Origin: Salipiger mucosus DSM 16094
Lineage (GTDB): Bacteria; Pseudomonadota; Alphaproteobacteria; Rhodobacterales; Rhodobacteraceae
Assembly (NCBI RefSeq): GCF_000442255.1
Contig: NZ_KE557290.1
Coordinates: 1 to 45,096, forward strand
Direction: 5' to 3'
DNA length: 45,096 nt
How positions within the stretch are numbered: position 1 is the stretch's first letter; every line of letters begins with the position of its first letter. Below are positions 1-45,096 of this stretch, one piece after another. A program made the translations under genes and the position numbers. The notes beneath the pieces were generated by a model that was not told where the DNA came from, made no database searches, and worked only from the letters and a program-made list of their open reading frames with translations.

Positions 1-8131: not shown

Positions 8132-8336
8132 ATGTGTGTGAATCCCGAAAGGCCGTGTGTGTTTCCCGGGTCAGGCGGACAAGGGCTTCAGGGTCGCTCG
8201 AAACCGTAAAAAAGGTCACTTCTTGCCCTCATCTACGCGGTTTTGGGGACCATGACCGTGTGTGTTTCCCGAATTTTCTGCTCCCAAGCGTGTGTGAATC
8301 CCGATCCATCAGGACGGATGTGTGTGTATTTCCCGA
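8132..8336 (+). repeat. Five TGTGTGTTTCCCGA/TGTGTGAATCCCGA repeats
   Basis: Direct copies at 8132-8150, 8154-8170, 8257-8273, 8289-8304 and 8319-8336 share TGTGTG(A/T)(A/T)TCCCGA. Size and clustering suggest iterons of yet another replicon type. A lone 18-bp resident-type iteron follows at 8404-8421. The rest of 8340-8565 shows nothing more than the hns promoter region. Confidence 0.6.
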
Positions 8337-8565
8337 CACCTTACCCATCCGCAGCGATCTGGCTCTTCGTGATTTTGCGTTCGGGGTAAGGCTACCCAAA
8401 ATCGGTAACCAAAACCCGAATGGTGGATACCCTGATCGCCAATTAATGTGGCATCTTGGCTGGATCGAAACGGTTCCGAATAGGACGCATTGACGAGGCA
8501 GGCCCCTGGCGGTTGCAAGACAACTCCGCTGTGTTACTTGGCCGATCAAAGTCAGGAGGAAAGAC

Positions 8566-8883
8566 ATGGCATCAGTCAATCTCGAAGAGCTGTCCCTGGA
8601 TGAGCTCAAGCAACTTCAAAAGGATGTCTCGAAGGCTATCGAGACGTTCGAGGCACGCAGAAAGAAAGAGGCACGGGCAGCGGCCGAAGCCGTGGTGCGT
8701 GAAATGGGGTTCAGCCTGTCCGAGGTAGCGGATGCACCGACCTCCAAGCGAAGCAAGGGCGTGCCGAAATACCAGCACCCGGAAAACTCCGAACTCACTT
8801 GGACAGGTCGAGGCCGGAAACCTGCTTGGTTCATTGAGGCGGTTGAGGCCGGGAAGTCGCCAGAGGACTTACTGATCAAGTAG
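8566..8883 (+). CDS. H-NS family nucleoid-associated protein
   Basis: Encodes 105 aa. A strong ribosome site (AGGAGGAAAG) precedes the ATG. Residues 1-50 form a charged coiled-coil dimerisation region (LDELKQLQKDVSKAIETFEA). After a basic linker, the C-terminal DNA-binding motif reads YQHPENSELTWTGRGRKP followed by WFIEAVEAGKSPEDLLI, matching the H-NS signature (TWTGRGRxP) found in HvrA-type proteins of Rhodobacteraceae. Such proteins bind AT-rich DNA and silence horizontally acquired genes. Plasmid copies can lower the fitness cost of carriage; here obvious targets are the AT-rich EPS segment (34-41.7 kb) and the AT-rich leader of the cellulose operon. That link is inference. Confidence 0.9.
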   Translation: MASVNLEELSLDELKQLQKDVSKAIETFEARRKKEARAAAEAVVREMGFSLSEVADAPTSKRSKGVPKYQHPENSELTWTGRGRKPAWFIEAVEAGKSPEDLLIK

Positions 8884-8911
8884 GGTGTTCGGCCTGCCCC
8901 CCAACGTCGTC

Positions 8912-9067
8912 TCAGACTTTGGTCGACTTGTAGATGAACACCATGACGTCGGCGAGGAGTGGCCAGACTTGGTAGTGAACGCAGTCGATCAATTGTAGAC
9001 CGGCGACTTCAGTACCAGTCCAGAAATCATGATCATTCGTCCCCGACGAGATGCCGTAGTATCTCAT
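8912..9067 (-). CDS. Small membrane protein (51 aa), paralogue of the 13951 gene
   Basis: The minus-strand frame from ATG 9067, with a GAGAAG ribosome site 5 nt upstream, encodes 51 aa beginning MRYYGISSG. Its C-terminus VWPLLADVMVFIYKSTKV closely matches VWPLVAAVMVIFYRPRKA of the 63-aa protein at 13951-14142, including the stop position. One transmembrane helix is predicted near the C-terminus. The N-terminal halves differ, so this is either a diverged paralogue or a truncated copy. Function unknown. It lies convergent to the H-NS gene. Confidence 0.5.
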   Translation of the reverse strand: MRYYGISSGTNDHDFWTGTEVAGLQLIDCVHYQVWPLLADVMVFIYKSTKV

Positions 9068-9128
9068 CTGGCTTCTCATGCTGCATGAATGGGACCCGTT
9101 TCCACAATCGCGTACCCCAAATCATCTA

Positions 9129-9421
9129 AAATCACCGTACATTGCCTTGATTTAAGGTGATTTGACCTGCGGTTTCCGAACATCGAGATGATGTCGTGAC
9201 GATGTGGGAAGACGCGGGCCAAGTTCATTCGATTTTTTGCTGACGGGGCTTGTATCGCGCGTCTTCCCTGCAACTTCCCTGGTTGGTCACGGTCTGTAGC
9301 CAGCCGTGCTCGCTACCCGCCACAGCCCCTTCGGGGCTGCGCCGGCCGCGCGCAGCTGGCCAGGGGCTCCGCCCCGTGGACCCCGTGTTGGCCGCCTGCT
9401 GTTGCCTGCGAGGGATTTCGA
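9129..9421 (+). other. oriT: Candidate oriT / mobilisation leader
   Basis: This non-coding stretch precedes the mob genes. It contains an inverted repeat AAATCACC/GGTGATTT (9129-9136, 9156-9163), a perfect hairpin CAGCCCC-TTC-GGGGCTG (9323-9339), then a GC-rich segment with a second short hairpin (GGGGCTCCGCCCC, near 9365). Transfer origins usually lie just upstream of mobC-type genes and carry such repeats. The nick site itself is not identifiable by eye. Confidence 0.45.
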
Positions 9422-9826
9422 ATGAGCGCATCTGAACGACGACGACAAACGCGGCAGATCGGTCTCCGGATGACGCCCGATCTCTACGCCAGGATCGCAT
9501 CGGAGGCGAAACGCAGAGGCATCTCGCCGACCTCGCGGATCCGCGAAATCCTGATCCAACAGTATGATCTCGACACGCCGGCCCCCAGGATCCGGTCGCC
9601 GAGGTCCCGGAATCTCACGCCGTCCCAGCTCGCCGCCCTCTCCTTCGCGGGTGACCTCGGCCGCGCCGGCAACAATCTCAACCAGGCGGTCAAGCGGATC
9701 AACGAGGCGCGGAAATCCAGCCTCCTGTCGGAAGAGCTGTTCACCACGCTTCACCTGTCTTGCGACGCGCTCCTGGATCTCCTGCACGAGATCCGCTCCG
9801 AGATGTCCGGAGCACGGGATCCATGA
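9422..9826 (+). CDS. MobC-like relaxosome accessory protein
   Basis: Encodes 134 aa. The first half looks like a ribbon-helix-helix DNA-binding domain (RQIGLRMTPDLYARIASEAK, then RGISPTSRIREILI). The second half has LAALSFAGDLGRAGNNLNQA, the pattern typical of MobC proteins (G..LNQ..), followed by an amphipathic helix. MobC proteins bind and melt oriT and help the relaxase nick. The stop overlaps the next start as ATGA (9823-9826), so it is coupled with the relaxase. A GCGAGGGATTTCG ribosome site precedes the ATG. The family is clear from the motif and context; the exact subgroup is not. Confidence 0.8.
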   Translation: MSASERRRQTRQIGLRMTPDLYARIASEAKRRGISPTSRIREILIQQYDLDTPAPRIRSPRSRNLTPSQLAALSFAGDLGRAGNNLNQAVKRINEARKSSLLSEELFTTLHLSCDALLDLLHEIRSEMSGARDP

Positions 9827-10740
9827 TCCTGAAAACCACCCGGATCCCGCCCTCCGACGCCGGCAAGGCGATTGCCTACCTGGCGAGCCCCGGCGAGAAC
9901 GAGCGCGTCGACTGGATCGCGGGATCCGAGGACGCTCTCGACACCATGGCCGACCTCGCCACCATCGCCGGCGCGCGCTACGCCATGCGGCACCAGATCA
10001 TCGCGTCGAACGAGCGCCTTTCCACCGCGCAGCTGGCAGAAATGGTCGGCGACTACATGCGGGAGTTCGAGGTTCCCGCGAGCTCCAAGGAGCTGGTCTG
10101 CATCGTCAGGCACACCAAGGCGCGCGCAGACGAAGGCGACGGCAACGGGGAACACTACCACGTCGTCTTTCCCGAGGTCTCCGAAGAGGGCGCCTACCTC
10201 GACGACAGCTGGACGCACCTGCGCAACGAAAAACTGGCTCGGCTTGCCGAGCTGAAATTCGGGCATGCGCCCGTCCCCGGCCGGCACAACAGGCCGGTCA
10301 TCAAGGCGCTGCAAGAGGAGCGGCCCGACCTGGACCTGAAGCCCTTGCATGCGGCCATCGCCGCGGGAGCCGAAGCGGCGGGCGCGGACCCGGCAACCTG
10401 GCGGCCGCGAAGCGCCTTCACCGCCGGCGCGCACCAGTCCTACCAGCGCCGGCAACGGGCCGGGCGGGACCGGCAGCCGCCCGACCGGGTCGTCCCCCTA
10501 TACCGAGATTCTCCCCACCGCCCGACAGCAAATGAAGACCCTCGCCAAGGGGGCCGACGTCCACGGCTTCCTCGATCGTCTCGCGGTGACGCCCGGATAC
10601 GAGGTCAAAGCCGGCGACAAGCCCGGCGTCTGGCTCCTGACCGCCGGCCGGGGCCACGTCCTGGGCGCCCTGCATCGCATGTCGCCCTATCGAAAGCGGG
10701 AGATCGACCAGGCAATTTCAGAGAGAGGCGCAGTCCATGA
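9823..10740 (+). CDS. Relaxase/mobilisation nuclease, apparently frameshifted in the 3' part
   Basis: The frame from ATG 9823 is 305 codons long. Its first ~205 residues look like a real relaxase: MILKTTRIPPSDAGKAIAYL, a central region with VRHTKARADEG, and an HUH-type motif GEHYHVVFPE (His111, His113). From about 10490 this frame turns into Arg/Pro-rich out-of-frame sequence. A convincing protein continues in the +1 frame: KGADVHGFLDRLAVTPGYEV, then AGDKPGVWLLTAGRGHVLGAL and SPYRKREIDQAISERG. The switch falls at a CCCCC run (10494-10498); with four C the two parts would join as DRVVP-YTEILPTARQ. Yet the original frame's stop (TGA 10738-10740) overlaps the next ATG neatly. So the gene may be a recent frameshift, a sequencing error, two genes, or a slippage site. 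The relaxase class could not be decided. Confidence 0.65.
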   Translation: MILKTTRIPPSDAGKAIAYLASPGENERVDWIAGSEDALDTMADLATIAGARYAMRHQIIASNERLSTAQLAEMVGDYMREFEVPASSKELVCIVRHTKARADEGDGNGEHYHVVFPEVSEEGAYLDDSWTHLRNEKLARLAELKFGHAPVPGRHNRPVIKALQEERPDLDLKPLHAAIAAGAEAAGADPATWRPRSAFTAGAHQSYQRRQRAGRDRQPPDRVVPLYRDSPHRPTANEDPRQGGRRPRLPRSSRGDARIRGQSRRQARRLAPDRRPGPRPGRPASHVALSKAGDRPGNFRERRSP

Positions 10741-10991
10741 CCAGCACATCCGCGAAACACACCGGCCGGAGATCGATCCTGACCCCGGCAGAGCAGGAGA
10801 TCCTGGCGGAGACGCGGGACGGGGTCCGGTATCTGCAATCGGCCTTGGAGGCGCCGATGGACACCGACGGGCGGGAGGATCCGGTCGTGGGCCTTCTGAA
10901 AACACTGATCGAGGAGCTGGAGGAGATGAAAGCGCAGCAGGCCCGGATCCACGCGGCGCTCACGGATCTTCGCGCGGACCCTCCAACGTAG
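10737..10991 (+). CDS. Small coiled-coil protein of the mob block
   Basis: Encodes 84 aa starting MTSTSAKHTGRRSILTPAEQ; the ATG overlaps the preceding stop as ATGA (10737-10740). The sequence is acidic and helical: EQEILAETRDGVRYLQSAL, then LIEELEEMKAQQARIHAAL with clear heptad spacing, so a coiled coil is likely. No TM segment or signal peptide. Position directly after the relaxase suggests an accessory role in mobilisation, but I recognise no named family. Confidence 0.65.
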   Translation: MTSTSAKHTGRRSILTPAEQEILAETRDGVRYLQSALEAPMDTDGREDPVVGLLKTLIEELEEMKAQQARIHAALTDLRADPPT

Positions 10992-11053
10992 CGACCCGGC
11001 GGATCCAGGGGCATTTCAGACGGGCGGCCTGCCGAAGCGCCGCGGCCACCGCG

Positions 11054-11179
11054 ATGTCGGCCTCCCGGGTGACGCCCGAGCCGCTCGATCCGGCAGATCT
11101 GTATTTCCTGTCCCGGTGGGCGCAGCAGATGAAAGCGCAGAAGCGCGCCGAGGAGGCGACCCATCCAAATCCGGGCTGA
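11054..11179 (+). CDS. Possible 41-aa small protein at the end of the mob block
   Basis: A short frame MSASRVTPEPLDPADLYFLS followed by RWAQQMKAQKRAEEATHPNP looks protein-like: amphipathic, with non-random third positions, unlike the frame upstream of it. It shares the WAQQMKAQ/EEMKAQQ theme with the preceding coiled-coil protein. No strong ribosome site is seen. It might instead be the tail of a longer relaxase frame running on from the +1 frame. Low confidence. Confidence 0.35.
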   Translation: MSASRVTPEPLDPADLYFLSRWAQQMKAQKRAEEATHPNPG

Positions 11180-11315
11180 GCCTCTATCAAATGGGTATAC
11201 CCCGGGCGCTGTCGATAGACTGCGCGCCCTGACCTATCAAGAGAGTTGTTTTTCGAATGATAAAAGCGCATATCAACGAAGTTATAGATTTATATGATAC
11301 GAAAGGGCGTAATCG
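11180..11315. promoter_or_regulatory. Promoter and probable res-type dyads of the second serine recombinase
   Basis: AT-rich for this plasmid. It has a perfect dyad TGATA-8 nt-TATCA (11258-11275) and further TATCA/TGATA half-sites (near 11188, 11235, 11293), spaced like resolvase subsites. The ribosome site AAAGGGCG stands just before the ATG at 11316. Confidence 0.5.
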
Positions 11316-11888
11316 ATGAAGTATGGATACCGCCGGGTCAGCTCGGTCGACCAGAAGCTCGACCGCCAGATCCTGCCTGCGGAGATTTCGGAGGCGAATG
11401 TCTTCGAGGAGAAGATCAGCGGCGCCCGCGGAACCAACCGGCCCGAGCTCGAGAACGTCCTGGGGCGCCTGCGCCCGGGCGACGAGCTGCACGTCTACTC
11501 CACCGACCGCCTGGCCCGGTCGACGCGCGACCTGCTGGACATCGTCGAGCGGGTGAAGGCGGTGGGCGCGGTCCTGATTTTTGAAAAAGAGCGGCTGACC
11601 TTCTCCGGCGACAACGCCGACCCGATGTCGGACTTCATGCTGACCATGCTGGGGGCGCTGGCCGAGATGGAGCGGGCCAATATCCGGGCGCGCCAGCTGG
11701 AGGGCATCGAGATCGCCAAGAGCCGGGGCAAGTACCGCGGCGGCAGGAAGCGCCTCGACAGGAAAGCGGTCTGGAAGCTGCTGGACGCCGGCTTCGGCCC
11801 GCAGGAGGTGGCCGACACCCTCCGGATCGGGGTGGCCTCGGTCTACCGCATCCGCAAGGAAGGCCGGTCGATGGCCTCTGCCCCGTGA
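11316..11888 (+). CDS. Serine recombinase (resolvase family), second type
   Basis: Encodes 190 aa. It begins MKYGYRRVSS with nucleophile Ser9, then the catalytic-domain signatures VYSTDRLARSTRDLLDIVER and LGALAEMERANIRARQ (start of the long dimer helix), and ends with an HTH (FGPQEVADTLRIGVASVYRI). Full length for the Tn3/gamma-delta resolvase group. It differs widely from the recombinase at 5262, so it does not arise from recent duplication. Likely function: dimer resolution or cointegrate resolution at the dyads directly upstream. It is transcribed in the same direction as the mob genes but separated from them by its own control region. Confidence 0.9.
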   Translation: MKYGYRRVSSVDQKLDRQILPAEISEANVFEEKISGARGTNRPELENVLGRLRPGDELHVYSTDRLARSTRDLLDIVERVKAVGAVLIFEKERLTFSGDNADPMSDFMLTMLGALAEMERANIRARQLEGIEIAKSRGKYRGGRKRLDRKAVWKLLDAGFGPQEVADTLRIGVASVYRIRKEGRSMASAP

Positions 11889-12213
11889 CGGGGCCGGCGG
11901 GACCAGGCGGTCGCCGAAGCGGTCCCGGGAAATGTCAGGGCCCAATCAATTCGGCGCCTTTCGACGGGTAATTGTCAACATTTCCACCTGATAACTTTCA
12001 GGATCCATTCTTGAAATATTGATCTCCGGTCAGTAGATCGGGGTCATTGATAGAAAACGGGCCACCGCCGGCAAGCGATGACCCGTCATTTTGGAAGGAG
12101 GTTGCCTCTCCGTCCTGATTGCAGGTTTTATTTAGCTCCCACGCGAGCGTTATTCAAGACCCTGTCCGGACACCCACGACCTTCTTTCCGTAAAAAGAGA
12201 GAAGGTTTTTTTG
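11889..12213. other. Intergenic region without a recognised gene
   Basis: No supported coding frame. Some short dyads are present (GATC repeats near 12020-12045), and a GAGAAGG ribosome site lies at its right end before the next start. If the downstream HUH protein is a rolling-circle initiator, its double-strand origin could be here, but no nick-site hairpin stood out. Confidence 0.4.
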
Positions 12214-13476
12214 ATGCCGGATGGCAGTGGATCATTTCAGGATTTCGAGCGGCCCGCTGGGAATTTCGCGGGCGATCCGTTCATGACAGAGCGGCGGTAC
12301 GAGACCTGGGAGCAGTCCGAGTGGATCGCCGATGCCCTTGAGGAGATCGGTGTGCGGGCCCGCACCGGGAAGGCGCGGTTCTATTCCGAATGCGCGGGCC
12401 TCGCGGTCGATGTCGACCACTACGGCGGATCTGCAACGATCCCGCAGGTGGCGCGGAAGTACTACCATCCCGTCACGAAGCAGCTGGGCGACTGGCATCG
12501 CCAGCACAAGGCGGAGATGACGCTGCACATGATGACCCTGTCGGCCCTTCCGGAAAAGCTCCATGTCGGGGTTGCGCATGAGCAGGTCCGCGACGCCCTG
12601 TCGATGTCGAGGACCGAGCTCTCGGCCCTCATCCGCCGTCTCCGCGACGACGGCTGGAGCGCAGAAGGCTTCGAGATCGTCCTGGTGCGGGAAGAGCACG
12701 CCCTCAGCGAGCACGACGACACGGGCGACTGGATGGACTACGCGCATTACCATCTCATCATGCGCGCGCCGCGCGGTCCGGGCACCCGGGAACGGCTGAA
12801 AGCCTTCGCCGCGCGCGTGAAGGCACTCTGGACGCGCGTTCTGACGCGTCTCTGGCGCCGCTTCGAGGGCCTGTTCCCCAGAAACCGCGGCCCGCGGGAG
12901 GCCTACGTGAACACGCAGCAGGTACGCCAGCTGGACCGCCTCCGCAGCTATCTCGCGAAGGCGCCCCGCGTCCCGCGCGATGCGGGCAAGGAGGCCGTGC
13001 AATGGGTGCACCGCGTGATCGAGAACCGTGATCAGCTCGTCGCGACCCTGGCCTTCAAGGACTACCGGCGCCGCCGCGCGGCGGAGCCGAAAAGGCCCCG
13101 GCGCGTGAACCCGGTCGCTCGGGATACGGCGGGAGATCGGTATTTTCGGGTGGTGTCTCCCACCACCGACACCAACACGCGCATGCTGGCATGGCGGCGA
13201 AGCCTCGCCCCGGACGGGGATCTGCACGCGTGGCTGAGGCCCCGGGCGGCGAATATCTACGCCTGGGCGACGCACGAGGACCCCAGGTATCGGGCTCGGC
13301 TGAGCATCGACCAGGACGTCCTGGATGCCGTCTGCGACATCCTCGGGAAGGAGCGCGTGACGACCTCCTCGGTCCCCCTACGGCGCCGGCCGGGCCCGGC
13401 CATGGATCATGATATCTTGCACGGCCCCCAGCGCGACTTCGTGGTGTTGTCCCGGGGCGATCCCCCGCCCTTCTAG
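12214..13476 (+). CDS. HUH endonuclease-like protein (rolling-circle Rep-like)
   Basis: Encodes 420 aa from ATG 12214 (a TTG stands one codon before; MTERRYETWEQ at 12283 is an alternative). Three motifs appear in the order and spacing of rolling-circle replication initiators: motif 1-like MTLHMMTLSAL (about 102-112), an HUH motif YAHYHLIMRAP (His178, His180), and a Tyr-containing motif SYLAKAP (Tyr246, Lys249; YxxK). The middle reads RLRDDGWSAEGFEIVLVREE, like the region preceding the HUH in Reps. Basic, no TM. It could start replication of a second, rolling-circle-type replicon fused into this plasmid, or be a transposase/relaxase-like HUH enzyme. I cannot place it in a named family. The assignment rests on motif reading only. 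Confidence 0.5.
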   Translation: MPDGSGSFQDFERPAGNFAGDPFMTERRYETWEQSEWIADALEEIGVRARTGKARFYSECAGLAVDVDHYGGSATIPQVARKYYHPVTKQLGDWHRQHKAEMTLHMMTLSALPEKLHVGVAHEQVRDALSMSRTELSALIRRLRDDGWSAEGFEIVLVREEHALSEHDDTGDWMDYAHYHLIMRAPRGPGTRERLKAFAARVKALWTRVLTRLWRRFEGLFPRNRGPREAYVNTQQVRQLDRLRSYLAKAPRVPRDAGKEAVQWVHRVIENRDQLVATLAFKDYRRRRAAEPKRPRRVNPVARDTAGDRYFRVVSPTTDTNTRMLAWRRSLAPDGDLHAWLRPRAANIYAWATHEDPRYRARLSIDQDVLDAVCDILGKERVTTSSVPLRRRPGPAMDHDILHGPQRDFVVLSRGDPPPF

Positions 13477-13506
13477 GCCCGCGCCCGCGGGCCCTCCCGG
13501 ACCCGG

Positions 13507-13531
13507 ACACTCCGCTCCTGGCGGGTGTTTT
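13507..13531 (+). terminator. Intrinsic terminator after the HUH gene
   Basis: Stem 13507-13515 with 13521-13528 (one T bulge, 5-nt loop), followed by TTTT. A separate perfect GC hairpin (13476-13483 / 13486-13493) begins at the last base of the stop codon. Together they should end transcription of the HUH gene. Confidence 0.7.
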
Positions 13532-13950
13532 GTCGTGCGTGCGGGGCGTGATTTCGCCGGATTACCTTGCGTAATCTTGGAATCCGGCGCGCCCCGAGCC
13601 TCGACCGGAGGCGAGCCTGTTGGAAAATCCTTTCGAAGGAGCGCTATGTTCCCAACGGTCCGGCCACACAAAAAAACCGAGAACAGTTCCATGCTTCTCA
13701 AATCATCGGTCTGTCAACGATTTGTCCATCAGGATTTCAGGATCCGTGACAACATATTCCCGGAAACGGCTTACTAATTTTGACTTGGATTTTCAGGAAG
13801 CCGTATCTCTTGTTTTGGTCAGCCTGAACGGTGGCCTCGTTATCGATAAGGGGTCGGACGCGTCTGATATATTCGAGCCAACCAATACGGCCACCCCAGA
13901 TGACAGCTCTGACCATTCCCGTGCGCCATTTGGCAGAACGCGTCTGACAG
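13532..13950. other. Gap without a supported gene
   Basis: About 420 bp, more AT-rich than the neighbouring genes. Open frames exist on the plus strand, but their translations show no protein-like pattern, ribosome site or motif. Nothing further seen. Confidence 0.4.
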
Positions 13951-14142
13951 TCAGGCTTTGCGCGGCCTGTAGAAGATCACCATGACGGCAGCGACCAGGG
14001 GCCAGACCGCACAGAGGACATAGCCGATTACCGTATAGACCGGTGTCTTGTGCCCTCGGCGCTTCTGTTCCTGGTACGTGAGAAAAAGGGCGACGACCGT
14101 GCTCGCGAGATACAGGGCGACAGCGACGGTCCAGACATCCAT
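13951..14142 (-). CDS. Small two-helix membrane protein (63 aa)
   Basis: Encodes 63 aa (MDVWTVAVALYLASTVVALF then a charged loop TYQEQKRRGHKTP and a second helix VIGYVLCAVWPLVAAVMVIF). An AAGGGG ribosome site precedes the ATG at 14142. The C-terminus is shared with the 51-aa protein at 8912-9067. No family recognised; both may be small inner-membrane proteins of the plasmid backbone. High confidence that it is a gene because of the clean TM pattern and ribosome site; function unknown. Confidence 0.7.
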   Translation of the reverse strand: MDVWTVAVALYLASTVVALFLTYQEQKRRGHKTPVYTVIGYVLCAVWPLVAAVMVIFYRPRKA

Positions 14143-14468
14143 GGCTACCCCCCCTTTTCTTCTGGCAGTTCAGCCCCCGCAGCCGTCACTGCAGGCCCTC
14201 TGGATATCGAAAGTATCACTGTTTCCCAAACGGAAGCAATGCTTCAGCCACGAACGGCCCGGCTCCCGATCCACTGGTTCAGGCCACGGCAGGGCCGGGG
14301 CATGAACGGAGGCCCATCGGAAACCCGCGGCGACCGAACGAGGCTCCGCGGAGCCCAAGAGTAAGGGGCAGGGAGAGCTCCCCAACGATTGGGCCCCGTC
14401 GATTTCTGGGGGCCACGGTCTTGCCGGTGCCCCTCCCCGCCTCACGGGCGCCAGGGACGCCCAGGGTG
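14143..14468. other. Gap without a supported gene
   Basis: GC-rich sequence with overlapping open frames of Pro/Arg-rich composition typical of non-coding high-GC DNA. No gene or clear signal recognised. Confidence 0.35.
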
Positions 14469-14609
14469 TCACTCGGGCTCGGCCCTCTCCCGGGACATCC
14501 GCACCAGCGCCTCTCTGGCAAGCGGGGTCAACCCGTAGCGCTCCACGTAGTCCAGCAGCGCGACCATGCACCGGGCATCGAAACCTGCCGTCCTGCCCTT
14601 CCCCGTCAT
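14469..14609 (-). CDS. Small protein (46 aa), paralogue of the gene at 17317
   Basis: The frame from ATG 14609 (or ATG 14630, 53 aa) encodes MTGKGRTAGFDARCMVALLD and then YVERYGLTPLAREALVRMSR. It matches the protein at 17317-17493 residue for residue over most of its length (FDxxCMxALxDYVERYGLTP and LAREALxR). The upstream DNA is also similar (GTTAATCCC...GTTAA), so the promoter was duplicated with the gene. Soluble, helical, no known family. Conservation of protein over DNA sequence indicates both copies are or were translated. Confidence 0.6.
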   Translation of the reverse strand: MTGKGRTAGFDARCMVALLDYVERYGLTPLAREALVRMSRERAEPE

Positions 14610-14630
14610 CTCATTCTGCCTGTGCTGCAT

Positions 14631-15360
14631 GCCCGGAGTAATGCATGGCAGTCCTTAACGAGGGATTAACCCTAGCGATCATGCAGTCCAATCACCGACG
14701 CCCGGGGTCCAGGAGCAGCCGGGTATCGCCCCCGAAAATCGCCCTGCCTCGCGCTCGACCCCGCATAACGTCGAGGCGAATACGACACGGATGGGCCATC
14801 CGTTCACCTCGATGGGCTTGATGCTCCGACCTGCTGCCCGGCCGGACCCGGCCCTATGCCGAGAGCATGGGGGTCACCTGGTTCTGGGCCTACAAGCTGC
14901 GGATCATGAAGATCGCCCACCGGCAGATGCGGGTGAATCCGTTCCGCTCGCTGATGATGTCTCTGGGGGTGCCGGCCCTGCCGGATCTGCCCGGGGTCTC
15001 CGTGGGCTCGCCGATGACCGACAACTTCGTGACGCCCTTCATCGCAGGAGGGCTGGCAGGATCAGACCCCAGATTGCGATGCCACGCCAGCTAAAGTTCC
15101 CCTAAAGCTCGGGGAAGTCCCCTACCCTTGCGTGCCGGTCATCGCTCCACTCCCGGTCTCTCAGAGTTTGAGCGGGACTCCGGTCACTCCCGAATGCGGA
15201 CTCAACCCTTGGTAAGGCAAAAATGCGGCCGAATAGGCGAGTGTGATTAAGGAATTTATGGGGAATTCACGATGGACTTGCTGCAACTGCATTGCCTCAA
15301 GTCACGGGTAGAAATATCCTTTAAGTTGAGGGCGGGGGCGCCTTTATACGAGTCTAGTCT
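14631..15360. other. Long gap with only a fragmentary frame
   Basis: Holds the duplicated promoter of the small gene on its left (14640-14680), the ORF fragment at 14867-15094, and an AT-richer leader (15200-15360) that probably carries the promoter of the zinc-ribbon gene at 15361. No complete gene recognised. Confidence 0.4.
14867..15094 (+). pseudogene. ORF fragment of unknown origin
   Basis: The frame reads MGVTWFWAYKLRIMKIAHRQ, then MRVNPFRSLMMSLGVPALPD and GSPMTDNFVTPFIAGGLAG, which looks more like protein than the other frames. It continues upstream as LLPGRTRPYAES until a stop near 14830. A start candidate in another frame (MGHPFTSMGL, 14791) ends at about that point, so this may be a frameshifted or truncated gene. 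No family recognised and no ribosome site seen. Confidence 0.3.
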
Positions 15361-15873
15361 ATGCAGAAAGAGTACATCGACGTGTGCTGTCCGACTTGCG
15401 GAGGACGCGCACAGTTTCACGAACCCTTCCGCTTCTCCCACATGATGCGCTTTTCCGTGGTGCCCGAGAACGCCCACCTGTGGGGGCGCCTCGTCGTCGA
15501 GGAGCTCTATCCCGAGCACTTCTCCTGGACGCAGCCCGAGACCGACAGTCCGGTGTTCCATCGCACGACGAACGAGGTCGGTCCCGGCTATCGCCTGAAC
15601 CATCGCGGCATGCTCGAATGCCCCAAGTGCGAGACCTTCCAGGCGGTCCAGATCCGCTGGCCGCAGGCGGCCTTCTGGCAATGGACCGTCGAGGGCCACA
15701 CCCTGATCGCTCGGAACCGGACCCATGCGGAGGAAATCCTCGCCTATCTGCGGGAAACCCCGCGCCCGCCGCACCGCAAGCCGGGCCTGCGGGAGCTTCC
15801 GGCCCCATTACTGAAGAAGCGGGCGTCGAGCATTGCCTGCCGGCGCATGGAACGGACGCTGGAAGCCGCCTGA
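15361..15873 (+). CDS. Zinc-ribbon hypothetical protein
   Basis: Encodes 170 aa starting MQKEYIDVCCPTCGGRAQF. Two CxxC knuckles (CPTC at about 10-13 and CPKC at about 87-90) probably bind one zinc ion. Conserved-looking aromatic stretches lie between (EPFRFSHMMRF, LYPEHFSWTQPETD). The C-terminal 40 residues are basic and Pro-rich, as in a nucleic-acid-binding tail. No signal peptide or TM. I do not recognise a named family. It precedes the partition array and parA but is separated by about 280 bp. Confidence 0.7.
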   Translation: MQKEYIDVCCPTCGGRAQFHEPFRFSHMMRFSVVPENAHLWGRLVVEELYPEHFSWTQPETDSPVFHRTTNEVGPGYRLNHRGMLECPKCETFQAVQIRWPQAAFWQWTVEGHTLIARNRTHAEEILAYLRETPRPPHRKPGLRELPAPLLKKRASSIACRRMERTLEAA

Positions 15874-15978
15874 CTTGATCCGAAAACCATCAGCGGGGAT
15901 GCGCGGCCCGGGCATCCCCGCGGCCGGGCCGCCCGGACTGGTGTCGGGTCTTCGACCCCAAGCCTCTGCAGAAGCTTA

Positions 15979-16096
15979 AAAGTACCCTTAGGTAGCATAT
16001 GGTACCATACTCTACCCTACCTGTAGGTAGCTTAAAGTACCCTACCATACCCTTTGGTACTCTACCCTACCTTATGCTAGGCTACGGTACGCTAGA
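15979..16096 (+). repeat. parS: GGTA/TACC repeat array upstream of parA (candidate centromere/operator)
   Basis: More than a dozen GGTA or TACC(C) units in both orientations are packed into about 118 bp, including two copies of TCTACCCTACCT and two of AGTACCCT. It lies 58 bp upstream of the parA start. Such dense short repeats beside a ParA gene are typical of partition sites bound by the small partner protein, which usually also represses the operon. Inferred from position and repetition. Confidence 0.65.
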
Positions 16097-16153
16097 GCCT
16101 CGCAAAGAGGCCGGGACCGAGACAGAGCAGACACGAGAACAGGATCCATTCCC

Positions 16154-16846
16154 ATGCCCGTCATCTCCTTCGCCAACTCCAAGGGCGGGAGCGGCAAGAC
16201 CACGAGCGCCTTGCTCCTGGCCTCCGCCCTCGCGGAAACCCGCCCGACGACCATCATCGATGCCGACCCGCGCCATCCGATCACCACCTGGGCGGAGAAG
16301 ACGGGCAGGCCCGAGACGCTCTCGGTCGTCACCAACACCTCCGAGAAGACCATCCTCGACGAGATCGAGGAGGCCGCCGGCCGCGATCCTTTTGTCATCA
16401 TAGATCTTGAGGGTACCGCCTCGCGCCTGATGAGCTATGCCATCAGCCAGTCGGACCTGGTGATCGTTCCGCTCAAGGAGCAGCAGCAGGACGCCCAGGC
16501 GGCCCTCGACGTGATCCAGGAGATCCACCGCGACATGAAGGCCCTGCGCCGCCGCATCCCGTACTCCGTGCTCTTCACCCAGAGCCGCGCCGCGGTCAAA
16601 TCGCGCACCGCACGGCACATCTCGGCGCAGTTTCGCAACAACGACCAGATCGACACCTTCGACACCGAGATCCACGAGCGCGATGCCTTCGCCGCCATGT
16701 TCTCCATGGGCGGCACGGTGGCTGGCATGGATCCGAAACAGGTCAACGGGATCGACAAGGCGCTGGCCAATATCGAGGCTTTCCGGGCCGAGGTCGTGGC
16801 CAAGCTCCGCGCCATCCGCAACGGCGAGACGGGGAGGGCGGCCTGA
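16154..16846 (+). CDS. parA: ParA family partition ATPase
   Basis: Encodes 230 aa. Deviant Walker A KGGSGKTTSA (residues 10-19, signature Lys10 and Lys15), Walker A' IIDADPRHPITTW, Walker B FVIIDLEGTAS. The short length without an N-terminal HTH fits the type Ib/VirC1-like ParA group, which does not itself repress the operon. ParA forms ATP-driven gradients on the nucleoid that move and position plasmid copies. The stop overlaps the next start as TGATG (16844-16848), so the two genes are coupled. AGGA about 10 nt before the ATG serves as ribosome site. Confidence 0.92.
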   Translation: MPVISFANSKGGSGKTTSALLLASALAETRPTTIIDADPRHPITTWAEKTGRPETLSVVTNTSEKTILDEIEEAAGRDPFVIIDLEGTASRLMSYAISQSDLVIVPLKEQQQDAQAALDVIQEIHRDMKALRRRIPYSVLFTQSRAAVKSRTARHISAQFRNNDQIDTFDTEIHERDAFAAMFSMGGTVAGMDPKQVNGIDKALANIEAFRAEVVAKLRAIRNGETGRAA

Positions 16847-17145
16847 TGTCCAACCGCGAGGCGCTTGCCATTCCAAGCTTCGACGACGATGATCTCGACG
16901 ATTTCGCCCCGCGCAGCTCGGCGCCCACGCCGTCAGCCGGGGCACGCAAGGCCGTGGACGAAGTTTCGCAGTTTCCCAGTCGCGAGGCACCGGCGGACGC
17001 GCAGCTCAATCTCAAAGGGCCGCGTCCGGTGCTCGATCGCTTCCGGGCCATGTGCAAGGCTGACCGTCGCAGCTACTACGACATGCTCGAACAGCTCATG
17101 GATCACTACGAAGGCAGGGCAGGGGGCCCGGACGGCGGCTTGTGA
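16846..17145 (+). CDS. Small ParA partner, probable centromere-binding protein
   Basis: Encodes 99 aa. The N-terminal half is acidic and disordered (FDDDDLDDFAPRSSAPTPSA). The C-terminal half is basic and helical (LNLKGPRPVLDRFRAMCKAD then RRSYYDMLEQLMDHYEG), which resembles the ribbon-helix-helix domain of ParG/ParR-like partners that bind the centromere. The 1-nt overlap with parA and the repeat array upstream support this role. No HTH-type ParB is present. Assigned by context; the sequence itself is too short for a firm family call. Confidence 0.7.
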   Translation: MSNREALAIPSFDDDDLDDFAPRSSAPTPSAGARKAVDEVSQFPSREAPADAQLNLKGPRPVLDRFRAMCKADRRSYYDMLEQLMDHYEGRAGGPDGGL

Positions 17146-17316
17146 CCGCGTCGTCGGCACCTTGCACATGCGATGCACTCTGCCGTGTGACGGCGGCCGG
17201 AAAGTCTCGGCTCGATCCCGAGGCATGCCGTCGTTCTGCGCCATTCCGGGGATGTTAATCCCCTGTTAATGATTTCTGGCCCCTCATCTGGAGATGACTG
17301 ACAGGTGAGGGGCGAC

Positions 17317-17493
17317 ATGACGGATAAAGATGCCAAGACCGATTTCGACCAGAAGTGCATGGCTGCGCTTGTGGACTACGTCGAGCGATACGGCTTGACC
17401 CCACTTGCCAGGGAAGCGCTGATCCGGCCCTCAATCGACCCAAATATCATTCTCAGGCTTCGACCTTCGGCAGGGTCGGAGCCCACCGGATGA
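17317..17493 (+). CDS. Small helical protein (58 aa), paralogue of the 14469 gene
   Basis: Encodes 58 aa from ATG 17317 with a GAGGGG ribosome site. The core FDQKCMAALVDYVERYGLTP followed by LAREALIR is shared with the minus-strand gene at 14469-14609; the C-terminal tails differ. Both have a GTTAATCCC...GTTAA element upstream. No TM or known motif. It lies 170 bp after the partition genes and may be backbone-related. Function unknown. Confidence 0.65.
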   Translation: MTDKDAKTDFDQKCMAALVDYVERYGLTPLAREALIRPSIDPNIILRLRPSAGSEPTG

Positions 17494-17674
17494 AATATTG
17501 GTCAAAGCTCGTTTGACGATGAAATCGTCATCAACTTTCATCCGTAGCGTGTGGACACGCCTCACAGGAAAAGTTACCCGGATCACGGGATTGTAATCTG
17601 AGTTCGGATCATACCCCGATGCGGGTCATATTTTCTCGCAGGCATATGCGCCGGACACACTTCGGAGAGTAGCG

Positions 17675-18373
17675 TTGAGTACCGTAGAGTTTTTTGGCAA
17701 GTCGCCCAGCACAGTATATCCGTCTCGAGAAACGCGCGACGCCATCCGCCGTGACAGCCGGACCTTCTACACCCTTTACGCCAAGCGAGTCTTCGATCTC
17801 GCTCTCGCCGTGGCCCTGCTGCCGGTCCTTCTGCCAGTGATCACAATTCTCTGGGTGATGACTGCCCGCGACGGCGGGCCGGGGTTCTTCGGGCATCGCC
17901 GGATCGGGCAGAATGGCAAGGTCTTTCGATGCTGGAAAATCCGCACCATGGTGGTTGATGCCGAGGCTCGGCTCGCCGAGCACCTGGCTGCCAACCCCGA
18001 GGCCGCCGAGGAATGGGAACGCGACCATAAGCTGCGCGACGATCCGCGCATCACCCGCCTCGGCGCCTTCCTCCGGGCGACCAGCCTCGACGAACTCCCC
18101 CAGATCTGGAATGTGCTGAAAGGCGAAATGAGCTTTGTCGGACCACGTCCGGTGGTGCGGGACGAGATGCGGAAATACGGCACCTCACGAACCGCCTACC
18201 TGGCAATGAAGCCCGGTATCACCGGCCTCTGGCAAGTGTCCGGACGGAACGACGTCAGCTACGACGAGCGTGTTCGCATGGACGTAGACTATGTTTTCGA
18301 CGTGTCGTTTTTTACCGACGTTCGGCTCATGCTTCTGACAGGGCTCTCGGTCATCGATCGCACCGGCCGCTAG
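17675..18373 (+). CDS. Undecaprenyl-phosphate sugar-1-phosphate transferase (ExoY/WbaP-like)
   Basis: Encodes 232 aa; starts at TTG 17675 with a GGAGAG ribosome site 7 nt upstream. This is the initiating enzyme of repeat-unit assembly: it moves a sugar-1-phosphate from UDP-sugar to undecaprenyl phosphate at the inner membrane. Features of the small monotopic bacterial sugar transferase family: a single re-entrant hydrophobic helix (KRVFDLALAVALLPVLLPV, about 37-56), GQNGKVFRCWKIRTM, the catalytic Asp-Glu region in LGAFLRATSLDELPQIWNV, GEMSFVGPRP, and PGITGLWQVSGR. The donor (galactose or glucose) cannot be told from sequence. It stands alone, 9 kb from the other EPS genes, with the cellulose operon between; it most likely serves the Wzx/Wzy polymer since cellulose needs no lipid carrier. 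Confidence 0.9.
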   Translation: MSTVEFFGKSPSTVYPSRETRDAIRRDSRTFYTLYAKRVFDLALAVALLPVLLPVITILWVMTARDGGPGFFGHRRIGQNGKVFRCWKIRTMVVDAEARLAEHLAANPEAAEEWERDHKLRDDPRITRLGAFLRATSLDELPQIWNVLKGEMSFVGPRPVVRDEMRKYGTSRTAYLAMKPGITGLWQVSGRNDVSYDERVRMDVDYVFDVSFFTDVRLMLLTGLSVIDRTGR

Positions 18374-18602
18374 CCCGCCCAAGCCAGATGCAGTCTGCTG
18401 GCGAGGAGGCCAACATAGCTCAACTCTTAAGAGAAATATCTTTATTTTAAAGTCTCTTAAGGGGAAATTTGGGTGATTTGTGCGCTCCAAATGCCACGAT
18501 CCGTCGTGGTCTCGGCACATTGATCAACTGAACCTTTCTGTTGCGTCGCTCGGTGAACAATAACTGCGCTAGGTTAATGATTTTCTAGTCGCGGATAATG
18601 GT
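18374..18602 (+). promoter_or_regulatory. AT-rich leader of the cellulose operon with paired palindromes
   Basis: Unusually AT-rich for its surroundings. A perfect palindrome CTCTTAAGAG (18424-18433) is repeated as CTCTTAAGGG (18454-18463) exactly 30 bp further on, about three helical turns, so the two sites face the same side of the helix. This suggests a cooperative regulator site controlling bcs expression; AT-richness also suits H-NS binding. The regulator is not identified. Confidence 0.45.
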
Positions 18603-19286
18603 GTGAAGCGCTCCACAGTAGTTGAACGTGCTCGTGTCCGGCGGATCGCCCACTGGCAGCTGTGGTGGCTGCTGGCCCCGATGCTTCTTCTCGGCTGCGA
18701 ACCTCACTCCGAACTCAATACGCGGTTCTGGAATGCGCTCGACCGCGTTTCCTTCGTTAGTCTGCCACTGACGGAGGCCTGGGTGAGACATGCCGACGTG
18801 TCGCTGGTACTCGAACGGCGGTACAGGTCAATCGCCGAACAGCGGCTGCTCTTGCCCAACACAACCTCGATCCGCGGCGAAAATTTCATTCTCATGATCG
18901 CGCAGGAGGCGCGCGCGCCCGGAGTGGGGCGGTTCAGCCCGGGGCTACTCTTGGCGCGGAACGACGGCCCACCCGAACCCTTTGTCGATTTCGACGGCCA
19001 ACCGACCTCGTCACGTCAAGACACGCTGGGCTGGTTGCACTGGTCCCAATGGACCAACGGGACCGACCTGACCTGCGTGCTGGCATTCCGGCAGCTCGAC
19101 GCGACTGACCGCATCTTGCCCGGTAAGTCCTCGGCGCTCGACATGATGCTGCGCAATTGCCTGTACGGGACCGCGGAAGAAGCCTTGGAACCGCTCATCG
19201 ACATCCATACTGGATATGCGGCCATTGCGGAGCATCCGAATGGCAACCAGCGCATGCTGTCACCGCTGGCAGGTCCGCGGCCATGA
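18603..19286 (+). CDS. bcsN: Cellulose biosynthesis lipoprotein BcsN
   Basis: Encodes 227 aa with a GTG start and no strong ribosome site. After a basic N-terminus it has a lipoprotein signal LLAPMLLLGCEPHS (Cys about 32). The mature part contains LVLERRYRSIAEQRLLLPN then TSIRGENFILMIAQEA, which fits the BcsN pattern (two strands around a Gly-Glu-Asn-hydrophobic turn). BcsN proteins occur in alphaproteobacterial cellulose operons; their function is unclear. The stop overlaps the bcsA start as ATGA (19283-19286). The family name is my best match and depends partly on position ahead of bcsA. Confidence 0.65.
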   Translation: MKRSTVVERARVRRIAHWQLWWLLAPMLLLGCEPHSELNTRFWNALDRVSFVSLPLTEAWVRHADVSLVLERRYRSIAEQRLLLPNTTSIRGENFILMIAQEARAPGVGRFSPGLLLARNDGPPEPFVDFDGQPTSSRQDTLGWLHWSQWTNGTDLTCVLAFRQLDATDRILPGKSSALDMMLRNCLYGTAEEALEPLIDIHTGYAAIAEHPNGNQRMLSPLAGPRP

Positions 19287-21631
19287 CAGGCAAGCGGGGG
19301 TTCATGTCGATCGCCATCGCACTGCTGGGACTGCTCTGGCTGCTGCTTCTGGCCATCATCATCATCCTGGCCGCGGCCCCGATTGCGGTGTCGGTACAGG
19401 CATTTTTGGCCATCATCAGCGTTGCTCTTATCTGGCTGCTCAAGCGTTTCGTGCCGGTCAACAGACAGGTGCGCTTTCTCGTGCTCGCCATCGCCAGCGT
19501 CTTTGTCATGCGCTACTGGATCTGGCGCGTCTTCGAGACCTTGCCGTCCCCGGAAGACCCGGTGTCTTTTGCCGCGGCCGTTTTGCTCCTGGGCGCGGAA
19601 AGCTTTACGGTCGCCCTGTTCTTCCTGACATGCTTGGTGACCGGCGATCCGTGCGACCGGGCCCCTCCGAAGCTGATGCACGTCTCCCAGGTGCCCAGTG
19701 TCGACATCCTCGTCCCGTCCTACAACGAGCCGCCAGAACTCCTGGCAGTGACCCTCGCGGCGGCCAAGCAGATCATCTACCCCGAGGGAAAGAAGACCGT
19801 CGTGCTCTGCGACGACGGCGGCACGGACCAGCGCTGCAACCATCCCGACAAGGAAATCGCGAACGCCGCCCGTGAACGGCGCGAGACCCTGCAGTCGCTC
19901 TGCCGTGATATGGACATCGTCTATTCGACCCGTGCCCGGAACGAGCATGCCAAGGCGGGCAACCTCAACGCGGCCCTGAAACATCTCGACGGGGACCTGG
20001 TGCTGATCCTGGACGCCGACCATGTCCCGAGCCGGGATTTCCTGGCTCGCACGGCCGGATACTTCGTCGAGAAACCGCGGCTGTTTCTCGTCCAGACACC
20101 GCATTTCTTCACCAATCGCGACCCCATCGAGCGTAATATCGGCCTTCCGGAGACCTGTCCTGCCGAGAACGAGATGTTCTACACCACGATCCACCGGGGC
20201 CTGGACCGCTTGGGGGGCACCTTCTTCTGCGGCTCGGCCGCGCTGTTGCGGCGCGCCGCTCTGGACGAGGTCGGCGGGATCTCGGGGGTGACGATCACCG
20301 AGGACGCCGAAACCGCGCTCGACATCCATTCGCGTGGTTGGGAGAGCCTTTACCTGAACCGGGCAATGAGTGCGGGACTTCAGCCCGAAACCTTTGCCTC
20401 CTTCATACAGCAGCGCGGTCGCTGGGCCACCGGCATGATGCAGATCCTGCTTCTGAAGAACCCGCTGTTCCGGTCCGGCCTCTCGCTGACGCAGCGGCTT
20501 TGTTACCTGAACTCCATGAGCTACTGGCTCTTCCCGGTGGTTCGGATGATCTTCCTGATCAGTCCTCTCTTCTACCTCTTTTTCGGCCTGCAGATCTTCG
20601 TGGTGCAGCCTGACGGGGTAATGGCCTACATCCTGCCGTATCTTCTCATCGCCATGCTGGTGCAGAACGGGCTCTTCGCGCGAGTCAGGTGGCCTTTGAT
20701 CTCGGAAGTCTACGAGATTGCCCAGACGCCCTACCTGCTCAAGGCGGTTTTCAAGACCTTCATCAGCCCGCGATCGGCCAAGTTCAATGTCACGGCGAAG
20801 GACGAAACGCTGGAGGATGAGTTCATCTCTCCCGTTCTGGTTCCACTCCTGCTCACAACGCTCGTCCTGCTTGCCGGCATCGTGGCCGCGGCCCTGCGCT
20901 GGTATCTCTTCCCCGGGGACCGCTCCGTTGTCCAGATCGTCGGTGGCTGGGCGCTGTTCAACCTCCTGCTGGCCATCCTGGCGCTCCGTTCCGTCATCGA
21001 GCGGCAGCGCCGTCTGCTCAAGCCGCGCACCGCGATCATGGCCCCCGCGTCGCTCTGGCCGGAGGGGCAGCACTCCGGGTCCGCGACGGATGTGGTCCTG
21101 CGTGCGATCTCGGCACGGAAAATGAGGTTCGTGTTCGCCGACGACGATCGAAAAAACGAGATGATCGGCGAAGGCGCCCGGCTCGTGATCCGCCCAAAAA
21201 TCGACGATGCGCCAGAGCTTCAGCACGAGCTGACCATCACGCTGACCAGAGCGGAGGACCCGAGTGACAATGCCGGCAGGCGTTTGTGGTCCGCCGACAT
21301 CGATCGCGATCACCTCATCGCCGCCAGTGAGATTACAGCACATCTGGTCTACGGGGACAGTGAGAAGTGGATGGCCGCGCGTGAAGCGGTGCCACGGTCG
21401 CGGGGCCTGATTTCAGGGATCGTCTTCGTGCTGCGACTCAGCCTGACATCGATTGTCCCATCCGCCATCGCCCTTTTCACCTACCGGGGCGCACCACAGG
21501 ACAACCCTGAGGACCGGTACCGTAACGCCAACGAGACCGAGGCGATCAAGTACTATCTGGCCGACAACACGAGCGATAGCGACCTGTCTGCTGCCTTCTT
21601 GCTCCCAGAGGACGAGGGAGCCAGAACATGA
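19283..21631 (+). CDS. bcsA: Cellulose synthase catalytic subunit BcsA with degenerate PilZ domain
   Basis: Encodes 782 aa, close to the Rhodobacter sphaeroides enzyme. It makes beta-1,4-glucan from UDP-glucose and extrudes it across the inner membrane. Seen in order: N-terminal TM helices; GT2 core with LCDDGGTDQRC (Asp about 176), LILDADHVP (DxD, about 243), VTITEDAETALD (TED catalytic base, about 340) and QQRGRWATGM (QxxRW, about 376); further TM helices; a C-terminal PilZ region (about 570-680). The PilZ c-di-GMP signatures RxxxR and DxSxxG are not intact: the first reads RRLLKPR with one extra residue, and the second site reads VLRAISARKM, so Asp, Ser and Gly are all replaced. The gating loop and catalytic residues look normal. 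Coupled by ATGA overlaps to bcsN and bcsB. Confidence 0.93.
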   Translation: MTGKRGFMSIAIALLGLLWLLLLAIIIILAAAPIAVSVQAFLAIISVALIWLLKRFVPVNRQVRFLVLAIASVFVMRYWIWRVFETLPSPEDPVSFAAAVLLLGAESFTVALFFLTCLVTGDPCDRAPPKLMHVSQVPSVDILVPSYNEPPELLAVTLAAAKQIIYPEGKKTVVLCDDGGTDQRCNHPDKEIANAARERRETLQSLCRDMDIVYSTRARNEHAKAGNLNAALKHLDGDLVLILDADHVPSRDFLARTAGYFVEKPRLFLVQTPHFFTNRDPIERNIGLPETCPAENEMFYTTIHRGLDRLGGTFFCGSAALLRRAALDEVGGISGVTITEDAETALDIHSRGWESLYLNRAMSAGLQPETFASFIQQRGRWATGMMQILLLKNPLFRSGLSLTQRLCYLNSMSYWLFPVVRMIFLISPLFYLFFGLQIFVVQPDGVMAYILPYLLIAMLVQNGLFARVRWPLISEVYEIAQTPYLLKAVFKTFISPRSAKFNVTAKDETLEDEFISPVLVPLLLTTLVLLAGIVAAALRWYLFPGDRSVVQIVGGWALFNLLLAILALRSVIERQRRLLKPRTAIMAPASLWPEGQHSGSATDVVLRAISARKMRFVFADDDRKNEMIGEGARLVIRPKIDDAPELQHELTITLTRAEDPSDNAGRRLWSADIDRDHLIAASEITAHLVYGDSEKWMAAREAVPRSRGLISGIVFVLRLSLTSIVPSAIALFTYRGAPQDNPEDRYRNANETEAIKYYLADNTSDSDLSAAFLLPEDEGART

Positions 21632-23880
21632 CCGCCCTCCTCCGCACCTTCATGGCCATCCTGGCCGCAACAACGGTATGGACGGTCTTTTCCGGCGCGA
21701 CCGCCGAGGCCCAGGTGATCCAGCTGGACGAGTTGCCGGGTACCGAGCGTCCCTTGATGGAGCATACCGATGAGGTCTCCGACCGGCTCGCCACAGATCA
21801 CCAGTCGCGGCATGCCTCGTCAGAGCCGCAGACCTCCGGACCCGAAGCCCGACCTGATGTTCTCCTGCCCCTGCGCGCTCTTCACCCGCAGTCCGGAGAA
21901 ACCGCGCGCTACAGGCTGGGTGGTGAATTCGATGAGGCGCGGTTCGTGCTCTTCGTGCCCAATACGTCCGTCGATTCTACGCTGAGACTCTCAACCTTCA
22001 GCACGGTCAATGTCCTGCCCGAGCAGTCGCGGATCGACGTGCTGGTGAACGGGACCGAGGTTGGCGTGATCATTCCGGAAAACTTCAACGCCTTCCGCAC
22101 TGCCGAGCTATCGCTTCCTCCCGGTGTGCTGAAGGAAGGACGCAATGTCGTGTCTCTCAAGGCCCGGCACACCCATCGTGTCTCTTGCGGGCCGGAAGCG
22201 GGCTTTTCTCTCTGGACTGAGGTCGCGCTCGAGCGAAGTGGGGTGACGCTGGCAGCTGCTTCCCTCGACGCCGACATTCTCGGCTTTCTTTCCGCGGTAT
22301 CCGCCCAGACGGCCAGGGGACAACCGATCTCGCTCCGAGCCGGCGAGGATGTTGAGCTACAGGATTCGGCGACAAAAATCATCGCCCGCATTTCGAAAGC
22401 ACTTGGCGGTATTCCACCGTCTCTGGCTCTTGAGGGGTACTACACGACCGAGGCCGCACTTCCGGAACTCGCTCGGGTGACCAGTTTGCCGGAAGGCATG
22501 GTGCTTGAGGATGGATTCGAGATCCGTCGCGGTGGGGATGGCGCCATCGTGCTCCTGGTGGAGCACGATGCCCACGATGTGGCGGGCCAAGCGCTCCTGG
22601 ATACCCTTCCCGACAGCGACATCGAGGCTCTGCCACCTCAACTGTCACCGGGCACACCGATCCGATTAGCCGATCTCGATCAGGAAACCATTGAGGGCAG
22701 GGGACACTACATCCGGGAAGCTCTGGACTTTAGCCTGCCGTTGGACTGGCTGGTTCTCGCCTCGCAAAAAGCTCGCATGCGCCTGCTGTACCGCTTTGAC
22801 ACGAGCCTGCCCGAGGGCTCTCTTCTTCTGGTCAAGGTGAACGACACCACCGTGCGACTGCTGCCTCTCGACCAGGCCGGAGACGCCGGCCGACCGCTGC
22901 CCGTTCTTCCCGTCGATTTCGATGCTGCGCTACTGACCCCGGGTCTCAACCGCATAATATTCGAGGCACTCATCCCCGGCGATCCGCCCGACCGCGCCTG
23001 CGACCTGCGCGACGATCCCGTGTTCGAAATTTCGGATCGGACGACGCTCTTCGTGCCAGACTCCCCGTCGATGAGCGTGACTGGCATCGAGCGCGTCCTG
23101 ACGCATCTCCAGCCCTCTGATCTCGAGGTAAGCGAACGCGCCGCAGCGCGGCTTCCCGCAGGACTTCTGCCGCAACTCGCCGCGATATATAACGGAGCCC
23201 AAGGGCCGGATGCTGCCGAAACAGGCGAATCCTACCGGCTGACCATCGGTACGCTTCAGGACATCCCCCAGGTGACGGGGGGTCTCGTTACCGCGCATCT
23301 TCCCGCCTTCCGCGAGATCCTGACAACACCGACGGGGACCGCCGCCAACGGGACCGGGAATTCCCCTTCCGAGATACGGTTCGGCTCCATGAACGCACCG
23401 TCCTGGCGGTTGTCCCTCCCTGACCGACTGGGTGACTTGCGCGGCCGGCTGGAAAGCTGGGTTGAAGTGCTCTGGTACGGAGATACGCCTAAATTTGGCG
23501 AGTGGCTGCATGATCGGCGCGCGGAGGCGCTACTCTTGCAGCCCAACCCGGATCGGCCGCGTGATGCCTGGTTGATCCTTGGCCCGGACGCGGATCCGCA
23601 GACGATCGTTGCCTCGCTTGCTCGCGCGACGTGGTCGCCCGAGGGGCCGCGTGGTCAGGTGTCGGCATACCGGGCCGAAACAGGCTGGCAAAGTTGGACG
23701 TCCCATTCCAGGAATGTCGTCCTGCATGAGCCGATAACCTATAAGAACCTGCAGGCGGTCCTTGGGAATTTCGCCAGTGCACAGCCCTGGGCATTCATTG
23801 TCGTCATCATGGCATTCACGCTGTGCTCAGCATTCGTCGGCATGATCATTGCCGCACTTGCTCAACGGAGAGACCGATGA
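21628..23880 (+). CDS. bcsB: Cellulose synthase periplasmic subunit BcsB
   Basis: Encodes 750 aa. It has a signal peptide (FMAILAATTVWTVFSGATAE), a long periplasmic part of alternating carbohydrate-binding jelly-roll and flavodoxin-like domains (LRLSTFSTVNVLPEQSRIDV, IPENFNAFRTAELSLPPG, then a second similar pair), and one C-terminal TM helix (AFIVVIMAFTLCSAFVGMII) that packs against BcsA and is required for its activity. Length is typical for alphaproteobacterial BcsB. The start overlaps bcsA and the stop overlaps bcsZ, both as ATGA, so the subunits are made in step. Confidence 0.93.
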   Translation: MTALLRTFMAILAATTVWTVFSGATAEAQVIQLDELPGTERPLMEHTDEVSDRLATDHQSRHASSEPQTSGPEARPDVLLPLRALHPQSGETARYRLGGEFDEARFVLFVPNTSVDSTLRLSTFSTVNVLPEQSRIDVLVNGTEVGVIIPENFNAFRTAELSLPPGVLKEGRNVVSLKARHTHRVSCGPEAGFSLWTEVALERSGVTLAAASLDADILGFLSAVSAQTARGQPISLRAGEDVELQDSATKIIARISKALGGIPPSLALEGYYTTEAALPELARVTSLPEGMVLEDGFEIRRGGDGAIVLLVEHDAHDVAGQALLDTLPDSDIEALPPQLSPGTPIRLADLDQETIEGRGHYIREALDFSLPLDWLVLASQKARMRLLYRFDTSLPEGSLLLVKVNDTTVRLLPLDQAGDAGRPLPVLPVDFDAALLTPGLNRIIFEALIPGDPPDRACDLRDDPVFEISDRTTLFVPDSPSMSVTGIERVLTHLQPSDLEVSERAAARLPAGLLPQLAAIYNGAQGPDAAETGESYRLTIGTLQDIPQVTGGLVTAHLPAFREILTTPTGTAANGTGNSPSEIRFGSMNAPSWRLSLPDRLGDLRGRLESWVEVLWYGDTPKFGEWLHDRRAEALLLQPNPDRPRDAWLILGPDADPQTIVASLARATWSPEGPRGQVSAYRAETGWQSWTSHSRNVVLHEPITYKNLQAVLGNFASAQPWAFIVVIMAFTLCSAFVGMIIAALAQRRDR

Positions 23881-24947
23881 AGAGACGGGCCCTGCTTGCC
23901 GGTCTGGCATCTTTGCCCAGTTTACTGGCGGTCGGAACCTCGCCTGCGCTTGCGCAGGCAGAACGGCAAGCCATGCAATTCAAGCCGGTCTGGACCGCGT
24001 GGCGCAATGCCAATCTTGACGTGACGGGGCGCGTCGTCGACCTGCTGCAGCGGAACGCCAGTCATTCCGAAGGGCAGGGGTATGGAATGCTCCTGGCCGC
24101 TTACGCCGGGGATGCGCGGGCCTTTGCCGCAATGGAGAACTGGGCCCGTATCAACCTTGCGATCCGTCCTGATGCCCTCATGGCCTGGCGGTGGCTGGAT
24201 GATCAGCCTGACAAGGTGCCTGACACGAACAACGCCAGCGATGGCGACCTCTTTCGCGCCTGGGCCCTTCTCAAGGGGTTCGAGCGGTTTGGTGTAGGAG
24301 AATACCGAGATCAGGCCGCGGCCATCACCCGCGACTTGGCAGCGAAATGCATCGTTTCGCACCCCGGTACCGGCGCGTCCCTTCTCTTGCCCGCGGTTCA
24401 CGGTTTTCGCACTCCTGACGGGTTCGTCTACAATCCCTCCTACGCTATGCCGCTTGCATTGACCGAGCTGGCCCAGGCCTTCGACGAGCCCGCGCTCGCC
24501 GATGCCGCTGCGAATGGTTTGGCCATGGCGGACCTGCTCGCGGCTGGCGGGGTGGTGCCTGACTGGGTGGAAGTCACGCCGGCCGGGCCGCAACCAGCGA
24601 CGGGGTTTTCCTACGAGGCAGGATACGAAGCAATCCGCGTGCCACTCTTCCTCATCTGGTCCGGGCAAGGCACCCATAGCGCCGTGTCACGCTACGTTGC
24701 GGCACAGAAGGCCGTCCCGGCAGGCGAGGTTGCGACTGTCATAAGCCGCACGGGTGAAGACATCCTGCAGACCACGAGTGCCGCAGGCTATCGAGCCGTG
24801 GCAGCGCTCGCGACCTGCACGACCGATGGGGGCATTGGAACCGAGATCCCGCCCTACGTGCCCTCCGCCCCCTATTACCCTGCAACCCTCCACCTCTTCG
24901 CCATGCTGGCCCAGATGGAAGCAGTTCCCCGATGCCTACCGATATGA
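23877..24947 (+). CDS. bcsZ: Periplasmic endo-1,4-beta-glucanase BcsZ (GH8)
   Basis: Encodes 356 aa. The signal peptide is MKRRALLAGLASLPSLLAVG up to ALAQAE. The GH8 fold is marked by SEGQGYGMLLAAYAGD with the proton-donor Glu (about 65), NASDGDLFRAWALL with the conserved Asp pair (about 121-123), and FVYNPSYAMPLAL. BcsZ trims glucan chains in the periplasm and is needed for proper cellulose export and fibre structure. It follows bcsB by ATGA overlap and its own stop makes an ATGA with an in-frame start of the next gene (24944-24947). Confidence 0.93.
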   Translation: MKRRALLAGLASLPSLLAVGTSPALAQAERQAMQFKPVWTAWRNANLDVTGRVVDLLQRNASHSEGQGYGMLLAAYAGDARAFAAMENWARINLAIRPDALMAWRWLDDQPDKVPDTNNASDGDLFRAWALLKGFERFGVGEYRDQAAAITRDLAAKCIVSHPGTGASLLLPAVHGFRTPDGFVYNPSYAMPLALTELAQAFDEPALADAAANGLAMADLLAAGGVVPDWVEVTPAGPQPATGFSYEAGYEAIRVPLFLIWSGQGTHSAVSRYVAAQKAVPAGEVATVISRTGEDILQTTSAAGYRAVAALATCTTDGGIGTEIPPYVPSAPYYPATLHLFAMLAQMEAVPRCLPI

Positions 24948-26389
24948 TCAGTCGTTCCCCTCGTCTCCCCGCTCTTGCCTTGTTGCTGATCGCCGTGGCT
25001 TGGCCCGCCACGGCTCAGGATCCCGACAGACGCGACCTTCAGGCGCTGCGCTTCTACATCGAAGAAGACAACCAGGATGCGATCCAGTCCGAGTTGAGGC
25101 GGCTGCAGATCCAGTTTCCTGCCTGGGAGCCTCCCGCCGACCTCAGCACGCTCACGCAGGATATCTCCGGGGCGGCGGTGGACCGCATCTACCAGCTCAT
25201 CGCAGAAGGCAATCATCAGGAAGCTCGGGAAGCAATCGCACAAACTGAGCGCGATTACCCCGATTGGTCGCCCTCCGCAGATCTCCTCTCGACCCTGTCG
25301 CTGGCGGAAAGGCAGGCTGCATTCGACGCAGCCGTGACCGCCGGAAACCGTCAGGCCGTGATCCGGATTGCTCGCTCCACGCCCGAGCTGCTGCGCTGCG
25401 AACGGGTAAACAATGCTTGGCTCCTAGCCGAACAATACGCGGCAATGAACGATCCCGACGCCGCTTTCACGGTTTACAGGGGTGTCTCAAACAGCTGTGA
25501 GAACCCTGATATCCTGATCGCGACACTCGAGAAGGCAGCAGCCGTCGCAAGTGCCGGCCAGATTGGTGACTTGGCCGATACCATGCGGTCAAGGGTGCCC
25601 GCGGCCAGCCAAAGGTTCTCGACTGTCGAAAATCGTCTGCGCGCTGGCCTCGGAGCCTCGCCGCGGAACTTGCCCGGATCCACACGCCCCACCGGTGCGC
25701 CATCGTCGGAGCCGCAGGACGCGGAGACCACGATCACCGCGGATATGCGGCCCAAGGCAAGGCCAACGACGCTCGGGCAACCCGCAGTCCGGCCGACCGT
25801 TAGGGCCGCCAGCAAGAGCAGGAGGCGGTCGGATGGCGCATCCGTGTCGTCCCGCGTCGCGCGTGCCGCCGGGGTCGGGGATTGGCAGACCTGCCTCGCG
25901 CTTACCGCCAAGGCAACGCAAGCTGCCCTCGTCTCCCAACGCGGATGGTGCGCTTTCAACGCGGGACGACCGATGCAGGCCCTGCGCGATTTCAAGGTTG
26001 CTGCAGCCAGAGGTGGCACTGCAAGCCTACGCCGGGACTCCGCCTATGGCATGGCCCTGACGATGATGCGGCTCGACATGGTGAACCAGGCAGCGGCCGT
26101 GGCGGCCAGCACGGACTTCACCCGTGACCAGCGCCTCGAGATTGAAAGCGAAATCCTCGATGCCCGTGGCGTTGCGGCCTTCAATCGCGGTGAGTATGGG
26201 CAGGCGATAAGCTATTTTAACGAGCTGGAACGCCTGACCGGCACGGTGCGCCGCGACCTCGCGCTGCTGCGGGGGTACGCCTACCTGAATTCAGGGCGCC
26301 GCGGGAAAGCCGTGACGGAGTTCCGCAAGCTGCACAACCAGCTGGCCACCCCGGAGACTCGTTCGGCTCTCTCTACCGCGCTGCGATAG
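24944..26389 (+). CDS. Periplasmic TPR protein of the cellulose operon (BcsC-like helical part only)
   Basis: Encodes 481 aa from ATG 24944, chosen because it repeats the ATGA coupling of the other four genes; an ATG at 24932 is also possible. It has a signal peptide (LALLLIAVAWPATAQ). Residues about 25-230 and 310-480 hold helical hairpins of TPR type (QAAFDAAVTAGNRQAVIRIA; GVAAFNRGEYGQAISYFNEL; RGYAYLNSGRRGKAVTEFRK). Between them is a disordered Pro/Arg/Ser linker. BcsC proteins combine TPRs with a C-terminal outer-membrane barrel; here the protein ends after the TPRs, so no barrel is encoded in this operon. It may act as periplasmic scaffold, leaving outer-membrane passage to another protein. 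Function inferred from operon position. Confidence 0.75.
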   Translation: MISRSPRLPALALLLIAVAWPATAQDPDRRDLQALRFYIEEDNQDAIQSELRRLQIQFPAWEPPADLSTLTQDISGAAVDRIYQLIAEGNHQEAREAIAQTERDYPDWSPSADLLSTLSLAERQAAFDAAVTAGNRQAVIRIARSTPELLRCERVNNAWLLAEQYAAMNDPDAAFTVYRGVSNSCENPDILIATLEKAAAVASAGQIGDLADTMRSRVPAASQRFSTVENRLRAGLGASPRNLPGSTRPTGAPSSEPQDAETTITADMRPKARPTTLGQPAVRPTVRAASKSRRRSDGASVSSRVARAAGVGDWQTCLALTAKATQAALVSQRGWCAFNAGRPMQALRDFKVAAARGGTASLRRDSAYGMALTMMRLDMVNQAAAVAASTDFTRDQRLEIESEILDARGVAAFNRGEYGQAISYFNELERLTGTVRRDLALLRGYAYLNSGRRGKAVTEFRKLHNQLATPETRSALSTALR

Positions 26390-26419
26390 CGCCACGCGGA
26401 TCGTCGAAGGTGCCGGGGA

Positions 26420-26441
26420 GCGGGGCAGTGGCCTGCCCCGC
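26420..26441. terminator. Hairpin at the end of the cellulose operon
   Basis: Perfect 9-bp stem (26420-26428 / 26433-26441) with a 4-nt loop, 30 bp after the TPR gene stop and just beyond the stop of the convergent small gene. There is no T-run on the plus strand, so termination strength is uncertain. Confidence 0.5.
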
Positions 26442-26454
26442 AAAGATCATTGGG

Positions 26455-26583
26455 TTAATCGACCAGGCCCGGGAAATCGTATTGGGCCTTGTTGCGCTTG
26501 GACCGTTTGTTCTCGGCCCGGCTCTCGAAAAATTCCGCCACACAGCCTAGGGCGACGACGAGAACGAATGCTCCGATATACAT
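26455..26583 (-). CDS. 42-aa small membrane protein
   Basis: Encodes 42 aa: one hydrophobic helix (MYIGAFVLVVALGCVAEFF) and a charged tail (ESRAENKRSKRNKAQYDFPG) ending in LVD. A very good ribosome site (GGAGAGGTAG) stands just before the ATG at 26583. The clear helix-plus-charged-tail layout and ribosome site argue for a real gene despite its size. It is convergent to the cellulose operon and downstream of the rhomboid gene on the same strand. Function unknown. Confidence 0.6.
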   Translation of the reverse strand: MYIGAFVLVVALGCVAEFFESRAENKRSKRNKAQYDFPGLVD

Positions 26584-26764
26584 AGCTACCTCTCCAAAAA
26601 TACTGGTCATAAAACGGCGTCATCAAGGCGTACCAGGATGGCAGCACCTGACGAAGCCGCGTTAATTATCACTAATAATTCGCTTGAGAGGCAAGAAAAT
26701 GAACAGAATGTGTCAAAATTCGTGAGTTCGGAGCCTGCCAGCACGGAACTTTGGCAAGCCTCTC

Positions 26765-27505
26765 TCAAGGGTTGAACCGGATTAGCAGCGGGGCGGCCAC
26801 CATGGCCGCGATGAACCCACCGAGATGGGTCTCCCAGGCCAGCCCACCGGCCTCAAGGAACGTCCCGAGCACATTCAGGGCAATCACCCCAAGGACATAG
26901 ATCCCGATCATTCGGAGAATGTATCGGCGGGCCTGACCCTCTCGGCTCATCCTGCGCGCTTCCAGGACGATCCAGGCCGCGATCAACCCCATCACGATAC
27001 CGGAGGCCCCGACCATCGGCCGCAGGCTCTGGGCCAGGAGAGCGAACCCTACCGCGCCGCCCAGTGACGAGAGAGCCAGGAGCAGAGCAAACCGTTTCGG
27101 GCCGATCCGCTCCCCGAGCTGCTCCCCCAGCCAGACGAGCGCGAGGCCGTTGCCGAGCACATGCTGCCAGTCGCTGTGTAGGAAAGGGTAGGTCGCGAAC
27201 ATGACGACCGGCTGGGCCGTGTAAAGCGGCTTCCAGCCATGCAGTAGCCTGACCCAGAACCCACCGTACTGGTAAGTTGTCTGGCGCCAGGAGGGCACTC
27301 CCCAGAGGCACGCATCGGCCCCCACGAGCAGTCCCTCGATCGCGACCAGCAGGATCACGAACCCAATGCAGAGAGACCGGGTACCACTCTTGGGGCCGGG
27401 GTATATCATCCCGTCTCTCAATGATCCGTCCCTTCTCGGCCCGTATCCCACCCCGAAAGGCTCCCCGAACTCTCCGTACAACCCTCTCCACCAGTCGTCA
27501 TACAC
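26765..27505 (-). CDS. Rhomboid family intramembrane serine protease
   Basis: Encodes 246 aa from GTG 27505 (an ATG at 27409 would remove the cytoplasmic N-tail). About six TM helices. Catalytic features: HSDWQHVLGNGLALVWLGE (HxxxxHxxxN of TM2; here His110, His115, Asn119), GASGIVMG with nucleophile Ser168, and WETHLGGFIAA with the catalytic His227. Rhomboids cut TM segments of substrate proteins within the membrane. No partner is evident; the cellulose and EPS membrane proteins nearby are possible but unproven substrates. The 5' end lies next to the repeats and repA relic at 27529-27640, suggesting a recombination boundary. Confidence 0.9.
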   Translation of the reverse strand: MYDDWWRGLYGEFGEPFGVGYGPRRDGSLRDGMIYPGPKSGTRSLCIGFVILLVAIEGLLVGADACLWGVPSWRQTTYQYGGFWVRLLHGWKPLYTAQPVVMFATYPFLHSDWQHVLGNGLALVWLGEQLGERIGPKRFALLLALSSLGGAVGFALLAQSLRPMVGASGIVMGLIAAWIVLEARRMSREGQARRYILRMIGIYVLGVIALNVLGTFLEAGGLAWETHLGGFIAAMVAAPLLIRFNP

Positions 27506-27528
27506 CCTAGAACCATGGCCGGAAGGGG

Positions 27529-27574
27529 CGTGTGTGAAGTGTCGTTTGCAGGCTCAACCGTGTGTGAAGTGTCG
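27529..27574 (+). repeat. Two iteron-like repeats CGTGTGTGAAGTGTCG
   Basis: Exact 16-bp direct copies at 27529-27544 and 27559-27574, start-to-start 30 bp. They resemble the TGTGTGAA family near the origin and directly precede a relic of a repA 3' end. Confidence 0.6.
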
Positions 27575-27582
27575 AAAGGAAC

Positions 27583-27636
27583 CCCGAGACGGCGTTCTTA
27601 GGCTTCTACCAGAAGTGGTTCAAGCGACGCGAGTGT
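27583..27636 (+). pseudogene. Relic of a repA-like 3' end (copy A)
   Basis: One frame reads PETAFLGFYQKWFKRRE, matching the resident RepA C-terminus (RAFLGFCKKWFEKRG) with differing codon third positions. No upstream repA sequence remains. It is followed by a 142-bp leader that leads to manC; the same arrangement recurs before ugd. Confidence 0.65.
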
Positions 27637-27650
27637 AGACGAGCTGGCTT

Positions 27651-27792
27651 GGTTCGGAGCGGGCAGCCCGTTTTCGCTGCAAGGGTTTCGGCAGTTCAAC
27701 CTAAACGATAGGCAAGGCACTTTCTGCGGTTGCGAAATAAACTTGGGGTGGTAGCCATTGCGACAGTATCTTTGTGAAGCAGGTCTGTCTCG
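27651..27792 (+). promoter_or_regulatory. 142-bp leader before manC, direct repeat of the leader before ugd (copy A)
   Basis: From GGTTCGGAGC to the base before the manC ATG. It matches 29307-29448 over its whole length, strongest in CAGCCCGTTTTCGCTGC, CAACCTAAACG, TAGGCAAGGCA and TTTCTGCGGTTGCGA. Both copies end exactly at a start codon. Probably carries a promoter and untranslated leader for EPS genes. Confidence 0.65.
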
Positions 27793-29235
27793 ATGCCCTC
27801 TAAATCCATTACGCCGGTACTTCTGTGTGGCGGCTCCGGCACCAGGCTCTGGCCCCTCTCCCGGAAGTCCTACCCCAAGCAGTTCGCGCCTCTGATCGGT
27901 CAGGAAACCCTGTTCCAAGCCTCGGCGAGACGACTTTCAGGACAGGCCAACGGGTTGAACTTTGCAGCGCCACTGGTCCTTGCCAACTCTGACTTCCGGT
28001 TCATCGTGACCGAGCAACTCATGGCCATCGGCATTGACCCAGGCGCCATCCTGATCGAGCCCGAGGGTCGTAATACCGCGCCCGCCATACTGGCGGCGGC
28101 GTTGCACGCTGCGGCAGACGACCCGGAGTCCATTCTGCTCGTCGCGCCCTCGGACCACGTTATTCCCGACACGGAGGCTTTCCAGGCGGCTGTTGCCCGT
28201 GGGCTCGCGGCGTTGGAACAAGGCGATCTCGTAACATTCGGCATTACTCCTGACCGCCCCGAAACCGGTTATGGCTATCTTGAGCTCACCGAAAAGCCTG
28301 ATGCTTCCGGCGCCCCAGTGAAGCTGGCCCGCTTCGTCGAGAAGCCGGACAAGGCCCGCGCCGAGAACATGCTGACGGCCGGCACCTATCTCTGGAATGC
28401 CGGCATTTTCCTGTTCCGGGCCAAGGACATCATCTCGGCGTTCGAGACACATGCCGCCGCGCTGGTTGAACCAGTGAAGGCATCACTTTCACAGGCGCAA
28501 ACGGATCTCGGCTTTCTGCGACTCGCACCTGAGCCCTGGGTCGAACTCGAGGACATCTCGATCGACTACGCGGTGATGGAGAAAGCACCGAACCTCTCCG
28601 TTGTCCCCTTCACCTCTGCCTGGTCCGACCTCGGCGGCTGGGATGCGGTCTGGCGCGAAAGCGGCCCGGACGGGACTGGTGTGGTGACCTCGGAGCACGC
28701 CACGGCCATCGATTGTGAGAATACACTTCTGCGCTCGGAGAGCGAGGACCTCGAGGTGGTCGGCATCGGGCTGCAGAACATCATGGCCGTCGCGATGGAG
28801 GACGCGGTCCTGGTGGCGAACATGGATCGGGCGCAGGACGTGAAAAAGGCCGTCGAGGCGCTCAAGGCCAAGGGGGCGAGCCAAGCCACTGCCTTCCCCA
28901 AGGATCACCGGCCCTGGGGTTGGTTCGAAAGCCTTGTCGTTGGCTCTCGATTCCAAGTGAAACGCATCGTGGTTCATCCCGGCGCTTCGCTGTCGTTGCA
29001 ATCGCATTTTCACCGCTCCGAGCACTGGATCGTGGTCGAAGGCACCGCGCGCGTGACAGTGGACGACGACGTGAAGCTCGTGACCGAAAACGAGTCCGTC
29101 TACCTGCCGCTAGGCTGCGTGCACCGGATGGAGAACCCCGGCAAGATGCCCATGGTACTGATCGAAGTGCAGACCGGAGCCTATGTCGGCGAGGACGACA
29201 TCGTGCGTTATGAGGATGTCTATGCTCGAACATGA
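27793..29235 (+). CDS. manC: Mannose-1-phosphate guanylyltransferase / mannose-6-phosphate isomerase
   Basis: Encodes 480 aa, the usual size of the bifunctional type II enzyme. The N-terminal nucleotidyltransferase has GGSGTRLWPLSRKSYPKQF (about 12-30) and the mannose-phosphate motif FVEKPDKA. The C-terminal cupin isomerase domain has QSHFHRSEHWIVVEGTA with metal-binding His residues and PLGCVHRMENPG. It makes GDP-mannose from fructose-6-phosphate via mannose phosphates, given a phosphomannomutase; none is encoded on the plasmid, so the host must supply it. It feeds gmd and fcl downstream. The stop at 29235 is followed almost at once by a second repA 3'-end relic. Confidence 0.93.
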   Translation: MPSKSITPVLLCGGSGTRLWPLSRKSYPKQFAPLIGQETLFQASARRLSGQANGLNFAAPLVLANSDFRFIVTEQLMAIGIDPGAILIEPEGRNTAPAILAAALHAAADDPESILLVAPSDHVIPDTEAFQAAVARGLAALEQGDLVTFGITPDRPETGYGYLELTEKPDASGAPVKLARFVEKPDKARAENMLTAGTYLWNAGIFLFRAKDIISAFETHAAALVEPVKASLSQAQTDLGFLRLAPEPWVELEDISIDYAVMEKAPNLSVVPFTSAWSDLGGWDAVWRESGPDGTGVVTSEHATAIDCENTLLRSESEDLEVVGIGLQNIMAVAMEDAVLVANMDRAQDVKKAVEALKAKGASQATAFPKDHRPWGWFESLVVGSRFQVKRIVVHPGASLSLQSHFHRSEHWIVVEGTARVTVDDDVKLVTENESVYLPLGCVHRMENPGKMPMVLIEVQTGAYVGEDDIVRYEDVYART

Positions 29236-29240
29236 GCCTG

Positions 29241-29294
29241 GGTGTCTTCGTCGGCTTTTTCCGGAAATGGCTCTCGCGGCGCGGGCGGGCATAG
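29241..29294 (+). pseudogene. Relic of a repA-like 3' end (copy B)
   Basis: The frame GVFVGFFRKWLSRRGRA followed by TAG aligns with the resident RepA end AFLGFCKKWFEKRGRP-stop, including the stop position. It begins 5 nt after the manC stop and is followed by leader copy B. Codons differ from copy A and from repA, so it was once a separate coding sequence. Confidence 0.65.
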
Positions 29295-29306
29295 AGGGGC
29301 TGTTCT

Positions 29307-29448
29307 GGTTCGAAGCGGACAGCCCGTTTTCGCTGCACGTGCAGAGGAACTTCAACCTAAACGGTAGGCAAGGCAGTTTCTGCGGTTGCGAGATACGGCT
29401 GGACTGGTAGCAGTAACAGCGAGTTTCTCGCTAGGTAGGTTTGTCTCT
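29307..29448 (+). promoter_or_regulatory. 142-bp leader before ugd, direct repeat (copy B)
   Basis: Same length and register as 27651-27792 and about three quarters identical by eye, ending at the ugd start codon. Ribosome-site region AGGTAGGTTTGTCTCT lies just before the ATG. Confidence 0.65.
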
Positions 29449-30801
29449 ATGCGCATCGCCATGATCGGAACCGGGTATGTTGGCCTCGTTTCCGGAGTTT
29501 GTTTCTCTGACTTCGGGCACGAGGTGGTCTGCGTCGACAAGGATCCACGCAAGATCGAGATGCTCGAACGCGGCGAGGTGCCGATCTACGAGCCCGGGCT
29601 CGACGTGCTGATGCACAAGAACGTCGAGGCGGGGCGGCTGTCGTTCACGCTCGACCTGGAAAGCGCCATCGACGGTGCACAGGCGGTCTTCATCGCCGTG
29701 GGCACGCCCACCCGGCGCGGTGACGGGCACGCCGACCTACGCTACGTCATGGCCGCGGCCGAGGAGATCGCCCGCGCGGCCAGGCATCACGTCGTTGTCG
29801 TCACCAAGTCCACGGTGCCGGTCGGGACCAACCGCCAGGTCCGCGAGACCGTGGCGGCCGCGAACCCCGAGCTCGACTTCGACGTCGCCTCGAACCCCGA
29901 GTTCCTGCGCGAGGGCGCCGCGATCGAGGACTTCATGAAGCCCGACCGCGTTGTCGTCGGCGTCGAGACCGACCGCGCCGCGCAGGTCATGGCGGACATC
30001 TACCGCCCGCTCTACCTGCGCGAGTTCCCGATCCTGACCACCGACCTCGAGTCGGCGGAGATGATCAAGTACGCGGCCAATGCCTTCCTTGCGACCAAGA
30101 TCACCTTCATCAACGAAATCGCGGCGCTCTGCGAGAAGGTGGGCGCCGACGTGAAGCAGGTCTCGCGGGGCATGGGGCTCGACGGGCGGCATCGGCAACA
30201 AGTTCCTGCACGCCGGGCCGGGCGTACGGCGGGTCGTGCTTTCCCAACGGACACCAAGGCGCTCGCGCGCATCGGGCAGGATCACGCCTCGCCCGTGTCG
30301 ATCATCGAGACGGTCATCAAGATCAACGAGGACACCAAGCGGCGCATGGTCGACAAGCTGCTCGATCTCTGCGGCGGCTCGTTCAACGGCAAGACCGTCG
30401 CGGTGCTGGGCGTGACCTTCAAGCCCAACACCGACGACATGCGCGACGCGCCGGCGCTGACCATCGTGCCGGCGCTGGTGGGCGGCGGCGCGCGGGTGCG
30501 CACGGTCGACCCGCAGGGCCGGCGCGAGGGCGAGGCGCTGCTGCCGGGCGTGAGCTGGATGGACGACCCCTACGAGGCCGCCGAGGGCGCGGACCTGCTG
30601 GTGGTGCTGACCGAGTGGAACGAGTTCCGGGCGCTGGACCTTTCTGCGCTGTCCGAGCGCATGTCTGTGCCGCGCATGGCGGACCTGCGCAACGTCTATT
30701 CCCTTGAGGATGCCCTGACTGCAGGCTTTACCGCATACGACAGCATTGGACGTGTCGGCCATGCGCCCGAGGGTGAGCCTACAGTCCAGGCGGCACAGTG
30801 A
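29449..30801 (+). CDS. ugd: UDP-glucose 6-dehydrogenase with scrambled catalytic-Cys motif
   Basis: Encodes 450 aa. It should oxidise UDP-glucose to UDP-glucuronate. N-terminal Rossmann motif MIGTGYVGLVSGVCFSDFGH; then IAVGTPTRRGDGHAD, STVPVGTN, SNPEFLREGAAIEDF, ESAEMIKYAANAFLATKITF; C-terminal Rossmann-like domain with VAVLGVTFKPNTDDMRDAPA. The catalytic segment, normally RIGNKFLHAGPGYGGSCFPK, reads RHRQQVPARRAGRTAGRAFP instead. The DNA shows why: single extra bases at 30190 (C), 30224 (G) and 30248 (C) shift the frame three times and restore it, leaving about 20 wrong residues (about 248-267) and no nucleophilic Cys. As written the enzyme should be inactive. Codon use is more GC-rich than in flanking EPS genes. 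Family certain; function doubtful. Confidence 0.85.
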   Translation: MRIAMIGTGYVGLVSGVCFSDFGHEVVCVDKDPRKIEMLERGEVPIYEPGLDVLMHKNVEAGRLSFTLDLESAIDGAQAVFIAVGTPTRRGDGHADLRYVMAAAEEIARAARHHVVVVTKSTVPVGTNRQVRETVAAANPELDFDVASNPEFLREGAAIEDFMKPDRVVVGVETDRAAQVMADIYRPLYLREFPILTTDLESAEMIKYAANAFLATKITFINEIAALCEKVGADVKQVSRGMGLDGRHRQQVPARRAGRTAGRAFPTDTKALARIGQDHASPVSIIETVIKINEDTKRRMVDKLLDLCGGSFNGKTVAVLGVTFKPNTDDMRDAPALTIVPALVGGGARVRTVDPQGRREGEALLPGVSWMDDPYEAAEGADLLVVLTEWNEFRALDLSALSERMSVPRMADLRNVYSLEDALTAGFTAYDSIGRVGHAPEGEPTVQAAQ

Positions 30802-30812
30802 GGAAAAAATCC

Positions 30813-32057
30813 ATGGCGGCCTTACAGACGATTATGGTTCACGATTACGCCGGACATCCGTTTACGGCCGAGCTGTCGCGGGCCCTCGCCAAGAGAGGCT
30901 GGGAGGTCCATCATGTGCTATTCTCTGGCGATGCTGGTCCAAAGGGGCGCAACGCGCGGTTGTCGGACGACCCTCCTGGACTGATGTTCCATGGGTTGAA
31001 CATCCCAGGGGACTATTCCAAAACCAACTTTCTCCGGCGGCGGCAAGGTGATCATGCCTACGGACGCCGGCTTGCCAAACTGGTAAACGAGATTCGGCCT
31101 GCGCTTGTACTGTCCGGCAACACCCCGACTGAGACGCAAGAACACTTGCTGCGGGCATGTCGTTCCTGTGATGCCGCCTTCGTTTACTGGTGCCAGGATT
31201 TCTACTCGATCGCCGCCTCACGCATCCTTGAAAAGAAGCTGCCCGGCCTCGGGCACTTGGTTGGGCGCTATTATACCTTTCTTGAACGTCGGCAGATGCG
31301 TCAGGCCGATCATGTCGTGCATATCACTGACGCGTTCCGCGCGCAGACAGATCGTTGGGGCATACCTTCCGAAAAGGTCTCGGTCATTCCCAACTGGGGG
31401 GTGATCGAAGAGATCCCGGTTCTGGATCGCAACACCGCCTGGGCTGCTGAAAAAGGTCTCAAGGCGGGATCGCGCTTCGTCTATTCCGGCACGCTGGCAA
31501 CCAAGCACAACCCGAAGCTTTTATCCGAACTGGCGCGCGCCGTTGAGAACGAGGGCGAAGTAGTGGTGGTTGCCGCAGGTGTGGGGGTCGACACGCTTTC
31601 CCGCGAGGCGGAAGACGGCGCGCTGCCGGCGCTAACACTCTTACCACTGCAACCTTTCGATCGTTTCCCTGAGGTGCTGGGTGCCGCGGACGTTCTTGTA
31701 GCCATGATCGAGACTGAAGCGGGAGAGTTTTCCGTTCCGTCCAAGATTCTTAGCTATCTTTGCGCCGGGCGTCCGATCGTACTGGCCGCGCCCGAGGACA
31801 ATCTCGCTGCGCAAATCGTCTCCAGTACCGGTGCCGGGCGCGTGGTAGCGCCCGGCGAGATAAATGGCGCTATTGCCGCAGCCCGTGACTTCGCTGCCGA
31901 CCCCGAAGCGGCCGCCCACGCCGGTGCCGCTGGGCGAGCCTACGCAGAGGCGCATTTCGACCTCCCCACTGTTGCTGCTGCCTTCGAGAGCATCTTTATC
32001 CCGATCCTCGGAAATGCTCGCGACACCGCCGCGAGCACCAGTATTGCACATTTGTAG
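30813..32057 (+). CDS. Glycosyltransferase family 4
   Basis: Encodes 414 aa from ATG 30813 (AGGA 10 nt upstream; a GTG at 30798 overlapping the ugd stop is less likely). GT-B fold: N-terminal acceptor domain ([20 protein letters not shown]), and a C-terminal donor domain with [20 protein letters not shown] and [20 protein letters not shown], the latter carrying the EFSVPSK phosphate-binding motif with Glu as usual in GT4 of the WbuB type. Adds one sugar to the lipid-linked repeat unit at the cytoplasmic face. Donor unknown; GDP-fucose or a UDP-sugar are possible given neighbours. Lies in a unit with ugd, gmd and fcl. Confidence 0.85.
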
Positions 32058-32070
32058 TAAGTCAGGACCC

Positions 32071-33192
32071 ATGAAATCAGCACTCATCACCGGCATCACA
32101 GGCCAGGACGGTTCCTACCTGGCAGAGTTTCTTTTGGAGAAAGGCTACGAGGTCCACGGCATCAAGCGTCGTGCTTCTTTGTTCAACACCCAGCGGGTCG
32201 ATCACATTTACCAGGATCCGCATGAACCGAACCCTAAGCTCAAGTTGCACTACGGCGACCTGACCGATACGTCGAACCTCACCCGGATCATCTCCGAGGT
32301 TCAGCCTGATGAGGTCTACAACCTGGGTGCCCAGTCTCATGTGGCTGTAAGCTTCGAAGCCCCGGAATATACGGCAGACGTGGACGGCATCGGTACGCTG
32401 CGCCTTCTGGAGGCGATCCGCTTCCTCGGGCTCGAGAAGAAGACCCGGTTCTACCAGGCCTCGACCTCCGAGCTTTTTGGTCTCGTGCAGGAAACCCCAC
32501 AAAAAGAGACAACGCCTTTCTACCCACGTTCGCCTTACGCTGCTGCGAAGCTCTACGCCTACTGGATTACGGTGAACTACCGTGAGAGCTATGGGATGTA
32601 TGCTTGCAACGGCATCCTTTTCAACCATGAGAGCCCGCGTCGTGGCGAGACCTTCGTGACCCGCAAGATCACCCGTGGCCTCGCCAACATTGCACTGGGG
32701 CTCGAGGATTGCCTCTACATGGGCAACATCGACAGCTTGCGCGATTGGGGCCATGCAAAGGACTATGTACGCATGCAGTGGATGATGCTGCAGCAGGATG
32801 TCGCCGAAGATTTCGTTATTGGAACCGGCAAGCAGTATTCGGTCCGTGAGTTCATCGACTGGACCGCCAAGGAGCTCTCGATCGAACTGGATTTTTCGGG
32901 CGAAGGCACCGAGGAAACCGCGACCGTCAAGTCGGTGGACAACAACGTCGCCCCGGCGGTGAAGCCGGGCGACGTCATCATGCGTATCGATCCGCGCTAT
33001 TTTCGACCCGCGGAGGTGGATACGCTTTTGGGCGACCCAACTCGCGCCAAGGAAAAGCTCGGCTGGGTGCCTGAAATCACCGCTCAGGAGATGTGCACTG
33101 AGATGGTGGCTGAAGACCTCAAGACCGCGAAGCGCTATGCCCTACTGAAAGAACATGGGCTTGATTTGCCCGTGAGCCTCGAAAACGGCTGA
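32071..33192 (+). CDS. gmd: GDP-mannose 4,6-dehydratase
   Basis: Encodes 373 aa from ATG 32071; longer upstream frames overlap the preceding GT gene. Short-chain dehydrogenase fold with [16 protein letters not shown] (NADP binding), [23 protein letters not shown], catalytic STSELFG and [12 protein letters not shown] (YxxxK), [16 protein letters not shown], and DWGHAKDYV. Converts GDP-mannose to GDP-4-keto-6-deoxymannose, the branch point to GDP-fucose. The next gene, fcl, completes the pathway. Full length with all key motifs. Confidence 0.95.
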
Positions 33193-33242
33193 ACGCTAGG
33201 CGCCGTGAACGGCTTTCCTAGCATAAGGAAGAGATGGAACGT

Positions 33243-34232
33243 ATGTCACAGAAACGCATCTACGTAGCGGGTCATCGCGGCATGGTAGGTGGGGCCATCT
33301 TGCGTCACTTGCAGGAGCGTGACGACGTTGAAATCATTACCCGCCCCCATGCCGAGCTCGACTTAACCGATCAGGCCGAGGTACGCGCGTTCTTCGAGGC
33401 AGAACGACCAGACGTGGTCGTTTTGGCGGCTGCCAAGGTGGGGGGGATTCACGCCAACAACACCTACCCAGCTGATTTCATATACGAAAACCTGATGATC
33501 GAGTGTAACGTAATCCATCAGGCCCATGCTGCTGGAGTCCAACGGTTGCTGCAATTGGGATCGTCATGCATCTACCCCCGTGACGTTCCTCAACCAATGG
33601 CTGAACACGCATTGCTAACTGGCACATTGGAATCCACCAATGAGCCTTACGCTATTGCCAAGATTGCAGGAATCAAGCTCTGCGAAAGCTACAACCGGCA
33701 GCACGGGCGCGACTACCGTTCGGTCATGCCCACCAACCTATACGGGCCGGGTGATAATTTCCATCCCGAAAATTCTCATGTCCTGCCAGCACTCATACGT
33801 CGCTTTCACGAAGCGGTTCGGGACGGGCGCAAAGAAGTTGTGATCTGGGGTACCGGATCGCCAATGCGGGAATTTTTGCACGTTGAAGACATGGCAGAGG
33901 CAAGCCTCTTCATTCTGGGCCTGCCAACAGAAACCTACGCGGCCAATACTGAGCCGATGTTGAGTCACATCAACGTGGGGAGCGGGTCCGAAATCTCAAT
34001 CAAAGACCTAGCGACAATGGTTGCAAACATCGTAGGTTTCCATGGCGATCTCCGCTTTGACACTTCGAAACCCGATGGAACTCCACGCAAACTAATGGAC
34101 GTCACACGTCTGTCCAATATGGGCTGGGCTGCCAAAATCGAACTACGAGACGGAATCGCACAAACCTACAGATGGTACCTTGACAACCTAAACCCCGGAA
34201 GAACGAGCACCTCCAATATCCGAGAATCATAG
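33243..34232 (+). CDS. fcl: GDP-L-fucose synthase
   Basis: Encodes 329 aa from ATG 33243; an ATG at 33234 sits directly on the AGGAAGAG ribosome site, so the second start is preferred. Motifs: [12 protein letters not shown] (NADPH binding), [25 protein letters not shown] with catalytic Ser, [11 protein letters not shown] (YxxxK), [23 protein letters not shown]. Performs the 3,5-epimerisation and 4-reduction giving GDP-L-fucose. It lies 50 bp after gmd. From about the middle of this gene onward the DNA becomes more AT-rich. Confidence 0.94.
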
Positions 34233-34449
34233 ACTTGACACACATATGTTGGGCCAAACGACATGAAGCGCAATCCAAAACCAAATCCAACTTTGAGAAG
34301 TGAGGTGTGCGCCTGCCCACAGCGATTGCGTCTCCAATATACAGGCTCAATCTCCATCTGGCGTCTTCTTCCTCGTCGAGTTCGGGAATATTCTACATAT
34401 ACAAATCGACATCAATTAAATACACACTACGCAGAAGCGTCGTAAGCTC

Positions 34450-35277
34450 ATGGCATTTATGAAGTCCGCTCCAGTTAGAAAGAGCCGTGCGATCTTTTCT
34501 CGCATTCCGCGCCTAATCGCTCGAACATCCGCCTCGGATGACGACTATCTTCACCATCCACCAGTAATTGTTAACTCTCTTCCTAAGAGTGGCACACACC
34601 TTTTGATGCAACTCGCCATGAACCTACCGGGGACGCGGCAGTATGGCAGTTTCATCGCTCAAACGCCCTCGCTCACGCTAAAGCTGAGGTCGCAGCAAGC
34701 GATCGATAGAAGAATTAAATCGGTTGCTCCAGGCGAAGTCGTCGGTGCGCACCTTCACTACAGCCCGGAAACCGCCGAAGCTTTAAGACGACGCAACGCC
34801 CTCCATCTGTTCATCTGGCGCGATCCAAGAGATGTACTTCTGTCGGAAGCGCACTATTTGGCAAAAATGAATCGCTGGCATGCCATGCACAAGACCTTCG
34901 CTTCGCTTTCCGATTTCGATGCACAAGTACGCTTGGCAATTACTGGGTTAGACGAGCATCGTTATCCAAGAGCAGATAAGCGCATCGGTCCGTATATGGG
35001 TTGGACCGAAAGCTACGGATGCGTATGTTTGAGATACGAAGATCTAGTAAGCCCTCAAACTAACATTCAAGAGTGCCAGCGCATAATAGACGCCTATAAA
35101 CAGCTCGCTCGCTCGCCCAGATCGTTGCCTTCGGCCAAGGAATTGGTTAACGCCATAGATCCCCAAGGCTCTCACACGTTCAACAAGGGCGGTATAGCGC
35201 GTTGGAAAGAGGAAATGAGCCCAGCTAACTTAGATTTATGCCATGCAATACTGGGGAAATGGACGGACCCGGAATGA
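34450..35277 (+). CDS. Sulfotransferase
   Basis: Encodes 275 aa (MAFMKSAPVRK; an inner ATG is at 34459). The 5'-phosphosulfate loop VIVNSLPKSGTHLLMQLA (about 38-55) and the 3'-phosphate motif FIWRDPRDVLLSEAHYL (about 118-134) mark a PAPS-dependent sulfotransferase; a further YEDLV follows. It probably transfers sulfate from PAPS to the EPS repeat unit, on fucose or another sugar. Sulfated polysaccharides are common in marine organisms and rarer in bacteria. AT-rich codon use relative to the plasmid backbone indicates separate ancestry. The substrate is inferred from the cluster only. Confidence 0.85.
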   Translation: MAFMKSAPVRKSRAIFSRIPRLIARTSASDDDYLHHPPVIVNSLPKSGTHLLMQLAMNLPGTRQYGSFIAQTPSLTLKLRSQQAIDRRIKSVAPGEVVGAHLHYSPETAEALRRRNALHLFIWRDPRDVLLSEAHYLAKMNRWHAMHKTFASLSDFDAQVRLAITGLDEHRYPRADKRIGPYMGWTESYGCVCLRYEDLVSPQTNIQECQRIIDAYKQLARSPRSLPSAKELVNAIDPQGSHTFNKGGIARWKEEMSPANLDLCHAILGKWTDPE

Positions 35278-35570
35278 CATCTCTCAGCGGTCCATGTAAC
35301 AAACTAGAATTATCGGATACAATCCCGCGACCATCAGAGCTAGACATGCATCCAAGTATATCTAAATTATCTGACCACAGAACTTGACCCTGATCGATCA
35401 GTAATGGCGTGCAACGATACTTAAATTTCCCAACGCACGATAGCCTGAAGGCACACCAGTAACACGATGCATGAGAAACGATTGAAACGCTACATATACA
35501 GCATTTGGAAGGCAACTCGATCAAATCCCCTTTTCAACCACGGCAAGCCGAAAACCGAACGAGCGCTACA
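35278..35570. other. Gap without a supported gene
   Basis: AT-rich spacer between the sulfotransferase and pyruvyltransferase genes. Open frames are short and lack ribosome sites. No promoter or hairpin stands out. Confidence 0.35.
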
Positions 35571-36641
35571 ATGAATGTCTACTTCTCACTGGCAACTCAG
35601 TTTGAAAATCTCGGCGACGAAATGATTAATACACTGCTTCTCCGAGAGGTTTCAAAGCGATGTAGGCTGGTACTTTTCGCTGGTTCCGCTCCAAATTGGT
35701 ACGTCAAATCTGTTACACGGGAAATAAATGAAGTAGGACACCGCGTCGACATCATCCACGATAAAACGAAATATATTCGACAGCTCATGCTAGCCGGCTG
35801 CTTCTCACCAGGGACAACCATATTACTTTCCTGCGGGGATGTCTCGGCGAAAGGCTCTTCAAGCCGAAAGTCCCTAGTTATGAATTTTCTTTCTCGGCTG
35901 CCATTTTTGACTTTTGCGCAAGTTGGCGCTTCGAGATTGGCGATACACGATACAGATGTGCCTTGGCTTAAACGCACTTCTATTAGATCGGGTAAAATCT
36001 CCGTACGAGATCGATACTCAAAGGCGGAACTGGCCAAGCACGATATCCGAGCGGACTTGGTTCCCGATCTTGCATTTTTAATGCAGTGCAGCCCATCACC
36101 TGCTGGCAGACGCGTAGTAATAATGCTGAGAGAGCCCGGAAATAACCAGGACGAATTTTCTAAGCTGATAGCGCAGATAGTCGGAAAATTAAAGGCGGAA
36201 GGATATAATCCGGAATTTGCCTGGCAAGTAGATCGCGATTCGGATTTTAACCGCAAGTTGGCCACTATGACCAACTGCGATATCCTTTATATTCCTGGCG
36301 CCGGGCAAGATAGAAAATCGGAAGCACTTGATTCGTACTCAAATGCTCCTTACATCATATCAAACCGCTTGCATGGATTGCTTATCGCCGCATCCCAAGG
36401 GGCAATCCCAATAGCCTTGCTCGACGACAGAGAGAGGAAGGTGCGCGGAGTACTTGAACATGCTGAGCTAGGCGATTTGATATTATCCACCGACACAGAC
36501 TATGAAGAGACCTTCGACAAGCTTACGGCCATCCTGAAAAGTCGGGACGTATATCAATCGCATGTTGCGAATGCCTTCAATACGGAGGGCCGGCATATCT
36601 GCTCAGCTCTGGACCAGTACTTCGGAAAATCATCGGCATAG
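35571..36641 (+). CDS. Polysaccharide pyruvyl transferase family protein
   Basis: Encodes 356 aa from ATG 35571 (MNVYFSLATQ). Family signs: FENLGDEMINTLLLREV near the N-terminus (NxGDE motif), GKISVRDRYSKAELAKHDIR, then ADLVPDLAFLM, and YIISNRLHGLLIAASQGAIP with the conserved Arg-His-Gly. Enzymes of this family transfer pyruvate from phosphoenolpyruvate to form ketals on sugars, adding negative charge (as in xanthan or succinoglycan). The upstream extension of the frame to 35505 lacks a good start. It ends 2 nt before the flippase gene. Confidence 0.85.
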   Translation: MNVYFSLATQFENLGDEMINTLLLREVSKRCRLVLFAGSAPNWYVKSVTREINEVGHRVDIIHDKTKYIRQLMLAGCFSPGTTILLSCGDVSAKGSSSRKSLVMNFLSRLPFLTFAQVGASRLAIHDTDVPWLKRTSIRSGKISVRDRYSKAELAKHDIRADLVPDLAFLMQCSPSPAGRRVVIMLREPGNNQDEFSKLIAQIVGKLKAEGYNPEFAWQVDRDSDFNRKLATMTNCDILYIPGAGQDRKSEALDSYSNAPYIISNRLHGLLIAASQGAIPIALLDDRERKVRGVLEHAELGDLILSTDTDYEETFDKLTAILKSRDVYQSHVANAFNTEGRHICSALDQYFGKSSA

Positions 36642-36643
36642 AA

Positions 36644-37930
36644 ATGAGAATATCCGAGATATTTCGCGGTGGAGCGGTCGTTGGCTTGGGCGTAGCTGCC
36701 TCACAGGCGGTTAACATTTTGTCGTATCCGATCCTATCTCGCGTTTTCACTCCCGAGCAATTTGGCGCGTTCTCCATATTTTTTTTCGGGATGCAAATCT
36801 TAGGCGCGTCACTTTCGGCCCGTTTTGAACAAGGCATAATGTTGTGTACTACACAACGTCGAGCACGCAGCGTTCTTTTATTGGCGCAGGCAACGGCCTT
36901 AATCGCTTCACTAGCCTTGGTGATAGCCGCGATTGCGCTCCAAACGACCTTGGACGAAATATCTGGTGTAGACTTGGGGCTATTCTGGGCACTATTGCCG
37001 GTCTCGGGTTTCTTTGTATCCTGCCAAACATCACTTACATATATGGCAATACGCCTGGGCGCTTACCGCAATGTGTCGGTTGCGAAAGTTGTCAAATCGT
37101 TCTCTGCCTTTGTCATTCAAATTATTTTGGCCTATTTCGTGCTTGGAGGCATTGGAGCTCTTATCTATGGAGAGACCCTTGGTGCTGTGTTATCAATTCT
37201 CCCTCTGCTGAGATGTAGCAATAAAAGTTTGTATCGCACAGCCTTTCGGAAGGGGAGTCGGCGCCAATATTTGTTTCGGCTCGCAGGAGTATATCGGGAT
37301 CAGCCGATTTGGAATCTCCCGCACGTTCTCATGAGCCAAATCGTCCGCTGGCTCACGGCCATCATGATCGCAAGAATGTACACGACCTCGGAGGCCGGTG
37401 CGTACTTCATGATGTTTCGCGTCGTGATGATGCCCTCCACACTAGTTTCGCGCTCGCTTAGTCAAATATTTTTTCGTTCAGCGGCCGAGGAACAACGAGA
37501 CACTGGCCGGTTCGAAAGATCAATTGTGTTGATTGGACTCCCTGTTCTAACCCTTGGCGCCGTCATGGCTTTGGTTCTAAATGTATATGGCCCGACTCTG
37601 TTTACTTTTGCGCTGGGCCCATCCTGGATCGTGGCCGGCGAGATGGCCGCCGTTTTTGCACCATATGTTGTTCTTCAAATGACATTGGCAACGATCGCAC
37701 CCTCATATCTGCTAGGTAAAAAGCAAAAGGTTATGCTGGTGGTAGCGCTTTTTCAATCCGCTGTTTTTCTGGGAGGGTTTTTATTGGGCCGTCAGCTGGG
37801 TGATGATATTTTTTGGGCAATCAGAACATCTGTATGGCTTTCAGTGCCATACATGTTGTGTATGCTTATCTGGTATTATAGGATGGCGATCGAAAAGCGT
37901 GAAGGCTGCAAGGACGATAGCATTGGCTGA
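36644..37930 (+). CDS. wzx: Oligosaccharide flippase (Wzx-like)
   Basis: Encodes 428 aa with about 12 predicted TM helices (VVGLGVAASQAVNILSYPIL; LLLAQATALIASLALVIAAI; FVIQIILAYFVLGGIGALIY; and more). The N-terminal SRVFTPEQFGAFSIFF pattern (tPeeFG) is typical of the polysaccharide transport family in the MOP superfamily. It would move the undecaprenyl-PP-linked repeat unit to the periplasmic face. Start 2 nt after the previous stop. The only flippase in the window, so it pairs with the polymerase at 39205. Confidence 0.9.
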   Translation: MRISEIFRGGAVVGLGVAASQAVNILSYPILSRVFTPEQFGAFSIFFFGMQILGASLSARFEQGIMLCTTQRRARSVLLLAQATALIASLALVIAAIALQTTLDEISGVDLGLFWALLPVSGFFVSCQTSLTYMAIRLGAYRNVSVAKVVKSFSAFVIQIILAYFVLGGIGALIYGETLGAVLSILPLLRCSNKSLYRTAFRKGSRRQYLFRLAGVYRDQPIWNLPHVLMSQIVRWLTAIMIARMYTTSEAGAYFMMFRVVMMPSTLVSRSLSQIFFRSAAEEQRDTGRFERSIVLIGLPVLTLGAVMALVLNVYGPTLFTFALGPSWIVAGEMAAVFAPYVVLQMTLATIAPSYLLGKKQKVMLVVALFQSAVFLGGFLLGRQLGDDIFWAIRTSVWLSVPYMLCMLIWYYRMAIEKREGCKDDSIG

Positions 37931-39197
37931 TAAGAACTCCGAAAGCTCAACCCTGCTTTTGATTACTTTTAAGTATCCTTATGGTAACGGGGAGCCATTC
38001 CTGGAATCGGAGCTTCCATATCTGCGTCAGCGGTTTGACAAAATTTTGGTGCAGCCAATCATTGGATCGCGTTCTAGGCGGCAGCTTCCGAGCGGGTTTA
38101 CGCTATGCTCGCCACTTTACCACGACGTGGAGCAAAGGAAATTTTTTCTTTTTTCCCTCCTTTTTCCATCTGTTTGGAACGATGCCGCATTGGAGTGGCT
38201 CAACCTTAAGCGGGACAAACGACCGGTAGAGCCGAAACGACTGATGGCCTGGGCCGCTACTAAAAGAAAACTTGAACGATCAGAGGGCGTGCGCCGATTG
38301 CTAGCGTCGGAAGACAAACGGGTAGCCTACGCCTACTGGGGACATACTCCGGCGTTGGCTTCAAACCTGTTTAGGAAACGGCATATTCCGTTTGCAGTGC
38401 GATTCCATCGCGTAGACCTCTACGATTACGGAGGTCATGGGTATATCTATGGCAAAAGCAAGCCGCAAAGTTTTCCTTGGCGTAGCAACATTCTACACGC
38501 GCAACGAATTTTCTTTATTTCAGATCATGGCAAAGACTACTTTGAGAAGGAATGGCCGTTCGATATTGAGAATGAACGTATCCAGGTGAACCGTCTGGGT
38601 ACTTTTGATTATGGCACCTCGAGCAATGTTAAGGAAAGTGATGCCTTCACCATTGTTTCTTGCTCGAGAATAGCGCCAGTAAAGCAAGTAGAATTGATTG
38701 CGCAGTTTGCGGAAGCAATGGCTAAGTATAGTCGTAAAGTGGTTTGGCATCACTTTGGTAGCGGAAATGACGCCAAGGCTCTGGAAGCGATCAAGTGCGC
38801 TAAAAAGTGTCATAATTTGAAGGTGACGCTACATGGTTGGGTTGATAACCCTGAGATTATGCAGTTTTATCAGCGGAACAGTGTTGACCTGTTCGTAAAT
38901 CTCTCCAGATCTGAGGGTATTCCAGTTTCTATAATGGAAGCTATATCGTTTGGGATTCCAGTTTTGGCTACTGCAGTAGACGGAACTCCAGAGATCGTCA
39001 TAGAAGGTGAAAGCGGCTTCCTTTGTACGTTGGCTGATGCTCGCAATAGTGAAGATCTTGCAAACCGAGTGTTTAATGCACGCATTGATGGTCGTTGGGT
39101 CAATTTGAATCCGAGAGAAGTTTGGCAGAAACGGTTTAATGCTGATCGAAACTTTGCGATAAGCGCAAATGAGCTGTCACAAATAGCATCTGGGTGA
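37923..39197 (+). CDS. Glycosyltransferase family 4
   Basis: Encodes 424 aa from TTG 37923, which has AAGGA 8-9 nt upstream and overlaps the flippase stop by 8 nt; GTG 37899 is an alternative. GT-B architecture: STLLLITFKYPYGNGEPFLE at the start, IVSCSRIAPVKQVELIAQFA entering the donor domain, VTLHGWVDNPEIMQFYQ, and the GT4 hallmark LSRSEGIPVSIMEAISFGIP (E-x7-E). Adds a sugar to the lipid-linked repeat unit. Donor unknown. Confidence 0.87.
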   Translation: MADKNSESSTLLLITFKYPYGNGEPFLESELPYLRQRFDKILVQPIIGSRSRRQLPSGFTLCSPLYHDVEQRKFFLFSLLFPSVWNDAALEWLNLKRDKRPVEPKRLMAWAATKRKLERSEGVRRLLASEDKRVAYAYWGHTPALASNLFRKRHIPFAVRFHRVDLYDYGGHGYIYGKSKPQSFPWRSNILHAQRIFFISDHGKDYFEKEWPFDIENERIQVNRLGTFDYGTSSNVKESDAFTIVSCSRIAPVKQVELIAQFAEAMAKYSRKVVWHHFGSGNDAKALEAIKCAKKCHNLKVTLHGWVDNPEIMQFYQRNSVDLFVNLSRSEGIPVSIMEAISFGIPVLATAVDGTPEIVIEGESGFLCTLADARNSEDLANRVFNARIDGRWVNLNPREVWQKRFNADRNFAISANELSQIASG

Positions 39198-39204
39198 AGC
39201 GCTC

Positions 39205-40410
39205 ATGGCAAAATGTAGTCGACTGGCATGGGTAGCACTTAATATCTTGTTCTTCCTATTTATGACGCGCACCGAGTTTCCAGCGCTTGGACGGTTCGCA
39301 GGCCTGTCCTATTCGCTTCGCATTTTGGCCGGCGCTGCTATTATATTGCATTTTTCCCTTATTTTGGGACATGGAATCAAAGTAAAGCATGTTGTTGCAT
39401 CACTCATTTTTGCATCTGTTTTTCTGTTCAGCAATCTTTCTGATGGTACGATGTTCGCTTTGATTGCCTGTTTCTGCTTGCTGGTTGGGCTGTTTTTCGG
39501 GGGGATGGCGCAGTCGAACGAAGCGGCGTATACACTATTGTCTCTAACTCGGGTCTATGTAGCTGTGAACGTTTTCGGGTTGCTTCTTGGTGTCGTTTCA
39601 TATTTTGGACTCGGCTTGGAGATAGATTTTCATCAGTTGATGTTTCCTTGGAGCGCAGCAAGGGTCCAAGAGTTCATGGGGTTTTTCCGCGTTACCGGTT
39701 TCCAAATTGAGCCAGGTACCTATACAGCCACTGTATATTTTTGCGCGCTGGTCTCAGGCGCTCTGAGAGGAAGGCTGTTCGGTCGTATCGAATCTGTTGC
39801 AGTTGCATCGACGTTGTTTACATTGTCCGCATGGTCCATTCTTGCAGTGACCAGTTATTTTATTGGATGCTTGGTAGATTACGTTATGTCGATCGATAGA
39901 GGAGGGCGGGCCGCAAAGGCACTTGCCGCTACGCTGGCAACGGTACCGGTTTTTGGAGTTATTCTTGTACTTGATTTCGAAAGCACTGCATTCTTCCAGT
40001 ATTTCCTTGACCGCTTCACGGTGGAAGACGCATCTGGATCCATGGTGATGAAAATTCAAGCTTGGGATGCATTTACAAGCCAATTCAATGGTGGGATGAT
40101 ATTGCCTAAACCGCTTAGTATATCATTCTGCCAGACGTGCTCTTCACCTCAGGACCTAGGGACTTTAATTAATTTCGTTTGGTTTTTGGGGTTGGCTATA
40201 GCCATTCCGTTTCTGGCTGTCCTCTCCATTCGCGCATTTCGAGCAGCTGGACTCGGCTTGTTAATTTGCAGTCTTCCGCTCGTTGTTGCAAAGTTTTATT
40301 TCTTTGATCCGTCTCTTTGGCTGTACTTCGGAATTTTATTATTTTATGGTGGAGCCATGCCGGAAGCATACAAATATTACGCATCGAGGCTTGAGCATGG
40401 TCAATACTAA
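39205..40410 (+). CDS. wzy: O-antigen/EPS polymerase-like membrane protein (Wzy-like)
   Basis: Encodes 401 aa with about 10-11 predicted TM helices and a large loop around residues 270-320 (VEDASGSMVMKIQAWDAFTS and PKPLSISFCQTCSSPQ). Wzy polymerases share layout more than sequence; the layout, the unique position between glycosyltransferases and the presence of Wzx, Wzc and Wza make this the polymerase. It would join repeat units in the periplasm. Overlaps the next gene by 14 nt. Confidence 0.75.
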   Translation: MAKCSRLAWVALNILFFLFMTRTEFPALGRFAGLSYSLRILAGAAIILHFSLILGHGIKVKHVVASLIFASVFLFSNLSDGTMFALIACFCLLVGLFFGGMAQSNEAAYTLLSLTRVYVAVNVFGLLLGVVSYFGLGLEIDFHQLMFPWSAARVQEFMGFFRVTGFQIEPGTYTATVYFCALVSGALRGRLFGRIESVAVASTLFTLSAWSILAVTSYFIGCLVDYVMSIDRGGRAAKALAATLATVPVFGVILVLDFESTAFFQYFLDRFTVEDASGSMVMKIQAWDAFTSQFNGGMILPKPLSISFCQTCSSPQDLGTLINFVWFLGLAIAIPFLAVLSIRAFRAAGLGLLICSLPLVVAKFYFFDPSLWLYFGILLFYGGAMPEAYKYYASRLEHGQY

Positions 40411-41335
40411 CTCGCACAGCGACCTCGCTCCAATAGCAATTTTTGCGTTTAACAGGCCAGGTTCTGCCAAGCGATTGGTTCGATCCCTAGAGAGCAATCC
40501 GGAATTCTCGGAATCTAAAGTGTTTGTTTTCATTGATGGGAGTCGATCAAGATCAGAGCAGAGTCTGGTTGATAGTGTAGAGGAGGTTTTCCAATCAGTT
40601 TGCCACCCACGCATTTGTATTGTTAGGCGTGATGAGAACTATGGCCTCAAGAAGTCACTATCGTGTGGCATTGATGTTGTGTGCCAAAATCATGACAGTG
40701 TCGTTGTGCTGGAGGATGATCTTGAACTGAGCCAAGATGCGTTAAAGTATTTTAATTTGGGATTAAATCGATATAGGGAGGACATGAGGGTATGGAGCAT
40801 TTGCGCTGATGTACCAGATGTGAATGGATTTGGTTCTGGAGTTGCTCATTTTCTGCCGGTAGGCAGTTCCTGGGGTTGGGCTACCTGGTCGAATAGATGG
40901 GAAAATTTCTCAGCTCAGGCAAATTTATCTCGCTGTGCGAGAACCTCGCGGGGTTTCCGTGATAGGTTTAATGGTCACGGCTTGCGCCGTTTTGATAAGA
41001 TGCTGTCTATGGAAGAACAAGGATTCATAAGCAGCTGGTACGTCCATTGGCAGCTTGCAATCACCAAGTATGGTGGCTTATCTCTTTTTCCTCCTGAACC
41101 CATGGTTCGTAATATGGGGTTTTCTGCAGGAACTCATTCATCAAAATTCAGCCTGCCGAGCCTATTTGGAGTTCGAGAAAAGAGCCTGTCGAAAATGAAC
41201 TTCACTCTGCCTTCGCAGGTTGAGATTGATTTCGAATTCGGTCAACGTGTTATCGATAGTCGCGAATGGAGACTGTATAGGTTTAATTCTGTTTTGGGCC
41301 GCATTAAGAGAAGAATCCGTCGCGTTCGGCGGTAA
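40397..41335 (+). CDS. Glycosyltransferase family 2-like protein
   Basis: Encodes 312 aa from ATG 40397, with GAGG 7 nt upstream, overlapping the polymerase stop by 14 nt. GT-A fold: APIAIFAFNRPGSAKRLVRS, then VFIDGSR, a central SVVVLEDDLELS (EDD metal-binding motif) and GSSWGWATWSNRWENF, a signature of GT2-like proteins in EPS clusters. Adds a sugar in the cytoplasm. It is the last gene of the AT-rich block and ends in a very basic tail (RIKRRIRRVRR). Confidence 0.82.
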   Translation: MVNTNSHSDLAPIAIFAFNRPGSAKRLVRSLESNPEFSESKVFVFIDGSRSRSEQSLVDSVEEVFQSVCHPRICIVRRDENYGLKKSLSCGIDVVCQNHDSVVVLEDDLELSQDALKYFNLGLNRYREDMRVWSICADVPDVNGFGSGVAHFLPVGSSWGWATWSNRWENFSAQANLSRCARTSRGFRDRFNGHGLRRFDKMLSMEEQGFISSWYVHWQLAITKYGGLSLFPPEPMVRNMGFSAGTHSSKFSLPSLFGVREKSLSKMNFTLPSQVEIDFEFGQRVIDSREWRLYRFNSVLGRIKRRIRRVRR

Positions 41336-41710
41336 ATGCGCCGGCCGCCTTTGAATAAGGCGGTAATCGCAACTTCAGTGATTGCGTGGATATATTTCGG
41401 TTAAATGTGCTGATTTGGTGCATATAATTTATTTTATTTTTTGTGTCGCACTCCTCAGCAGGGCCGCGCACATCATAAAATAGATATAGTCCTAACTTCA
41501 CGGTAATTAGTATCTCAGAATTTATGCGCTCCTATCGCGTTGAGGAGACCTCCAACGCGGGCAACCAGAACGCGCTTGAGGGGTTTAGAAGCTGAGGTTC
41601 AAAGTGTGAGCTGAAGGAATAATCTCGATTGCGTCGCTGTCCGAGTATCGCGGCTAGTGGGGATAACAGTTCGGTTTTTGAGCATGCTATGACATTTTAG
41701 TCACCTGAGG
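41336..41710. promoter_or_regulatory. Intergenic region before wzc
   Basis: A hairpin (stem 41345-41351 / 41357-41363, loop 5 nt) just after the glycosyltransferase may end that transcript, though no T-run follows. The rest is AT-rich and should contain the wzc promoter. No coding frame is supported. Confidence 0.4.
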
Positions 41711-43912
41711 ATGATAGAGCTCGACGTTTCGTTCACTCGTGTTAAACGGGTAAAGGTCAAGCAACGTGCCCACCAAACCTGGAGCGATACTTTGAACAAC
41801 ATTAAGAGCTTTCGAAGTGGTGGTCTGGAAGCTACTGCACCTTCGGGCGATCTCGTCGATCTGAGTGCGCTGATTGGCGCTCTCTGGCGAGGCAAGATTG
41901 TTATCGTTGTCGCTATTCTGGTCGCCATCTCAGGTGCCAGTTTCTATGCGTTCGGCGTGGCTACACCGGTGTACCGATCAACGGCTGTCGTCATGCTGAA
42001 CAATCGTGAAGAACAGGTAGTCGACTTGGGCAACGTGCTCGGAGGACTTGCCTCAGATGACGACGTGGTCAATACTGAGGTAGAAATCCTTCAGAGCCGC
42101 ATCCTACTTGGAAAAGTAGTTGAAGAACTCGACTTAACTCGGGATCCGGAGTTCAATTCTTCCCTCCGTTCGCCCAGCACTATCGCTCAGATCAAGGCTC
42201 AAGTGAAAGGGATGCTACTTCCCTCTTCCCCAGCTCCCGCGCCGAGTAACACACGACAGACGCAGGCTACGATCGATGCGCTTTTGGAAAGCTTGACTAT
42301 TCGTAATGTACCGGACAGTCTCGTTTTTCAGGTTACCGTGGAAACCACCTCTGCAGAGAAATCTGCGCGAATTGCCGACACGCTCGTGGACCTTTACATT
42401 CTCAATCAGCTTGAGGTGAAGTTCGAAGCCACGGAACAGGCCACGACATGGCTTACCGAGCGCGTCACCGATCTTCAAGTCGAGCTCGAAGAGGCCGAAG
42501 AGCGAGTCAAAGAATTTCGCGCTAGTACATCGCTCGTTAGCCAGGAGCAGTTGGAAGGGCTTGAGGTTCAGGTCAAGGACATGCGCGAGCGGATCGAAAA
42601 TACCCGTTCTGACCAGGAGGTCGCACAAGCTCGCCTGGCATCCATCCGCGCTGCCGAGACGCCACAGGAGAAGGCAGAGCTTACGGGCGATCGACAGCTT
42701 CAGGGGTTGTTGCCTCGGATCGAAAATCCTGACGTCGCGGATAGCTTCGAGGCACGGGTCTCTCAGATCGAGGCCCGGATCCAGGCGGATATCGCGCGCG
42801 ACGAGGCTCAAATTTCTTCCCTGCAGGACTCCCTCGCCACGCTTGAGGAGCAGATTGACCAGCAGAGCGAAGACCTGATCGAACTGCAGCAGCTGTCTCG
42901 CGAAGCCGAGGCAAGCCGTCTGCTTTACGAGTATTTTCTAGCGCGTCTCAAAGAGACTTCGGCACAGCAAGGCGTCCAACAAGCAGACAGCCGCATGATC
43001 TCGCCAGCGGTAGTGCCTGCTGCAGCATTCGCGCCGCGCAAATCTCTTATCCTCGCATTGTCTGTCATTTTAGGGCTTATGGTCGGAGCCGCCTTCGTGT
43101 TGATACGAGAGGCCCGCAACCGGGCTTTCCGCAACGCAACGCAACTCGAAGCAGCAACCGGATACGCCACCATCGGCCAACTACCGCTCATTCCGGCACG
43201 GCGACGCAAGGACGCCATCACCTATCTCAAGGACAAGCCTTCCTCGGCTGCGGCAGAGGCAATCCGCAACCTGCGCACCTCGGTCATGCTGTCCAACGTG
43301 GACACGCCACCCAAGGTTATCATGACTTCCTCGGCTGTCTCCGGCGAGGGCAAGACCACAGTGGCCTTGTCCTTAGCTCTCAACTTCTCCACGATGGGCA
43401 AAAAGGTACTGTTGATCGAGGGTGACATCCGGCGCCGGGTCTTCGGGCAGTACCTGCAGGAGGACCAGACCGAGGGGATCGTTTCGGTACTTACAGGCAC
43501 GAAGAGTTTCGACGACGTGGTGGTCCACAGCGAGTTGCTCGGAGCCGACGTGCTTCTGGGTGACAAGGGGCAGAGTAACGCTGCCGATATTTTTTCGTCC
43601 GAGCGTTTCGCCAATCTCTTGGCGGACCTTCGGGGTTCCTACGATGTGATCATTGTCGACACGCCGCCGGTGCTCATCGTTCCCGACGCCCGTGTGATCG
43701 CTCAAAACGTTGATGCAACAGTGTTCATCGTGAAGTGGGACCGTACGGAGAAGGATCAAGTGGTCGCTGCGCTGCGCGAGTTTGAAAGCGTCGGCAAGCC
43801 GGTGAGCGGACTTGTACTGAATCAGATCAGTCCGAAAGGTATGAAACGCTATGGCTATGGCAATAGCTATGGTCCGTATTCAGCCTATGGATCAAAATAC
43901 TATGTCAACTGA
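41711..43912 (+). CDS. wzc: Wzc/ExoP-like polysaccharide co-polymerase tyrosine kinase
   Basis: Up to 733 aa. An in-frame TTG at 41792 with GGAG 7 nt upstream gives a more usual start (NNIKSFRSGG). Wzz domain with two TM helices (about 62-82 and 440-460) and a long periplasmic coiled coil (about 230-420). The cytoplasmic BY-kinase has Walker A SAVSGEGKTT (about 541-550), Walker A' VLLIEGDIRRR (Glu in place of the usual first Asp) and Walker B VIIVDTPPVLI. A Tyr-rich tail YGYGNSYGPYSAYGSKYYVN (eight Tyr) is the autophosphorylation cluster. Controls chain length and export with Wza, whose gene lies convergent at 43996. DNA after about 42.6 kb returns to higher GC. Confidence 0.93.
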   Translation: MIELDVSFTRVKRVKVKQRAHQTWSDTLNNIKSFRSGGLEATAPSGDLVDLSALIGALWRGKIVIVVAILVAISGASFYAFGVATPVYRSTAVVMLNNREEQVVDLGNVLGGLASDDDVVNTEVEILQSRILLGKVVEELDLTRDPEFNSSLRSPSTIAQIKAQVKGMLLPSSPAPAPSNTRQTQATIDALLESLTIRNVPDSLVFQVTVETTSAEKSARIADTLVDLYILNQLEVKFEATEQATTWLTERVTDLQVELEEAEERVKEFRASTSLVSQEQLEGLEVQVKDMRERIENTRSDQEVAQARLASIRAAETPQEKAELTGDRQLQGLLPRIENPDVADSFEARVSQIEARIQADIARDEAQISSLQDSLATLEEQIDQQSEDLIELQQLSREAEASRLLYEYFLARLKETSAQQGVQQADSRMISPAVVPAAAFAPRKSLILALSVILGLMVGAAFVLIREARNRAFRNATQLEAATGYATIGQLPLIPARRRKDAITYLKDKPSSAAAEAIRNLRTSVMLSNVDTPPKVIMTSSAVSGEGKTTVALSLALNFSTMGKKVLLIEGDIRRRVFGQYLQEDQTEGIVSVLTGTKSFDDVVVHSELLGADVLLGDKGQSNAADIFSSERFANLLADLRGSYDVIIVDTPPVLIVPDARVIAQNVDATVFIVKWDRTEKDQVVAALREFESVGKPVSGLVLNQISPKGMKRYGYGNSYGPYSAYGSKYYVN

Positions 43913-43935
43913 TGCATCCACCGGCACCTACCCCC

Positions 43936-43971
43936 AGAAGGCCCAGTCGAGTCGTTCCGATTGGGCCTTCT
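43936..43971. terminator. Bidirectional hairpin between wzc and wza
   Basis: Perfect 10-bp stem (43936-43945 / 43962-43971) in the short gap between the convergent wzc and wza genes. No T-run, but the position suits a shared terminator. Confidence 0.6.
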
Positions 43972-43995
43972 ACTGCTGTCGACTTACCTCGGCAA

Positions 43996-45096
43996 TCAGT
44001 TCGTCGCCGCACTCGCCGCTGAGGTGATCAGCGAGGGGGTGATCTGGGAAATCACGCGGCCCCAGCGCGTCACGGGCTGCTCGGCCACGAAGATCACGTC
44101 ATTCGGCCGCAGCTCGAAGCGCGTTGCCAGCATGAAGTTCGTCGCGTCGCGGGCGTCGAGTTGCCAAGCCGTCACGGCCCCGAACTCGCGCGGATCGGGC
44201 GAGCCGCGCAGCACGTAGATCTCGCGCACGTTGCCCGTTTCCGTCGGTACGCCGCCGTTGCTGTAGAGCGCATCCGCCAGCGAGGCGGTCTTGCCGAAGG
44301 GCAGCGGGTAGCGAGCCTGGCTGTCGACCTCGCCGGTCAGGTAGACATAGTCGCGGTCGACCGAGTCCAGCTCGAGCCGGGTCATGTAGTTGTCCCGTGC
44401 CTCGCCCAGGGCGTTGCGCCGGATCGACATCTCCGAGTTCAGCTCGTTCAGAGCGGCGACGCGCGATGCCTGCCGGAATTCCGAGATGCGGATCTGCTGC
44501 TCGAAGTAGGCCTGCGCCAGGTCGAGCTCGTAGGCGGTGTCCACGAAGACGCTGTCGCCGTCGACCAGCTGGATGCGGCGCAGCCCGTTGTTGGAATAGA
44601 GATCGCGCAGCGGCACCTGGTAGAGCGTGCCGTCGCGGTAGATCCGCACCGAGGCATAGTCCTGGTCCTCGACGGTGATGCCGCCCGCGGCGCTCAGCGC
44701 CTCGTCGAGGTAGAGCGGCGTCAGCGTGATCGGCGCCACGGTCGGCTGCGTGACCGCCCCGCCGATGGAGACCTTCTTGGAATTGAACTCTGCGATCTCG
44801 AGGCTGAAGGTCGGGTCGATCTGGTTTTCCACCAGCCGCTGGAACAGCTCGGCCTCGGCCTCTTCCAGCGTCATGCCGGAGACCTGCACGCGGCCCACGT
44901 TGGGGATCGAGATCGTGCCGTCGTCCTGCACGGTATATCCCTGCCGGCTGTTCGACGCGGCAAGAAGCCCGGTCAGCTGCTCGACGGTCGAACCGGTCTG
45001 CGGCGTGGCCAGCAGGACGACATCGCCGATGCCCACGCGGTAGGGCCCGGGCGAGACCGGCGGCGGCAGCCGCGTCTCGAGCCCGCCGGGCCGGGC
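43996..45096 (-). CDS. wza: Wza-like polysaccharide export lipoprotein, main part (continues at 395-1)
   Basis: This part continues the gene whose 5' end lies at 1-395; bases 44963-45096 are the same DNA as 1-134. It holds the Poly_export domain (DDGTISIPNVGRVQVSGMTL) and SLBB-type repeats (KKVSIGGAVTQPTVAPITLT, DYVYLTGEVDSQARYPLPFG), a helical segment with a heptad pattern (FEQQIRISEFRQASRVAALN), and a C-terminal ELRPNDVIFVAEQPVTRWGR ending in a helix that would cross the outer membrane. The complete protein is 453 aa. It is very GC-rich, unlike the neighbouring AT-rich EPS genes. It forms the outer-membrane exit pore for the polymer. Confidence 0.92.
   Translation of the reverse strand, partial: ARPGGLETRLPPPVSPGPYRVGIGDVVLLATPQTGSTVEQLTGLLAASNSRQGYTVQDDGTISIPNVGRVQVSGMTLEEAEAELFQRLVENQIDPTFSLEIAEFNSKKVSIGGAVTQPTVAPITLTPLYLDEALSAAGGITVEDQDYASVRIYRDGTLYQVPLRDLYSNNGLRRIQLVDGDSVFVDTAYELDLAQAYFEQQIRISEFRQASRVAALNELNSEMSIRRNALGEARDNYMTRLELDSVDRDYVYLTGEVDSQARYPLPFGKTASLADALYSNGGVPTETGNVREIYVLRGSPDPREFGAVTAWQLDARDATNFMLATRFELRPNDVIFVAEQPVTRWGRVISQITPSLITSAASAATN

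Follow-up and report, generated by a model that had tools for sequence, protein, structure and literature searches.

Probable fossil of a second, foreign replication module before manC and ugd on an EPS plasmid of Salipiger mucosus

On a putative plasmid of the halophile Salipiger mucosus DSM 16094, manC and ugd are each preceded by a remnant resembling a RepA C terminus and by one copy of a repeated leader. We conclude that this region is probably what is left of a second replication module, foreign in origin, on an EPS plasmid, with the leader kept as a cis-acting upstream region and the two copies derived most simply from one duplicated piece. The analyzed stretch, hereafter the window, is the whole of contig 18 (45,096 bases) in a genome of 5,689,389 bases and 30 contigs. 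The genome description of the type strain, DSM 16094T, likewise gives 30 scaffolds and presents scaffold 18 (45,096 bp, replicase RepA-b) as putative plasmid 2 (PMC4148975); we equate the window with this scaffold. The two ends of the window (1-134 and 44963-45096) are identical over 134 bases, suggesting a circular molecule of 44,962 bases, and the scaffold is thus probably closed.

RepA relics and the plasmid that carries them

The original prediction placed a relic of a RepA C terminus in front of both manC and ugd, and this part holds. In tblastn searches of 72,556 plasmid records with 20-residue tail strings (E up to 10), the tail of relic a (NPETAFLGFYQKWFKRRE) matched 41 records, and among the 30 listed, 27 were annotated as "replication initiator protein A" and 3 were unannotated. 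The tail of relic b (VFVGFFRKWLSRRGRA) matched 6 records, all 6 with that annotation. The E values are weak (at least 0.05 for tail a and at least 1 for tail b), and the weight comes from the identity of the matches. Against a 13-column RepA-tail profile, relic a scored 28.4 and relic b 14.0, and the best of 290 shuffled 700-nt stretches scored 3.0; an earlier 16-column profile gave 29.6 and 0.7, with 11.3 as the best of 60 simulated windows. Both relics carry the pattern ..AFLGF(C)xKWxxxRGRx at the protein end. From these comparisons, we regard the assignment of relic a as a RepA tail as firm. Relic b, a weaker case when taken alone, is likely to be one as well, held up by its tblastn matches and its alignment with relic a despite the score of 0.7 in the 16-column profile. 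Neither relic contains the PF10134 initiator domain, which spans residues 45-273 in the resident RepA, and neither therefore qualifies as a RepA gene.

Directly 5' of relic a lie two exact copies of the iteron GTGTGTGAAGTGTCG and the ribosome-site-like motif AAAGGAA (Table 1), which the original description had overlooked. Exact GTGTGTGAAGTGTCG was present in 7 of 394 sampled genomes of the family, including that of S. mucosus (reversed-pattern control, 0), and in all six of the others an open RepA frame with an NPEMAFLGF tail stands behind the iteron. Elsewhere in the S. mucosus genome the iteron does not occur, even at one mismatch. Five plasmids fetched by tail a carry it before repA, exactly in three and as variants in two, and in Leisingera caerulea (L018) AAAGGAA stands between the last iteron and the start of repA. 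A 141-base query spanning the junction between AAAGGAA and relic a gave 14 records with E values of 10 or less, including some chance matches. It aligned to the iteron region of plasmids from Leisingera, Phaeobacter, Roseivivax, and Sagittula and, at a different plasmid place, to the 3' end of repA in Sagittula sp. MA-2 (E 0.1). The iteron/AAAGGAA piece and the repA tail piece are 970 bases apart in L018 and touch in S. mucosus, indicating that the relic a module has lost nearly all of its repA. Judged by this comparison, relic a is a collapsed replication module from which ∼1 kb of repA is gone: the iterons stand in their position before repA, and the last 18 codons are all that is left of the gene.

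These same features bear on whether the tails are RepA at all, as they might instead belong to a short leader peptide or to part of a control element. We consider such an origin extremely improbable. The frame is open for at least 14 codons in both copies, and relic b is weak in one profile, as a peptide would allow; against it, the tblastn matches are RepA C termini wherever they are annotated, the iterons before relic a match those of RepA plasmids with the same tail, and, behind AAAGGAA, relic a lacks its own start codon.

Table 1. Features of the window discussed in the text (positions in the 45,096-base window)
Feature	Position	Strand	Basis or remark
Resident origin, repeats of GGTAACTAAAACCCCGAA type	6398..6595	+	Unlike the iterons at 27530
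Resident repA (RepA-b), RepA type other than relic a	6576..7661	+	PF10134; PMC4148975
Iteron GTGTGTGAAGTGTCG, copy 1 of the presumed lost replication module	27530..27544	+	Exact; shared with RepA plasmids that have this tail
Iteron GTGTGTGAAGTGTCG, copy 2	27560..27574	+	Exact; 5 bases before first codon of relic a
AAAGGAA, ribosome-site-like, of the presumed lost repA	27575..27581	+	Identical in L018 before repA ATG; 2-base overlap with deletion junction (ambiguous)
Relic a, last 18 codons of NPE-type repA	27580..27633	+	No in-frame stop at the expected place
Leader a, to manC start	27633..27792	+	Alignment with leader b, ATG included
Conserved block 1 of leader a	27651..27682	+	29/32 identical to 29307-29338
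Conserved block 2 of leader a	27695..27739	+	42/45 identical to 29351-29395
AGG..ATG start-site block of leader a	27780..27795	+	13/16 identical to 29436-29451
manC (mannose-1-phosphate guanylyltransferase/mannose-6-phosphate isomerase)	27793..29235	+	Pfam
Relic b, likely RepA C terminus plus stop	29244..29294	+	8 bases past manC stop
Leader b, to ugd start	29289..29448	+	Alignment with leader a
ugd (UDP-glucose/GDP-mannose dehydrogenase family)	29449..30801	+	Pfam

A PF10134 profile search of the S. mucosus genome returned three places, none of them at 27 to 30 kb of the window and none of the NPE type as judged by the tail. Near the resident repA we observed more GTGTGTG-type repeats at 7716-8336 (GTGTGTGAAATGACGAAG, GTGTGTGAATCCCGA, and GTGTGTGTTTCCCGA), which are perhaps iterons of still other RepA types; the stretch 8060-8420 matched only three Streptomyces records among the plasmids, in a chance-like manner.

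YjbF/YjbH-type EPS genes at 968-3792 (minus strand) adjoin a wza-like gene at 43996-45036 across the joint of the circle, and genes for a cellulose-synthase-like glycosyltransferase, BcsB, GH8, and TPR proteins occupy 19157-26389. The G+C content drops to 46-49% at 33000-42000, compared with 59-65% around it, in a stretch with sulfotransferase, pyruvyltransferase, flippase, and glycosyltransferase genes that is likely a separate import. In the predicted Ugd, ∼30 residues (∼30183-30250) are unlike those of relatives at the GPGYGGSCFP site, which we take to hold the catalytic Cys, and the flanks match at 83-84%; the patch appears to be out of frame, with the frame restored after it, through either a sequencing error or a real change. 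The EPS of S. mucosus has been reported to contain mannose, fucose, glucose, and galactose together with sulfate and pyruvate (PMC2953402), and the plasmid genes manC, gmd, and fcl and those for the sulfotransferase and pyruvyltransferase agree with the make-up given there.

The repeated leader

Equally long, alignable leaders ending at the manC and ugd start codons had also been described, and our alignments confirm them. Without gaps, 27633-27795 and 29289-29451 are identical in 118 of 163 columns, both ATGs included; blastn of one copy against the window gave 125 identical columns of 165 with 4 gaps (E 2e-28), and a search of the S. mucosus genome with the repeat found exactly two places, before manC and before ugd. 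Identity is uneven along the leader, at 8/16 and 8/22 in the spacers versus the much higher values of the two blocks and the start site (Table 1). We rejected a coding leader, as mismatches by codon position number 18, 15, and 12 whichever frame is used, and two of the three frames contain stops. The blocky identity and the lack of a coding frame hint at a cis-acting region, most likely a promoter or an untranslated leader plus start site serving manC and ugd.

The kind of element was narrowed by several searches. A consensus scan for sigma-70-type promoters and terminators found none at 27400-29500; for sigma-54 and other promoter types, the search consisted of visual inspection. Inspection by eye gave a stem (GGGCTGTTC/GGACAGCCC) in copy b that is imperfect in copy a, and a terminator behind repA was rejected with the scan result. 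The motif CGGTAGG prompted us to consider a JUMPstart/ops element; copy a reads CGATAGG, and this candidate was dropped. Conserved structure of the leader RNA was also not borne out: the two 150-base RNAs fold differently (z scores of +0.8 and -2.2) with no common fold, leading us to reject a conserved RNA fold, and an Rfam search of the window at gathering thresholds returned nothing. The leader may therefore be a protein-binding or start region retained for expression rather than an RNA switch.

Alternatively, the leader could be the passive 3' flank of a lost repA, its uneven identity arising by chance or by partial gene conversion between the copies. Such a flank would explain why neither promoter, terminator, nor conserved fold was found, and neither the best-conserved 20-base window (p 0.31) nor the longest run (p 0.09) was significant alone, both lying within the range of the permutations. 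The lowest-identity window was more extreme (p 0.002), and the variance of identity among windows was reached by none of 20,000 column permutations, which argues against a passive flank. So do the start-site block, kept after the spacer at 8/22, and the interval between manC and ugd, in which there is nothing except the relic b and leader b piece. On balance, we think a passive flank unlikely and favor a retained upstream region. The duplicated leader is a candidate element through which the supply of GDP-mannose and UDP-glucuronate could be controlled jointly.

Outside the window, we found no match to the leader in the 72,556 plasmids (E limit 0.001), in 20 genomes of the same genus besides that of S. 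mucosus, or in 390 genomes of the order besides it, a set that overlaps those of the family and genus. Among the 394 genomes of the family, the leader matched none besides S. mucosus itself except for 36 bases in one genome (G122), a match that falls within a proline-rich repeat and covers the end of relic b. An exact 20-mer from block 2 was absent from genome and viral contigs, a collection from which near-identical records may be omitted. The exact 18-mer of block 1 occurred in 17 genome contigs, which we took as chance matches rather than leader copies, since similarity stops within 25 bases in 17 of 17. In the upstream DNA of relatives of manC and of ugd (29 each), the best leader scores were 26 and 25, against 24 for the best of 58 shuffles and 120 between the two copies, and homology there was rejected.

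Behind 20 intact repA genes, the best leader score was 24, versus 25 for the best of 400 shuffles and 120 for copy a against copy b. Three of the 20 flanks exceeded the shuffles' 95% point of 21 and none exceeded the best shuffle, indicating that the leader is not a known repA flank. The proposal that the leader is an element linked to repA genes thus found no support, either in these flanks or in the plasmid collection, and no parent plasmid with the order repA, leader, and EPS gene was found in the collections searched. Neighboring repA and EPS genes do exist on plasmids, as described below; of the proposed three-part unit, the leader is the part that was not found.

One duplicated piece or two imports

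The original prediction took third-codon differences as a sign that the relics came from distinct repA genes, and the counts speak against that reading. Tails a and b differ at 3, 5, and 5 places at codon positions 1, 2, and 3 (13 in total), whereas among 14 intact RepA tails compared pairwise, 62% of the differences fall at position 3 (5% point of pairs, 44%). Relative to the resident repA, third-position differences number 6 of 13 for relic a and 7 of 17 for relic b. The lack of third-position bias between the relics is as expected of decay after coding was lost and argues, on 13 differences only, against long divergence as two working genes. Each relic is 10 of 42 bases from the intact tail of L019 and the two are 13 from each other in a near-star pattern; as the relics are about as far from L019 as from each other, these 42 bases cannot prove a single duplication.

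Based on these comparisons, we propose the following course. On an ancestral plasmid, the EPS genes would have had a different type of repA nearby (tail NPE-x-AFLGF, iterons GTGTGTGAAGTGTCG), and the resident RepA-b module may then have assumed replication, by fusion or by take-over. Once RepA-b replicated the plasmid, the second repA would have been free to decay. Comparison with intact modules shows a deletion of ∼1 kb that brought the ribosome-site region up against the final 18 codons and left two iterons, AAAGGAA, and relic a before manC. Relic b, behind manC, matches a second RepA C-terminal piece and would be a remnant of such a gene. The leaders would have been kept as needed for expression of manC and ugd while the surrounding repA decayed, and the two copies would most simply stem from one duplicated relic-plus-leader piece.

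A different history, in line with the original prediction, would have two different repA genes, each with a leader and an EPS gene, arrive from two plasmids and become stacked by recombination. Plasmids with an EPS gene directly behind repA exist today, the distance of each tail from intact RepA tails is about the same as that between the two, and manC and relic b are separated by 8 bases, as could result from a join. Yet the tail differences lack the third-position bias of intact tails, and with the leader found behind none of the 20 intact repA genes, independent donors of repA and leader are not in sight. We therefore favor one duplication of relic and leader over two imports, to which we assign a real but clearly minor share of the probability.

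Replication modules and EPS genes on other plasmids

EPS-type genes lie near repA in four of the six other genomes with GTGTGTGAAGTGTCG: wzc, gmd, and fcl in G218, glycosyltransferase genes on both sides in G223 and G371, and a sugar epimerase gene in G250. In G037 and G262, no EPS-type genes were seen near repA, as judged by eye only. In G218 (L046), the NPE-type repA is located within an EPS cluster, with wzc on one side and the divergent gmd and fcl on the other. We also found EPS genes on the NPE-type plasmids of Sagittula sp. P11 and of S. stellata E-37, the latter examined over its first 50 of 84 kb, and none in the 10 kb examined for Leisingera caerulea and Limimaricola variabilis. The presence of EPS genes near repA in some of these genomes and plasmids and their absence in others suggests that plasmids with the NPE-type RepA are frequently but not invariably EPS plasmids. 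Michael et al. (2016, a reference in PMC5513947) are credited with the term "biofilm plasmids" for EPS plasmids.

A second question was whether an EPS gene once stood just behind repA. Such an order is present today: on contig 34 of G258, an intact repA that belongs to a different type (81% to the RepA of Pseudooceanicola algae p49) is followed after 193 bp by manC, whose product is the nearest to S. mucosus ManC among the other genomes searched (83%); p49 itself carries repA, a small ORF, and manC; and in Sagittula sp. P11, repA is followed after 140 bp by an arylsulfotransferase gene. These neighbors make the proposed ancestral arrangement plausible, but it is rare, with repA before manC at 1 of 29 genome loci and at 1 of 8 plasmid manC genes whose surroundings were examined, and before ugd at 0 of 29. 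In one further genome (L084), a broken RepA-tail-like string (AFL*FCKK, with an internal stop) lies 636 bases before manC and scores 10 in the profile for which the best shuffle scored 3.0; this is perhaps a further repA scar before manC.

The region probably records, above all, the swapping of replication genes among such plasmids, in which an EPS plasmid of the Roseobacter group changes its replication type and keeps its payload while the old module shrinks to iterons, a ribosome site, and the final repA codons. Scars of this kind could be used to read past plasmid types out of draft genomes. Incompatibility is determined by iterons (PMC3832669), and the left-over iterons could affect which EPS plasmids coexist. 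More speculatively, and in our estimate very improbably, RepA from NPE-type EPS plasmids entering the cell might be bound by the two iterons, which would act as an incompatibility determinant, and the promoter region of the dead repA, joined to the leader, might drive manC. If so, rival polysaccharide plasmids would be kept out, and the supply of EPS sugars would follow the copy number or the RepA of a related plasmid.

In gene order, the closest likeness is to p49 and contig 34 of G258, where, as in S. mucosus, repA and then manC follow on one strand; both differ in their RepA type (tails AFLGFLRKKATG and AFLGFVRVRAKR) and in their repA-manC intergenic DNA, which is unlike the leader. In replication type, the likeness is to S. 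stellata E-37 unnamed4, Sagittula sp. P11 unnamed6, and L. caerulea S122 unnamed1 (PF10134, Rhodobacterales), which share the iteron GTGTGTGAAGTGTCG and the NPEMAFLGF tail with relic a, the last of them also the AAAGGAA that stands before it. In those three plasmids, repA is intact and the leader is absent, whereas in S. mucosus ∼1 kb of repA is missing and the plasmid by all appearance replicates via another RepA. A further likeness is to composite alphaproteobacterial plasmids such as the 259-kb plasmid of Martelella mediterranea, which is described as combining two replication modules that differ in origin (PMC5613091); both of its modules are described there as functional RepABC modules, whereas one of the two in S. 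mucosus appears to be a ruined iteron module.
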